Shown: piece after piece, positions 1 through 55,106 of the stretch
Numbering within the stretch: position 1 is the first letter of the stretch
How the letters are laid out: every line of letters starts with the position of its first letter
Source of the DNA: Bacteroidales bacterium
Lineage (GTDB): Bacteria; Bacteroidota; Bacteroidia; Bacteroidales; ML635J-15
Length of the DNA: 55,106 nt
NCBI GenBank assembly: GCA_016937855.1
Contig: JAFGVU010000139.1
Span: forward strand, 1-55,106
Direction: 5' to 3'
Position numbers and translations under genes: made by a program
Notes under the pieces: generated by a model
Database searches by the model: none
The model's input: the letters and a program-made list of their open reading frames with translations, nothing else
What the model was told of the DNA's origin: nothing

Positions 1-1236
1 ATTATTTGTATATGTTGGACTATTATTTCCAACTGAAGATCCATTAACAAACCACTCATAAGTTGGAGTTCCACCATTTGTTGGAGTAGCGGTAAATGTT
101 ACATTTGTCCCATCACAAATATTGTTTTGGTCAGCAGTAATTGCAACACTTACAGGTAGTATTGGATTAACAATCATGTTTACAGCATTAGAAGTTGCAG
201 GACTGCCAGTAGCACAAGTTGCCGTAGAAGTCATAACGCAAGTAACAGTATTGCCATTTGCAAGAGTGTTATTAGAATATGTAGGACTGTTACCACCAAC
301 ATTCACACCATTAAGTTTCCACTGATAAGTAGGAGTTCCACCATTATTTGGAGTAGCAGTGAAAGTCACGTTTGTTCCTGCGCAGATATCGTTTTGATCA
401 GCTACAATAGAAACACTAGCAGGGACATTAGGATTAACAATCATATTCACTGCATTGGATGTTGCAGGATTTCCTGAAACACAAGCTAATGAAGAATTCA
501 TTACAACAGTAACAACATCACCATCATTTAATGAATTGTTAGAATAAGTAGCTAAGCCTGTTCCAACATTACCACCATTTAGTTTCCATTGGTAAGTAGG
601 AGTTCCTCCGTTTGTTGGAGTAGCAGTGAAAGTTACATTTGTACCATCACAAATATTGTTAGTACTTGCCGAAATAGCAACACTAGCAGGAACAATCGGA
701 TTAACAACCATATTCACCGCATTAGAAGTTGCAGGATTACCTGATACACAAGTTTCTGATGAAGTCATTTCGCAAGTAACAGCATCACCATTATTTAGTG
801 AATTGTTAGAATATGTAGGACTGTTTGCACCAACTGATGATCCATTAACAAACCAAACGTAAGTAGGAGTTCCGCCATTTGTTGGAGTAGCCGTAAATGT
901 TACATTCGTGCCATCACAAATATTATTTTGGTCAGCAGTAATTGCAACACTTACAGGTAGTATTGGATTAACAATCATGTTTACAGCATTAGAAGTTGCA
1001 GGACTACCAGTAGCACAAGTTGCCGTAGAAGTCATAACGCAAGTAACAGTATTGCCATTTGCAAGAGTGTTATTTGAATATGTAGGACTATTACCACCAA
1101 CATTAGCACCATTAAGTTTCCACTGATAAGTTGGAGTTCCACCGTTTGTTGGAGTAGCAGTGAAAGTAACGTTTGTTCCTGCGCATATATCGTTTTGATC
1201 AGCAACAATAGAAACGCTTGCGGGAATATTTGGATT
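1..1236. repeat. 267-bp tandem coding repeat with an 801-bp higher-order period
   Basis: The end of the protease gene consists of units with a 267-bp period (89 residues each); the motif around 129 recurs near 396, 663, 930 and 1197. On top of this, bases 129-330 and 930-1131 (801 bp, three units apart) are almost identical, with only a handful of differences by eye, while adjacent units differ much more. The protein units share NGGTPTYQW and PATSNAVNM. The array continues beyond base 1, so the copy number is unknown. Confidence 0.9.
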
Positions 1237-4200
1237 AACTGTGATAAATGCCACTTTCGTTTCTGTATCAGAACCATTCCCATTTGTAGCAGTAAGCTCA
1301 ACCTGATAAGTTCCCGCAGTGTTAAATGTAATCACAGGATTTTGATCTGTACTTGTGCCTGGAGTTCCACCGGTAAACGACCAAGCCCATGATGTTGGTG
1401 TACCTGTACTTGCATCAGTAAATGTAATAGACTCTCCTTCACAAATTGTTGTAGAACTTGCAGTGAAATCTGCAACAGGAGGGGTATTTAAAGGTAAACC
1501 AGTAACTATAATGTTATCCATATAGTTTCTACGAGTTGTGCCTCCTTCTGAAACAGTACCACCACTACATGAGATGTTAGAACTCATAATCCATCGCAGT
1601 TGTACATTTGTTTGATCTTCGCATGCAGCAGGTAGTACAAAGTTTGTTGTTGTGTTCCAAGCGTCTTCAACTAAAGTAATATTCAATGCTGGAGTCATAC
1701 TGTTCCAACCAGTTCCAGTGTTATATTGTACTTCAAAATCTCTTGGAGACCCTGCATTATCTGACATTTGGTCAAATGAAAGCTTCAACGAGCCATAGCC
1801 TGTTGTTTCAAAATTAACTAACCAGTGATCTGTTCCACTGCCATTTAGCCAGCTTTCTGCGTTTGCGTTATTATTATAGGCGATTGCTGAAATACCAACA
1901 CCACTAATTGACTTTGCTGTTGGAGCAACATTTGCTGGGATACCTGCATCAGAAGCAGCATTATTGTCTGCAAAGGTCCATTCTACAATTACATCTGGAA
2001 TTTCAGTAACAGTAATATAACCAGTTTTTGTTTCAGTATCTGTGCCAGCACTATTAGTAACAGTTAAACTTACAGGGTAAGTACCTATTGTATTATAAAC
2101 AATACTTGGGTTTGGAAGAGTACTAGATGCCGGGGTTCCACCGGTAAATGTCCAATCATACGATGTAGCACTTGTACTTAAATCAGTAAAGTTTACAGTT
2201 GTACCCATGGGAACGTTTGTTTGATCTGCAACAAAGTCTGCCGTTGGGGGCGGATACGTAGTAAGAATCTCAATGTCATCAATCATAAATGCAAAAGCAT
2301 CGTTTGATACGCATTGAACAGCTATATAAACAGTTTGCCCATCGTATGCTGAAATGTCGTAAGTATACTCTGTCCATGCTAATGGAGCACTGATTGTTCC
2401 ACCAGAAACATTAGTAAAGCTAGCAGGTAGGTTATTGGTTGTTGAAACCAGTACGTTAAACCGCTCTAAACCATAAGCATCAGTAACAGATTTTGCCCAA
2501 AATTTAAATGATGAGGTATTTCCTAATGTAATTTGATCTGAAATTAACCAATCATTATTTGGAGGTGTGCTTGCAGCAAAACAAATTCCACACAAGCTGC
2601 CACCATGAGCATCCCAAATAGCATCTGCAGGGGGGGTTGTTGAGTTTGAGTTAAAGGCAATAAATGATCCGGTATATCCCTCGTTTAAAAAATCAAATGC
2701 TGATGCTGCATAAGTAGCACTGCCGTCAACATCATTAGTTGTCCATGGTAAGAAGTCATCAAGTTGGAAGTCACTACAAGCCTCAAAGTCTAGAGTAAAT
2801 GCATTTGTTCCACTTGGGTCGAAAACTTCTATATAAGCTGTTTTAGACTCAGTATCTGTTCCATTAGCATTGGAGACTTGCATTGTTACATCATAGAAGC
2901 CAACAGTATTGTAAGTCACTAAAGGATTATCAATATTTGTGGCATCAGGAGTTCCGCCTGGGAATGTCCATGTCCATGATGTTGCAGGAGCACCACCGGA
3001 TATATCTTGAAACTGCACAGAATTTCCAACTTCAACTCTTGTTGGTGTTCCTGTAAAGTCTGCTACTGGAGGTAATGCACCCTCATAACATGTGAATGGG
3101 AAAATAGCATGTTGAAAATTCACCATATCTGTCCATAAGTTACTTGATAAATACCAAGCTCCTTCATAGTTTGTATATGCTGTACTCATGCTTCCATCTT
3201 CACCGTTTGATACCAATGCAAGTGTATCTCCAGATGCAGGAGTCCCTGGTCTTTCGACACCAATAAAGAATCCGCCAGGAGGAATATTCACAGCTGATGC
3301 AAAATTAACATCTATGTAACCATCGTTGTTAAAAGCTGTTACTACATCAGCTAATGGTATTGTTTGAGATGCTAAAATAGTTCCAGGATTTTCACCATCA
3401 ATTTGATACATGTTGAAAGTTACATCAGGACTTGTACCATTGTCTGCATCAGCAATATAAAATCTTGCACCAGTAACTTGGTTAAATGGAGAGTAAGTAG
3501 TATATTTTTCAGCATACTCTGTCATATTGTATTCGTTAGTACCACAAACATAACCAGCGGCAGTAGTATATATTACATAACTACAACAGAATTGAGATAG
3601 AGTATCACAGAAGCTTGAACTTGGGTCAACAACTTCGATATAATCAACTTTTGTTTCTGTGGAAGGACCATTTGCATTTGAGGCAGTTAAAGTTACATCG
3701 TGTGTTCCAATAACATTATAGGTAATCCCTGTAGGATTAATATCTGTACTTGTTCCAGGAGTACCATTTTCAAATGTCCAGTTATGCGAAGTTGGACTAT
3801 TAACTGTATAGTTGTAAAAGTCTACTGTTCCACCTTGTAAAATTGTTGTTGGATAACCTTCAAAGTCAACTACCGGAGGTGCAGTAGCAAAAGGATCATA
3901 GCCAGGTAAGGTGGTTGTTGTTCCCGCAGGATCTAACCATGGTTGAAGCTGGAAAGCCGCAGTTCCACCATTACTTTGCCAGTGATACGAGAATCTACCA
4001 TAAATATCTGTTGCAGTTTGATCTGTACAATACGAACTACCACCTGTTAAAGTTCCAATTTGCAAACCATTACTATTAAATAATGGAGAACCAGATGATC
4101 CACCTTCTGTAACACCCCAACCGTTGGCATTTGAAACCCAACCCACAGTAAATGCTGTATTTGCTCCCATGATATCTCCAGAAATGTTGTGATTTCCAGA

Positions 4201-5340
4201 GTTTGCTATAGAACCATAAGTTGAAATCTTTTTAATGTCACCACTTGGATGGTGAATGCCTACGCCTGTTGATGTTGTTGCTCCGGTTCTGTCCCAACCG
4301 TTATAGTAGGGTTGATATACAGCTGTTGGAGTTGAGTTTAACTCTAAAAGAAAAAAGTCAGAACCACCACTAATATCTCCTTCGGCTCGCCTAACACAAC
4401 CGGTAATAGAGTTAGTTGCTGGTTCTCCTGCAGGATCTGCACAATCAGGAGACTCGTATCTGAATTTAAATACCCATTGGTTTAGTTCGGCAGCACTTGC
4501 TTCTGCAGCACCACAGTGAAAAGCTGTTAGGAAGTAAGGTGTAGCATCGTATGCTGTATTGTTAACAAGTGTTCCGGAACATAGGTACCAAGATCCGCCT
4601 GCAAGAAAAGTAATCTGAGCAACACCTCTTTTTTCATCTTGCCAATTGTCACCAACCGGAGAACAATTAATGTTTACTTCACAAGCATCTGATGCTCCAA
4701 CTGCCTTTGATTGGTCGTCCTTGTAGTAGTTTAAACCAGCTAGCTCCTTGTAAAAATAGCCAACCGAAGAAATATGAAATCTACTTTCTCCACGTTTAAA
4801 TTTTGGCTCATAATATTCGATATAGACAGTTTCTCCTTGCACCATTTCAGTTGCAAAAGTTCCGTTGTCAAGATTGTTTTTATGTGTAAATGCTCCTATA
4901 ACATGTTTTTTGTTTTCGTTATACAAGAACATTTTACTACCGGGAGCAAGATAAAAGTCGTCAAAAAATACAGACAGTGCTGTGGCTCCGTCCGAATGAA
5001 TTTTTAACAACCATAGTCTTCCTCCATCCGGGAGGTCAACCCAATTTCCAGCTGTCGTTTTACTGGCACTAATTGGCATAGAGGTTCCCACTCGTGGAGG
5101 TGTACCATTTTTACCCGATTCAACATCTTCATTGAGAAATTGATCTACATTTGGTGCGCGTAAAACAATCTCATCGTAATCAATAACTCCGTTAAATTCT
5201 CTAACATTCTTTAGTTCAAAGCTCTTTGGAGTTCCTCCTTCGCTAATTTGTGAAAAAACATTACTGGTCATTAATAGACTTAATGCACTAATAATAGTAA
5301 TTACCATCAAATAACGAAATGATTTGGTAAAATCATTCAT
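1..5340 (-). CDS. Secreted trypsin-like serine protease with PKD, cleaved-adhesin and tandem Ig-like repeats (5' part, runs off the window)
   Basis: An uninterrupted reading frame of 1780 codons starts at ATG 5340 and is still open at base 1, so the C-terminus (presumably carrying a sorting domain) is not seen. Residues 1-30 form a signal peptide (MNDFTKSFRYLMVITIISAL, then SNVFSQ). A trypsin/lysyl-endopeptidase-like domain follows, with AFHCG (His275), SDFFLLEL (Asp328) and GGSSGSP (Ser418) as a plausible catalytic triad. Further on come a PKD domain (about 485-560), a second PKD (about 760-840), a cleaved-adhesin/MAM-like domain (about 845-1025), two more PKDs and, from about residue 1370, 89-residue Ig-like repeats. 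Known Bacteroidota proteins of this design are T9SS cargo acting at the cell surface or outside. No clear TAnnTTTG box was found in the 300 bp upstream. The family call is solid; substrate specificity (Lys-specific or not) is not established. Confidence 0.88.
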   Translation of the reverse strand, partial: MNDFTKSFRYLMVITIISALSLLMTSNVFSQISEGGTPKSFELKNVREFNGVIDYDEIVLRAPNVDQFLNEDVESGKNGTPPRVGTSMPISASKTTAGNWVDLPDGGRLWLLKIHSDGATALSVFFDDFYLAPGSKMFLYNENKKHVIGAFTHKNNLDNGTFATEMVQGETVYIEYYEPKFKRGESRFHISSVGYFYKELAGLNYYKDDQSKAVGASDACEVNINCSPVGDNWQDEKRGVAQITFLAGGSWYLCSGTLVNNTAYDATPYFLTAFHCGAAEASAAELNQWVFKFRYESPDCADPAGEPATNSITGCVRRAEGDISGGSDFFLLELNSTPTAVYQPYYNGWDRTGATTSTGVGIHHPSGDIKKISTYGSIANSGNHNISGDIMGANTAFTVGWVSNANGWGVTEGGSSGSPLFNSNGLQIGTLTGGSSYCTDQTATDIYGRFSYHWQSNGGTAAFQLQPWLDPAGTTTTLPGYDPFATAPPVVDFEGYPTTILQGGTVDFYNYTVNSPTSHNWTFENGTPGTSTDINPTGITYNVIGTHDVTLTASNANGPSTETKVDYIEVVDPSSSFCDTLSQFCCSYVIYTTAAGYVCGTNEYNMTEYAEKYTTYSPFNQVTGARFYIADADNGTSPDVTFNMYQIDGENPGTILASQTIPLADVVTAFNNDGYIDVNFASAVNIPPGGFFIGVERPGTPASGDTLALVSNGEDGSMSTAYTNYEGAWYLSSNLWTDMVNFQHAIFPFTCYEGALPPVADFTGTPTRVEVGNSVQFQDISGGAPATSWTWTFPGGTPDATNIDNPLVTYNTVGFYDVTMQVSNANGTDTESKTAYIEVFDPSGTNAFTLDFEACSDFQLDDFLPWTTNDVDGSATYAASAFDFLNEGYTGSFIAFNSNSTTPPADAIWDAHGGSLCGICFAASTPPNNDWLISDQITLGNTSSFKFWAKSVTDAYGLERFNVLVSTTNNLPASFTNVSGGTISAPLAWTEYTYDISAYDGQTVYIAVQCVSNDAFAFMIDDIEILTTYPPPTADFVADQTNVPMGTTVNFTDLSTSATSYDWTFTGGTPASSTLPNPSIVYNTIGTYPVSLTVTNSAGTDTETKTGYITVTEIPDVIVEWTFADNNAASDAGIPANVAPTAKSISGVGISAIAYNNNANAESWLNGSGTDHWLVNFETTGYGSLKLSFDQMSDNAGSPRDFEVQYNTGTGWNSMTPALNITLVEDAWNTTTNFVLPAACEDQTNVQLRWIMSSNISCSGGTVSEGGTTRRNYMDNIIVTGLPLNTPPVADFTASSTTICEGESITFTDASTGTPTSWAWSFTGGTPGTSTDQNPVITFNTAGTYQVELTATNGNGSDTETKVAFITVNPNIPASVSIVADQNDICAGTNVTFTATPTNGGTPTYQWKLNGANVGGNSPTYSNNTLANGNTVTCVMTSTATCATGSPATSNAVNMIVNPILPVSVAITADQNNICDGTNVTFTATPTNGGTPTYVWFVNGSSVGANSPTYSNNSLNNGDAVTCEMTSSETCVSGNPATSNAVNMVVNPIVPASVAISASTNNICDGTNVTFTATPTNGGTPTYQWKLNGGNVGTGLATYSNNSLNDGDVVTVVMNSSLACVSGNPATSNAVNMIVNPNVPASVSIVADQNDICAGTNVTFTATPNNGGTPTYQWKLNGVNVGGNSPTYSNNTLANGNTVTCVMTSTATCATGSPATSNAVNMIVNPILPVSVAITADQNNICDGTNVTFTATPTNGGTPTYEWFVNGSSVGNNSPTYTNN

Positions 5341-5642
5341 AATTTAAAAGTTTAGTTAATAATATTTTATTTTACAGCAGAATAACAACACTCTTTTGCT
5401 CTGACTGTTTAAACACTCTCATTATTCTTGCGAATATACGGCGAGTTTTGTTAAAATGATTCTGTTTAATTGGCAAATAATATCAATAGCTTATTATTTT
5501 ATACCGATAAACTAATATATTTTGTTTAGTTTTAAACTATTCTTGTAATTTATGCATCAAAATACCTAAATATTATTGGCATAATGTTTGGTAAAATCGA
5601 AAATGTTAATTAAAATTGTATGTTAAACCAAAAACGGAAAAT
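5341..5642. other. Divergent intergenic region, no gene
   Basis: This AT-rich 302-bp gap separates the leftward protease gene from the rightward DUF4476 gene and must hold both promoters. No exact TAnnTTTG box is visible; the nearest candidate on the + strand is TAatgTTTG at 5583-5591, which has one base too many in the spacer. No RNA gene or ORF of note was found. Confidence 0.5.
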
Positions 5643-6809
5643 ATGAAAACTACTATTACTTTTTTATTGCTAATACTATCAGTTTTAGCTTTTAGTCAAA
5701 CTAACGACATTACTGTTTTTTCAGAAAAAGGCGAAAACTTTACTTTGTTTGTAAATAGCATTAAACAGAATGATGTACCAAAAGCAAATGTTACTGCAAA
5801 AGACCTGCGTGGCGAAAATTTTGTGCTTAGAGTTGTGTTTGAAGATAATTCAATTCCTGAATTAACTCAAAATATTTGGACAGAGAGCAAAGATGTTGAA
5901 TTAACAGCCGTTATCAAACTTAACAAAAAAGGGAAATACGTTATTAGATATAATGGAGAAACACCAAGGGTTGAGAAACCTGATGTTGAACACACGGATA
6001 CTTATGTTAATTATGAAGATCCTAATTCAAGCTCCAATACTTCAACAAATACAGGTGTTACTAATCAAACAGAAACCGTTGTTACAACAACAACTGTAAC
6101 TACAAACACAAATGACCCTGGTTTTGAAACAGATGAAGACGTAAATGTAACTTTAAATGTCTCTGTTGATGAAAATGGGATGACAACAACAACCGGCGTT
6201 GGAGAAGAATCTCTTACAATGGATGTTTCTGTTGATGATAATGGTATGAGTGTAAATACCGGAGTTGGTGGCGAAAGTTTTGGTATGGATGTTGACGTGA
6301 GCGAAAACGGTATGGATATGAATACAGGTGTTGGCGATGAATCTGTTTCTGTAAACTTTAGCGTTAATGGTACCGGAATGGATACTAATGTACAAACATC
6401 TGAATCTACTACAATAACCACCACCACAACAACAACGACAAGCACATCAGGGTTCGAAACTGACAGCTATGAAGTTGAAGAAACAGAAACTTATGTAGCA
6501 CCTGCTACATCTAGGTGTTCGTATGCTATGAGTAGTAGCGAATTTGACGAAGCTCTAGCTAGCATTAAATCAAAATCTTTTGAAGATTCAAAACTTACTA
6601 CTGCAAAACAAATTTGTAAAAACGAATGTTTAACTGCCGAGCAAATTAGAGATATAAATAAAGCATTTAGTTTTGAAGAAACCAGATTAGAGTTTGCAAA
6701 ATATGCTTACGATTATGTTTACGATGCTTCAAAATATTATAAAGTTAACGATTCGTTTACTTTTGAAATGACAATCGAAGAGTTGGACGAGTATCTCGAA
6801 ACAAAATAA
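5643..6809 (+). CDS. Secreted Thr-rich repeat protein with C-terminal DUF4476 domain
   Basis: 388 residues from ATG 5643. An in-frame ATG at 5616 would add nine residues in front, but a clean signal peptide (MKTTITFLLLILSVLAFSQ) begins at 5643. After an N-terminal beta-type region (about 20-115) there is a low-complexity Thr/Asn/Ser segment, then four diverged repeats of about 25 residues with the pattern VSVDENGM...TGVGEES, another poly-Thr stretch, and a helical C-terminus (about 295-388) beginning CSYAMSSSEFDEALASIKS that matches DUF4476. DUF4476 proteins are known only as exported Bacteroidota proteins of unknown role. The gene is monocistronic and converges on clpB. The Thr-rich segment produces long antisense reading frames, which I treat as shadows. 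Confidence 0.85.
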   Translation: MKTTITFLLLILSVLAFSQTNDITVFSEKGENFTLFVNSIKQNDVPKANVTAKDLRGENFVLRVVFEDNSIPELTQNIWTESKDVELTAVIKLNKKGKYVIRYNGETPRVEKPDVEHTDTYVNYEDPNSSSNTSTNTGVTNQTETVVTTTTVTTNTNDPGFETDEDVNVTLNVSVDENGMTTTTGVGEESLTMDVSVDDNGMSVNTGVGGESFGMDVDVSENGMDMNTGVGDESVSVNFSVNGTGMDTNVQTSESTTITTTTTTTTSTSGFETDSYEVEETETYVAPATSRCSYAMSSSEFDEALASIKSKSFEDSKLTTAKQICKNECLTAEQIRDINKAFSFEETRLEFAKYAYDYVYDASKYYKVNDSFTFEMTIEELDEYLETK

Positions 6810-6824
6810 ATATGCTTTCATGAT

Positions 6825-6864
6825 AAAAAAGCGACTGCTGCTATTGCTCAGTCGCTTTTTTTTT
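6825..6864. terminator. Bidirectional rho-independent terminator
   Basis: GCGACTG (6831-6837) pairs with CAGTCGC (6849-6855) around an 11-nt loop. The stem is preceded by six A and followed by nine T, so it can end both the DUF4476 transcript (+) and the clpB transcript (-). Confidence 0.9.
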
Positions 6865-6885
6865 GATTAGTAAATCCTTCTGTTT

Positions 6886-9462
6886 TTATTTTAGTTTTAT
6901 ATCTATATCATTATGATTTGATGTAATTTCTATTGTGTTTTTACCGGAATCGTTGTTGGCAATTATCAGTTTAGCAATTTTATTTTCTATTTCTTTTTGA
7001 ATAAAACGTTTAACAGGACGTGCTCCGTATTGAGGATTGTAGGATAGTTGCCCAATTGTTTGTATCGCATCATCACTAATCTTAAGCGAATATCCTGCAG
7101 TTTTTAGTTTTCTTTCTGTTAAGCGAATCTGCAACTTCACAATTTGAGATATTTCGTCCTGATTTAAAGGAGTAAACATTATTATTTCGTCGATTCTATT
7201 TAGGAATTCGGGACGCATCTGAGATTTTAGTGCATCTAATACTTTTTGTTCTGTTTCCTGATAATCATATTTGTCCGAATTTATTTGCTCTTGAATGAAT
7301 TGGGATCCAATATTTGAAGTCATAATAACGATTGTGTTCTTGAAGTTTACTGTTCGCCCTTTGTTGTCGGTTAAGCGTCCGTCGTCCAACACTTGTAACA
7401 AGACATTAAAAACATCCGGATGTGCCTTTTCTATTTCGTCGAGCAAAACCACCGAATATGGTTTGCGTCTCACAGCTTCGGTAAGTTGTCCTCCTTCATC
7501 GTACCCAACATATCCGGGAGGAGCTCCAACTAAGCGCGATACAGTGTGCTTTTCCTGATATTCACTCATGTCAATTCTTGTCATCATGTTTTCGTCATCG
7601 AACATAAACTCGGCAAGCGCTTTTGCAAGTTCAGTTTTACCAACACCTGTCGATCCAAGGAAAATAAATGATCCAATTGGTTTACCAACATCTTGCAGGC
7701 CGGCTCGCGAGCGTCTCACAGCATCAGATACTGCTTCAATTGCCTTATCCTGACCAATAACGCGTTTATGTAACTCGTCCTCGAGGCGTAAAAGCTTTTC
7801 ACGCTCACTTAAAATCATTCGGCTAACCGGAATTCCTGTCCATCTGCTAACAATTTCTGCGATATCATCAGAGCTAACAACTTCGTCAACTAATGCATGA
7901 TCTCCCTGTATTTGCGTGAGCTTAGCCTTTAACTCTTCAATTATTCGCTGACTTTCGTTAATTTTTCCATATCGGTATTCAGCAACTTTACCATAATCAC
8001 CGCTACGTTCTGCTTGTTCTGCTTGTAGTTTATAATTCTCTATATTTTGTTTCTCTACTTGTATCTGATCAATTATTTTTTTCTCCTCTTGCCATTTTGC
8101 AGTTAGAGAATCTCGCTCCTCTGAAATATCTGATAATTGTTTCTGAATTTCTGTTATTTTTTTATTGTCTTTTTCGCGTTTGATTGCCTCTTTTTCTATC
8201 TCGAGTTGCTGAATTTTACGATTTAAAACATCAATTTCTTCTGGCACAGAATTTACTTCCAATCTTAATTTAGATGCTGCTTCGTCGATAAGGTCGATAG
8301 CTTTATCGGGTAAAAATCTTTCGGTTATGTATCGGTGCGAAAGCTCAACAGCAGATACAATAGCTTCGTCTAATATTCTGACCTTATGGTGAGATTCATA
8401 TCGTTCTTTTAATCCTCGTAATATTGAAACAGCGTCAACAATATCTGGTTCATCTACTATTACAGACTGAAAACGTCTCTCCAAGGCTTTATCTTTTTCA
8501 AAGTATTTTTGATATTCATCGAGTGTGGTTGCTCCAATTGCTCTAAGTTCTCCTCGAGCCAAAGCAGGCTTTAAAATATTAGCGGCATCCATTGCTCCCT
8601 GAGATTTTCCTGCTCCAACAAGGGTGTGGATTTCATCGATAAACAAAACAATTTCTCCATCGGCGGCAACAACTTCTTTAATTACAGCTTTTAATCTTTC
8701 TTCAAATTCTCCCTGATATTTTGCACCTGCAATTAAAAGTCCCATGTCTAGTGAGAATATCTGTTTCGACTTTAGAGTTTCGGGTACGTCTCCCTTAATA
8801 ATACGATGAGCTAAACCTTCGGCAATAGCTGTTTTTCCAACTCCGGGCTCACCTATAAGAAGTGGGTTGTTTTTTGTTCTTCGGGAAAGTATTTGTAATA
8901 CTCGTCTGATTTCTTCGTCACGACCAATAACAGGGTCAAGCTTGCCATTTTGTGCTCTCTCGTTAAGATTAATTGCGTATCTGTTTAGCGAATCGTAAGT
9001 TTCTTCAGCTGATTGAGAGTTTACCTTACTGCCTTTTCGCAAATCGAGAATTGCCTTTTTTAGATAGTCTTTTTTTAAACCGGCATCTCTCATCATTTGA
9101 CCTATAGTGTCTTTTGAATCAGAAAGTGCAATAATTAAGTGCTCAACAGACACAAATTTGTCGCCAAAATTGTTTTTTATTTTTTGAGATTCCTGAAAAA
9201 CAGACGATAAAGAGTTGGACAAATATGGCTCGCCTCCCTCAACTTTTGGGTAGGAGTTAACAATACTTTTAGCAGCCGATTCAAAATTATATTTGTCTAT
9301 TTCAAGTTTCGACAAGAGTATATTTAAAATACTATCAGCATCATCAAGCATTGAAAGCAATAAATGACCGTTTTCAATTGCCTGATTACCATTGTCTTTT
9401 GCTTTTAGTAAAGCCGACTCGATGCTTTTTTGTGCTTTAATTGTGTAATCGTTTAAGTTCAT
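6886..9462 (-). CDS. clpB: ATP-dependent disaggregase ClpB
   Basis: ClpB is a cytoplasmic Hsp100 hexamer that works with DnaK to resolubilise aggregated proteins. From ATG 9462 ([16 protein letters not shown], the usual ClpB N-terminus) the protein has 858 residues, the family's normal length; the upstream ATG at 9486 would add eight unusual residues. Visible parts are a Clp N domain (1-145), a first AAA+ module with Walker A GEPGVGKT (about residue 200) and Walker [10 protein letters not shown], a long coiled-coil M domain (about 400-520), and a second AAA+ module with Walker A GSTGVGKT (about 604) and the pore loop [13 protein letters not shown]. It is a single-gene unit sharing a terminator with the converging gene. 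No heat-shock operator was recognised. Confidence 0.98.
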
Positions 9463-9639
9463 AGTTTTGTTTTTTTTGATATGCATTTTTCAAAATATGA
9501 ACCAATTCGAGATTGGTGACAAAATGTCGCTACAAGGCTTGTGAAATAAGACAAAATGACGTTTAGAGCTTTGAGGTAATATTATTGTGAAAAAGATATA
9601 ATTCTCTGAAATTTAGAAAAAACTTCCTAATTCTGCACA

Positions 9640-9686
9640 GATAATCGAAAAAAAGTCGATTATCTATGTAAAATTGTGTATATTTG
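9640..9686 (+). promoter_or_regulatory. Promoter and palindromic operator candidate of the abiE pair
   Basis: A perfect 9-bp inverted repeat, GATAATCGA (9640-9648) and TCGATTATC (9656-9664) with a 7-nt spacer, lies just upstream of a Bacteroidota -7 box TATATTTG (9679-9686). The palindrome covers the -33 region, where a repressor would block RNA polymerase. The box overlaps an in-frame TTG at 9684, which argues that translation starts at ATG 9705. Known AbiEi proteins repress their own operon by binding inverted repeats; its action here is inferred. Confidence 0.65.
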
Positions 9687-9704
9687 CACTGCAAAGTAAT
9701 TTTT

Positions 9705-10337
9705 ATGAAGCAATTAAATAGTTTTGGCATAATTCCATTCACACGAGGAGCTTTAACTCAATTATTGAGGCAATACAGTTCTCCAAATGATAAAATCTCG
9801 TCGTGGCTTGCAAATGGAGATATTATTTCTTTAAAAAAGGGATTATATGTAGTCTCAGAGAATTACAGGAAAGAAAAACTAAATCTTGAAATTATTGCAA
9901 ATCAGATTTATGGACCTTCTTATGTTTCTTTGGATTCGGCATTACAGTTTTATGGAGTTATTCCCGAAAAAGTAAATGTTGTAACTTCTGTTTGTACGAA
10001 GAGATCTAAAAGTTTTGAAAACGGGATAGGTTTCTTTAAATATTTTGGTGTTAACGAAAAGTATGCCGGAATTGGAATTGATTCTAAAAGCCAAGATGGG
10101 ATACATTACTTTTTAATTGCAACTATTGAAAAAGCTTTGTGCGATAAAGTTGTTTTTACAAAAAATCTACAGCTAAAATCTTTAAAATCCGCACAACGCT
10201 TTTTTGAAGATGATTTAAGGACGGATTTTTCTGGAATAGAGAATTTTAATTTTCAAATTATAGATCAATGTTGTGAGTGTGGAATAAAGAAAAATGATTT
10301 GATAATAATGGCAAAATATTTAAAAAACATATTATAA
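9705..10337 (+). CDS. AbiEi-family type IV antitoxin / transcriptional repressor
   Basis: 210 residues from ATG 9705 (MKQLNSFGIIPFTRGALTQL). The N-terminal 60 residues form a winged-helix region ending ISLKKGLYVVSENY, the usual AbiEi antitoxin layout (a DNA-binding domain that dictates whether the gene is read), followed by a C-terminal antitoxin domain (GPSYVSLDSALQFYGVIPE and the IEKALCDKV block typical of AbiEi_4). It stands 2 bp before the toxin gene. Known family role: it counteracts the AbiEii nucleotidyltransferase without direct binding and represses the operon. An upstream in-frame TTG (9684) lies inside the promoter box and is unlikely to be the start. Confidence 0.88.
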   Translation: MKQLNSFGIIPFTRGALTQLLRQYSSPNDKISSWLANGDIISLKKGLYVVSENYRKEKLNLEIIANQIYGPSYVSLDSALQFYGVIPEKVNVVTSVCTKRSKSFENGIGFFKYFGVNEKYAGIGIDSKSQDGIHYFLIATIEKALCDKVVFTKNLQLKSLKSAQRFFEDDLRTDFSGIENFNFQIIDQCCECGIKKNDLIIMAKYLKNIL

Positions 10338-10339
10338 TT

Positions 10340-11173
10340 ATGGAAGTTCTGAATAAAATGTTGGACAGGTACACTATAGTTACTGATGCAGATTTGTTTA
10401 ATGCCACTCGAGAAATAATGCAAGAAATTACATTAGCCGGCTTGTATAGGGGAGGGTTCTTTAATAAGGCGGCATTCTATGGAGGAACCTGCCTCAGAAT
10501 CTTTTACGGTCTTGATAGATTTTCGGAAGATTTGGATTTTTCCCTATTGCAGTCTGATTGTGACTTTAAGCTTGAACCTTATTTTAATTCTGTTATTTCT
10601 GAATTTGCTTCATTGGGAATCGAAGTAGAGATTCTTCAAAAGCAAAAGAGTCGAATTACAAACATCGAATCTGCTTTTTTAAAACAAACAAAAACAGTTT
10701 ATTCATTAAATTTCCAAAGTCAAAAAAATATTAAAATTAAATTTGAAGTTGACATAAATCCACCACAGGGATTTGATGTTGAGAACAAGCTGTTATTGCA
10801 GCCATTTTCATTTTATGTAAACTGTTTTTCCCTCTCGGATTTGTATGCAGGGAAAATGCACGCATTACTTTTTCGCGCATGGAAATCAAGAGTTAAAGGA
10901 CGTGATTGGTTTGATTTTGAATGGTATGTTCGGAATAATGTTGAGCTTAATCTATCTCATTTTGCGGAAAGGGCTTTTCAAAGTAATCATTTGTCGGAAG
11001 CAACTATTAGCCGTAATGATTTTATAAAATTATTAAAGACTAAAATCGAAACTGTTGATTTTAAGAATGCAGCTGCAGAGGTTCAAGTGTTTATAAAAAA
11101 ACCTTCTGATATTGAGTTATGGTCAAAGGATTATTTCTTGCAATTGACAGAGATGATTAGGTTTAAATCTTAG
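10340..11173 (+). CDS. AbiEii-family nucleotidyltransferase toxin
   Basis: 277 residues. The family signature is clear near the N-terminus: GGT (48-50) followed by LRIFYGLDR and SEDLDFSL (62-69), the DNA-polymerase-beta-type metal-binding motif. The later conserved block SLSDLYAGKMHALLFRAWKSR and KGRDWFDFEWY is also present. Known members add nucleotides to tRNA acceptor ends or otherwise stop growth, and some give phage resistance by abortive infection. The gene starts 2 bp after the antitoxin stop, so the two are co-transcribed. All key residues appear intact, so the toxin is probably functional. Confidence 0.92.
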   Translation: MEVLNKMLDRYTIVTDADLFNATREIMQEITLAGLYRGGFFNKAAFYGGTCLRIFYGLDRFSEDLDFSLLQSDCDFKLEPYFNSVISEFASLGIEVEILQKQKSRITNIESAFLKQTKTVYSLNFQSQKNIKIKFEVDINPPQGFDVENKLLLQPFSFYVNCFSLSDLYAGKMHALLFRAWKSRVKGRDWFDFEWYVRNNVELNLSHFAERAFQSNHLSEATISRNDFIKLLKTKIETVDFKNAAAEVQVFIKKPSDIELWSKDYFLQLTEMIRFKS

Positions 11174-11233
11174 ATTATCATGTTCTAGTTTTACTAAAAG
11201 CAGATTCCTTTCGCCTGATTTTGTGAGAACCTC

Positions 11234-12103
11234 TTAAAACCTAAATCGAGTGCCTATTCCAATTGTAAAATATGGATAGGAGTAAAAGCTACCACCTTCA
11301 GGTTTTTGAAATTCAACTCCACCACTAAACATTGTGGATAGTGAAAACGTTCCGCTTCTATTAAGCTTATAAGATAATATTAGTGGAATGTATAGTTTCA
11401 TTATTAACTGTTGCTTAGCATCGAGGTTCTCAATATTTCTGTTTAATTCATTAAAATCTCTGTTACGGCTGTATTGGTCTGTATAGCGAATGCTTGTAGA
11501 TTCGGAATTTGATACTATCATGGCATCAGCAAAGCTTAGCAATGACGAAAATCCTATGCCAACTTCTCCACTAAGTGTTGGTTTTGGCGAACTGCTAATA
11601 GTATATGTAAAATCGATTCCTAAATCGGTTGATTTATGACGGTATTCCTTTTGAAGTACAATTGTAGAGTCTAAATTAGTTACAACTTCGGAATTGAAAA
11701 TTGCAGTGTCTGTAAATGAGTTGTGGTCTTGTCGGTACGCTGCATCAAGTCGATATCCTGCTGCAACACATAGACCAAAAGAGAAGTTCCCAAAAAGACT
11801 TGAGTTTTCGTCTATTAATTGTTTTTGAAAGTTTATTCGTGTGTTTATTTCTGATCGATTATTATGCCGTGAGGTAGAGTCTGCATCTATCCAATTTGGA
11901 GATGTAAATTCCGATATTTCATGCATGTGATCTAAATACGATGAGTTGAAGTCAAAAATCGCACCTGAGTAATGCAGACTTATATCCTTAAACTTGTAAA
12001 CTCTTTTAGGTTTGGGTTGATCTTCGTTATCAGGGTTGTATTGAGCGACAACTAAGTTATAAAACCCTAAAATTGCTATTAAAATTAAATATACTTTGCG
12101 CAT
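11234..12103 (-). CDS. Predicted outer-membrane beta-barrel protein, unknown function
   Basis: 290 codons from ATG 12103; an earlier ATG at 12148 lies upstream of the predicted promoter and is rejected. The N-terminus is a signal peptide (MRKVYLILIAILGFYNLVVA). The rest has many short amphipathic beta stretches separated by polar turns and ends in GIGTRFRF, with the terminal Phe typical of barrel insertion signals. I do not recognise a specific family. It converges on the abiE toxin gene with only 60 bp between, and is divergent from the TonB receptor gene at 12241. Confidence 0.75.
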   Translation of the reverse strand: MRKVYLILIAILGFYNLVVAQYNPDNEDQPKPKRVYKFKDISLHYSGAIFDFNSSYLDHMHEISEFTSPNWIDADSTSRHNNRSEINTRINFQKQLIDENSSLFGNFSFGLCVAAGYRLDAAYRQDHNSFTDTAIFNSEVVTNLDSTIVLQKEYRHKSTDLGIDFTYTISSSPKPTLSGEVGIGFSSLLSFADAMIVSNSESTSIRYTDQYSRNRDFNELNRNIENLDAKQQLIMKLYIPLILSYKLNRSGTFSLSTMFSGGVEFQKPEGGSFYSYPYFTIGIGTRFRF

Positions 12104-12121
12104 TTCGTGTAATTGTTTGGT

Positions 12122-12129
12122 CAAAAATA
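12122..12129 (-). promoter_or_regulatory. -7 box (TATTTTTG) of the beta-barrel gene
   Basis: The minus-strand sequence TATTTTTG matches TAnnTTTG and lies 18 bp before ATG 12103, inside the longer possible reading frame. This supports the shorter start. A TTTG at 12146-12149 is 16 bp further upstream, shorter than the usual 19-20. Confidence 0.55.
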
Positions 12130-12240
12130 ATATTTTTAATAGTGTCAAATTTGTCTTTAAAAAGAACTTATTAAAAATTAATAGTTAAAAGATTTCTTAA
12201 ACTCATTTAATAGTATGAAATTTGCCAAAATTTTTTTGCG

Positions 12241-14229
12241 ATGAATATTTCTAAAAAGATTGCTGTTTTATTTGTATTATTAAGCCTGATTGCTAACTAT
12301 TTACTTGGTCAAAATACTGATACTATTATTCTAAAAGAGGTACAAATTAATTCTTTTCGATATGCAATCATGGAGAAAGATAATTTAAAGCCAATTCAGA
12401 TAATTCTCAGCGATACATTTGAGGATGCCTCCGATAGCGATATAAGTACTGTTTTAAAGGAAAACTCCAGCATAGATATTAGGCAAAGATCTTTTTCGTC
12501 TGTACAATCGGATATCAGTATCAGGGGTGGAAGTTTTGATCAGAATATTATTTTAGTTAATGGTATTAATTTGAGTGATGTTCAAACAGGACATCATAAT
12601 CTTAATATACCTATTTCTAGTCAAAATCTGGCAAGTATTGAGCTGATATCTGGTCCCAGCTCAAGATTATTTGGTCCAAATGCTTTAACCGGAGCTGTTA
12701 ATTTAATAAGCGAAATTCCACGGGAGAACTCTGTCAACATTGACCTTTTGTTTGGCAGTTTTAAAACCAGAAATATTTTTTTTGGGATAAATGCAATTAC
12801 CGGAAAAATGAAGCATTCTTTTAATCTCAATTATGGCGACTCAGAAGGTTTTACTGATAATACTGATTATAATCGAAAAAGTCTGTATTACGAAAACAAT
12901 ATCGACTTGAAAAAAATTAAGTTGAAAGCTATGTTAGGATTGTTGGATAAAGAGTTTGGTTCAAATAGTTTTTATACGCCAATGTATGCCAATCAGTTCG
13001 AGAAAATTAAAACCGGTTTTGCAGCAATTAAATTGTCGGGAGCAGGAATTGTTAATTGGGATTATAATGTTTATGCGCGTCAACTAAGAGATGAGTTTCA
13101 GTTGTTTCGAGAAGGAGAGGGGTTTTATCTTCCAGTCCAGTCGTATTGGATAAACCATAATACTAAGGACACAATTACATGGTATGGAGGACACAATTAT
13201 CACTTGACAAATGTTTATGGTAGCGGTTTTAGTTCTTGGAAAGAATTAGGAAAGTGGAAAGCATCATTTGGCGCAGATTATCGTTTCGAACAGATATATA
13301 GCAATGTTTTAGGTGAAAATCTCGATCATGAAATTGATGGATTATACATAAAATCAGATCATCGTCAGAATATTTCGTTTACTGCGCAAAGCGGATATTA
13401 TGGACATCGCTTAATTGGAAGTATTGGTGGTATGGCTTACTGGAATCAAAAATACAATTGGAATTTTTATTACGGTGGCGACATTGGTTATAAGTTTACT
13501 GATAGTTTTCTTTGGCGGGTAGGTGTAAATAAAGCAATGAGATTACCTACTTTTACTGAGTTGTATTACAATGGTCCGTCGAATCAGGGAAATCCAAATT
13601 TATTACCCGAACAAGCAATAACTTTTGAAAGTGGGTTTAAATACTATTATTCAAAAAAATCGTATTTAAGTGTAAATGTCTTTAATCGGAGAGGAGAGGA
13701 TATTATCGCGTGGGTTAAAGAAATCTCGGCCGATAAGTGGGTGACAGAGAATCTTACACAGCTGTATGTTTATGGATTTGAGTCAAATTTTGCTTATTCA
13801 GATTTTTCCAAATCTTTTTTTCTAAATAATTTATTTGCATCATATTCATATTTGTATCAAGACAAATCGAGTGCAGGACTTGAGTCAAAATATACTTTAG
13901 ATCAATTAAAACATAAATTTATTTTGGGTGTTGAACATAAGGTGTTTAAGTTTATTTCTGCTTTCTGGTCGGTAAATGTGTCGCAGAGAAATGGCGAATT
14001 TTTGTATTTCGATCGAGAGCAAAGTGCTTATACTCAAACTATTAAGTATCCGATATCGTTTTTGCTGAATTGTAAGATTAAAGCCGATTTTGATTTTGCA
14101 TCTGTTTTTATTGGATTTTATAATATCACAAATTCTGAATATTTTGATATTGCAAATGTACCAACTCCGGGATTTTCATTTAATGTAGGTGTTAAAGTGA
14201 ATTTGCAAGGTTCAGTAGCCCCTAAGTAA
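12241..14229 (+). CDS. TonB-dependent receptor, BtuB-like
   Basis: 662 residues. After a signal peptide (1-23) comes the plug: the TonB-box-like LKEVQINSF near residue 31, then DISIRGGSFDQNIILVNG (about 95-115), LASIELISGPSSRLFGPNA and GAVNLIS, the standard plug motifs. The remaining 500 residues form the 22-strand barrel with the FRVGVNKAMRLPTFTELYY-type block and end in an aromatic/charged segment. Such receptors import siderophores, vitamin B12 or other large ligands across the outer membrane using TonB energy. No partner transporter or cobalamin riboswitch is adjacent (the upstream gap is only 137 bp), so the substrate cannot be named. Single-gene unit. Confidence 0.9.
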   Translation: MNISKKIAVLFVLLSLIANYLLGQNTDTIILKEVQINSFRYAIMEKDNLKPIQIILSDTFEDASDSDISTVLKENSSIDIRQRSFSSVQSDISIRGGSFDQNIILVNGINLSDVQTGHHNLNIPISSQNLASIELISGPSSRLFGPNALTGAVNLISEIPRENSVNIDLLFGSFKTRNIFFGINAITGKMKHSFNLNYGDSEGFTDNTDYNRKSLYYENNIDLKKIKLKAMLGLLDKEFGSNSFYTPMYANQFEKIKTGFAAIKLSGAGIVNWDYNVYARQLRDEFQLFREGEGFYLPVQSYWINHNTKDTITWYGGHNYHLTNVYGSGFSSWKELGKWKASFGADYRFEQIYSNVLGENLDHEIDGLYIKSDHRQNISFTAQSGYYGHRLIGSIGGMAYWNQKYNWNFYYGGDIGYKFTDSFLWRVGVNKAMRLPTFTELYYNGPSNQGNPNLLPEQAITFESGFKYYYSKKSYLSVNVFNRRGEDIIAWVKEISADKWVTENLTQLYVYGFESNFAYSDFSKSFFLNNLFASYSYLYQDKSSAGLESKYTLDQLKHKFILGVEHKVFKFISAFWSVNVSQRNGEFLYFDREQSAYTQTIKYPISFLLNCKIKADFDFASVFIGFYNITNSEYFDIANVPTPGFSFNVGVKVNLQGSVAPK

Positions 14230-14240
14230 AAGGAATCACA

Positions 14241-14362
14241 AACTGATGACGCTTGTGGTTCGTCATCAGTTCGACTGATTGGTGCGCAAGCACTGATGAC
14301 GACTGTGGTTCGTCATCAGTTCGAACGCCTGTGGTTCGTCATCAGTTAGTGAGCCTGTCGAA
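14241..14362. repeat. Intergenic cluster of palindromic repeats
   Basis: Between two converging genes lie two near-identical hairpins: AACTGATGACG (14241-14251) with CGTCATCAGTT (14261-14271), and ACTGATGACG (14292-14301) with CGTCATCAGT (14311-14320). A third half copy, GTGGTTCGTCATCAGTT, is at 14331-14347. The block ends with TGAGCCTGTCGAA (14350-14362), whose reverse complement recurs at 16797-16809. It is visibly richer in GC than its surroundings. It may act as a weak bidirectional terminator or be a dispersed repeat family. Confidence 0.8.
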
Positions 14363-14377
14363 CCATCCTTGGAAATT

Positions 14378-15841
14378 TTACTTTTTCTTAGGCTGATGCA
14401 TTTTTCTTAACAAATCGTTGAGCTCTTTTACAGGATTAAAAGTTTCAAGGGGAACTTCAACAAAAACTGTTAACCAATCTGACATTGCTCCATTCCATAA
14501 TCCGGGATGCTCAAGTACTTTAATGTTTTTTCCATTATAAGTTTTATCCGAAATAAAACAAGCATTTTTATCTACATATTTGTTTAGATCTATTTTTTTG
14601 CCGGTTTGATCTTTTAGATAACAAACCATGTCAACCGGGTTAAAATGAGTTGCATTGTTAAAGTGTTGTTGTTGCGTAGAATCGTTGAGATTGATTTGTG
14701 CTTTCTCGACAATTTGTAAACTTGTGCTATTATTTTTATTTTGCACCCAAAAAGGCCCTCCGCCAGGTTCTCCCGTGTTTTTAACCATACCACAAACTCT
14801 AATTGGCCTATTGATATATTCTAAGATTTCTTTTTTAATATCGGGTGTTTTACCAAAAACTGCACCAAACTCTGTCTCAAGATATGATTTTGCATATTCG
14901 ATTTCTGTTGGCGTTGGTTGTCCGGAAATAGTCTTGTTTATGGTTTTTGTTTTGTCCAAAATATCAATTAAAATTCCTCCAAGCAATTTTTTGTAGGCAA
15001 TTGTTTCGTCAAGATAATCTGTATGCGTTAAATTGTCTATGTTTTTTACAAATACAATATCTGCATCAATTTTATTAAGATTTTGCAATAAGGCACCATG
15101 CCCTCCGGGTCTAAGCATAACATTCTCATTTTGGTCTCTCACAATTTCACCATCATTATAAAGAGCAATTGTGTCTGTAGATTTTTCCTGTACTGAAAAG
15201 CTAACATTTAAGATAATTCCTGTCTTTGTTTGTATTTCTTTAAGTTTGGTTTTAAAATCGTCAACAAATTCTGGAGATACTGTAAGGTGAATATCTGTTT
15301 TGCGACTGGGATCAATTGCTATTGCTTCATGCAAGTGTTCTTCAAATGCAGTTCGAGAACCTTCGGAATAATTGTGAAATTCTATTAAGCCCTTAGGAAT
15401 ACCAGCATATCCAAGACATGAATACAGAATAGCCTCTGCAAGCTCTTTACCGGCTTCTATCTTAATGTTGCATGATTTTAGCTTTTGATGGAAAGCAAAT
15501 TCGTTTATGTTATCGAAGCAATATTTAACCGAATAATTATCTCCTTCGTTAAGGTTTTCAAAATTAGGGTTCTGATGATAAGAAATCAGCCTTTTAAACA
15601 TACGCGTTGCTGCTCCCGAGGCAGGAACGAATTTGCAAATCTGATATTCGTCTTTGCTATTGTCGAATATACCCAAGAATTTATCTATTTTGTCAAAGCT
15701 TTTTATTCCATTTTCAATTGTTGCCGGAGCATAAATGCTCAGAAAACTATCAGTTTTTTTAAGAAGTTCTATTTGCTCATTTGCCGTTTCTTCGGAAATT
15801 CCAAAGTTTTTTAAGTACGATAAATCTTCTTTGCTTAACAT
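14378..15841 (-). CDS. DUF4301 family protein
   Basis: 487 residues with no signal peptide, so cytoplasmic. The whole protein matches the Bacteroidota family DUF4301: FVPASGAATRMFKRL (71-85), the LRPGGHGALLQNLNKIDADI block in the middle, RPIRVCGMVKNTGEPGGGPF, and a C-terminal SDWLTVFVEVPL. The loop GAATRMFK followed by GGHGAL recalls nucleotide-sugar pyrophosphorylases, and a nucleotidyltransferase fold is a reasonable guess, but no reaction is known to me. The gene is alone, with 156 bp separating it from the upstream ferritin-like gene; that gap shows nothing special. Confidence 0.85.
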   Translation of the reverse strand: MLSKEDLSYLKNFGISEETANEQIELLKKTDSFLSIYAPATIENGIKSFDKIDKFLGIFDNSKDEYQICKFVPASGAATRMFKRLISYHQNPNFENLNEGDNYSVKYCFDNINEFAFHQKLKSCNIKIEAGKELAEAILYSCLGYAGIPKGLIEFHNYSEGSRTAFEEHLHEAIAIDPSRKTDIHLTVSPEFVDDFKTKLKEIQTKTGIILNVSFSVQEKSTDTIALYNDGEIVRDQNENVMLRPGGHGALLQNLNKIDADIVFVKNIDNLTHTDYLDETIAYKKLLGGILIDILDKTKTINKTISGQPTPTEIEYAKSYLETEFGAVFGKTPDIKKEILEYINRPIRVCGMVKNTGEPGGGPFWVQNKNNSTSLQIVEKAQINLNDSTQQQHFNNATHFNPVDMVCYLKDQTGKKIDLNKYVDKNACFISDKTYNGKNIKVLEHPGLWNGAMSDWLTVFVEVPLETFNPVKELNDLLRKMHQPKKK

Positions 15842-15997
15842 AATGTGTGTTTTTCGAAATTATGGCTAAAAATACACAAAAATCAAATATGCTGAAATTT
15901 ATCACAAAAGAAATAACACAGAATTAATAATGAACCACGATTACCCATCTCAGAATAATGGCGAATATTTCAAATATCTTGTATGCGTAATGCGGGT

Positions 15998-16504
15998 TTA
16001 AAACGGCCAAAAACTATTGTCGTACCAAACTTGCTCCATAAGTTCTTTGTCGAGTTGTGCAAGTATGTTAAGATGGTCGTTTTCCCAATTTGCTAACCAT
16101 GTGTAAAGCTCTTTTTCGCTTTGGTCGGTGGCGCTTTCGGCTCTTTCAGAATAAACTGCAATGGCTTTCTTCTCCATGTCCATAGCTGCCGCAATAGCTG
16201 CTGCCTCGTAGCCTACGGCCGAAAGTTTTTTCTTTAAATTTGGCGATAAAATGGTTTTTGCAATGCTATCATCAGTTTGAGAAAGACCTAATTTGTCGGG
16301 ATTAAGCTTTTGGTTTTTTTGATAAAAAGCAAATTGTTCTGATAAAAAGTCAATGTGTGTTTGCTCCTCGTCAGCCATAAGCTTAAAAATGTTTTTTACC
16401 TCTTCGTTTTCGGTTTGTTCTGCTACTTTATTGTAAAATGCTTTGCCGCGATGTTCCATCAAAATAGCCATCTTTAAAATTTCGGTAGTTTTAGATTCTG
16501 TCAT
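15998..16504 (-). CDS. Rubrerythrin-like ferritin-family di-iron protein
   Basis: 168 residues from ATG 16504 (MTESKTTEILKMAILMEHRG); an in-frame ATG at 16540 adds 12 residues atypical of the family. The four-helix bundle carries the expected iron ligands: Glu17 (MEHRGKAFY), ExxH in DEEQTH (Glu47, His50), a second-half Glu in DMEKKAIAVY, and ExxH in ENDHLNIL. This is the rubrerythrin ferritin-like domain without the C-terminal rubredoxin. Known members detoxify peroxide or handle iron in anaerobes. The C-terminus YDNSFWPF is usual for these short Bacteroidota forms. No operon partner. Confidence 0.87.
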   Translation of the reverse strand: MTESKTTEILKMAILMEHRGKAFYNKVAEQTENEEVKNIFKLMADEEQTHIDFLSEQFAFYQKNQKLNPDKLGLSQTDDSIAKTILSPNLKKKLSAVGYEAAAIAAAMDMEKKAIAVYSERAESATDQSEKELYTWLANWENDHLNILAQLDKELMEQVWYDNSFWPF

Positions 16505-16882
16505 GATATTATTAGATTTAATGTTATGAAGCAATAACACTTTTTAGTTATTATTGTTTAAATGTGTCAACTGAAACAACTCAAATTTTCACAAAAAATG
16601 CCGGATTTCTAAAAGCTATAAAAGAAATCCGGCGGGGGGCTGAGCTAAAAGGGGTAGGATTTAGCTCAGGGTTTTATACCAATATAATACCAAAACACCC
16701 GATATAAATTGATTGTTTTGTGCTACTGCTTCGTTGAAAAATATTGACATAGCTAATGTTATTACAAGATTTTTCGCCTTACTTCGTCTAGCTCACTTCG
16801 ACAGGCTCAGCACGAGCAGCACAAGTGCATAAACACAAAATAATTTCAATATCCAATAGGGCATTTTGATATTAAATTGGTA
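16505..16882. other. 378-bp intergenic region with two strong hairpins and a dispersed-repeat core
   Basis: GCCGGATTTCT (16600-16610) pairs perfectly with AGAAATCCGGC (16623-16633); read on the minus strand it is followed by ATTTTTTG and would terminate the envelope operon transcribed from 24541. A second perfect stem, CTGAGCTAAA (16640-16649) with TTTAGCTCAG (16660-16669), lies next to it. Further right, TTCGACAGGCTCA (16797-16809) is the reverse complement of the core found at 14350-14362. No ORF or RNA gene seen. Confidence 0.7.
16600..16633 (-). terminator. Rho-independent terminator of the six-gene envelope operon
   Basis: An 11-bp perfect GC-containing stem (16600-16610 / 16623-16633) is followed on the minus strand by a run of T (16594-16599 read in reverse). 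It lies about 250 bp downstream of the last operon gene (stop at 16883) and before the ferritin-like gene. Confidence 0.75.
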
Positions 16883-17566
16883 TTAGTCCTCAGACTCTGA
16901 TTCATCATATTCTCCTTCCATCATCATCTGATCGAGTAATTTCATATAGTCTTCTGTTTCGGAGAATTCTACTCCGTAAGGTTTTTGAAATTTAGATTCA
17001 GGAACCGTTATGTTTTTCTCAAACAAAGTTGCGTTTTCAAATGCTGTTACTCCCATAGTCTCTGCTTCGGATTTTAGTAAAACGCCTTTGCAGTTCCATC
17101 CTTTAGACCCTAATAAATATATTATTTCGCAGTCGCAACCCAATATTTTCTCTGTTCCTTGTTTTTCTCCTCCAAGTTCATTTAGCATTTCGTCGGCCAT
17201 TTGTTGCTTTTCGGCATCTGTCATGTTTTCGTAATCATCATACAAACCATAGGCACTTAAATCGCCTTGTTGGCCTGTATTTGTTGTTAGATCTACAAAC
17301 CAATATTTGTCTCCATCAATTACAGAGATTGTGTGCATTTTGGTCTCATTTGATATGCCAAACATTTCGATTTTAGTTACAGAATTTGTTTCTGTACACG
17401 ATTTTGCACCATAGTCATCCCACCAAAGAGATTTTGTTCCGGTTGTATTGCCTGATAACTCATATTCAACATGTCCCGATTTAAATCCGTACATTCCTCT
17501 TGATACTTGTGAGTTTGCGGCAATTGTTGCAAATAGTATTGCAATTGTTAAAATTGTTGTTTTCAT
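16883..17566 (-). CDS. Secreted protein of unknown function, last gene of the envelope operon
   Basis: 227 residues with a clear signal peptide (MKTTILTIAILFATIAANSQ). The mature part contains YGFKSGHVEYELSG and SVIDGDKYWFVDL, a layout similar to DUF4412-like periplasmic proteins, plus a CDCEIIYLLGSKGWNCKG segment with three cysteines, and a very acidic tail (GEYDESESED). The family is not recognised with certainty. Its ATG lies 1 bp after the stop of the T9SS repeat protein, so translation is probably coupled. It is the sixth gene of the unit from 24541 and is followed by the hairpin terminator at 16600-16633. Confidence 0.75.
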   Translation of the reverse strand: MKTTILTIAILFATIAANSQVSRGMYGFKSGHVEYELSGNTTGTKSLWWDDYGAKSCTETNSVTKIEMFGISNETKMHTISVIDGDKYWFVDLTTNTGQQGDLSAYGLYDDYENMTDAEKQQMADEMLNELGGEKQGTEKILGCDCEIIYLLGSKGWNCKGVLLKSEAETMGVTAFENATLFEKNITVPESKFQKPYGVEFSETEDYMKLLDQMMMEGEYDESESED

Positions 17567-17567
17567 A

Positions 17568-19220
17568 TTATTCTTTTATAAGTTTTGTGTAAAAAGTTTC
17601 GGTTTTTGTAATAATTGAAATATTGTAAATGCCTGATTGTAAGTTGTTTGTATTGATGTTGTGTTGATTCGAGAATTGATTTACAAGTTTACCATCAATT
17701 GAAAAAATCTGTACCATAAAATCATTTTCTGTTGTATTTACAACGAAATAGTCTTTTGTTGGATTTGGAAAAATCGAGATTTGGTTTTTGAAAAGACTGG
17801 TAGTGTTATTTGGCTCCTCCTCCACAAGTGTGTACAATTCCCAGCCTTTATCTGTTTCGAGAATTGCATGAAAATGTAGCTTGTCATTTATAACGAATAA
17901 ACTTATAAAACCTGAAGCCCCTGAGTATTCAAACAACTCACTTTGATGAATTGTAATTTCGCTAGTAGAAGATGTTATCGACATTAATTTTGTATCGGCT
18001 CCGTCATTAGCTGCGAAATATAATTTATTGTTACAAACTGTAAGATAATCAGACCATGAGCTTCCTGCGCCAATATTGATGTCGCTATAAAGTATTGTGC
18101 CATCAGTTGTTCCGTCACTTGTCCATAGCTCGGATCCGTTTACGCCATCATCATCCATAAAAAATAGCTTGTTGTCAAAAACAGCAAAACTACGAGGAGA
18201 TGAAGATAAAGCATAGGAATCAAAAAGAGGATTAATGTCTTTTACTAAAACAGTTCCATCAGTTGTTCCATCGGTTTTCCAGAGTTCATTGCCAAGGTCT
18301 TCGGTATAGCCTTGAAAATACAACTCATTATTAAATACAATTAATTGATCTAATTGTGCAAGACTGCCTCCATCGGGGTTAATATCTTTTAGCAGAAATG
18401 TGCCTTCGTGAGTTCCGTCCGATGCATACAATTCAAGATCGACATCACCAACAGCTTTAAAAATCAGTAAATCGTTTAAAGCAAATAGTTCATAAACAGT
18501 TAGTGATTCTTCGAGAGGTAGTGTGCTTAAACGTTGTGTTCCTAATTCTGTGCCGTCGGTGTAATAAATTTCTCGGTGATTTGGCTCCGTTTCAGCAGTA
18601 AAATATAGCAAATCGTTGTAAACAACAAAGTTTCGAGGTTGCGATGACTGATTTTCAGTAGGATTGATATCTTTAACCAGCATTGTGCCAGCTTCGGTTC
18701 CATCGCTTTTCCATAGTTCAACTCTACTAGAAATACTGTTTTTCGCCTGAAAATAAATTTCACCGTTATATACACCGAAATAATCAGACTGATCCATACC
18801 ACTTCCAGCACCCGGAAAAATATCTGCAACCATAGTTGTTCCATCTTGGGTGCCATCGGTTTTCCATAACTCAAATCCATAATCCAGAGATTGTGCTCTA
18901 AAATAAACATAATCGCCCATAGCACAGAAATACTCAGGATACGAAGAATATGGATCATCCCACATATCTGACCCGGGGCAAATATCTTTTAACATATACG
19001 TGCCATCTGTTGTGCCATCGCTAATCCATAATTCACTTCCATTGACATCATCATTCGCTTCAAAAAGAACTACACCTTTATCTGTCCACTCGAAAAACTC
19101 ATCTACAGCCGAATAATTTGATCCGGGAACAATTTCTGCAAACAATTCGATGTGTTCTGTTTGTGCTTTTGCAATTAAACTTGCCAGGATTAAAAATATT
19201 AATACGCTCTTTGTTTTCAT
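17568..19220 (-). CDS. T9SS-exported protein with ELWxSDGT repeats
   Basis: 550 residues. Signal peptide (MKTKSVLIFLILASLIAKAQ), then at least seven repeats of about 45-55 residues, each with ELWKSDGT(E/T)xGT followed by VKDINP and a YFxA strand; one diverges to EIYYTDGTELGT and another to ELYASDGTHEGT. This pattern suggests a beta-propeller-like repeat domain. The last 75 residues are a type A T9SS sorting domain (IFPNPTKDYFVVN ... LQSGIYNISIITK ... KLIKE), which sends the protein through the outer membrane, usually to be anchored on the cell surface. It is the fifth gene of the operon, 28 bp behind the 599-residue protein gene and 1 bp before the next. Confidence 0.88.
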   Translation of the reverse strand: MKTKSVLIFLILASLIAKAQTEHIELFAEIVPGSNYSAVDEFFEWTDKGVVLFEANDDVNGSELWISDGTTDGTYMLKDICPGSDMWDDPYSSYPEYFCAMGDYVYFRAQSLDYGFELWKTDGTQDGTTMVADIFPGAGSGMDQSDYFGVYNGEIYFQAKNSISSRVELWKSDGTEAGTMLVKDINPTENQSSQPRNFVVYNDLLYFTAETEPNHREIYYTDGTELGTQRLSTLPLEESLTVYELFALNDLLIFKAVGDVDLELYASDGTHEGTFLLKDINPDGGSLAQLDQLIVFNNELYFQGYTEDLGNELWKTDGTTDGTVLVKDINPLFDSYALSSSPRSFAVFDNKLFFMDDDGVNGSELWTSDGTTDGTILYSDINIGAGSSWSDYLTVCNNKLYFAANDGADTKLMSITSSTSEITIHQSELFEYSGASGFISLFVINDKLHFHAILETDKGWELYTLVEEEPNNTTSLFKNQISIFPNPTKDYFVVNTTENDFMVQIFSIDGKLVNQFSNQHNINTNNLQSGIYNISIITKTETFYTKLIKE

Positions 19221-19248
19221 TTCTTATTTTGTTTTATAATTCTCTTTT

Positions 19249-21048
19249 TTATTTGTTTTGAGGCTCAAAAGTAACTGTCATTGTTGCTCCCGAATTATTT
19301 GTTAGAGTTTTTGATGCCGGTTTTCCCTGTCTTAGTTTATCAACAATATCATCATCAAGTTTATTCCATTTAAAAGCATAAGGACTATTTCCTGAAACTG
19401 CTCCCGCAACCACAGGGATTAATAAAAATTCTGATCCGTTATCATTGGATAAATCTACATTAAATTCGAGCATAGCAAAAACAAAATCACCTTCGCGCTT
19501 ATTTTTCTTAATAACAAACGAGCCTCCATCAATATCACAATCGGTAAAGTTTTCGTTATGAATATCTGTCTTTATAACAACCCCTTCTTCATCCTTCTCT
19601 GGCATATTGCTGTAAAAGCTAAATAATCCAAATGGTAATTTTATAGTAAACGGAGGTTCAAGATCATACATATCAACGTCGCTACCATCGGCAGGTTGTT
19701 CAATTATTGGGGGCATGCTTGCTATATCGTCAGGAAAACCAATTGTAATATTTTCCCATTTAATCATAGCAGTAAATAACTCGGGATTCTTATACTCAGC
19801 AATAACCCTATAAGTCGGGTAATAAAAAATAGTACCTAAATAAGTGTTATTAAATGTCTCATCTTTTTGCGGACAATTGCAAACTTCTACAATTTCTGCA
19901 TGTTTTTCTTGCCCTTGGACATAAATTTCGTATATGCCCGATTCAATTTCCTCAAAAACACATTCCCCATCCTCAGTAATTAGTTCTTTCGTTGAAAAAT
20001 TAGCTGGCGAATACTTCGGCTTTAAAACAACTGTTTGTCCACTAACTTTGTCAAATGTGCCTGGGTCTCGAACTGTAATTATTATTGTGTTTCCTTTGCT
20101 GTAATACGAATTTAAATCGCCTGCACGTAATGCTTCGGTTTTTAAAGTAGATTGTGGTACAACTGTCCCATCGGCAAATACTTTTACATTACTCCAGGAC
20201 AATACGTTTTTTTCGAGTCTCAAAACAACCGAATAGTCTTTGTAAGTATCATATTCGGTAAACTCTTGCACACATCCTCTAAATTTAATAACCGGCATAT
20301 AGTATCCGGGGTTAAAAAAATCGGCAATTACAACGCGTCCACGATCTGGTGATCTGACCATATTAACATCTTTTTTTGTATTAGTGATGTGATTGCCCGG
20401 ACCAACACGTGTGTAGGCAATTTTTGGCATTACTGCTCCAAACGACATGTCCCACAATTGTTTTTCACCGTCTTTATCGTAGTAAAAAACATCAGTCATG
20501 ATACTACCATTATCGGGTTTTTCAACCAAAGCAATTGCAGCAATATGAACAACATATTTATACGATATTCCATCTTTTCGTGAAAAGTGTGTAAAATTTT
20601 GTACTTCTGTAAGATATTGAATTGGATTGTTGGATACCAACTCTGCTGCAAGGCCTTCGGCATATACAAATATTCCTGGCTTGTCGTTTACACAATTTGG
20701 CCTCACATCAAATCCAAATTTTTCAAAGTTTTGAGATTTCGAAAAGTCCAGAGTTTGCTGCATTACACTATTTCTCCAAACATGGTTTTCGGACATCTCC
20801 CCTTTTTTTGTAGCCATGTTGATTTGAGAAATTTTGATGCCGACATAATACCCATAAGGATCTTTCATTCGGAGCGATTCTTCTAAATCGACAAGTGCTT
20901 TGTTAAACCTGCCAATTACTGCCGAATCGATATCTGAAAATTCTGTATTTTTAAAATCATCTGCAGTTATTTCTTCAAATTCGACCTGAGCTTGAGCGAT
21001 TAGGCTGCTTAGAAAAAAAACAATTATTATTCCTATAAATTTTATCAT
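19249..21048 (-). CDS. Secreted protein paralogous to its neighbour at 21684, unknown function
   Basis: 599 residues with signal peptide (MIKFIGIIIVFFLSSLIAQA). No known domain is recognised. A central stretch resembles a CarboxypepD_reg-like beta-sandwich (VSGQTVVLKPKYS ... ITEDGECVFEEIESGIYEIYV). From about residue 430, WENITIGFPDDI...PPIIEQP and LEPPFTIKLPFGLFSFYS match the neighbour's WRNVKIAFPDEN and VEPPYSIKIPGYGLETYYS, and both end with a G-A-x-M-x-x-x-F-x-P motif. The two genes are therefore old paralogs separated by a lipoprotein gene. Likely periplasmic or outer-membrane-associated. Fourth gene of the operon. Confidence 0.8.
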   Translation of the reverse strand: MIKFIGIIIVFFLSSLIAQAQVEFEEITADDFKNTEFSDIDSAVIGRFNKALVDLEESLRMKDPYGYYVGIKISQINMATKKGEMSENHVWRNSVMQQTLDFSKSQNFEKFGFDVRPNCVNDKPGIFVYAEGLAAELVSNNPIQYLTEVQNFTHFSRKDGISYKYVVHIAAIALVEKPDNGSIMTDVFYYDKDGEKQLWDMSFGAVMPKIAYTRVGPGNHITNTKKDVNMVRSPDRGRVVIADFFNPGYYMPVIKFRGCVQEFTEYDTYKDYSVVLRLEKNVLSWSNVKVFADGTVVPQSTLKTEALRAGDLNSYYSKGNTIIITVRDPGTFDKVSGQTVVLKPKYSPANFSTKELITEDGECVFEEIESGIYEIYVQGQEKHAEIVEVCNCPQKDETFNNTYLGTIFYYPTYRVIAEYKNPELFTAMIKWENITIGFPDDIASMPPIIEQPADGSDVDMYDLEPPFTIKLPFGLFSFYSNMPEKDEEGVVIKTDIHNENFTDCDIDGGSFVIKKNKREGDFVFAMLEFNVDLSNDNGSEFLLIPVVAGAVSGNSPYAFKWNKLDDDIVDKLRQGKPASKTLTNNSGATMTVTFEPQNK

Positions 21049-21071
21049 TTTATTTAATCCGTTTTCCTTTT

Positions 21072-21671
21072 TTACAATTTAACACTAAAAGCAGCGTCAC
21101 TAATTACCTGTGTTGAGTCGTCGAGTAATGAATTAAAGTTTCCGCCAAAAGAACATTCACAAGTATAAGTATCGAAACCTTCGCCCGATTTTTCTTTCTT
21201 TACCGAACTAAATTCTACATCAATATATTTGGCAGATAAGTATGAGGTAGTTTTTTTCTGACCATCCTCGTTATTTTTATAAATCTGAAGAGTAATTTGA
21301 TTTGCTTGCATTGTTCCGTTTTTAAATGGTTCGGTAAGAGATATTTCTAACGATATCTCGACTTCTGGATTTTCTACACTTTTACCTACTACCCAAACTA
21401 AACTTTGATGGTCTTCGTTGTTGTAAAGAGCAAACGGTATTATCGAAGCTTCAACCGTTTCGTTATTTATTTTGTACTGAGTTCCATCCAGAGTGAATTC
21501 AAAAGCAATATCAATAGGTTCATTTTCCTCTTTCATTTCTTCGATTGCATCCTCTTCTTGTTTTGTGATATTAGAATCGTCAGAAGATGATTTTTCGGAA
21601 TTTCCGCCACATGCTGCAAATACAAACATTGCTGCAAAAACTAACATGATAAGATTTCTTTTCTGTTTCAT
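21072..21671 (-). CDS. Lipoprotein of the envelope operon, probably surface-exposed
   Basis: 199 residues. The signal peptide ends with a lipobox, FVFAAC, with lipidated Cys21, followed by GGNSEKSSSDDSN. An acidic tail close to the cysteine resembles the export signal that sends Bacteroidota lipoproteins to the cell surface, so surface exposure is inferred. The mature region (about 50-199) looks like an all-beta domain (FEFTLDGTQYKIN, EVEISLEISLTEPF, TYTCECSFGGNFNSL) and has no family I recognise. It lies 12 bp after one paralogous secreted-protein gene and 23 bp before the other, suggesting the three products work together. Confidence 0.8.
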   Translation of the reverse strand: MKQKRNLIMLVFAAMFVFAACGGNSEKSSSDDSNITKQEEDAIEEMKEENEPIDIAFEFTLDGTQYKINNETVEASIIPFALYNNEDHQSLVWVVGKSVENPEVEISLEISLTEPFKNGTMQANQITLQIYKNNEDGQKKTTSYLSAKYIDVEFSSVKKEKSGEGFDTYTCECSFGGNFNSLLDDSTQVISDAAFSVKL

Positions 21672-21683
21672 AATTTTAATTTT

Positions 21684-23222
21684 TTAAAAAGTATTTTGAT
21701 TATTTATTGGTTTAAACTCTAATTTCATTTTAGCTCCTTTTGCAGATGTCATTTCCCAAATAGCATTTTGCCCATTACTTAGATTCTCAATTACTTCCGA
21801 ATTTAACGACATTTGCTTAAAATCGCGCAATCCGCCCGACACCATATCGTCTGTTTCGGGCGAAATTCTTAAGTCCATTTGAGTATCTTCGATGTATAAA
21901 TCAACTCCAACTTCGAGATGAATTTGTGGACTTGAAGGGGTTGACTCTATGCTAAAATAGTTTAGAGCTTCTTCGCCTGTGCTTAGCCACACATTAGCTC
22001 CATTTGGTGATCTAAGTTTAATAATTTCGGGTGTGTCGTACTCGTTCTCGCATAAACTATAGTAAGTCTCCAAACCGTAACCGGGGATTTTTATACTGTA
22101 TGGTGGCTCAACATTTTCGCTTTCGTCATAAGTGTCGGGATTAATTATTTTTACCGGATTATTTTCGTCAGGAAAAGCAATCTTTACATTTCTCCAAACC
22201 ATTTCTGCTTCTGCAAAACCTTGTCCATAATAATTCATGTAAACGTCGTATAATACTTCGCAGGTAAAATCAACAATTTGAGTTTTTACAACATTGCTGT
22301 ATGATTCTGCCATAAGAGAGATTTGTTTAAGAGTAAACTCATCCTGTTCTTTGTTGGTTTCGTAATCGTTACAATTGTAGGTTAAGTACTCAAAGCTAAC
22401 TTTATCACCGCCATAATACATTTCGTTGCCATCGAACTCAACCCAATGGGTTCCTGTTTCGGTAAATTTGCCTCGTTTAGCCTCTAAGCGAAATCTGCAA
22501 ACAGTATTGTTTTTAGCTTCGCCAATTAAGATATCCTGAATATTTGAGACTGTTACTGTTCCAATATTACTACCGTTTGCCTGCTGGTCTGTTTCGCTGT
22601 ATTTAATTGTTGCGCTATGATAATCGGCATATCGTTTAATATCAGCTTCTAGCTCATCAACTTTTGGCATTTGATCTTCTTCAAGAAGTTTTAAAGCCAT
22701 TTCGGCCATTTCTTCGGCACTTAAATGTGTTTCTGATGTCCACTGCCCCTGTACTTTATATTTGCCAACTATACGATTAGTGTGTGGGTCAATCAAACTA
22801 ATGTAAAACATAAAATTATACACTGCTTGTATTCCAGGATAGTCTTCGTTTGTCACACCATATTTTAGTTCATCCATAAAAATATAGAAACCGAAGTCGA
22901 GAACAAAATTTCTAATAGTTTCGGGAATATCGTGAGTAACTTTAACGTTTGCATTACTCCCAATTTTATATTCTATTTCGGGGATGCGTGATGAGAATTC
23001 GTTTCTCATAATTCCCATAAAATCATTGTATCGCTGAATTTGGTCTGTTGGGCTATCATCATCTTCGGCAATGTAACCATATTCCTGTCTGCGTCTTTCC
23101 AAATCTTCTATGTCGATACCATCAGCACGCAATCTGTTTAATATTTCAACGTTAACCCTGTTGGCATAAGTAATGCCCGTCAAAAGGACGAGCATTATCA
23201 GGCTGATAATTTGTGATTTCAT
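21684..23222 (-). CDS. Secreted protein paralogous to the 599-residue protein, unknown function
   Basis: 512 residues with signal peptide (MKSQIISLIMLVLLTGITYA). After a charged helical start (30-75) comes a region with RNFVLDFGFYIFMDELKYG, then beta-rich sequence. Residues about 342-390 (WRNVKIAFPDEN ... VEPPYSIKIPGYGLETYYS) align with about 430-480 of the product of the gene at 19249, and the C-terminal 30 residues also match (GAKMKLEFKP versus GATMTVTFEP). Probably periplasmic or outer-membrane-associated. The gene is 14 bp behind the OmpA-type gene and 12 bp before the lipoprotein gene. No enzymatic motif is visible. Confidence 0.8.
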   Translation of the reverse strand: MKSQIISLIMLVLLTGITYANRVNVEILNRLRADGIDIEDLERRRQEYGYIAEDDDSPTDQIQRYNDFMGIMRNEFSSRIPEIEYKIGSNANVKVTHDIPETIRNFVLDFGFYIFMDELKYGVTNEDYPGIQAVYNFMFYISLIDPHTNRIVGKYKVQGQWTSETHLSAEEMAEMALKLLEEDQMPKVDELEADIKRYADYHSATIKYSETDQQANGSNIGTVTVSNIQDILIGEAKNNTVCRFRLEAKRGKFTETGTHWVEFDGNEMYYGGDKVSFEYLTYNCNDYETNKEQDEFTLKQISLMAESYSNVVKTQIVDFTCEVLYDVYMNYYGQGFAEAEMVWRNVKIAFPDENNPVKIINPDTYDESENVEPPYSIKIPGYGLETYYSLCENEYDTPEIIKLRSPNGANVWLSTGEEALNYFSIESTPSSPQIHLEVGVDLYIEDTQMDLRISPETDDMVSGGLRDFKQMSLNSEVIENLSNGQNAIWEMTSAKGAKMKLEFKPINNQNTF

Positions 23223-23236
23223 AAAATAATTGCAAA

Positions 23237-24541
23237 CTAAAATTTTACAAATTCAACTCTTCTGTTTTGAGCTTTGCCTTCGGCAGATGTGTTCTCAACC
23301 ATGGGTTTGCTTTCACCGAAACCTTTTGATGTTAATCTGGATTTATCAATTCCCATTTCGATTAGTTTATCCATCACAGCTTTTGCTCTGTCTTCGGAAA
23401 GTTTTTGGTTTGTAGCATCATCGCCATCGCTATCGGTATGACCTTCGACCGAGAAATTGAGATCAGGATTTTTACTCATTAAAGAATAAATCTCATTAAT
23501 CGGACCCATTGATTCGGGCTTAATAGTAGCTTTGCCAACATCAAATCGAATACCATTTACTACAATTTTTCCATCCTGCATTGCTCTGTCGTAGTATTTT
23601 ACACCACCTTCTGCAATTCGGACGTTTTTCATATACCATGCCTTGTTATCTGCTGCATCTGCCCAGTATGCTTGAAATGAAAGCCCTGTGGGATTTTGTT
23701 CGTAATGTGGGATGTTAATTACCCGATGTTGATCAAGATACACTTTTAATTTTCCTTTGGTAAATGCAAGTGAAACATGAATCCAATTTCCTTTTTCACT
23801 GTCTTTGCCTGAGTTGTATTCACTTATTATGTCACCAACGTCGGCTCTGTTTATATTGATCTCTATCTCTGAGTTGTCAATGTATTTTTGATTTTTCCTA
23901 TCATATAAGTATAAAGAGAATCTGTTCCCATTAGCCGGTCTGTATATGTCAAACTCAAGAGTGAAAACATCTGGTAAATAATCTTGATTACTATTTTTTA
24001 GATACGGGACAATGCTTGGGCTTCCATCGATAAATCCGATGACATTTTCCCCGTTAATATTCATAATTTCCACTTGACCTTTTTCTAAATCCCAGCGGCT
24101 TGGAAATTCTCCGTTTTCTTCATTGATGTCAGGTCCATCTTCAAAAATTACATTATCACCCGGAACAAAATCAAATTTACTCCAGGTTACAACGGGTGTG
24201 TTGTTAACAGGCTCCTGATTGCTAGTGTTTTGAGCATTAGAACTGCTTTCTTCATTATTGTCGTCATCAGAACCGATCATTTCGTTTGAGTCGTTTGAAG
24301 TGCTTTCATTGTCTTTGTCCTTGTCTTTGTCTTTTGATTTTTTGTCTTTTCTGTTTTTGCCTTCGATATCGTCTAATGCATCATCAACAGTGTTGTCGAT
24401 TTTGTTTTCGATACGGTTTTCAATTTTTTCCTCTGTCTTTTTCTTGGAATTTTCAACAACTTTTTTTAAGCTTATTTGTGCATTAGCTCCAAAAGTGATT
24501 GCACAAAGTAGTGCAGTAATGATTAAAATTTTTCTTTTCAT
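23237..24541 (-). CDS. OmpA-family protein with LamG-like domain, first gene of the envelope operon
   Basis: 434 residues from ATG 24541 (signal peptide MKRKILIITALLCAITFGAN). A longer frame from ATG 24604 would span the predicted promoter at 24583-24590, so the shorter start is preferred. Residues 25-110 form a highly charged, Lys/Asp/Glu-rich stalk (KKSKDKDKDKDNE). Residues about 120-290 look like a concanavalin/LamG-type sandwich (FTLEFDIYRPANGNRFSLYLYD). The last 120 residues are an OmpA peptidoglycan-binding domain (IRFDVGKATIKPES, FSVEGHTDSDGDDATNQKLS, LTSKGFGESKP, RRVEF). Known OmpA domains anchor outer-membrane complexes to the cell wall, so this protein probably tethers the operon's products. 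Confidence 0.9.
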   Translation of the reverse strand: MKRKILIITALLCAITFGANAQISLKKVVENSKKKTEEKIENRIENKIDNTVDDALDDIEGKNRKDKKSKDKDKDKDNESTSNDSNEMIGSDDDNNEESSSNAQNTSNQEPVNNTPVVTWSKFDFVPGDNVIFEDGPDINEENGEFPSRWDLEKGQVEIMNINGENVIGFIDGSPSIVPYLKNSNQDYLPDVFTLEFDIYRPANGNRFSLYLYDRKNQKYIDNSEIEININRADVGDIISEYNSGKDSEKGNWIHVSLAFTKGKLKVYLDQHRVINIPHYEQNPTGLSFQAYWADAADNKAWYMKNVRIAEGGVKYYDRAMQDGKIVVNGIRFDVGKATIKPESMGPINEIYSLMSKNPDLNFSVEGHTDSDGDDATNQKLSEDRAKAVMDKLIEMGIDKSRLTSKGFGESKPMVENTSAEGKAQNRRVEFVKF

Positions 24542-24582
24542 ATTATTAGCTTTTAAATTTAATATTGTCGCGAGAGACATTG

Positions 24583-24590
24583 CAAAAGTA
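24583..24590 (-). promoter_or_regulatory. -7 box (TACTTTTG) of the envelope operon
   Basis: The minus strand reads TACTTTTG, an exact TAnnTTTG match, about 41 bp before ATG 24541 and inside the longer alternative frame. No TTG at the ideal -33 distance is visible. The gaps between the six downstream genes are 1-28 bp, so this promoter probably serves all of them. Confidence 0.6.
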
Positions 24591-24676
24591 ATACCTAAAA
24601 ACAAATATTTTTGGATGGTTTTGAATTTGCATTGTTTGGATTTGAAAACGTTAGTTTTTTTGCTTTTTTTGCAAGA

Positions 24677-25654
24677 CTATTCGTAATAAATGTATCCAAA
24701 ACTACCGGATATTGTAATAGAATCCTTATCAACGGAGGATCCGCCAAATATTCCAATGCCATTATTTATGTTAGTGAAAACATTTATAGGTTCGGCAAAA
24801 GGGTCGCCGCTGGCATAATTATGTTTTGAGTATGATGTGAGATATCTGTAAAGGTCTTTATTAATAGTATGCAACTCAATAATAACATTATTTGTGTCTG
24901 AATAAAACGACCAATGGTTAACACTGGCTTTGAGAGTGTATGAATTCCCGTCAATAATTTCATCAGAAAAAATTCTACCATATCCTCCAGGGTGATCCTC
25001 TTCAAAAATCAAATCATCAGAATCGAAGTAAAGTCGATCTTTTACTTCGGAATACCTGTAGCCTCCTTGAGTAATATTAACAATTGTTGTGTCGGGGCCT
25101 ACATAAAGAGTATCATAAGTCATTAAATTTTCGTCCCAAATCTCGGCCATAAACTTATTATACATACTCAGATAATAGTAGTTTTCTTGATTTTCCGGAT
25201 CGGTAAAATTGACATAAAAATTGTAAACTTCATATCCATCTTCATCAAAAGTTTTTAATGTGTCGATATCGTTTATTGTAACTCTTTGGGGAATGATTGT
25301 ATTAGCCGAAACATCATCAAAATCGGGATGTGTTAGTTCGATTCGATATTCGTTTCCAATTTGAGGATAATAATCTATCTCAAAATTTCCACGAGACGTA
25401 TAAACTAGTGTACCTACTAAAATATCATTCTCAAAAAGTTTAACTTCGGCATCATTTAATGGTATTATCGATGCGTTATCAAGAATGTGTCTGCTACGAG
25501 TTACATTAACTCTAACAATTGAGTCAGGCTCAATAATACTATTGGCAACAATTTTTATTTTTGCATCTTCGATATCAATTTCGATAACTTTTTCGCAAGC
25601 ATAGCCAAAAACCAAAAGGCTAAAAATAATTATATATATAATTTTATTTTTCAT
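24677..25654 (-). CDS. DUF4249 lipoprotein, partner of the TonB receptor
   Basis: 325 residues from ATG 25654 (MKNKIIYIIIFSLLVFGYAC), with lipobox Cys20 followed by EKVIEIDIED; an upstream ATG at 25675 would overlap the receptor gene. The layout is DUF4249: an N-terminal Ig-like sandwich with KIKIVANSIIEPDSIVRVNVTRSRHI and DAEVKLFENDILVGTL, then NFYVNFTDPENQENYYYLSMYNK and a C-terminal region ending SGSFGYIYYE. Known DUF4249 genes are almost always coupled to a TonB-dependent receptor; their lipoproteins are thought to act on the outer face of the outer membrane, like SusD-type lids. It follows the receptor gene after 4 bp. Confidence 0.88.
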   Translation of the reverse strand: MKNKIIYIIIFSLLVFGYACEKVIEIDIEDAKIKIVANSIIEPDSIVRVNVTRSRHILDNASIIPLNDAEVKLFENDILVGTLVYTSRGNFEIDYYPQIGNEYRIELTHPDFDDVSANTIIPQRVTINDIDTLKTFDEDGYEVYNFYVNFTDPENQENYYYLSMYNKFMAEIWDENLMTYDTLYVGPDTTIVNITQGGYRYSEVKDRLYFDSDDLIFEEDHPGGYGRIFSDEIIDGNSYTLKASVNHWSFYSDTNNVIIELHTINKDLYRYLTSYSKHNYASGDPFAEPINVFTNINNGIGIFGGSSVDKDSITISGSFGYIYYE

Positions 25655-25658
25655 CACA

Positions 25659-28043
25659 TTAAAATTTAAAAGCATAACGAACCGATGGAATAATTGGGAA
25701 AAGACTAACTTGTTTTAGGACTCTGGCATTGTTTTGATAACCGAAATATAGGTAAAACGGATTTTGGCGGCTGTATGCGTTGTATAAACCAACACTCCAA
25801 GTTCTTTTGCCCCATTTTTTATCTTTATGAAAATTAGCACTAACATCTAAACGATGGTATGCAGGCATTCGGTATGAATTTCGTCCATTGTAATATTCTA
25901 TTTCGTTCCAATAGGGTTCATAATAATAATCGTCATAACCAAAATACTGAAAAGCCGAAGCATATCGCGCCACACCAAGAGTTACAGCATTTCCTGTTCC
26001 ATATACCCATGTAAAACCAAAGTCAACATTATCGTTTAGTTCATAAAAAGCAACAATAGAGACATCGTGACGTCTGTCGTATTTGTATGGGAAAGGCTCG
26101 CCAAAATTGATGTTCTCGAAATCGCGCCACGACCACGATAATGTATATCCTATCCATCCTGTAAGTTTTCCGAAATTTCGACGTAAAAGAATTTCTGCTC
26201 CATAAGAATATCCGCCACCCATTTCAATTTTAGACTCCCATCCATTCGACAATTGCAAAAAACTGGCTCCTTCTTTATACTCTATCAGGTTGTCCATGGT
26301 TTTATAAAATCCTTCAATTGTAAGATCCCAATTGTTGTCTATGTTGTATGCAAAACCAATGGCTGCCTGCTTAGAGCTTTCAGGTAATACCGAGTCGGTC
26401 GATGGAAGCCACAAATCTGTTGGTAAACCGATGGTTGAGTTTGTCAATAAGTGTATGTATTGATTCATGTGAGAATATGCTGCTTTTATCGACATTTTGT
26501 CATTTAATAAAACTCTTAGCGATGCTCTAGGTTGAAAAGAGTCGTAATATCTTTGTTGAACCGCAAACCCGGAATAATGAATCCCAAGATTTACTTTAAA
26601 TATTCCACTAATATTCCATGAGTCTTCGGCGTAGGCATAAAACTCGTTTGCATAAATATTGTTTTGTCCAAATTCCTGGGCAATATTTTGACCTCCATCT
26701 GTAACATTTATGCTTGTTACCCCCGGCTTAAAAGTGTGATATAGATAATTTGCACCAAATTTAATATTATGAGCAGGAAGCGGACGATAATCAAAATCAA
26801 TTGTTCCTCCAATATTCTCGATTCCGGAGCTATAGTTGAACATAAAATCGGATTGTGTATAATCGCCCCGTATTGTCTTATAACTATTTTCAGTTACAAA
26901 CTGATACTTTGAATAAACAGCAGTTACGTTTGAAAATAACTTGTTAGTAAAAACATGATTCCATCGTAAAGAGCTGGTTAGATTTCCCCAATATAAATCA
27001 AATGCAACTTTCTCGGTATTAGTAGTATCATCATAAACATATTTTTGTTCTGTCATAGTGTATGCATTGTCTTTGCCGGAATAAAAACTTAAATATAGCC
27101 GGTCTTTTTCGCTAAACTTATGATTTATTTTTGCATTTGCATCATAAAAAAAGTATCCTGCACGCATTTTTTCTCCGGTTCCGAACGAATTGTTTATTGC
27201 TTGAATTATTGGAGCTGCAAGCACATCGATATATGTTCGTCTGGCCGAAACAATAAAAGAAGTTTTATCTTTGATAATTGGGCCTTCGAAAGTAAATTTT
27301 GCCGATACGTTTCCAATTGAACCTTCGCCATGAAACTCTTTCATGTTACCCTCTTTCATTCGTATATCGATAACTGATGACAATCGACCTCCATATCGAG
27401 CAGGAAATCCTCCTTTGATTAGTTTTACACTTGAAATAGCATCTGCATTAAAAACAGAGAAGAATCCAAATAGGTGAGAGGCATTATAAACAGGAACACC
27501 ATCGAGTAAAATCAAGTTTTGGTCGGGTCCACCACCACGAACATATAGACCGCTAGAACCTTCACTTCCTGACTGAACTCCTGGCATTAATTGTAGAGAT
27601 TTTAGCACATCAGCTTCACCAAGTAGAACAGGTAAGGCTTTAATCTGCTGAACAGGCATTTCTACCATACTCATTTGGGTGGATTGTACCATCTGCTCCG
27701 ATTTTTTATCCGTAATAGTTACCTCTGCTAACTGTATCGATGGATCTAAGTTAATATTTAGCGAAACATCCTTGTCGAGAAAAAATGTGGATGTGAACGC
27801 TGCATAACCGACAAAACTAACTGATAAATCAATGGTGTCTGAGTCCAAAGTTAGGCTAAAAAACCCATAATCGTTGGTTGTTGTTCCTTGTTTGGTTCTT
27901 AAATCGTAAACATTAGCCGAAATAACTTTTTCGCCCGAACGCAAATCCTGTACATATCCGCTAATGGTATATTTTTGTGCAAATACTGCAACACTAAAAA
28001 ATGTAGCTAGTAAAAGGAATGTAAAAACTTTATACTTTGTCAT
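25659..28043 (-). CDS. CarboxypepD_reg/TonB-dependent receptor paired with DUF4249
   Basis: 794 residues. Signal peptide (1-22); CarboxypepD_reg-like beta-sandwich (23-105: YTISGYVQDLRSGEKVISAN, TNDYGFFSLTL, VSFVGY); plug (about 130-230) with VLKSLQLMPGVQSGSEGSSG, LYVRGGGPDQNLILLDGVPV and SVKLIKGGFPARYGGRLSSV; then a 22-strand barrel ending SVRYAFKF with terminal Phe. This two-gene unit (receptor plus DUF4249 lipoprotein) imports an unknown ligand. There is no glycoside hydrolase nearby, so a SusCD-type polysaccharide role is not supported. A -7 box lies at 28070-28077. The regulator gene at 28197 is next upstream in the same orientation but 153 bp away. Confidence 0.92.
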   Translation of the reverse strand: MTKYKVFTFLLLATFFSVAVFAQKYTISGYVQDLRSGEKVISANVYDLRTKQGTTTNDYGFFSLTLDSDTIDLSVSFVGYAAFTSTFFLDKDVSLNINLDPSIQLAEVTITDKKSEQMVQSTQMSMVEMPVQQIKALPVLLGEADVLKSLQLMPGVQSGSEGSSGLYVRGGGPDQNLILLDGVPVYNASHLFGFFSVFNADAISSVKLIKGGFPARYGGRLSSVIDIRMKEGNMKEFHGEGSIGNVSAKFTFEGPIIKDKTSFIVSARRTYIDVLAAPIIQAINNSFGTGEKMRAGYFFYDANAKINHKFSEKDRLYLSFYSGKDNAYTMTEQKYVYDDTTNTEKVAFDLYWGNLTSSLRWNHVFTNKLFSNVTAVYSKYQFVTENSYKTIRGDYTQSDFMFNYSSGIENIGGTIDFDYRPLPAHNIKFGANYLYHTFKPGVTSINVTDGGQNIAQEFGQNNIYANEFYAYAEDSWNISGIFKVNLGIHYSGFAVQQRYYDSFQPRASLRVLLNDKMSIKAAYSHMNQYIHLLTNSTIGLPTDLWLPSTDSVLPESSKQAAIGFAYNIDNNWDLTIEGFYKTMDNLIEYKEGASFLQLSNGWESKIEMGGGYSYGAEILLRRNFGKLTGWIGYTLSWSWRDFENINFGEPFPYKYDRRHDVSIVAFYELNDNVDFGFTWVYGTGNAVTLGVARYASAFQYFGYDDYYYEPYWNEIEYYNGRNSYRMPAYHRLDVSANFHKDKKWGKRTWSVGLYNAYSRQNPFYLYFGYQNNARVLKQVSLFPIIPSVRYAFKF

Positions 28044-28069
28044 AAAAATTTTCTAAAAAATCAATAACG

Positions 28070-28077
28070 CAAAATTA
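28070..28077 (-). promoter_or_regulatory. -7 box (TAATTTTG) of the TonB receptor/DUF4249 operon
   Basis: The minus strand reads TAATTTTG, an exact TAnnTTTG match 26 bp before ATG 28043. No well-placed -33 TTG is visible. Confidence 0.55.
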
Positions 28078-28196
28078 GTTTAAAAAGTATTGTGGTGATA
28101 TTAATTTTTTCTGTAATTATTTTTCATAGAACCTTAATCCGCACTTAACAAACTATACCAATTGCATAGACATTTTATTATTTGATGCTTTTAATC

Positions 28197-29897
28197 TCAA
28201 ATGCCCCGAACAAACATCTCTAAATCATCCTTAGTGTCAAGTGCTAGCTTCTTTTTTAATCTGTAACGTGAACTTTTTATGCTGTTGGGCGCAATGTTTA
28301 GAACTTTAGCAATCTCTTTTGGTGATAGGTTTAACTTAATTAAAGCACAAATACGTAAGTCATTATCGCTTAAATCTGAATTTATTTTCTTTAATTTATC
28401 GTAAAAATCTTTATTTATTTGCTCAAAGTATAGTTTAAATTTTTCCCAGTCTTTTTCAGAGTTTTGTGCGAAACTAATTTTATTAATTATTCGCTGAAGA
28501 CTTTTACGATATTTTTCAGGTATGTCACTATAAATATTCTTTATCTCAGTTTTTACATCATTTAAAATTGTATTTTTTTGAATCATGTTTAATGCATGAG
28601 TGTTGAGCTGTTTCGATTTAAAGTCAATCTCAGATAATAATTCCTTTTCTTTCAAGCGTTTTTTTTCTAGTTCCGAGTTTGTGAGTTTTTCTTGATTTAG
28701 CAGGATTTGTTCTTTTTGAGAATAAATCATCTTGTCTTTACGGCGCTTAATAATCAATAATGTTAGAAAAATGCTTAGCAGAGAAACAATTCCAAAAACA
28801 ATTGTATAAAATTGAGCATTTCGGATTTTTGATAATTCTTTTTCACTTTCTAAGGCAATTATCTCTGCATTTTTTCGGCTAACCTGATATTTAGCTTCAA
28901 TATCTTCGATTACGGCAGCTTTATCAATATTAAAAATGCTATCTCTGGTAACAAAGTATAAACTTTGATAATTCATTGCTTCTTCATAATTCTCAAGCTC
29001 TAAATATATTTGTGTAAGCGTTCCGTAGGAGTTGCTTCGCGTATAAAGCGAATTGAGGTTTTTCGAGACCTCTAAAGACTTTTTTGCGTATTCTATTGCA
29101 GTATTATAGTAGAAATTACTCTGAACTAAATCTTCAGTGCTTAATGCTTTCTCATAGTTTAAATATGCTAAGTTATTTAAACTAATTGCAAATCCTTGCA
29201 AATTGCCGGTTGACTCTCTAATTCGCATCGATTTAATCATATATACTTCCGCAGAATCAATGTTGTTTAAGTTGCGATGTAGTGTTCCTAAATTATTATA
29301 ACAAACACCAAGATTGTCTTGCATGTCGAGTTGCAGATATATTTCAATAGCTTTATTAAAATAGGATATGGACAGATTGCTATTTGTACGTTTAAAAACA
29401 ACTGCAATATTATTAAAGTTTTGTGCCTTTTGATGTTGGGAGCCTATTCTTTCTGCAATACTTAGCGATTCAAAGTAGTATTTTAATGCCAAGGAATCTT
29501 GCTTTTGAAAATCATAAATATCACCAATTCCAGTTAATGCTGCTGATTGTCCATGATCTATACCTCCTTGTTTGTAAATCGACAATGCTGTGTGGTAGTA
29601 CTTTAACGACACATCATATAAACTCTTTTGCTTGTATATGTCGGCCATTAGTAGATTGTAATTTGCTGACGACTCAATGTTTCCATCTGTTCGTAAACAG
29701 TTAAATGCCTTAGATGCATAAAATAAAGCAGAATCAATATCTGTTTTGATAAAGGATTCTGCGGTTTTAATGTATTTCTCAGCTTGAAGGTTTTTGCCGT
29801 CATTTTTACTTTCTGATGGTGCCGATACACCAAGTTTTACAAAAACTATTAAGCTAAATGTAATTGCAAGCAATAATATGTGAACTCTTTTAATCAT
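28197..29897 (-). CDS. Membrane-bound TPR sensor/regulator with C-terminal LuxR-type HTH
   Basis: 566 residues. Signal peptide or N-terminal anchor (1-25); six to seven tetratricopeptide repeats on the periplasmic side (about 40-340; for example SAALTGIGDIYDFQKQDSLALK and NLGTLHRNLNNIDSAEVYM); one transmembrane helix (about 363-388, FYTIVFGIVSLLSIFLTLLI) followed by KRRKDK; a coiled coil (390-440); and a cytoplasmic HTH (509-566: LSDNDLRICALIKLNLSPKE, IAKVLNIAPNSIKSSRYRLK). This is the widespread Bacteroidota TPR-HTH design, thought to sense envelope signals and bind DNA directly. It is divergent from the secreted-protein operon at 30136, and three copies of one 12-bp motif lie between them, making that operon the obvious target. 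Confidence 0.88.
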   Translation of the reverse strand: MIKRVHILLLAITFSLIVFVKLGVSAPSESKNDGKNLQAEKYIKTAESFIKTDIDSALFYASKAFNCLRTDGNIESSANYNLLMADIYKQKSLYDVSLKYYHTALSIYKQGGIDHGQSAALTGIGDIYDFQKQDSLALKYYFESLSIAERIGSQHQKAQNFNNIAVVFKRTNSNLSISYFNKAIEIYLQLDMQDNLGVCYNNLGTLHRNLNNIDSAEVYMIKSMRIRESTGNLQGFAISLNNLAYLNYEKALSTEDLVQSNFYYNTAIEYAKKSLEVSKNLNSLYTRSNSYGTLTQIYLELENYEEAMNYQSLYFVTRDSIFNIDKAAVIEDIEAKYQVSRKNAEIIALESEKELSKIRNAQFYTIVFGIVSLLSIFLTLLIIKRRKDKMIYSQKEQILLNQEKLTNSELEKKRLKEKELLSEIDFKSKQLNTHALNMIQKNTILNDVKTEIKNIYSDIPEKYRKSLQRIINKISFAQNSEKDWEKFKLYFEQINKDFYDKLKKINSDLSDNDLRICALIKLNLSPKEIAKVLNIAPNSIKSSRYRLKKKLALDTKDDLEMFVRGI

Positions 29898-29936
29898 ATT
29901 GTTAGTATTCTGATGCTAAAATACAATTAAATTTTA

Positions 29937-30071
29937 TTGCATACCATTTTATTTTACGAAATATAATTGCTGAACTAAATTATAGCAATATTAACTAGTT
30001 GATATTCAAATTATTAGCATAATTTAACATAAGTTTTCAAAAATATGATTGCATACCATTTGCATACCATA
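29937..30071. promoter_or_regulatory. Three copies of TTGCATACCAT between regulator and secreted operon
   Basis: TTGCATACCATT occurs at 29937-29948 and 30049-30060, and TTGCATACCATA at 30060-30071. The last two are direct repeats 11 bp apart, one helical turn. They lie in the 238-bp divergent region between the TPR-HTH regulator and the T9SS/FISUMP operon. I infer binding sites for that regulator or another transcription factor. A weak -7-like TATTTTAG (minus strand, 29913-29920) may serve the regulator. Confidence 0.6.
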
Positions 30072-30135
30072 AAAATGTTAGTGACTCATTAAAAAGTCCG
30101 ATTTTTGTCCAAGAAATTTATTAAAAATATTTATT

Positions 30136-31707
30136 ATGAAAACATCTATGAAAAATTTATTACTGTTAGTTTTGAGCTTAATTAGTTTTAATCTTTTCGC
30201 ACAAGAAAAAGATTTGTGTATTATTTATTCGTTTCCTTATATTGTAGATTTTGAGGCAGACGGAAACATACCCGGCTGTTGGGAACAAGATGCCACCAAC
30301 GACCATGATTGGATTTTTAATGACCAATCAGGAACAGGAGCACATCAGGGAGATTATTTTGCAAAATTTGATCACGATAACTATGGCGATATTGGTAAGC
30401 TTTTAAGTCCTGAAATAGATTTATCTGAATTGGAATCACCTAAGTTGAGTTTTTGGCATAGTCAACAAGCATACGTGGCCGACCAAGACGAACTAAGGGT
30501 ATATTATAAAACAAGCGCAGCAGGAAGTTGGACATTGATACCCGGAGCGGAATGGACAAATGATATTGCAACATGGACTTACGAAGAATTTACTTTGCCC
30601 GAGCCATCGTCAACATATTATATTGCATTCGAGGGAACCGATGACTATGGATATGGTGTGAGATTAGACTATATAACTATAGGTGAAGAAGTTGTTGCCG
30701 AACCATCAGATATTATGTTTTCAAATATTACATATTCGGCAGCATTTATGAATTGGAATGCAAATGCAAATGAAACTATGTGGGAAATGATTGTGTCAAC
30801 AAGTATTGTCGAGGATTTTGAATCTCAATCTGTTATTGACATTAATGCTCAGCCTCAATACAATTTTGTGGGCTTAGAAGAAAACACTAAGTATCATATT
30901 TATATAAGAGCTAAAATTGGTGACGATTGGCATTCGGATTGGGCACATAGCACTTTTAAAACAGATTGCGAATGGTTTGCTGATTTGCCACTAGAGGAAG
31001 ATTTTGAAGATAGTTGGGATTTATGGTGTTGGAGAGTTGTTGATGCTGATAATGACGGACACACTTGGAGAGCTGGTGCAGATCATGTTATTCCACTATC
31101 AGGAAGCTCGGTAGCAAATGGCTCCGGAAATCATGATGATTTTCTTATCTCACCCAAAATTCAACTGAATGGCAATTATGAGTTGAAATGGTTTGATTAC
31201 TCTGAGGATGAGGGAGTTGTTAATAATTATGATGTGCTAATCTCTACAGGAAATTCTGATATTAGCTCATTTTCAACAAGTCTGGGAGCTTACGAATGCA
31301 CAAACGATACTTGGACAGAACACACACTATCTCTTGCTGATTATAATGGACAAACAGTTTATATTGCATTTCACCAAACATATTCATATTCTCTTGTGTG
31401 GGGATTTGGCATTGATAATCTTAGCATAGATGTAGTTTCATCCGATTTAGAACACAGTATTTCAGATAATTCAATTAGTGTATATCCAAACCCTGCTTCG
31501 GAGCAAATTACAATTGAAGCCAATGATGAAAGTCTCGAGATCTCCAAAATTGTTATTTACAATTCCTTAGGTCAAATCGTTTTTGAATCGGCAAATACTT
31601 TTATCAACAGAACGACAGTGGATGTAAGTAATCTTTCTACAGGAATTTATACATTGGATTATGTTACAAATAACGAGACTCACAAACAAAAAATTTGCAT
31701 TCAATAA
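30136..31707 (+). CDS. T9SS-exported protein with two MAM/cleaved-adhesin domains and an FN3 domain
   Basis: 523 residues; a second ATG at 30148 is an equally possible start. Signal peptide (to about residue 22). A first MAM-like jelly roll (about 33-190: IVDFEADGNIPGCWEQD ... LSPEIDLSELESPKLSFWHS ... YYIAFEGTDDYGYGVRLDYI), an FN3 domain (about 193-275), a second jelly roll of cleaved-adhesin type (about 283-435: EDFEDSWDLWCWRVVDADND ... FLISPKIQL ... TVYIAFHQTYSYSLVWGFGIDNL), and a type A T9SS sorting domain (SVYPNPASEQITIE ... LSTGIYTLDYV). Known relatives are cell-surface adhesins or parts of proteases; no catalytic domain is present, so an adhesive role is likely. First gene of a three-gene unit; 20 bp to the next. 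Confidence 0.88.
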   Translation: MKTSMKNLLLLVLSLISFNLFAQEKDLCIIYSFPYIVDFEADGNIPGCWEQDATNDHDWIFNDQSGTGAHQGDYFAKFDHDNYGDIGKLLSPEIDLSELESPKLSFWHSQQAYVADQDELRVYYKTSAAGSWTLIPGAEWTNDIATWTYEEFTLPEPSSTYYIAFEGTDDYGYGVRLDYITIGEEVVAEPSDIMFSNITYSAAFMNWNANANETMWEMIVSTSIVEDFESQSVIDINAQPQYNFVGLEENTKYHIYIRAKIGDDWHSDWAHSTFKTDCEWFADLPLEEDFEDSWDLWCWRVVDADNDGHTWRAGADHVIPLSGSSVANGSGNHDDFLISPKIQLNGNYELKWFDYSEDEGVVNNYDVLISTGNSDISSFSTSLGAYECTNDTWTEHTLSLADYNGQTVYIAFHQTYSYSLVWGFGIDNLSIDVVSSDLEHSISDNSISVYPNPASEQITIEANDESLEISKIVIYNSLGQIVFESANTFINRTTVDVSNLSTGIYTLDYVTNNETHKQKICIQ

Positions 31708-31727
31708 GTAATCATAAAATTGTAAGC

Positions 31728-32216
31728 ATGAAACAAATAAGAATAATATTTATTTTGGGGTTATTTCTTTTATTTCTATCTGCCCGAGTGCATTCTCAAC
31801 AAAGTATTAATGCAGCTGGAGGAGATATTTTTGGTGCGGGAGGTACAGTTTCTTACTCTGTTGGTCAGATATTTTATAATTCAAGTAATGGATCTGATGG
31901 TTCTATAGTTGAGGGTGTGCAGCAAGCTTATGAAATCTCAACTTTAACAAATCAAGAGTCGATTAAGGTTCAAGATATTGACATTGCAGTTTATCCAAAT
32001 CCAACAACAGAATATCTAATTGTAAAATTCGACAAAGCTGACCTATTGGGTTACTCATTTCAGTTGATTGATATTGATGGAAAAACAATATACTCTGATA
32101 TAATTTCAAGTTGTGAAACAAATCTGTTTGTCGGAAACATTAAACCATCTACGTATTTTTTGAAGATTACACAAAATGGTAGAGAAATCAATGTATTTAA
32201 AATTGTAAAAAATTAA
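31728..32216 (+). CDS. Short T9SS-sorted protein
   Basis: 162 residues from ATG 31728; the in-frame ATG at 31695 overlaps the preceding gene and lacks a signal peptide. Signal peptide MKQIRIIFILGLFLLFLSA; a compact mature segment (INAAGGDIFGAGGTVSYSVGQIFY, EGVQQAYEI) with the pattern seen in many small Bacteroidota exported proteins; then a type A sorting domain (VYPNPTTEYLIVKF ... KPSTYFLKI). Such short proteins commonly sit in front of FISUMP genes, as here (5 bp gap). Function unknown; it could be a minor subunit or a cell-surface partner of the FISUMP protein. Confidence 0.82.
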   Translation: MKQIRIIFILGLFLLFLSARVHSQQSINAAGGDIFGAGGTVSYSVGQIFYNSSNGSDGSIVEGVQQAYEISTLTNQESIKVQDIDIAVYPNPTTEYLIVKFDKADLLGYSFQLIDIDGKTIYSDIISSCETNLFVGNIKPSTYFLKITQNGREINVFKIVKN

Positions 32217-32221
32217 GAATT

Positions 32222-33583
32222 ATGAAAATGAGAACATCAATTAAAACAAAGTTTGTTATTGTGGTAATATCTGCATTTATGAGCGCATCGTTGTTTGGTC
32301 AGTCTTTCGACAGCTTCAGTTATCAAGCAATTGTTAGAGATGGAGAAAGTAATCTTATAAGCTCGCAGCAAGTTGGCATAAGAGTTAGTATTTTGCAGGA
32401 AACTGTTGACGGTATTGCTGTTTATACCGAAACTCATTCTCCCACCACTAATACAAACGGATTATTGAGCATAATAATTGGAGACGGGACCAGTGAAGAT
32501 GATTTTTTAGCAATAGATTGGGCTGATGGACCATACTTTCTAAAAACAGAAACCGACCTTGAGGGAGAAGATAATTACACGATTGTTGGTGTTAGCCAAC
32601 TTTTGAGTGTTCCATACGCTATCCATGCAAAATCGGCTGAGAGTTTTACCGGCGAACTAAACGAAACAGATCCTTTGTGGACGGCAAGTCCTTCGTTTGG
32701 GATAAGCAATGATAATGTCTCGGATTGGAACGATGCTCACAGCTGGGGCGATCATGCTTTAGCAGGCTATATTACAGAATATAGCGAAACCGATCCAGTT
32801 TTTAGTAATTGGGATAAGGATTACGATGATTTATCCAACAAGCCAGATTTATCTCTTTATGCTACAAAAGATATGGCAAATCAAAACATTACAAATCTTG
32901 CCGAACCAGTAAATGCTCAGGATGCTGCAACTAAAGCTTATGTTGACGAATTGCTAGCACAAATTGAAGAACTTCATTTTATAGTTGGACTAAAAGTTTA
33001 TGATATTGATGGCAATTTATATAATGGTATTAGAATTGGAACACAGATTTGGATGACAGAAAACCTTAGGGTAACACATCTTAACGACGGAGCAGCAATT
33101 CCCAAAGTTTCGGATAATACCGAATGGAGCGGATTATCATCTGAGGCATATTGCTGGTATGATAACGATAGTGCAACATATGCTCAGGAGTATGGAGCTA
33201 TGTATAATTGGTATGCAGGCGCAACCGGAAAGCTTTGTCCGGTAGGTTGGAGTGTGCCTTCTGATGCAGACTGGACGGTTCTTGAAACGTATTTGGGTGG
33301 TAACTCTGTTACAGGGGGGAAAATTAAAGAAATCGAATTTACACACTGGAATAGTCCAAATACAGGGGCTACCAACACAAGTGGTTTTACAGCTTTAGGA
33401 AGCGGATATAGATTAGCTTCTGGAGGTTTTGCTGGTCTTAAAAACTACTGCTACTTTTGGAGCGAAACCGAATATAACTCAACAAATGCAGATAGAAGAC
33501 TATTGATGAATACAAGTGCAACAATTTTGGCTGGAAATAATGTAAAGCAGGTCGGAATGTCGGTTCGTTGTATAAAAGATTAA
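32222..33583 (+). CDS. Secreted FISUMP-domain protein
   Basis: 453 residues with a signal peptide (to about residue 27). The N-terminal part (about 30-140) is the usual module with FSYQAIVRDGESNLISSQQV, TNTNGLLSIIIGDG and LLSVPYAIHAKSAES. A middle segment carries two ETDPxW/F repeats and DLSNKPDLSLYATKDMA, typical of tail-fibre-like linkers, followed by QDAATKAYVD. The C-terminal 190 residues are the FISUMP domain (Fibrobacter succinogenes major paralogous domain): RIGTQIWMTENLRV, YGAMYNWYA, LCPVGWSVPSDADW, YFWSETEY, GMSVRCIKD. This fold is lectin-like and is thought to mediate surface attachment. No T9SS domain of its own. Last gene of the operon, followed by a terminator. Confidence 0.9.
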   Translation: MKMRTSIKTKFVIVVISAFMSASLFGQSFDSFSYQAIVRDGESNLISSQQVGIRVSILQETVDGIAVYTETHSPTTNTNGLLSIIIGDGTSEDDFLAIDWADGPYFLKTETDLEGEDNYTIVGVSQLLSVPYAIHAKSAESFTGELNETDPLWTASPSFGISNDNVSDWNDAHSWGDHALAGYITEYSETDPVFSNWDKDYDDLSNKPDLSLYATKDMANQNITNLAEPVNAQDAATKAYVDELLAQIEELHFIVGLKVYDIDGNLYNGIRIGTQIWMTENLRVTHLNDGAAIPKVSDNTEWSGLSSEAYCWYDNDSATYAQEYGAMYNWYAGATGKLCPVGWSVPSDADWTVLETYLGGNSVTGGKIKEIEFTHWNSPNTGATNTSGFTALGSGYRLASGGFAGLKNYCYFWSETEYNSTNADRRLLMNTSATILAGNNVKQVGMSVRCIKD

Positions 33584-33609
33584 ACTCAAATTACTCAATC
33601 AACTATGTT

Positions 33610-33633
33610 GGGGGCTATGTCCCCTTTTTTTTT
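33610..33633 (+). terminator. Terminator of the secreted-protein operon
   Basis: GGGG (33611-33614) pairs with CCCC (33621-33624) around a six-base loop and is followed by nine T (33625-33633), 27 bp after the FISUMP stop codon. The stem is short but all GC. Confidence 0.7.
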
Positions 33634-33656
33634 GGAATTGGGTTGTAATCGAAAAA

Positions 33657-33788
33657 CGGTGGCTTCGAGACGATTCTCGTGCCTCGAATCCTACTTCGAG
33701 TTCCCTCAGTACGGCGCTCAGCCATCTTATATTAGTGTTCCAAGGTGACTGAGGAGTCCGACGATAGGAGGACGTCTCGAAGTCACCG
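33657..33788. mobile_element. MITE-like element with 16-bp terminal inverted repeats
   Basis: CGGTGGCTTCGAGACG (33657-33672) and the reverse complement of CGTCTCGAAGTCACCG (33773-33788) agree at 15 of 16 positions, so the 132-bp segment has terminal inverted repeats. Its interior is GC-richer than the surroundings and holds smaller palindromes such as CGAGA..TCTCG (33668-33681). No transposase is present and no clear target duplication was found. The right end runs into the thioesterase gene and supplies its last codon and TGA stop. Confidence 0.6.
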
Positions 33789-34190
33789 ATCAACCGTTCT
33801 AAAACAATCCAAAATCCACTCCGGGCACCGAACAGCCTTTGATTTTTGGGCATCGACAAAACCTAAACGAACAATGGCTCTGTTTACTAAAATATTATCG
33901 GGATCGTACATTTCTTGGGTAAACTCCAGTTTTACCAATGGTAATTCTTTGACGGTACTAATTACTTTTACCTCTTGGTCAAATTTTGCAAATCGAATAT
34001 ACTCAACATTTACATTTATTGCCGGACAAATGATGCCTTTCTTTTCCATTTCACTTAGTGAGAGACCAAGTTTTCTGATAAAGTCACCACGAGCAGCTTC
34101 GTAAACGCGCAGGTAGTTTGCATAGTACATAACTCCCATAGCATCTGTATCGGCGTATAGGACTCGATGAGAATATTCTGTTTTAATCAT
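33783..34190 (-). CDS. YbgC/FadM-like acyl-CoA thioesterase (hotdog fold)
   Basis: 135 residues. The 4HBT signature is complete at the N-terminus: RVLYADTDAMGVMYYANYLR, with the catalytic Asp in DTDAMG, followed by YEAARGDFIRKLGLS and the VEYIRFAKFDQEV strand. Known members hydrolyse short- to medium-chain acyl-CoAs in the cytoplasm. The ATG overlaps the stop of the exonuclease gene by 4 bp (ATGA), so it is translationally coupled. The last sense codon and the TGA stop lie in the terminal inverted repeat of the 33657-33788 element, so the natural C-terminus may have been slightly altered; the length is still normal for the family. Confidence 0.9.
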   Translation of the reverse strand: MIKTEYSHRVLYADTDAMGVMYYANYLRVYEAARGDFIRKLGLSLSEMEKKGIICPAINVNVEYIRFAKFDQEVKVISTVKELPLVKLEFTQEMYDPDNILVNRAIVRLGFVDAQKSKAVRCPEWILDCFRTVDR

Positions 34191-34777
34191 ATTTTGTCGG
34201 AGTTTAAAAGTTTGAGGTAAATTTCACGACTTATCCACGAGTCTGTAGCTGCATATTTAACTTGTTTCTCGTTTAGCTCGTCTGCTTCCCAATTGCTAAG
34301 TTGTTGGGCTTTAGAAATTCTTAAACCCAGAGTTACTGCTGCAATCTTTTTGAGACTAAAAACTTCCAGGCCATATTCTTTTACTAAATCTTGTAGCTCG
34401 ATAAATCCTCCAGGCTCAAAATTATGGAGTTTTCTCAAAGACTTTATGTCATCGCGTATCGAAACTCCAACTTTAATAAATGACGGGTCTGAAAGTAGCA
34501 TTATTACTTCTTTTTGAAGTTCGAATTTGTTTAGTCTGAATAAAAATGTTTTTGATGCATTGCTTAATTGTAGCAAGGCAACAGATTTTTGATTTGCAAC
34601 TCCTTTCTTAAAGCTAGGTTTTGTCTCAGTATCAAATCCAAGTATTCTGTCAAGAAACAGTTCGGGAATAATTTGCCTGTACGACTCAATCGAATCAACG
34701 ATTACAAAATCTCTATCATATGTGAATAATGGTAGATTCTGAACTTCTTCGTTTGATATGTTAGGTTCAAATGTCAA
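34187..34777 (-). CDS. RNase D-like 3'-5' exonuclease (DEDDy)
   Basis: 196 residues with all DEDDy motifs: exo I GFDTETKPSF (Asp and Glu), exo II VSIRDDIKSL (Asp), and exo III KYAATDSW (Tyr-x-x-x-Asp). This is the small single-domain exonuclease typical of Bacteroidota, without the HRDC domains of RNase D. Its substrate, RNA or DNA, is not known from the sequence. The stop overlaps the thioesterase ATG; the start lies 2 bp after the DUF5063 stop, so the genes form a tight operon. Confidence 0.9.
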   Translation of the reverse strand: MTFEPNISNEEVQNLPLFTYDRDFVIVDSIESYRQIIPELFLDRILGFDTETKPSFKKGVANQKSVALLQLSNASKTFLFRLNKFELQKEVIMLLSDPSFIKVGVSIRDDIKSLRKLHNFEPGGFIELQDLVKEYGLEVFSLKKIAAVTLGLRISKAQQLSNWEADELNEKQVKYAATDSWISREIYLKLLNSDKI

Positions 34778-34779
34778 AA

Positions 34780-35304
34780 CTAATCAATATCGCTTTTGTG
34801 AAACTTAACTTTATGCAGGTTCTCCAGCAAAACAAGTAATCTTATTCCCCAATACGATGAAAAGTTTTGTGTGCTGATGTATAATGCTGCTTGCATAGTT
34901 TCCTCCTGTGCAAGACGATAGGCACCAATAAAATCACCCATTTCCTGATATAAATCTGCAAATAATTCAGACAATCCCACGTTTAGGTAGTCCATGCTGT
35001 TTACAACGCTTACATCCTGAATTTGGACATAATTGTCGTCTTCGCCAAGTTTTGCAGCCGAGGTTTGTTGTATATATGACCATGTAGGTTCATCAACAAA
35101 TTTTTCGGCATATTCTTCATCGTAATCTTCTACTTGTGGCAGATTAAGACCTTTAAGATAAAGTAATGGCAATATGCGTAGAGATGTGTCCAGAAACTCT
35201 TCGGACGACATGTTTTTTGCTGATTCCAGAAATGCCAGATATTCTTTTGCAACTGTAGCAAACTCGATTGCTTGCGGATTATATATTTTTGAGATATCGT
35301 TCAT
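34780..35304 (-). CDS. DUF5063 protein
   Basis: 174 residues, soluble, mostly helical and acidic. The sequence fits DUF5063: FATVAKEYLAFLESAKNMS near the start, LRILPLLYLKGLNLP, then VGLSELFADLYQEMGDFIGA and a C-terminal YWGIRLLVLLENLHKVKF. Function is unknown; in Bacteroidota it usually sits directly in front of the DEDDy exonuclease, as here, which suggests a partner or regulator of that enzyme. It starts 3 bp after the lipoprotein stop. Confidence 0.85.
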   Translation of the reverse strand: MNDISKIYNPQAIEFATVAKEYLAFLESAKNMSSEEFLDTSLRILPLLYLKGLNLPQVEDYDEEYAEKFVDEPTWSYIQQTSAAKLGEDDNYVQIQDVSVVNSMDYLNVGLSELFADLYQEMGDFIGAYRLAQEETMQAALYISTQNFSSYWGIRLLVLLENLHKVKFHKSDID

Positions 35305-35307
35305 ATT

Positions 35308-35940
35308 TTATTTTAAATCTTTATTTATCATTACCCAAAAATATACAGCGTTAATAGGCTCAAGCCCCGGATACTCGATTGTAAAATAAGGGGCAACTGC
35401 AATTATTCTTTTATGAAATACTCCATCGGCAAGAAACCATTCTTCTAGAAAACGCAACTTTTTTACGTGTTTATGAGTTAGTTGTATCTCAACTTTTTCG
35501 GGTTTATATCTTTTTACAGTTGTGTCAATGACCTCGAATTCATAAGTCATAATCTCGTCCATATAGCTTTGTAAATCAGCAGGAAGTATTTCATCAAAAC
35601 TTTCGTAATCGCCCGTCATGTCGTAATAATAAGTCTTTAGTTTTCCACTAAGAGCATCGGTAAGCAAAGACTTTATAAAATCGTCGCTTTCGGGTGTTGG
35701 CAAGTTCTCCCAAAACCAATCGGGACTATTTTTTGAACGATCACCAATAACATCATTTACAATCTGAACATCGTACATTATTTTGTCTGTAATGACTAAC
35801 TTTTCCCCGGTATATTCAATCACCGATTGATTCGTTTCAGTTTCATTTTCAGTTGTTTTGCCAGCTTCATTGTTATTACACGAAATTGCTAAAAAAACTG
35901 CAAAAATTGTGATTAAAAAACTTATATATCTAATTTTCAT
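35308..35940 (-). CDS. Lipoprotein of unknown function, first gene of the exonuclease operon
   Basis: 210 residues. Signal peptide with lipobox LAISC (Cys21), then an Asn/Glu/Thr-rich linker (NNNEAGKTTENETETNQ) and an alpha/beta domain (about 45-210) with NSPDWFWENLPTPESDDFIK and GDYESFDEILPADLQSYMDE. No family recognised. A strong Bacteroidota promoter lies directly upstream, and the next three genes follow at 3, 2 and -4 bp, so an envelope lipoprotein is co-transcribed with cytoplasmic nucleic-acid and acyl-CoA enzymes; the link may be only transcriptional. Confidence 0.78.
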   Translation of the reverse strand: MKIRYISFLITIFAVFLAISCNNNEAGKTTENETETNQSVIEYTGEKLVITDKIMYDVQIVNDVIGDRSKNSPDWFWENLPTPESDDFIKSLLTDALSGKLKTYYYDMTGDYESFDEILPADLQSYMDEIMTYEFEVIDTTVKRYKPEKVEIQLTHKHVKKLRFLEEWFLADGVFHKRIIAVAPYFTIEYPGLEPINAVYFWVMINKDLK

Positions 35941-35960
35941 CTTTGTAAAATTTTTATTGT

Positions 35961-35992
35961 CAAAATTACTACTATTTTTTTAAAAACGCAAA
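35961..35992 (-). promoter_or_regulatory. Promoter of the lipoprotein/DUF5063/exonuclease/thioesterase operon
   Basis: On the minus strand TTTG (35989-35992) is followed after 20 bp by TAATTTTG (35961-35968), a full match to the Bacteroidota -33/-7 consensus. The start codon follows after 20 bp. Confidence 0.75.
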
Positions 35993-36135
35993 ATCACTTT
36001 TTGATTATTGCAAACTAGGCAATTGAGTTATAAGTTGATAAAAAAAAATCATTTTTATCCTAACTTAAGGAGTTTTTAAACTCAGTTTTTAATTTATGTG
36101 TCGGTTGAAAATGGTGGTGTTACTGCCTGTACTTT

Positions 36136-37206
36136 TTATCGTTTTGTTAGTAAGTCAATTAATGCGAGATTAATGTAATAGTTTCCTGTTCCCAATTTTT
36201 CTTTTCTTAAAATTCCGTCTTCTGCTAATTTGTTTAAATAGTTTGCAGCCGTAAGTCTAGAAACTCCTAAGTCATTGACAATAAATTCAATTTTTGTGTA
36301 AGGATGCTTAAATAAGTTATTAAGAAAATCTTGACTATAGAATTTATAATTATCTCTTAGCTTATGTTTTGACACTTGCATTAAATCTTTAATTCCAAGA
36401 ATTAACTTTGTTGTTTCTTTTGCTGTTTCTTCAACACCTTTTATTAGAAATAAAACCCAATCTTCCCATAAGTTTTCATCACGAACTTCTTGTATATATT
36501 TATAATAATCTGCCTTGTGTTTTATTATGTAGTTACTTAAGTATAAAATTGGTAATGATTGTAGGTTTTCAAGAATCAAATATAAAATATTAATGATTCT
36601 TCCTGTTCTTCCATTTCCATCATAGAATGGGTGAATACTTTCAAATTGGAAATGAATAATTGCCATCTTGATTAGAGGGTCAATGTCTTGAATTTCGGAG
36701 TCGTTTATGTATTGTTCCAAGTTTGTCATCAAATCCAATATGTCATCATAGTTTTGTGGAGGTGTATAGATAGTTTCTCCGGTGGTTGAATTTTTTAATG
36801 CAGTGCCGGGGAGTTTTCTAAATCCTGCTTTATTGTCTTCGAGGGCTTCTTGTATCTGGAGAATCACTTTGTTTGTGAGCAATCCTCTTTCTAGTACTAA
36901 TTCAAATCCTTTCTTTAACGCAGAGATATAATTTTGAACTTCTTTTGCATCCAAGGATTTAAAATTGTCAAGATTTAATTCCGACTTGAATAAATCATCG
37001 TGTGTTGTTATTATGTTTTCAATTGCTGAACTGTCTTTAGCTTCTTGTAATCCTAAAGTGTTTATTAGTATATTCTGATTTGGTATTGAAGCAGCAATAC
37101 CTTTTAGTTCTGCTAAAGCAAAATGAGCTGAAGGTAATGCCTTTAAAACTTTTTTCGTTTCAAAATCAACAGATAATGGCAGTTTTTCTAATTTCCAAGA
37201 AGTCAT
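36136..37206 (-). CDS. Fic-family AMPylase with class II inhibitory motif and C-terminal winged helix
   Basis: 356 residues. The Fic active site is intact: HPFYDGNGRTGR (192-203), with catalytic His192 and the anion-hole GNGR. The inhibitory motif S/T-x-x-x-E-N is present as SSAIEN (59-64), with Glu63 as the autoinhibitory residue, so this is a class II (N-terminally self-inhibited) Fic protein. The flap TGETIYTPP lies at 142-150. Residues about 290-356 form a winged HTH (IEFIVNDLGVSRLTAANYLN). Known members transfer AMP to target proteins, and members with a DNA-binding tail may regulate their own gene. No separate antitoxin is adjacent, as expected for class II. An inverted half-site array covers the promoter. 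Confidence 0.93.
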   Translation of the reverse strand: MTSWKLEKLPLSVDFETKKVLKALPSAHFALAELKGIAASIPNQNILINTLGLQEAKDSSAIENIITTHDDLFKSELNLDNFKSLDAKEVQNYISALKKGFELVLERGLLTNKVILQIQEALEDNKAGFRKLPGTALKNSTTGETIYTPPQNYDDILDLMTNLEQYINDSEIQDIDPLIKMAIIHFQFESIHPFYDGNGRTGRIINILYLILENLQSLPILYLSNYIIKHKADYYKYIQEVRDENLWEDWVLFLIKGVEETAKETTKLILGIKDLMQVSKHKLRDNYKFYSQDFLNNLFKHPYTKIEFIVNDLGVSRLTAANYLNKLAEDGILRKEKLGTGNYYINLALIDLLTKR

Positions 37207-37225
37207 ATGTATGGTTTATTATAAA

Positions 37226-37277
37226 TTCTTTACAAAGATAATAGGTTATGTAAAGAAAACAATAAAAACTTTACATA
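37226..37277 (-). promoter_or_regulatory. fic promoter with three-half-site operator
   Basis: On the minus strand TTG (37260-37262) and TATCTTTG (37233-37240), separated by 19 bp, form a near-consensus promoter. Over it lie alternating half sites: CTTTACA (37228-37234), TGTAAAG (37249-37255) and CTTTACA (37269-37275), spaced 21 and 20 bp, about two helical turns. The first pair extends to a perfect 9-bp inverted repeat TTCTTTACA/TGTAAAGAA, the second to TATGTAAAG/CTTTACATA. Inferred ligand: the winged helix of the Fic protein itself. Confidence 0.7.
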
Positions 37278-37374
37278 CAGATACAGGGTGTTTTTTACTA
37301 TCATAATTGTTATTATGGTATTGTTGATATGTGACTAAAATGCAAAACATTTATCATTAGTCAATAAAACATTT

Positions 37375-38826
37375 TTATTCCAATTTCCAAACACTTATCG
37401 TTCCGAGTTGTGTTATTTTACTAGATAGGTGTTTCTGAATATCTTTGTCTTGTAAAACAAGCTCAGAGTCGGTGTAAAGATAAGTTGCTCCTTTCGAAAT
37501 CATATCTGCAAGTTGATCTGCAGTTAAATTGTCCTCCTCAAACACCCATCCTTTTTTATTTATGTAGTAGAGAAAAATATGATGCGAAATGTCATTGCCA
37601 ACAACACAAAGAGAATCGTCAGGAATTGCTTTGCGTAATTGGGTTTTGTAAACAAGTAAATCTTTATTAAAACCGGGATCGTCCTCATTCCAACGTACAT
37701 GCATTCGAATGTGTGCAGTAATTGGGAGCACGGCTAAAGCAATTATTACAAAGGCTCTTAAAGCCTTACTTTTCTTCTCTAACAAAAATTTTGCACCACT
37801 TACTATCAGTATTATTATAAGAGGGTAAAATGGGAAAAGATAGTAATCGTGAATCTTTGCTATCATGTTAATCTCAAATAGAAAGTAGGCTAAAATTGCT
37901 AGCCCCCAAATTGCAAATATCAAAAAATTGTCGTTTTTCCAGAGTTTCTTTTTAAAAATCACATAAATTCCTATGATAAAAAATGGAACGGCAGCATAAT
38001 TAATCAGTAATTCGGGTAAAACAGAAACAAAATTGTGTTGCAGATAATCAAAAATTTCGCTCCAAGAAAAAGTATTGTCGAGCATGCCTGTTACAATTCC
38101 GTTACCTTCCCAACCCGAGATCACTTTTAAATACCAAATCAAGGGTAGTGAAAGAAATGATGCTGAAACGAGAACTACAGGTATGAAACTCTTAAAATTT
38201 TGCTCTTTTCTGTATGTTTTGACAAAAATATATGTTGGAATAATTATCCAATAAAGTATAAACGGGAGTTTGCATAATGTTGCAAGACTCAAAAAGATAC
38301 TTGCAAAAAAAACATCTCTTATTTTTTCTGTTTTTATCCATTGAAAGACAAAATAAATACCCCAAATTGACAATGCAAATGCAAAATTATCCGGTAATGG
38401 ATTTATAGTGTAATAGTAGAAACTTGGTGAAAAACAAAGAGCCCAAGCTGCAATTATTCCTGCTATATCACTTTTAAAAATTAGCCGAATAAATGAAAAT
38501 ATTCCCAAAATTGAGAATAGCCCGGTTATAAACATAAAAATTCTTGTAATCATTATGCTATGACCAAAAATCTTATATGTTCCTGCAACGAGCCATTGCA
38601 TAAGAGGGAATTCCATTCTAAATATTCCATCTCCATTTTCCCGCGAGTTTCGTCGTGGATTAAAAATATTAAAATCCTCTTCGTAGAAATTATCAATTGT
38701 TGTTTGAGTTTGAGTTTGTCGCCAAACATGTATGCTTATAAGATCCTTTTTGAAATGTGGAAAATGCATTAACAAACTTAATGCTGTTAAGGAAATAAAA
38801 AATATAAGCAATATTGATTTTTTCAT
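37375..38826 (-). CDS. GT39/ArnT-like membrane glycosyltransferase
   Basis: 483 residues with ten or eleven hydrophobic segments. The first long loop has HVWRQTQTQTTIDNFYEEDF, the acidic-loop region typical of PMT/ArnT-type GT-C enzymes that use polyprenyl-phosphate sugars; the C-terminal 110 residues form a soluble domain (VVGNDISHHIFLYYINKKGW). Known relatives glycosylate lipids or proteins on the periplasmic side of the inner membrane; the acceptor is unknown. ATG 38826 lies 5 bp after the -7 box TATTTTTG (38832-38839), suggesting a leaderless transcript. A 168-bp gap without features separates it from fic. Confidence 0.82.
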   Translation of the reverse strand: MKKSILLIFFISLTALSLLMHFPHFKKDLISIHVWRQTQTQTTIDNFYEEDFNIFNPRRNSRENGDGIFRMEFPLMQWLVAGTYKIFGHSIMITRIFMFITGLFSILGIFSFIRLIFKSDIAGIIAAWALCFSPSFYYYTINPLPDNFAFALSIWGIYFVFQWIKTEKIRDVFFASIFLSLATLCKLPFILYWIIIPTYIFVKTYRKEQNFKSFIPVVLVSASFLSLPLIWYLKVISGWEGNGIVTGMLDNTFSWSEIFDYLQHNFVSVLPELLINYAAVPFFIIGIYVIFKKKLWKNDNFLIFAIWGLAILAYFLFEINMIAKIHDYYLFPFYPLIIILIVSGAKFLLEKKSKALRAFVIIALAVLPITAHIRMHVRWNEDDPGFNKDLLVYKTQLRKAIPDDSLCVVGNDISHHIFLYYINKKGWVFEEDNLTADQLADMISKGATYLYTDSELVLQDKDIQKHLSSKITQLGTISVWKLE

Positions 38827-38831
38827 ATCAC

Positions 38832-38839
38832 CAAAAATA
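38832..38839 (-). promoter_or_regulatory. -7 box (TATTTTTG) directly before the GT39-like gene
   Basis: Minus strand TATTTTTG matches TAnnTTTG and ends 5 bp before ATG 38826, so the transcript would start at or beside the start codon. Confidence 0.55.
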
Positions 38840-38847
38840 GAAAAATA

Positions 38848-39879
38848 TTATTCTGATAGATGCTGAGTAACAAATAATTTTATTGAATTTGAGTTTGCTT
38901 TATGATTTGTGTCCGGCAGATTTATTGAAAAAACTTTGTTCTTTTCACGTTTTTCCATTCCTCTTAAATAAGCTTTGTCGTAGTAATGCAAACTTATCAA
39001 TGCAGCGTTATAAAAATCGCCCTCTTCGATAAAATCAATAGCTTCTTTAACATCTTGTCCGCCAAGACGTTTCGCAATTTTGTAAATCGCAGTTTTTAGA
39101 ATGTCTTTTTCGCAATGGGTGTATTCGTCAACAAGGTTTTTTGCTCGTTCTTCTTTCGGAATATTTATAAAATAGAGTGGAGCTTGGCGCATTTGATTAA
39201 AAAATGTCATTGGGATAGCTATTTTTCCAATGCTTACACTCTCGTCTTCGAGCCAAATTTCTTTCGAGATATTTAGTTTTGACAATTCAAACTGTAGTAG
39301 ATTTTCGAAGTACTCCGTTGTAGGTTGAGTACCCAAACCAATGGCTCCAAAAGCCGATCCTTTATGATTTGCAAGTGCTTCGAGATCGATTACCTGATGC
39401 CCGTCGTTTAAAAAATCGTGTAATATATGTGTTTTACCACTACCTGTAAAACCTCCGAGGATTTTTAATTTAAAAGGATTATTAAAATAATCAAGAACAT
39501 GATTTCGGTACGATTTATAGCCGCCACTAATTACAAAAACATTTTTAAATCCATTGTCGTGTAGATGTTTCGCAAAAGATTGACTGCGCATTCCACCTCT
39601 CCAACAATGAACAATAATATTTAGCTCGGGAGCATGTTTTTTAGTTTCATCAATAAAAAATTGAAGTTTTGGAGTAACATATTTGTAACCAAGATTTATT
39701 GCTGCTTCTCTCGAATTTTGTTTGTAAACTGTGCCAACGTGGGCTCTTTCTTTATCGTTAAAAAGTGCAATGTTAATTGACGATGGAATATGCCCACGAG
39801 AGTACTCGCCCGGCGAACGGACATCAATTATCGCCATGTTCGATTTTAGCGCATCACCAATTAAAATCTCAGAAATCAT
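38848..39879 (-). CDS. mnmH: tRNA 2-selenouridine synthase MnmH (SelU/YbbB)
   Basis: 343 residues from ATG 39879 (MISEILIGDALKSNMAIIDV), the usual family start; a frame open from 39966 would read through the promoter. N-terminal rhodanese domain (1-130) with active-site Cys92 in HCWRGGMRSQ, then a P-loop domain with GFTGSGKT (about 142-149). The enzyme replaces the 2-thio sulfur at the tRNA wobble uridine (Lys, Glu, Gln tRNAs) by selenium, through an S-geranyl intermediate, using selenophosphate. The selD gene that would supply this is not in the window. Upstream lie the left 67-bp repeat and the R-M cassette. Confidence 0.93.
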   Translation of the reverse strand: MISEILIGDALKSNMAIIDVRSPGEYSRGHIPSSINIALFNDKERAHVGTVYKQNSREAAINLGYKYVTPKLQFFIDETKKHAPELNIIVHCWRGGMRSQSFAKHLHDNGFKNVFVISGGYKSYRNHVLDYFNNPFKLKILGGFTGSGKTHILHDFLNDGHQVIDLEALANHKGSAFGAIGLGTQPTTEYFENLLQFELSKLNISKEIWLEDESVSIGKIAIPMTFFNQMRQAPLYFINIPKEERAKNLVDEYTHCEKDILKTAIYKIAKRLGGQDVKEAIDFIEEGDFYNAALISLHYYDKAYLRGMEKREKNKVFSINLPDTNHKANSNSIKLFVTQHLSE

Positions 39880-39884
39880 AAACG

Positions 39885-39892
39885 CAAAGGTA
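39885..39892 (-). promoter_or_regulatory. -7 box (TACCTTTG) directly before mnmH
   Basis: Minus strand TACCTTTG is an exact TAnnTTTG match ending 5 bp before ATG 39879. It supports that start codon and predicts a leaderless mRNA. Confidence 0.6.
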
Positions 39893-39946
39893 AGAAATTT
39901 ATTTGATGTTAATTGCCCTGAAATTATGTTGATATTTTCTACATTA

Positions 39947-40013
39947 TAAAAAAATAGGAGCGACAAATTAAAAGAAAAATTCTTTTAATTGTCGCTCCCA
40001 ATAATTTATCTAT
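39947..40013. repeat. Left copy of a perfect 67-bp direct repeat flanking the R-M cassette
   Basis: All 67 bases are identical to 42680-42746 (offset 2733). The repeat contains the hairpin GGAGCGACA...TGTCGCTCC with a long AT stem (ATTAAAAGAA/TTCTTTTAAT) and, on the minus strand, a following T run: a rho-independent terminator. The left flank is the mnmH upstream region. The right flank (40014-40200) is the leader of the methyltransferase gene and holds a small hairpin ACCTG/CAGGT (40014-40027) and no ORF. Confidence 0.97.
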
Positions 40014-40163
40014 ACCTGTTTCCAGGTTGAACAGTGTTTCTCTACAATAAGTGTTGTATAGATTATTAAGAACTTATGGTTCATGTAAAAAGGACTACCC
40101 ACATTTGGCACATTTAGAGGTTAAACCCACTGGCAAATTCTTCACTTTTCAAAAGAGTTAAAT

Positions 40164-40196
40164 TTTTGCAAATGAGTCCAAAATTGATTACTTTTG
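40164..40196 (+). promoter_or_regulatory. Promoter of the R-M operon
   Basis: TTTTG (40164-40168), 20 bp, then TACTTTTG (40189-40196): a full -33/-7 match. The -7 box ends only 4 bp before ATG 40201, predicting a leaderless methyltransferase mRNA. No C-protein gene precedes it. Confidence 0.7.
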
Positions 40197-40200
40197 TTGT

Positions 40201-41799
40201 ATGATAGAGCTAAAAGAAAATTGCAAATTGCCTTCTGAATACGCAGAATTAATTGGTCAGGATTATGCTAATTCTACATCGGAAAAGCATAAAAAGGAAA
40301 GTGGGCAGTTTTTTACTTCAAAACAGATTGCTTATTTTATGGCAAATTTGGCTACTCCAAAATCAAATAAGATTACCATACTTGATCCTGGTTGTGGGAC
40401 AGCCATCCTTTCTTGTTCATTAATTGAAAAATTAACTGTAAAATGTGATTTGAAAGAGATTGATTTAACTCTTTATGAAACAGATTTAGAAATTATTAGC
40501 CAAACCAAAAAAGTAATTGATTTTTTAGGCTCATGGTTAACGAAAAAAAATATAAAACTTAATTTTTGTATTAATAAATCAGATTTTGTTCTTGATAACT
40601 CTCAGGCTTTTGAGCAAAATTCATTGTTTAGTAATACCGAAACTAAAGAGTATGATTATATTATCTCTAATCCACCTTACTTTAAAATTTCAAAATCTGA
40701 CACAAGAGCATCTTTAGCAAAAGTGTTAGTATATGGACAACCTAATATTTATTCAATTTTCTTAGGATTATCAGCAAAATTACTTAAACCAGATGGTGAA
40801 CTAATATTTATTACACCGAGAAGTTTTGCGGCGGGTAATTATTTTAAAGCATTCAGACAATCATTTTTTAATGATGTAAGCATTTCAAATATACATATCT
40901 TTGAGTCACGAAACAAAATGTTCAAAAACGATAATGTTTTGCAAGAAAATATTATCTTGAGAGCCACGAAACAAGTAAATGAACAAATAAAAATAACAGT
41001 ATCTGAATGTGATAAAGGCTTAAATAGCCCTCTTGAACAAATTTTTAAATCAGAAAATTTAATTGATTTTAAATCAAAAGATAAAATACTGTTTATCCCT
41101 TCAAATAGAGAAGAAGTTAATACAATAGATATATTTAAACAATGGAAAAATACTTTAATCGATTATAATATTCAAATATCTACAGGTCCGGTTGTTGCAT
41201 ACCGCTGTACTGATTATCTGAAGAAAGATGGCGCATTAAGCGAAACTCTGTCTCCACTTATATGGTTGCACCACATTAAGGATATGGAGTTGGTTTATCC
41301 ATTACAAAAAGGAAACAAGCCAAATTATATTTTAAATATTGAAAATTCCAGAAAAGTATTAATAAAAAATAAAAATTACGTTTTATTACGACGATTTAGT
41401 TCAAAAGATGACAAAAGCAGATTGGTATGTTGTCCATATTTTTCATGTAATTTTGAAACAGAAATGATCGGAATAGAAAATCATATTAATTTTATTCATA
41501 GACCTAAAGGATATCTATCTGAAAACGAGACATGGGGTATTTCGGCACTTTTTAGCAGTAGTTTATTTGATACTTATTTCAGAACATTTAATGGGAATAC
41601 TCAGGTTGGAGCATCAGAGTTAAGACAGATTAAAATGCCACCTCTTGATGAGATAATTTTAATAGGTAGCAAAATTAAAGAATTTGTAAAACCTGGGAAA
41701 CAGGTTATTGATAGAGTTATTAACGAAATACTTTTTGAAAATAGATATGACAAAAATACAAGAAGCACAGTTGATTTTGAAAGAGTTGGAGTTGCCTGA
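40201..41799 (+). CDS. Type II adenine-N6 DNA methyltransferase, PstI/BsuBI family
   Basis: 532 residues. Motif X-like KKESGQFFTS (31-40) comes before the AdoMet-binding motif I ILDPGCGTAIL (60-70) and the catalytic motif IV NPPY (157-160), the gamma order X-I-IV of N6-adenine methyltransferases such as M.PstI and M.BsuBI. The C-terminal 250 residues are the target-recognition region (IWLHHIKDMELVYPLQKGNK, GNTQVGASELRQIKMPPLDE). It protects host DNA at the site cut by the partner enzyme; CTGCAG is predicted from the partner's family. The endonuclease gene starts inside its last 53 bp. The methyltransferase is first in the operon, so it is made first. Confidence 0.93.
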   Translation: MIELKENCKLPSEYAELIGQDYANSTSEKHKKESGQFFTSKQIAYFMANLATPKSNKITILDPGCGTAILSCSLIEKLTVKCDLKEIDLTLYETDLEIISQTKKVIDFLGSWLTKKNIKLNFCINKSDFVLDNSQAFEQNSLFSNTETKEYDYIISNPPYFKISKSDTRASLAKVLVYGQPNIYSIFLGLSAKLLKPDGELIFITPRSFAAGNYFKAFRQSFFNDVSISNIHIFESRNKMFKNDNVLQENIILRATKQVNEQIKITVSECDKGLNSPLEQIFKSENLIDFKSKDKILFIPSNREEVNTIDIFKQWKNTLIDYNIQISTGPVVAYRCTDYLKKDGALSETLSPLIWLHHIKDMELVYPLQKGNKPNYILNIENSRKVLIKNKNYVLLRRFSSKDDKSRLVCCPYFSCNFETEMIGIENHINFIHRPKGYLSENETWGISALFSSSLFDTYFRTFNGNTQVGASELRQIKMPPLDEIILIGSKIKEFVKPGKQVIDRVINEILFENRYDKNTRSTVDFERVGVA

Positions 41800-42682
41800 G
41801 GCGCAACAAAATGAAATTTCAGCATACACATTGCTTGCATTATGTGGTATAAAAGAAAAAGATAAGTGGGCGAAAGCTTCAAAAGAAAGTCTGGGCGTTT
41901 CAAGAGGAATTATGTCTTTTATTTCAATTAACTATCAAAAAGAATATGCGCCAAATACCCGAGAAACAGTGAGAAGGCAGGTCCTTCATCAATTTGTTCA
42001 AGCAGGAATTGTTGATTATAATCCAGAAATTCCTGATTTGCCAGTAAATAGTCCTAGAGCACATTATGCTATCTCTGAATTAGCACTAGAAACTATAAAG
42101 GCGTACAGAACCCGTAAATGGAAAGAAGCTGTAAAGAATTTTAAAGCACAAATAGGAGGTTTAAAGGGGAAATATAGTAAAGATAGGGATATGTCAAGAG
42201 TTCCTCTAAAACTTGCGAACGGAGAAGTACTCCTATTGTCTCCAGGAAAACACAATGAAGTTCAGGCTGCTATTGTTGAAGAGTTTGCTTCCCGATTTGC
42301 ACAAGGATCTATCTTATTGTATGTTGGAGATACCGAAAACAAAAATTTCTACATTCAGAAAGATAAACTAAAACAAATTGGAATTCCAATAACTGAACAT
42401 AGTAAATTGCCTGACGTTGTTATTTATGATGAAGCTAAAAACTGGTTATATTTAATCGAAGCTGTTACTTCACATGGTCCGATGTCGCCAAAAAGAGTTC
42501 TTGAATTAGAAGATTTTCTAAAGTATTGTCGCGCAGGCAAAATATTTGTTTCTGCATTTCCCGATTTTACTGAGTTTAAAAAACACACAAATGATATCGC
42601 TTGGGACACAGAAGTTTGGATTGTGGATTTTCCGGAACACATGATTCATTTCAATGGGGATAGATTTATAGGACCACGTTAA
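41747..42682 (+). CDS. Type II restriction endonuclease, BsuBI/PstI family (predicted CTGCAG)
   Basis: 311 residues from ATG 41747 (MTKIQEAQLILKELELPEAQ); the in-frame ATG at 41708 would deepen the overlap with the methyltransferase. Residues 20-115 form the family's N-terminal winged-helix domain. The C-terminal nuclease domain has LPDVVIYDEAKNWLYLIEAV (221-240), containing the PD...E metal site (Pro222-Asp223, Glu238), then TSHGPMSPKR and FVSAFPDFTEFKKH, all hallmarks of BsuBI/PstI. Known members cut CTGCAG leaving 3' overhangs. The gene overlaps the methyltransferase by 53 bp in another frame. Its TAA stop coincides with the first three bases of the right 67-bp repeat. Confidence 0.94.
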   Translation: MTKIQEAQLILKELELPEAQQNEISAYTLLALCGIKEKDKWAKASKESLGVSRGIMSFISINYQKEYAPNTRETVRRQVLHQFVQAGIVDYNPEIPDLPVNSPRAHYAISELALETIKAYRTRKWKEAVKNFKAQIGGLKGKYSKDRDMSRVPLKLANGEVLLLSPGKHNEVQAAIVEEFASRFAQGSILLYVGDTENKNFYIQKDKLKQIGIPITEHSKLPDVVIYDEAKNWLYLIEAVTSHGPMSPKRVLELEDFLKYCRAGKIFVSAFPDFTEFKKHTNDIAWDTEVWIVDFPEHMIHFNGDRFIGPR

Positions 42683-42746
42683 AAAAATAGGAGCGACAAA
42701 TTAAAAGAAAAATTCTTTTAATTGTCGCTCCCAATAATTTATCTAT
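42680..42746 (-). terminator. Right copy of the 67-bp repeat; terminator of the macroglobulin gene
   Basis: Identical to 39947-40013. Its last base touches the TAG stop of the macroglobulin gene (42747-42749) and its first base is the T of the endonuclease TAA. The minus strand forms a stem of about 19 bp ending GTCGCTCC followed by TATTTTTTT; the plus strand lacks a good T run. It therefore belongs functionally to the macroglobulin gene. Confidence 0.9.
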
Positions 42747-45700
42747 CTATTTTACCTGAACCCGAACACCTTCTGAATGAGATGAGAATTCTGGTGCATA
42801 CATACACTGCATTGTTGTAATGCCATTTGAGAAGTCTCCTTTTTGTGACACAACCAAATCGTATTCAAAAACATAGGTTCCTTTGCGCAAGTAATCGATA
42901 AAAAAGTTCATAGAGGCATCTTTTATCCCTTGATAATAACCCAGACCTGCGCTGTATCTGTATCCTGAGATGTAGTCCACAGGCTCAAAACAGCTTGCAC
43001 GCATGTCTTTCAAATGAACGTACTCCATGTCTCTGTCGACTCTTATCTCGATACGAACGGTTACTTTATCACCAACTTCAAGATTTGCGTCTTTTTTGAT
43101 TGGAACTATAACTGGTTTATTGCCTTCGCGACGCTGAACAAAAAGCTTTTTGTTAATAGTTAGTGGTGTCTCTTCGAATTCAGTAATTTTGTCGAGCTGC
43201 TCAAAATACTGCCAATAAACTGCTCCCCACGACACTGTGTTTGATGATTTTGTAACTTTAACATCTCCCCAATCTGAGTCAACCATATTACCATCCCAAG
43301 CTTTTTTAAAGTATCCTGTTCCGGCTTCAGTTTTAATTTCAGGGTCGTTTTGAGGATCAATTTTCATATTCCCAACCTGGATTACAGCCATTGAGTCGTC
43401 GGATAATAGGTTAGTACCTCGTAATAAAAGAGCATAAATGGCCTCGGCTGTTGCTTTTGTTGTTTTCCAATCCTGAGTTTGTTTTTGTTTAAGTAGCCAA
43501 ACTTTAATTTCCTCGACAGCTGTTTGGTCGTCTGCAACTTCGTCAAACATCTCAATTAGTAATGCATGCGTTTCGATTGGAGCCTGATACCAATAATAGC
43601 CTCTATCGTTTTTCCAGTACATCCCTAACTCTTCGCTGTAAATTGCATGCTCTTTTAATGATGCGACAATTTTTGCAGGAACAACTTTTTCGTCGTATCT
43701 GTATAAGGCAAGAGCTATCATTCCTTGCATATAAAAGCTTTTGTTTTTCCAGTATTTCTGAGCCTGACCTTTGTAATAATCAAAAGCTTCTTGTGTTTTC
43801 TTGTCAATTGGAACGTCAATAAAATATGAACGTGCGTACAAATACTGAATTTCCATGTAAGATAAGTGATCTTCTTCCATACATTTAGCATCGCAGTATT
43901 TTTTCAAATTTTTGTAGTTTTTGACAATTTCGCCATCGATAAACCCAATAGCCTTTTTTGTCATATCCCAGGTTTTATTATCGTTTTTGATGTAAGTAAC
44001 ACCTAAATTGTCTAAATGACCTAATCCTGTAACGATGTGTTGAGTAATATACCAGCTTTCAGGCATTCCGTCAAACCATGCCCAACCACCATTGTATTTT
44101 TGTTGTTTAAGTAGTTTTGCTAAGGCCGAATTACTCTCCATACTCATTCGATTTAGGTCGAATAGTAATCCAATTCTGTGTTTGCGTTCATTTTCATCTT
44201 TTGCTTCCAAAACCCATGGTGTTTCTTCAAGTAAGAGTGCTTTTAATTCTTGATTTTTTTCAAGATTCGACATCAAAGCCTGTGATGATGGAGTGTTTTT
44301 CCAGATATCAAATACTCTTTTTATTTTAGGGTCGGAATTCGCGATATGTGTTGCCAAAATGTTAGCATAATATCTTGAGAATGTTTGCTCAGCACACTCG
44401 TATGGATATTCCATAATGTATGGTAGCGCCTGCACAGCATACCATGCCGGATTATTTGTAAACTCTAGTGTGTATCTGTGGTGACGAAGAGTAGGCGAAT
44501 TATTATCCTTTAGCTTTTTCATTGTAAATTCTGTCGTTCCTGCTTTGCGAACAGGTAATGGCATTGTCTCTGTTACTAACATACGGTTAGTTAAAACCGG
44601 AATAACTCTCTCTTCTCCATCGGAGTGGAAACGGCTTTCAGCTGTAATACGAATTCCAACAGCACTTAAGCCTTCGGGTATTTGTATGTCCCAACTTACA
44701 GCAATGTTTTTGCCTTTTTCGATGCTTATTTCTTTTAAGTTCTCGTTTTTAATTAAGAATTTGTCGTTTAAGCTTTTTTGTGTTATAGGATCAAAAAACT
44801 CGATAGTTGATTTTCCAACTATTAGGATGTCTGAAACATTATTGATTTTTACAGAAATCGACATTTTGTCATTTTCTCTGAAAAAACGAGGTAAATTAGG
44901 CATTACCATTAATTCTTTTTGAGTTATTACTTCTTCGGAGATTTGACCAAGTTTTAAATCTTTTGTATGTGCAAAGCCCATAAAGTTCCATCGGGTGAGA
45001 CTCTCGGGCATTGTAAAGCTTAAAAGGATTTCTCCATTTTCGTTAGTAACAAGGTTTGGATAGAAAAATGCGGTTTCGTTAAAATTCTTCCTTATTTGAA
45101 CATCTGCCATTTCTCCTGAATACTCGCCTCTGCCATTTCGTGTTTGTTGCTGTTCTAAGCTTTTTTCTCCTGCTGCAAGAGTTATTGTTTGATCTTTGTC
45201 AAAGTTTTCTTTTTCATCTGCTGAGGACATGATGGCATCTACTTCTGTTGCCACTGATCCGCTTGAAGGGGCGTTCATAACTGATTCCCTTTTTGACATT
45301 GACCTGAATACTCCATCGCCTGCTGTTCTTTCTTCCGAATCATAAAGATATCCTTCATTGTAATAGCGACCATCAAAACTAAATCCATAAAAATTAAATC
45401 CGGGGTTATAAACTTGTTTAGATATGTATTTTGGATAAAAATCTTTGAAATATGCAGAACTGCCTCCGTATGAGAAACTGCTGGTATTCCAATTTGAGTA
45501 TGAATAGTAGTATGGGAAAATTGACCAATACCACGAGTTTTGAGCGAACATATCTAATGATGCATCATACATAGAAGCAAGCATTTCTGCATCTTTGATT
45601 TTACCATCTTTGTCGGAGATTTTTATTTTCCATTCTTCTTTAGATCCGGGTAGTGTTTTGTCTCTAAATGTAATAAATTTTAAATCGAGTTGTTTATTAT

Positions 45701-48700
45701 CCCATGGAACATCTATCCTAAGGTTAGAGGTGTATAATCGACTGTCTTTAATAAACATAAGGTTGACACCAATGCCGCCTCTGTATTCTTCTTCAATTAA
45801 AATTGGTATTTTTTTTACTTCGGAATTTAGGTTTATAATTTCGCGTTTAACAGTTTTACCTTTTACAACAAACTCATAAAGTAAATACACATTTTCGTAC
45901 GATGAGCCAACAATAATATTTGCTGTTTCGCCCGGTTTTGCAGAATAAACATCAGTTAAGAAAAAGGATGTTGCAGTATAAGGCATTTCTGAACTTTCGG
46001 TATCATATAATACAAATTCGTTTGTATTTTTAATATTGTTTCCCCATTTATCTTTGGAGGTCATCTCAATTCTATAAACACCGGGAGTCCATTTTTTTGC
46101 ATCTTTTAGTGCTAGTTTTGAGTATTTTTCTGTTCGGAGTTCTTTTGAAAATACTTTTTCGGCGGTTTTCCAGTTTTTGTAATCTGTTTCGTGCAAAAAT
46201 TCGTAACCCGGATATTGTTTGTGCCACTCGTCTTCTGTGTATAATGGTTTGTCAACAACCTCCCATTGTCTTTTTGCTAATAGTAATTTTGGATCTTGAA
46301 GCTTATATATTTCGACTTTTACATCGGCAGGAACAAACACTCCTGAGATATTATTTGAAATAACACTAATACTATCAATTTTATTTCTATCGATATTTCC
46401 ATAAAAATCGTTTGAAAGTGATAAACTTTTTTCTGATACATAAACCATTGAAGAGCTTGTTTGAGTTTCTCCATTTATATCAGTTGCAGTCACAAAAATT
46501 GAGTAATAGTAATAGATGTTTTTATTCATATCGCCAAAATCTTCGCCGATGGCTTTAAAACCTATTTTAAATTTGCCGTCATCATCGACTTCAACATCTC
46601 CATATGCAATTTCTTTTTCGGTAAAGCTTCCTCCACGATAATATCCCCACCACATTGGATTACGGACAACTCGATAGGATATTTTTGCATCAGTTAGAGC
46701 AGTACCGGCATAGGTCATTGCAGTTCCTTCGGCATAAACACTGTCGTTTATTCTATATTCTCCCTCAACCGGTAGCATTTTTACCTCAAACATTGGACGC
46801 TTATACTCTTCCACTTTTATATAATGAGAGTGTCCACCTGCTGTAATTCTAAAATTTCCGGTTAATACATCTAAAGGAATGGTAAATGTGCCATTAAAAC
46901 TTCCAAATTCATTTGTTGTTAGATGCTTCGATTCAACTTCCTGATAATTAACATCATAGAGAAAAACAGAAGTCTTATAGTTGGTAAGTATTTTAGCATT
47001 TTCACCTTTTTTTTCAATGCATATTGCTTTAAAATTTATTGTTTGTCCGGGACGATAAATTGCTCGGTCGGTGAAGAATTTAATTTCAGTTATTGCCTCC
47101 TCATCTTCTTCATACCCGTAGTTGTACATATATGTGTTTTCCGAAATAAAATTATCATCTTTACTCACATCTAGTCTAATATCATAGTAGTTTTCGCCAC
47201 CCAGTTTTTTCAATGGTGCATATCCTTGATTATCGGTAAACTCAGTTGTTATTTTATTGTAAACATATTTTCGTTTTACGTACGAATATTCATGTTGATA
47301 TGCTTCTATTTTTGCTCCCTGAACAGGCTTTCCTGTTGTTCTGTCAAAAACATAATATCCTGATTGGCTGTAGTAATCGCTGTTAGTTGTTAAGCTTAAG
47401 TCGGATACAAATATTTTTCCTTCGGTGATGTAGTTGTTCTCTAACTTAAATTCCGGATTAGCATGTAAAAATATTATATAAAACCCTTTGTCTAAAACAT
47501 CTGCCAGATATTCGGTGCTGTGTATATTATAATCTGTTGTCTTTGGCAGATCAATCGGTTTTGATTGTATTATGGGATCCGATATTTTTAGTATTTCTTC
47601 GTAATAATTCTCATCATAGTAATAGATGTCTTTATTGATATATTTATCATAATCGCACTTTAATATGGTAAGATATACTTTTTCGGTATTTGTATAAGTT
47701 ATTCTGATTGGGAATTTTGATTGTGGACTAACAATTTTCTCATTTTGGAAATTAAAACTGACTTTTTCAATTTCATTCATCAAATTTTTGCATTCGGGAT
47801 AGTAGTTTGCATCAGGATATAGAGTAATGACTTCCGATAGCATCAGGTGGGCTTTTTTCTTGGACGTTTTGTATTTCAAGCTTGTTGAATCAATGAAATT
47901 ATATTTGCTTCCCAATTGATTGTAATATTTTGCCAATTCATAATCAATCATTGCTAATTCCGGCACTTTATAATGCTTTTCGTGCATGTTTAGAAGTGTC
48001 GATTCCCATATTGCATCTTTATTTGCACTGGCTAGATTGTTTTTTACGTAGTTTAAACGCATTATATCGGTGTGGAGCAATGCTTCTAGATTTTCTTTGT
48101 CCTCTAATCTAAGGGTTATCCATTTCTGATATATTTTTATGATTGAATGCTTGTACGATAAGCTGTCTGCTTCAACAGGTAGCAAAACGAAATCACTTGC
48201 TTTTACAAGGTAAGCGTTTTCGGTTATCTTTTCTTCTTGCTCTGCTCCATTATCATAGTAATAGTAGTAGTAATAGTTGTTTGTTGAAAGGCGCGAAATA
48301 GCATTATATGCTACAAAATCGTATAGACTAGGAAATCTGCTTTTAGATTCTTTAGCATAATCTATAAATTCAGAATACTCGTCAATTTTAATATTTTTGA
48401 GATTGTCATCTAAAGCAAGCATATAGTTTTTGATAATCTTGTCTTTAAACTTATTCTTATCCCATGTTTTTAAATCGTTTTGTTCAAATGATGATGTAAC
48501 CGATCTTTGATTAATCAAGTATGAATTATTGCTGTAATAATCGTAGTACATCGTAGCAAGCAATAAATGTAACATCGATTTGGCAGTGCCATCTACTTTT
48601 GGGATTTCAGACTCTAGCTTCTCGATAGATTTTGCATATCCTTCTTCTTCAAGAATATTTGTGTATTTTAATCGGTAAATTGTTGATTTAATAATCTGCT

Positions 48701-48914
48701 TATCGTTTTTTTCAGATATTGCTAAATCATAAATTTCTTCAACAGTTTCTAATGCCGATTTGGGCAGAGCATCTTTTTCGTATTTTGCTACCTCTTCCCA
48801 AAGTTTCTTATATTTGTCGGGACCGGCTTGATTAGCATCAAAGAATGAGAAATTATTTACAAAAAGGAGGGATGTAAACAAGAATCCAAGTTTAATAAAA
48901 AGTGATGAGTTCAT
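42747..48914 (-). CDS. Alpha-2-macroglobulin family protein with thioester
   Basis: 2055 residues, larger than the usual 1500-1900. Signal peptide (1-31) without a lipobox, so probably periplasmic and soluble or loosely attached. Helical, TPR-like region (about 35-390); macroglobulin beta domains from about 390, including the MG2 motif FFTDRAIYRPGQTINFK (about residue 610-626); a flexible Gly/Ser/Asn-rich stretch around 1195-1250 that may be the bait region; the A2M signature FTMPESLTRWNFMGFAHT; the thioester CAEQ at Cys1507 in YPYECAEQTFSRYY; then an alpha/alpha toroid and receptor-like C-terminal domain. Known bacterial relatives trap invading proteases. The usual pbpC partner is not adjacent. 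Single-gene unit. Confidence 0.93.
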   Translation of the reverse strand: MNSSLFIKLGFLFTSLLFVNNFSFFDANQAGPDKYKKLWEEVAKYEKDALPKSALETVEEIYDLAISEKNDKQIIKSTIYRLKYTNILEEEGYAKSIEKLESEIPKVDGTAKSMLHLLLATMYYDYYSNNSYLINQRSVTSSFEQNDLKTWDKNKFKDKIIKNYMLALDDNLKNIKIDEYSEFIDYAKESKSRFPSLYDFVAYNAISRLSTNNYYYYYYYDNGAEQEEKITENAYLVKASDFVLLPVEADSLSYKHSIIKIYQKWITLRLEDKENLEALLHTDIMRLNYVKNNLASANKDAIWESTLLNMHEKHYKVPELAMIDYELAKYYNQLGSKYNFIDSTSLKYKTSKKKAHLMLSEVITLYPDANYYPECKNLMNEIEKVSFNFQNEKIVSPQSKFPIRITYTNTEKVYLTILKCDYDKYINKDIYYYDENYYEEILKISDPIIQSKPIDLPKTTDYNIHSTEYLADVLDKGFYIIFLHANPEFKLENNYITEGKIFVSDLSLTTNSDYYSQSGYYVFDRTTGKPVQGAKIEAYQHEYSYVKRKYVYNKITTEFTDNQGYAPLKKLGGENYYDIRLDVSKDDNFISENTYMYNYGYEEDEEAITEIKFFTDRAIYRPGQTINFKAICIEKKGENAKILTNYKTSVFLYDVNYQEVESKHLTTNEFGSFNGTFTIPLDVLTGNFRITAGGHSHYIKVEEYKRPMFEVKMLPVEGEYRINDSVYAEGTAMTYAGTALTDAKISYRVVRNPMWWGYYRGGSFTEKEIAYGDVEVDDDGKFKIGFKAIGEDFGDMNKNIYYYYSIFVTATDINGETQTSSSMVYVSEKSLSLSNDFYGNIDRNKIDSISVISNNISGVFVPADVKVEIYKLQDPKLLLAKRQWEVVDKPLYTEDEWHKQYPGYEFLHETDYKNWKTAEKVFSKELRTEKYSKLALKDAKKWTPGVYRIEMTSKDKWGNNIKNTNEFVLYDTESSEMPYTATSFFLTDVYSAKPGETANIIVGSSYENVYLLYEFVVKGKTVKREIINLNSEVKKIPILIEEEYRGGIGVNLMFIKDSRLYTSNLRIDVPWDNKQLDLKFITFRDKTLPGSKEEWKIKISDKDGKIKDAEMLASMYDASLDMFAQNSWYWSIFPYYYSYSNWNTSSFSYGGSSAYFKDFYPKYISKQVYNPGFNFYGFSFDGRYYNEGYLYDSEERTAGDGVFRSMSKRESVMNAPSSGSVATEVDAIMSSADEKENFDKDQTITLAAGEKSLEQQQTRNGRGEYSGEMADVQIRKNFNETAFFYPNLVTNENGEILLSFTMPESLTRWNFMGFAHTKDLKLGQISEEVITQKELMVMPNLPRFFRENDKMSISVKINNVSDILIVGKSTIEFFDPITQKSLNDKFLIKNENLKEISIEKGKNIAVSWDIQIPEGLSAVGIRITAESRFHSDGEERVIPVLTNRMLVTETMPLPVRKAGTTEFTMKKLKDNNSPTLRHHRYTLEFTNNPAWYAVQALPYIMEYPYECAEQTFSRYYANILATHIANSDPKIKRVFDIWKNTPSSQALMSNLEKNQELKALLLEETPWVLEAKDENERKHRIGLLFDLNRMSMESNSALAKLLKQQKYNGGWAWFDGMPESWYITQHIVTGLGHLDNLGVTYIKNDNKTWDMTKKAIGFIDGEIVKNYKNLKKYCDAKCMEEDHLSYMEIQYLYARSYFIDVPIDKKTQEAFDYYKGQAQKYWKNKSFYMQGMIALALYRYDEKVVPAKIVASLKEHAIYSEELGMYWKNDRGYYWYQAPIETHALLIEMFDEVADDQTAVEEIKVWLLKQKQTQDWKTTKATAEAIYALLLRGTNLLSDDSMAVIQVGNMKIDPQNDPEIKTEAGTGYFKKAWDGNMVDSDWGDVKVTKSSNTVSWGAVYWQYFEQLDKITEFEETPLTINKKLFVQRREGNKPVIVPIKKDANLEVGDKVTVRIEIRVDRDMEYVHLKDMRASCFEPVDYISGYRYSAGLGYYQGIKDASMNFFIDYLRKGTYVFEYDLVVSQKGDFSNGITTMQCMYAPEFSSHSEGVRVQVK

Positions 48915-49251
48915 ATTAGTTTTTTTTAGTTACGGTTTAGATGATGATTGAGTTTTTTCAATTCCATAAAAATAAGAAAAAATCTCTTGAAAAAGTTTTT
49001 TTTGCAGCATTTTTTCAGGGCAAACGCATTCTTTTTCTTTTGTCATAATTCGAGTACCTCATCACAAGTGACTTTTGGATTGCTTACGCACCAAAAGCAC
49101 AAGCCAAAAGATAAATAGTGGCATATTATAACCCCTGACTTTCACTACGTTCAGTCAGGGTTAAAATAAATGAGTCCTTCAGACTCAGAAAAATGCAAAT
49201 ATGTTGTAATTAGAGGCTACTCAACCTTCAGCTTGGCTAAGCCAAAAAGTA
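48915..49251. other. 337-bp intergenic region with two small hairpins
   Basis: CCCTGACT (49133-49140) pairs with AGTCAGGG (49153-49160), and TGAGTC (49171-49176) pairs with GACTCA (49182-49187). These may act as weak terminators for lnt on the minus strand, though no long T run follows. The promoter of the macroglobulin gene must lie here, but no exact TAnnTTTG box was found. No ORF or RNA gene seen. Confidence 0.5.
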
Positions 49252-50883
49252 TTAATTCGCTCTAGCATTTTTTTCTAATCGAGATTTAATTCTGCTGAGA
49301 ATTGTTATAACCAGAATAATTATTGCAACAACTAAACCCATGCGGGCAACAAAATCTCCGTATTTTACATAAAATGTTTGATGCGTGTTGGCGTTTATAA
49401 TTCCATTTATTGCTCCTCGTTCCCACCATCCAAGTTTTTGCACAACTTGTCCTTTTTGATTAATAATGCAGCTGATTCCAGTATTTGCAGAACGAGCGAT
49501 ACTTCGACGCGTTTCAACAGCTCTGAGTTTTGCATATCTCATGTGCTGCTTGTGTCCTGCAGTGTTTTTCCACCAACCGTCGTTTGTGATTATAAATAGC
49601 ACATTTGCACCAGCTTTGACAAACTCATTGTTAAACTCGCCGTACACCGATTCATAACAAACCGGAACTCCCGGACGTATTGCATTTTTATTGTTTTCAA
49701 ATGCTGTCCGGTAGTCTTGAGTGCCATGAGTTCCGTTTATTCCACCCAGATCTACCAAAACATCAGTAAAAATCTTAGTGATTATTGGAAAAGGCATTGT
49801 CTCAACTCCCGGAACTAGTTTGCTCTTATGATAAAATTGTATTGTAGAATCGGGGGATATTTGTAAAGCACTGTTAAAAATATCGTTGGCGTAAGATTTG
49901 TCTTTTGATAAGCTTGCAGTTTTCGTAAAATCACTTGGGTTTTCGTATCTTATTCGTGTTGTTGCACCAATAATAAACTGTGAATTTGGATATTCTTTAA
50001 GGAATTCAATTAAATGTAAAATTGCAATGTTTTGTTTAGCTTTGTTTTCGTAAAAACCTGTTGCAATTGCTGTTTCGGGTGCGATAAAAAAATCTGGATT
50101 TGATTGAATATTTGTTTTTGCAGTGTTTGTTAGTGTTTGCATTTGTGTAAATGCCGAAGTGGTAAATTTCTCGTTATATGGATCTATATTGGGCTGTAGA
50201 ATCAAAACACTAACAGGATTTGACTTTTCTTGATATGTGTAAAACCTTATGACTGAATATGTAATGGGAACGAGAATTAAAACCATTAATCCAATTACGT
50301 ATGAATTTCTGTTTTTTTGTCTAGCTAATATTTGTCTGTAGGTTTCATAAATTAAAACATTAACTGTCAAAATCCACGCAGTGCCTCCAAAAACTCCAAC
50401 AAATTCGTACCATTGAACTAAAACTATACTATTTGAAAATGCATTGCCAAGAATCAGCCATGGCCACGAAAGCTGACTATGCATCAATATGTACTCAAAG
50501 GCAATCCAATTACAAACAAAAACAAGGTAACCTATTCGTCTGCCTAATGTTTTAAAACTTAAAAAGCTTAAAAACATCACAAAAGCCATAAAAATAGATG
50601 ATAAAACTATTGCCGCAATTGCGCCTGGTATAGTTGCATAGGCAATCCACCATATTGTTATTGTGTTCCAAATTAAAAAACTTAGAAATGTGTATGAGAA
50701 AAACAATAGACTCTCATTTTTTTTATCAGTACTTAAAAGGTGCTCTAAAATTATCAGTATTGGGATAAAAGATATTAAAGCAAAACTCCCGAGAGGGAAA
50801 TCTGTCCATGCTAGCGACAACATTAGTCCTGATAAAATGCTTAGTGTTATCTTATTTTGAATTATCTTTTTTATAATTTGCAT
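49252..50883 (-). CDS. lnt: Apolipoprotein N-acyltransferase Lnt
   Basis: 543 residues. An N-terminal membrane part with six to seven helices (1-220) is followed by a periplasmic nitrilase-like domain with the catalytic triad: Glu270 in APETAIATGF, Lys355 in KSKLVPGVETM, and Cys409 in PVCYESVYG. A last transmembrane helix (about 515-535) and a basic tail close the protein. Lnt transfers the third acyl chain to the N-terminal cysteine of lipoproteins; four lipoproteins in this window are potential substrates. Its ATG overlaps the stop of the transporter gene by one base (TAATG), so the two genes are coupled. Confidence 0.93.
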   Translation of the reverse strand: MQIIKKIIQNKITLSILSGLMLSLAWTDFPLGSFALISFIPILIILEHLLSTDKKNESLLFFSYTFLSFLIWNTITIWWIAYATIPGAIAAIVLSSIFMAFVMFLSFLSFKTLGRRIGYLVFVCNWIAFEYILMHSQLSWPWLILGNAFSNSIVLVQWYEFVGVFGGTAWILTVNVLIYETYRQILARQKNRNSYVIGLMVLILVPITYSVIRFYTYQEKSNPVSVLILQPNIDPYNEKFTTSAFTQMQTLTNTAKTNIQSNPDFFIAPETAIATGFYENKAKQNIAILHLIEFLKEYPNSQFIIGATTRIRYENPSDFTKTASLSKDKSYANDIFNSALQISPDSTIQFYHKSKLVPGVETMPFPIITKIFTDVLVDLGGINGTHGTQDYRTAFENNKNAIRPGVPVCYESVYGEFNNEFVKAGANVLFIITNDGWWKNTAGHKQHMRYAKLRAVETRRSIARSANTGISCIINQKGQVVQKLGWWERGAINGIINANTHQTFYVKYGDFVARMGLVVAIIILVITILSRIKSRLEKNARAN

Positions 50884-51758
50884 TATTTATGAGCTTTATT
50901 TACGAGATATACACTAATCATTATAATTACTGTTGCTGCGATCTGAATGATATTTAAAGTTTCTCCATCAAGAAGACCCCAAAAAATTGCAAAAACAGGA
51001 ATTATATATGTGACCGAGCTCGCAAACATAGATCCCGCCCGTGTAATAAGTGAGTTTACTAGTGTTACAGCTATAGCAGAACCAAAAAGTCCAAGAGTTA
51101 CAACACACGTCAGATCGAAAAACATTGTACTACTTGCGGCTGCTTGGGAAAAATCACTTCCGATTAAAATGCCGGCACTAACAGGACCAATAAATAAAAA
51201 TGCAAGCGAAGAGATCTCAATTCCTTTTAAGCCCATTAAAAATCTATTAACCTGATTGATATTTATGGAATAAAGGATTGTTGCAAATATTATGTAGAGA
51301 GAATAAAAATTCATTTGCCCAAAATGAAATGGATTGTCCTTTGTAATCAGTAGAGCTGCTCCAATCAGACCAATTACTACACCTAAGATTTGCAAAAATC
51401 CAGTTTTGCGCTTAAAAAATAATAATCCAATAATTAAAACAAACACCGGCACAAGTGAATTTAGTACTCCCGCCAAATTACTGTCAACCTGCGTTTGACC
51501 AAGAGGATAAAGCCAAGACGGAATTAAATTGCCAATAAAGGCCACAATAATTATTGGGATTATAGTTTTTTTATTGAGTTTCTTTAAGTTTTTTATGGCA
51601 AATGGCAAAAGAAACACAAATGCACTTAGCATGCGAATTGATGATACCTGCCAAAAATTAAAGCTGCGTAAGCCTTGTTTCATTAAGATATACGAACCTC
51701 CCCAGATAAGTGCAAGGATTATCAAAATTATCCAAGATGCAAAATTCTTTTTATCCAT
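50883..51758 (-). CDS. EamA-family (DMT) transporter
   Basis: 291 residues with ten hydrophobic helices in two EamA halves (about 8-140 and 155-288). Typical motifs are LIWGGSYILMKQGLRSFNFW in helix 1 and SVTYIIPVFAIFWGLLDGE near the end of the second half. Known members export amino acids or other small metabolites; the substrate cannot be predicted. First gene of a two-gene operon with lnt; its TAA stop overlaps the lnt ATG. A -7 box lies 25 bp upstream. Confidence 0.88.
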   Translation of the reverse strand: MDKKNFASWIILIILALIWGGSYILMKQGLRSFNFWQVSSIRMLSAFVFLLPFAIKNLKKLNKKTIIPIIIVAFIGNLIPSWLYPLGQTQVDSNLAGVLNSLVPVFVLIIGLLFFKRKTGFLQILGVVIGLIGAALLITKDNPFHFGQMNFYSLYIIFATILYSININQVNRFLMGLKGIEISSLAFLFIGPVSAGILIGSDFSQAAASSTMFFDLTCVVTLGLFGSAIAVTLVNSLITRAGSMFASSVTYIIPVFAIFWGLLDGETLNIIQIAATVIIMISVYLVNKAHK

Positions 51759-51783
51759 TTTTTTTGGTACAAAAATTGAAAGT

Positions 51784-51829
51784 CAAAACTAAAAAATATT
51801 TCAGACAAAACCTTAATCAATTATTTTTG
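51784..51829. promoter_or_regulatory. Divergent -7 boxes for the EamA and DUF4294 genes
   Basis: Minus strand TAGTTTTG (51784-51791) points to the transporter gene; plus strand TATTTTTG (51822-51829) points to the DUF4294 gene. Both are exact TAnnTTTG matches. Their distance of 30 bp would make the two polymerases compete. No good -33 elements were found. Confidence 0.5.
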
Positions 51830-51866
51830 TTTGAATATTTATTTTGATTTATTAATTATCAGAACA

Positions 51867-52475
51867 ATGAAAAAGCTAGTTTGCATATTATTTGTGTTTT
51901 TTCTGCTTAGTGCAGGACAACAATTGTTTGCTCAAAAGTTTAAATTACCAAAATACTATCAGTTGTTTTTAAACATCGATAGTCTTATTGATAATACCCC
52001 GGACGCTGTAATATTTTTTCCGGAAGTTAATGTATATCCTCAGGCAGAGCGTAAAACAAAACGAGACAGAAATAGATACGATAAATTAGTGCGGAACTTT
52101 ATAAAAGTATATCCTTATGCACTTGAAATTTCAAGCGTTTATAAAAATATTGACGATACTTTATCGATGTTTGCAACTGATGAAGCAAGAAAAAAATACT
52201 TGAATGTGCGCGAAAAACAAATAATGGATTATTATAAACCCAAGTTAAAGAAATTCACTTTGTCGCAAGGCATTTTGTTGGTAAAACTAATGGACAGAGA
52301 GAGTGGAACAACAGCTTATCAAATTGTCGATGAATTGCGTGGGACTGTAACTGCTGTTTTTTGGCAAACTTTTGCCCTCATGTTTGGTAATAGCTTAAAA
52401 ACTGAGTATGATGCCTTTGGAGACGATAAGGAAATTGAATATCTTGTCCGACGATACCATGATGGGACATTATAA
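51867..52475 (+). CDS. DUF4294 secreted protein
   Basis: 202 residues from ATG 51867 (signal peptide MKKLVCILFVFFLLSAGQQL, cleavage after FAQ); an in-frame ATG at 51831 gives a longer, less convincing start. The mature part matches DUF4294: VIFFPEVNVYPQAERKTKRD, RYDKLVRNFIKVYPYALEIS, then TLSQGILLVKLMDRESGTTA and YQIVDELRGTVTAVFWQTFA, ending with a conserved YLVRRY. Function unknown; probably periplasmic. Single-gene unit, converging on the dehydrogenase gene with 59 bp between; no clear terminator. Confidence 0.87.
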   Translation: MKKLVCILFVFFLLSAGQQLFAQKFKLPKYYQLFLNIDSLIDNTPDAVIFFPEVNVYPQAERKTKRDRNRYDKLVRNFIKVYPYALEISSVYKNIDDTLSMFATDEARKKYLNVREKQIMDYYKPKLKKFTLSQGILLVKLMDRESGTTAYQIVDELRGTVTAVFWQTFALMFGNSLKTEYDAFGDDKEIEYLVRRYHDGTL

Positions 52476-52534
52476 CTCCACGCTTTTATAAGTTGTAAGC
52501 ATTTGGCTTTGCGAAAAAGAAAATCATGTAAATA

Positions 52535-53560
52535 CTACAAATCGCTTATTATTATTATGTCACATATTTTCGAGATTATTTGTTCGTGTCCGTTATTTTG
52601 TGTTTGGAGTAGAAATGCGCTGAGTGATGATATAATTGTATTTGCTTCTTGAGGAATAAAAGCCCATCCATAAATTGTTTTATTATCTTGCGATAACATT
52701 AGATTTGTATGATTTATTATTGCATGAGAATACAATCTTCCATAATAACCATAGCGTCGTCCAATTTCAAAAATCACATTACTATCAAATTTAGAGCTTT
52801 GCGAAATAAATCCTGAAGCTTTTATCTGATTGGAGATATAAGCATTGTCAACTTTTTCGGATAATTTTATCGCAAATCTAACAGTATGCAATAATTGACT
52901 GGGTGTAGTTATATCGGATGAGCAAATTTTGGGCTTTATGTTTCTGGTACTAAATAAATCAACAGCATCCTCAGCATGATGAGTTCCGTATAATTTATGC
53001 CGATGGCGAGAAACAACATTTGCACTAACCAAACGTTGATGATTGCCTAAATCTTCGGAGCGTCGCACAATTACAAAATCGGCCTCTACAAGTCTTTCAA
53101 GACTATGACCCGAAAATGTGCTGAGTAGCGAAGCCAATGCATGCGTGTTGCATGAAACTACTTGTACATACTTTTGTCCTAATATTTTGTCGTTGTTGAC
53201 CCCGGCCATATATGGTATTCCAAAACCTTTTTCACTGCCTTGTGCAGAACAAGCAATGAGATTTCGAATAGGTTGATACAATGTTTTGTTTTTAAGACCA
53301 AAGGAGTTAGCTGTGCAATCAAAAATATAATTTATATCATCTGGAAGCCTTTCTGCTGTGATAAAACCATCAAACTTCTGTTTTGTGTAGATTTTTATTC
53401 CCCTTTTCTCTAAATGTTGCAGATCTGATAAATTCCACGTGTTAATATTAGTGTTTTTTAGTGCATAAATTTCGTGAATACCAAGATCGGTTTTAAAATC
53501 TACCAAAATGTTTAATAGAGTTGTGCCGATGTTTCCTATTCCGTTTACAAGTACTTTCAT
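52535..53560 (-). CDS. Type II (archaeal-like) glyceraldehyde-3-phosphate dehydrogenase-related protein
   Basis: 341 residues, close to the 335-343 of the archaeal family. Rossmann fingerprint VNGIGNIGTTLL (Gly7, Gly9, Gly12); YIFDCTANSFGLKNK; the block CSAQGSEKG in the place of the archaeal FQGGEK; the nucleophile Cys137 in VVSCNTHAL; a diverged RRSEDLGNHQR; and GTHHAEDAVDLF comparable to the archaeal SHHGPDV. Archaeal enzymes oxidise glyceraldehyde 3-phosphate with NAD(P). The motifs are diverged, and its start overlaps the stop of a sugar-transferase gene by 4 bp, so the real substrate may be another phosphorylated aldehyde linked to glycan synthesis. The GAPDH relationship is moderately supported; the reaction is not. 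Confidence 0.6.
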   Translation of the reverse strand: MKVLVNGIGNIGTTLLNILVDFKTDLGIHEIYALKNTNINTWNLSDLQHLEKRGIKIYTKQKFDGFITAERLPDDINYIFDCTANSFGLKNKTLYQPIRNLIACSAQGSEKGFGIPYMAGVNNDKILGQKYVQVVSCNTHALASLLSTFSGHSLERLVEADFVIVRRSEDLGNHQRLVSANVVSRHRHKLYGTHHAEDAVDLFSTRNIKPKICSSDITTPSQLLHTVRFAIKLSEKVDNAYISNQIKASGFISQSSKFDSNVIFEIGRRYGYYGRLYSHAIINHTNLMLSQDNKTIYGWAFIPQEANTIISSLSAFLLQTQNNGHEQIISKICDIIIISDL

Positions 53561-54069
53561 TTCCTATTTTTTTGTTTTTTGCCAATGATTGGGATTAGAA
53601 TAGATTGTAAAATAATCTTTAAATCAAGCCAAAGACATTTTTTTTCAACGTAGCTAAGATCTCTTTTCATCGAAAGATTTTTGTCACAAATTTTTAAAAG
53701 TTGTGCAGCTCCTGTAATGCCGGGCTTAACAGACCAACGAGCTTTATATTTAATATCGTTCCAATCAAGACGATAAATGTCATCCTGTGTTAGTGGTCGT
53801 GGTCCAACAAATGCCATTTCACCTTTTAGAATATTAAATAATTGAGGGAGCTCATCAATGCCGGTTTTCCTTAAAACACTGCCAAACTGACTTATTTTGC
53901 CATCTGTCATTGTTCTGAATTTTAAAATAGTAAACTCATCTTTATTGATTCCTAGACGATTTTGTTTAAAAATGACAGGCCCTTTGCCAAAAAGCTTTAA
54001 TACTAGGACTACTCCCAGAAGTAAAGGTGAAAGAATAATTAGAATTATTGCAGCAAAAATCTTTGTCAT
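53557..54069 (-). CDS. Undecaprenyl-phosphate sugar-1-phosphate transferase (PglC type)
   Basis: 170 residues from ATG 54069 (MTKIFAAIILIILSPLLLGV). Longer frames would start inside the -7 box at 54076-54083. One re-entrant membrane helix (about 3-25), then the family motifs: GPVIFKQNRLG, FTILKFRTMTDG, RKTGIDELPQLFNILKGEMA with the catalytic Asp-Glu, FVGPRPL and KPGITGAAQ. This is the minimal monotopic phosphoglycosyl transferase, which loads the first sugar phosphate onto the lipid carrier for polysaccharide or glycoprotein synthesis. It is the first gene of a two-gene unit with the dehydrogenase-like gene; no other glycan genes are adjacent. Confidence 0.92.
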   Translation of the reverse strand: MTKIFAAIILIILSPLLLGVVLVLKLFGKGPVIFKQNRLGINKDEFTILKFRTMTDGKISQFGSVLRKTGIDELPQLFNILKGEMAFVGPRPLTQDDIYRLDWNDIKYKARWSVKPGITGAAQLLKICDKNLSMKRDLSYVEKKCLWLDLKIILQSILIPIIGKKQKNRK

Positions 54070-54075
54070 AATCAT

Positions 54076-54083
54076 CAAAAATA
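54076..54083 (-). promoter_or_regulatory. -7 box (TATTTTTG) directly before the sugar transferase gene
   Basis: Minus strand TATTTTTG matches TAnnTTTG and ends 6 bp before ATG 54069; it decides against the longer starts and predicts a leaderless mRNA. Confidence 0.55.
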
Positions 54084-54139
54084 CAGCATTTTATTCAGAT
54101 TAAGTAAATTTACCTATTAATAGTTAGCATCTCGTTACT

Positions 54140-54147
54140 TATTTTTG
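54140..54147 (+). promoter_or_regulatory. -7 box (TATTTTTG) of the zinc-ribbon gene
   Basis: Exact TAnnTTTG match, 39 bp before ATG 54187, divergent from the sugar transferase promoter. No -33 TTG at the expected distance. Confidence 0.5.
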
Positions 54148-54186
54148 TATAAATTTAAGGCGAAAAACTAAACCAAAATATATAAT

Positions 54187-55106
54187 ATGTTAGTAAGTAA
54201 CACAAAGTGTACTATATGCGGGGCAAATAAGGTAACTCCTAATAAATCGATGTATATTTATTGCGATTATTGTGGTAGTTGGATGGGATATGATATGGAT
54301 GCTGCCGGTAGAGAAGCTGCAAAAGTATTTACTGTTGAGAGTATGTCTAATCCAAAAATTGTTGAGTATAATAAGCTAAATGCAGTTTCTGTTGAGCATG
54401 CTAAGGCAAAAAACAAAGAGGAGTATATCAATACCAGAATACTTATCCACGAGAAGGAATTTGAACTATTTCCTGAAAGACATGGACCAAAAGGAAAGCA
54501 ACCTGCTTTTAGAAAAAAATATCTCGACTATTATCGTGCAATGTACCAAGATATGATAGATGAGGATTATTTCGAAAGAACTTTTATTAATCCACCGCAA
54601 ATTTCATCAGAAGAATTAAAATATACTGTTGAGAATGGTGTGGTAAAATATGAGTTTGACGAAGCTTTCTTTAAGTACTTTGACGAAAATCTTCAGATAG
54701 TTAAAGATAGCCTTGAAAGGAGTAAAAGCTATAAGTCGTTGGAGCTCCATCCTGAATATGAAGTCGTGAAAAACTCTGATTTAATGTATAAGATTACTAT
54801 TTTAACGATGATTCAGGGTTATGGACAGGATGCTGCTGAGCCAATACTAAAACACCTTGGAATGGAAGATCAAATGATAGAAATTCCAGATGTAAGTGTT
54901 GGTAAAATGAATTGTGTTGTTTGTAATGCCGAAATGTTGGTTCCCGAAGGATCCAGTCATGTAATGTGTGTTGAGTGTGGATGTAAAAACGAAGTTAGTG
55001 CGGGACTAATATCTTGTCCAAATTGCGCAGCTTCCTTTAACCCAATAAAGGAAAATGAAACATGTCCTTATTGTAGTTCAAAAATTGAAAAGCCTAAAAG
55101 CATGCA
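54187..55106 (+). CDS. Zinc-ribbon protein, 3' end beyond the window
   Basis: 306 codons from ATG 54187 (MLVSNTKCTICGANKVTPNK), still open at the last base. The N-terminus has a four-cysteine zinc ribbon (CTIC at 8-11, then CDYC). A middle helical region (about 40-235) contains HGPKGKQPAFRKKYLDYYRA and FDEAFFKYFDENLQIVKDSL. A second set of zinc ribbons follows (CVVC, CVEC, CPNC and CPYC, from about residue 240). No signal peptide, so probably cytoplasmic. I do not recognise the family; paired ribbons suggest a scaffold or nucleic-acid- or protein-binding role. The C-terminus is unseen. Confidence 0.85.
   Translation, partial: MLVSNTKCTICGANKVTPNKSMYIYCDYCGSWMGYDMDAAGREAAKVFTVESMSNPKIVEYNKLNAVSVEHAKAKNKEEYINTRILIHEKEFELFPERHGPKGKQPAFRKKYLDYYRAMYQDMIDEDYFERTFINPPQISSEELKYTVENGVVKYEFDEAFFKYFDENLQIVKDSLERSKSYKSLELHPEYEVVKNSDLMYKITILTMIQGYGQDAAEPILKHLGMEDQMIEIPDVSVGKMNCVVCNAEMLVPEGSSHVMCVECGCKNEVSAGLISCPNCAASFNPIKENETCPYCSSKIEKPKSM

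Follow-up and report, generated by a model that had tools for sequence, protein, structure and literature searches.

A type II restriction-modification (R-M) gene pair of a Bacteroidales bacterium was found between two identical 67-bp direct repeats that occur only at this locus, each containing a hairpin that is probably the terminator of the adjacent macroglobulin gene. The best explanation, to which we assign a probability of roughly 0.77, would be an insertion of the R-M unit at this terminator with duplication of about 67 bp of target. The window, i.e., the whole stretch of DNA analysed, has a length of 55,106 nucleotides. The locus comprises the following features:

38848 to 39876, minus strand: mnmH (tRNA 2-selenouridine synthase), the neighbour on the other side
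39947 to 40013, minus strand: left 67-bp direct repeat (one of the two terminator hairpins), located upstream of mnmH at 70 nt from its start codon
40014 to 40200, plus strand: 5' non-coding segment of the cassette; DNA homology to the cassette of G011 starts at about 40074
40201 to 41799, plus strand: N6-adenine DNA methyltransferase, a type II MTase with Eco57I / N6_Mtase domains
41747 to 42682, plus strand: BsuBI/PstI-type restriction endonuclease, overlapping the methyltransferase gene; its stop codon TAA is shared with the start of the right repeat
42680 to 42746, minus strand: right 67-bp direct repeat, in which the macroglobulin gene probably has its intrinsic terminator
42747 to 48914, minus strand: large macroglobulin-like gene (putative name, from reading of the sequence), its stop codon abutting the right repeat

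Pairwise comparison of the repeats revealed 67 identical positions out of 67 in direct orientation, at a spacing of 2,733 bp from start to start, and confirmed the base-for-base identity reported in an earlier sequence-only reading of this DNA. A search of the organism's own 4.44-Mb genome (264 contigs) yielded two full copies, both at this locus; two further matches were the palindromic hairpin pairing with itself on the opposite strand. Identical, locus-specific repeats around the R-M pair are thus a confirmed observation. RNA folding of each repeat gave -23.9 kcal/mol for the plus strand and -26.9 kcal/mol for the minus strand, and none of 200 shuffled sequences was as stable on either strand (z -7.79 for the minus strand). 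The combination that defines an intrinsic terminator, a G-C stem-loop and a subsequent U-run, was present on the minus strand with the tail CUCC-UAUUUUUUUA, the only proper U-tract of the repeat; the plus-strand tail, in the direction of the R-M genes, was weak (CAAUAAUUUAUC). Because a U-run follows the stem on the minus strand only, the hairpin was assigned to the macroglobulin gene and is probably its full intrinsic terminator. The proposal that each repeat is a full rho-independent hairpin held for the strong fold on both strands, but as to the U-run only for the minus strand. The right copy ends immediately before the macroglobulin stop codon, as proposed. A simple terminator scan listed neither the repeat hairpins of the window nor those of the genome G500 described below, and folding was used instead; the omission of the window hairpin is probably due to a bulge in the stem.

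The cassette between the repeats consists of an N6-adenine methyltransferase and a BsuBI/PstI-type endonuclease, in agreement with the earlier assignment. The endonuclease presented the domains PF06616 (202.8 bits) and PF17728 (159.2 bits), each with a cut-off of 27. These two genes and one antisense ORF of 100 aa were the only ORFs of at least 80 aa between the repeats, and an additional gene of transposase or integrase size was absent at this ORF length. We take CTGCAG to be the recognition site of the BsuBI/PstI type; for this enzyme it is putative. No close relative of the cassette was detected in phages or plasmids: the endonuclease was matched by 3 of the 50,697 phage records and by 149 of the 72,556 plasmid records, in every case with less than 60 % identity. 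The exact hairpin core was not found in viral contigs.

The right repeat had also been credited with supplying the stop codon of the endonuclease. The TAA at the end of the ORF indeed forms the first three bases of the repeat, but it is inseparable from a stop codon of the gene's own. Because 12 of the 16 endonuclease homologues compared end with a stop codon directly after a conserved Gly-Pro-Arg, as here, the TAA may belong to the cassette, whose overlap with the target would then be at most 3 bp, and need not have been provided by the target. The homologue at locus L098 ends one residue later, and those at L110, L116 and L117 extend by a few residues.

A macroglobulin match was present in 25 of the 26 genomes of the genus search, the own genome included, and mnmH in eight, one of these being a weak partial match. 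Two of the 25 congeners shared the mnmH-macroglobulin neighbourhood: in G011 and G014 both genes adjoin without R-M genes (343 bp between the protein matches in G011, 697 bp in G014). In G013, they lie on different contigs and have other neighbours. Judged by this gene order, the locus is vacant in relatives. An empty site with a single 67-bp copy had been anticipated; the cassette-free locus was found, but not the single copy, as the vacant spacers of G011 and G014 have diverged and contain no such hairpin, and no closer relative was among the genomes searched. A full 67-bp copy was detected in none of the 25 congeners, with at most 35 candidates scored per genome in several of them, a depth at which weak or partial copies could escape; the one match among the candidates scored had 43 nt and 79 % identity and was in G016.

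Cassettes with 85 % and 83 % DNA identity to that of the window are located elsewhere in G011 and G014. The 67-bp hairpin had no match at these cassette loci or genome-wide (35 of 37 candidates scored in each genome), and the observation that the sequence-only reading had named as speaking against itself, a cassette elsewhere together with this hairpin, was not made in them. Because these closely related cassettes show no match to it, we judge the hairpin not to belong to the cassette. Its position exactly at the end of the endonuclease gene would suit a hairpin that is part of the R-M unit and travels at both ends, yet such a travelling hairpin is scarcely credible in view of G011 and G014, and of a further genome, G260, in which the cassette lies between copies of a different hairpin adjoining its own neighbour gene. 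A chimeric join at the 67-bp overlap might be suspected in a genome of so many contigs, probably assembled from a metagenome. However, the outer gene order recurs in G011 and G014 and the same architecture in G260 and G500, and we regard an assembly artefact as very improbable.

In G260 (locus L098), an R-M pair of the same type is situated between 90-bp repeats with 97 % identity, each including a hairpin, which provides the case of PstI-type R-M genes in a duplicated terminator elsewhere that the sequence-only reading had proposed to search for. The gene-proximal repeat starts within the last nucleotides of a Wzz/tyrosine-kinase gene. Among 99 genomes of that genus, with at most nine candidates scored per genome and weak or partial copies liable to escape, two contained the 90-bp sequence, which is present in two full copies in G260 and in three in G500. 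The copies in G500 (locus L192, numbered in gene sense) are:

6093 to 6182: copy 1, after the kinase gene and before the R-M genes
8779 to 8868: copy 2, following the R-M genes and preceding an AbiE-type pair, with two changes that damage the stem
10668 to 10757: copy 3, between the AbiE-type pair and a DUF4248-like gene

The endonuclease gene of G500 is disrupted. From copy 2 to copy 3 the gene order is AbiEii toxin gene, AbiEi-like gene, the former with a strong match (115.2 bits) and the latter with a weak one (20.9 bits, cut-off 25); the gene beyond copy 3 is presumably DUF4248-like. Copies 1 and 3 share 117 bp, including 27 nt of the 3' end of the kinase gene, and copies 1 and 2 share 101 bp, including 11 bp beyond the terminator, which G260 retains beside its own R-M genes. 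On account of these overlaps of 117 and 101 bp, two insertions are proposed for G500. We infer from the junctions that the AbiE pair would have inserted first, with a duplication of 117 bp; the R-M genes would have followed, with the gene-proximal copy as their site and a duplication of 101 bp in which 11 bp of the AbiE cassette were carried along; and in G260 recombination between copies 2 and 3 would have removed the AbiE pair. This order is the simplest, and alternatives appear to require additional steps. In G481, a relative in which the site of the G260 cassette is vacant, the kinase gene and the DUF4248-like gene are close together and cassette-free, but no comparable terminator was seen. 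The two genomes support an independent occurrence of the architecture of the window, with junctions that imply insertion and also loss between repeats.

A third hairpin was found in G006, a congener of the window. It lies behind a gene with a CTP_transf_like domain, which we take to be CoaD-like, and occurs in three copies around a 480-aa ATPase gene and a short spacer, but nowhere else among the 26 genomes searched. Dispersed repeats were rejected as the nature of these hairpins; the 67-bp, 90-bp and 55-bp repeats were found only at their own loci, at the candidate depths given above for the 67-bp and 90-bp searches.

The frequency of flanking direct repeats was determined at 44 PstI-type loci drawn from three sources (genus, phylum and genome collection), several with one flank shortened by a contig end; L124 (same place as L064) and L126 (a fragment) had been dropped before this count. 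Under a loose rule (at least 85 % identity within 5 kb, with at least 24 nt for the loci and at least 30 nt for the controls), six of the 44 loci had such repeats versus nine of 368 shifted controls, the latter from four loci. In a second set of loci, the counts were 0 of 15 and, for the controls, 2 of 151. The six loci were the window, L098, L053, L099, L105 and L114. Locus L053 (G011) has a 282-bp repeat of 93 % identity that is, by eye, the 3' end of an apparent transporter gene and forms no strong hairpin; at L099 (G162), four repeat copies form an array with several defence-like units. A tight rule demanded both repeats within 300 nt, with at least 40 nt and at least 90 % identity, and was applied to those 52 of 60 loci (46 + 15, less L124) for which 300 nt or more were available on each side. 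Only the window and L098 presented tight repeats (2 of 52), versus 9 of the 8,641 shifted placements that served as controls. Since these nine overlap one another and come from just two loci, the excess is no more than suggestive and not statistically firm. A general repeat scan of 164 loci returned further pairs at L122, L176/L185, L186 and L190, which were not read as terminators; L186 is tandem-like. The mnmH gene of G015 (L009), situated between 130-bp repeats, was not counted, as an integrase-like gene below cut-off lies nearby and an integron-like context is equally likely.

Genes of this endonuclease type in G046 (L114), G095 (L105) and G043 lie beside repeats that we take to be attC-like from our general knowledge of attC features. 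In G046, an integron integrase above the cut-off (TIGR02249, 265 bits) is encoded about 2.4 kb from the endonuclease gene. The only other of ten genomes searched with an integrase above cut-off was G095, where it lies about 1.3 Mb away from the R-M genes, and a weaker match, below cut-off, lies about 6 kb from them. The loci L099, L105 and L114 look like integron or integron-like arrays. Such neighbourhoods might suggest that the cassette of the window, too, is an integron gene cassette and its repeats attC sites, and both indeed consist of gene units between direct repeats with stem-loops. In contrast to integron cassettes, the window shows no array, only two repeat copies exist in the genome, and the 67-bp ends lack attC core sites by eye, going by the consensus as we know it. 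The best integrase match in the own genome (G000, about 95 % complete) reached 79.7 bits, and those in G260, G500 and G006 reached 75.8, 75.7 and 84.8 bits, all below cut-off. An integron cassette was rejected for the window on the grounds of the missing integrase and attC cores; it is hardly conceivable as an explanation here. Duplicated terminators would be an occasional route for PstI-type R-M genes and integrons another. The elegant route of R-M spread envisaged in the sequence-only reading was not borne out as a general one for this type, with tight repeats at 2 of 52 loci.

The insertion with target duplication, as first proposed from the sequence, agrees with the vacant site in two congeners, the locus-specific 67 bp and the parallel in G260 and G500, the duplication itself being the presumed step. 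A stand-alone two-gene R-M unit without a recombinase of its own would have entered the spacer that separates mnmH from the macroglobulin gene. A target sequence of about 67 bp, which amounts to practically the entire macroglobulin terminator, would have been duplicated in such a way that a copy lies at each end of the cassette. Repair of a staggered break or by template switching is a plausible guess for the insertion. As a by-product, the macroglobulin gene would keep its terminator, while the second copy could shield mnmH. The identical repeats would offer a RecA-type path for loss of the cassette, which might be re-acquired from a circle with one terminator copy. Because loss of the AbiE pair between repeats is deduced for G260, this path appears to be in use.

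Whether the terminator was chosen as target is a separate matter; this claim of the sequence-only reading was not supported as stated, since choice is not separable from survivorship. Long target duplication may take place anywhere, while only those spacer events persist that leave the terminator of the neighbour intact; insertions that separate a gene from its own terminator may be selected against. We give survivorship an even chance. The spacer without cassette and one repeat copy amounts to 137 bp, of which the hairpin fills about 42, and a 67-bp duplication in it would often include the hairpin by chance. The 282-bp repeat at the R-M locus of G011, not a strong hairpin, also points to survivorship. 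On the other hand, three unrelated hairpins were hit, two of them holding three copies each (G500 and G006), which hints at more than chance in a sample too small to decide. Survivorship is compatible with insertion and duplication, and counts against the terminator as chosen target. The terminator might also serve as attachment site, either for a site-specific recombinase acting in trans or for a circular cassette that carries one terminator copy and integrates by homologous recombination. In line with this, two different cassettes share a single terminator in G500, and a clean loss is presumed for G260, but the shared lengths differ at one site (117 versus 101 bp), a poor fit to a fixed att core, the window cassette contains no recombinase gene, and homologous integration leaves the first event unexplained. 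We consider an attachment site unlikely.

Beyond insertion with target duplication at the single locus, a broader proposal is tentative and somewhat doubtful: terminators at 3' ends of Bacteroidota genes might be recurrent landing and exchange sites for small defence and addiction cassettes that lack a recombinase (R-M, AbiE, ATPase), where duplication insulates host gene and newcomer, and identical copies allow stacking, loss and swapping by homologous recombination. If true, such terminators, with G500 as the example, would resemble an integron array that works without an integrase. How small R-M and toxin-antitoxin units spread in the absence of a recombinase has long been a question. Perfect or near-perfect terminator copies, and two shared lengths at one terminator, provide junctions to distinguish repair-based, site-specific and homologous models.

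In its gene content, the cassette shows no notable difference from known BsuBI/PstI type II systems (PF06616, PF17728), which likewise combine both endonuclease domains with an adjacent N6-adenine MTase. In the minimal mobile elements of Neisseria, R-M genes are exchanged between conserved neighbours with hairpin terminators nearby, and these hairpins are dispersed uptake-sequence repeats; in contrast, the window hairpin is locus-specific and directly duplicated. Long target duplication by R-M genes was reportedly described in 2000 by Nobusato et al., and to our knowledge its mechanism is unsettled. Insertion of R-M genes with long target duplication (Nobusato et al. 2000, Furuta et al. 2010) is covered, in the parts accessible, by later papers (PMC3874152, PMC1643837, PMC4978471): the pattern is frequently tied to R-M genes in the text available of PMC1643837, and an R-M cluster with flanking direct repeat is cited in that of PMC4978471. 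Repeat-flanked forms, amplifiable by unequal crossing-over, are compared with long target duplication in the accessible part of PMC3031569. Among titles and the beginnings of abstracts, no paper on terminator duplication by R-M cassettes was found; the two original articles may contain a case. As far as the accessible parts of these sources go, the window has in common with long target duplication the transposase-less R-M genes between direct repeats of the order of 100 bp, which are not copies of an IS, and the absence of these genes from the site in relatives. Unlike in the earlier description, to the same extent, the target in the window is a whole probable hairpin terminator, though the original cases may include terminators, and in a relative a single terminator serves two cassettes, one of which is the non-R-M AbiE-type pair. 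On the present comparisons, the window belongs to the known pattern of R-M long target duplication; what is unusual is the predicted nature of the duplicated target as a terminator and, in relatives, the presence of putative terminators that occur more than twice and enclose more than a single insert.

The endonuclease of the window has an 88 % identical counterpart in its congener G011 (L053/L047, contig C209), where 282-bp repeats of 93 % identity enclose the R-M unit and an HNH-like gene. These repeats include the 3'-terminal part of what resembles a transporter gene; both gene assignments were made by eye. A related R-M cassette in another congener, G014 (L048/L059, contig C91), seems to be decaying; its methyltransferase is split over two ORFs and the endonuclease match is limited to about the first 177 residues. 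Repeat-bounded genes were located at four further sites:

L192 (G500:C12), 6093-10757: AbiE-type pair and PstI-type R-M system, an array spaced by a 90-bp terminator in three copies
L064 (G006:C101), 1699-3616: hairpin in three copies flanking an ATPase_2-family gene, in the genus of the window
L009 (G015:C113), 1235-2722: mnmH itself within 130-bp direct repeats, 96 % identical
L099 with L207/L208 (G162:C1), about 1,084,200-1,097,700: 235-354-bp repeat in four copies, 98-100 % identical

The R-M endonuclease gene of L192 is disrupted. The hairpin of L064 lies 3' of a gene which we take to be CoaD-like. The occurrence of mnmH in the genus is patchy (8 of 26 genomes, one of these with a weak partial match only). 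Near L009 lies an integrase-like gene scoring below the integron integrase cut-off (265 bits, TIGR02249). In the window, ORF 36136-37206 on the reverse strand putatively encodes what we assume from a motif to be a Fic-family protein.

Repeats that we regard as attC-like adjoin PstI-type endonuclease genes at L114 (G046), L105 (G095) and L108 (G043), in the latter on a single side only; none of the three loci showed a relative of the window's methyltransferase near these genes. An integrase profile search of the G162 genome revealed no integron integrase above the cut-off. The units between the G162 repeats are an IrrE-like/DUF4411 pair, a PstI-type R-M system accompanied by other genes, and an AAA_5 gene pair, presumably McrB-like. 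The L099 array is integron-like.
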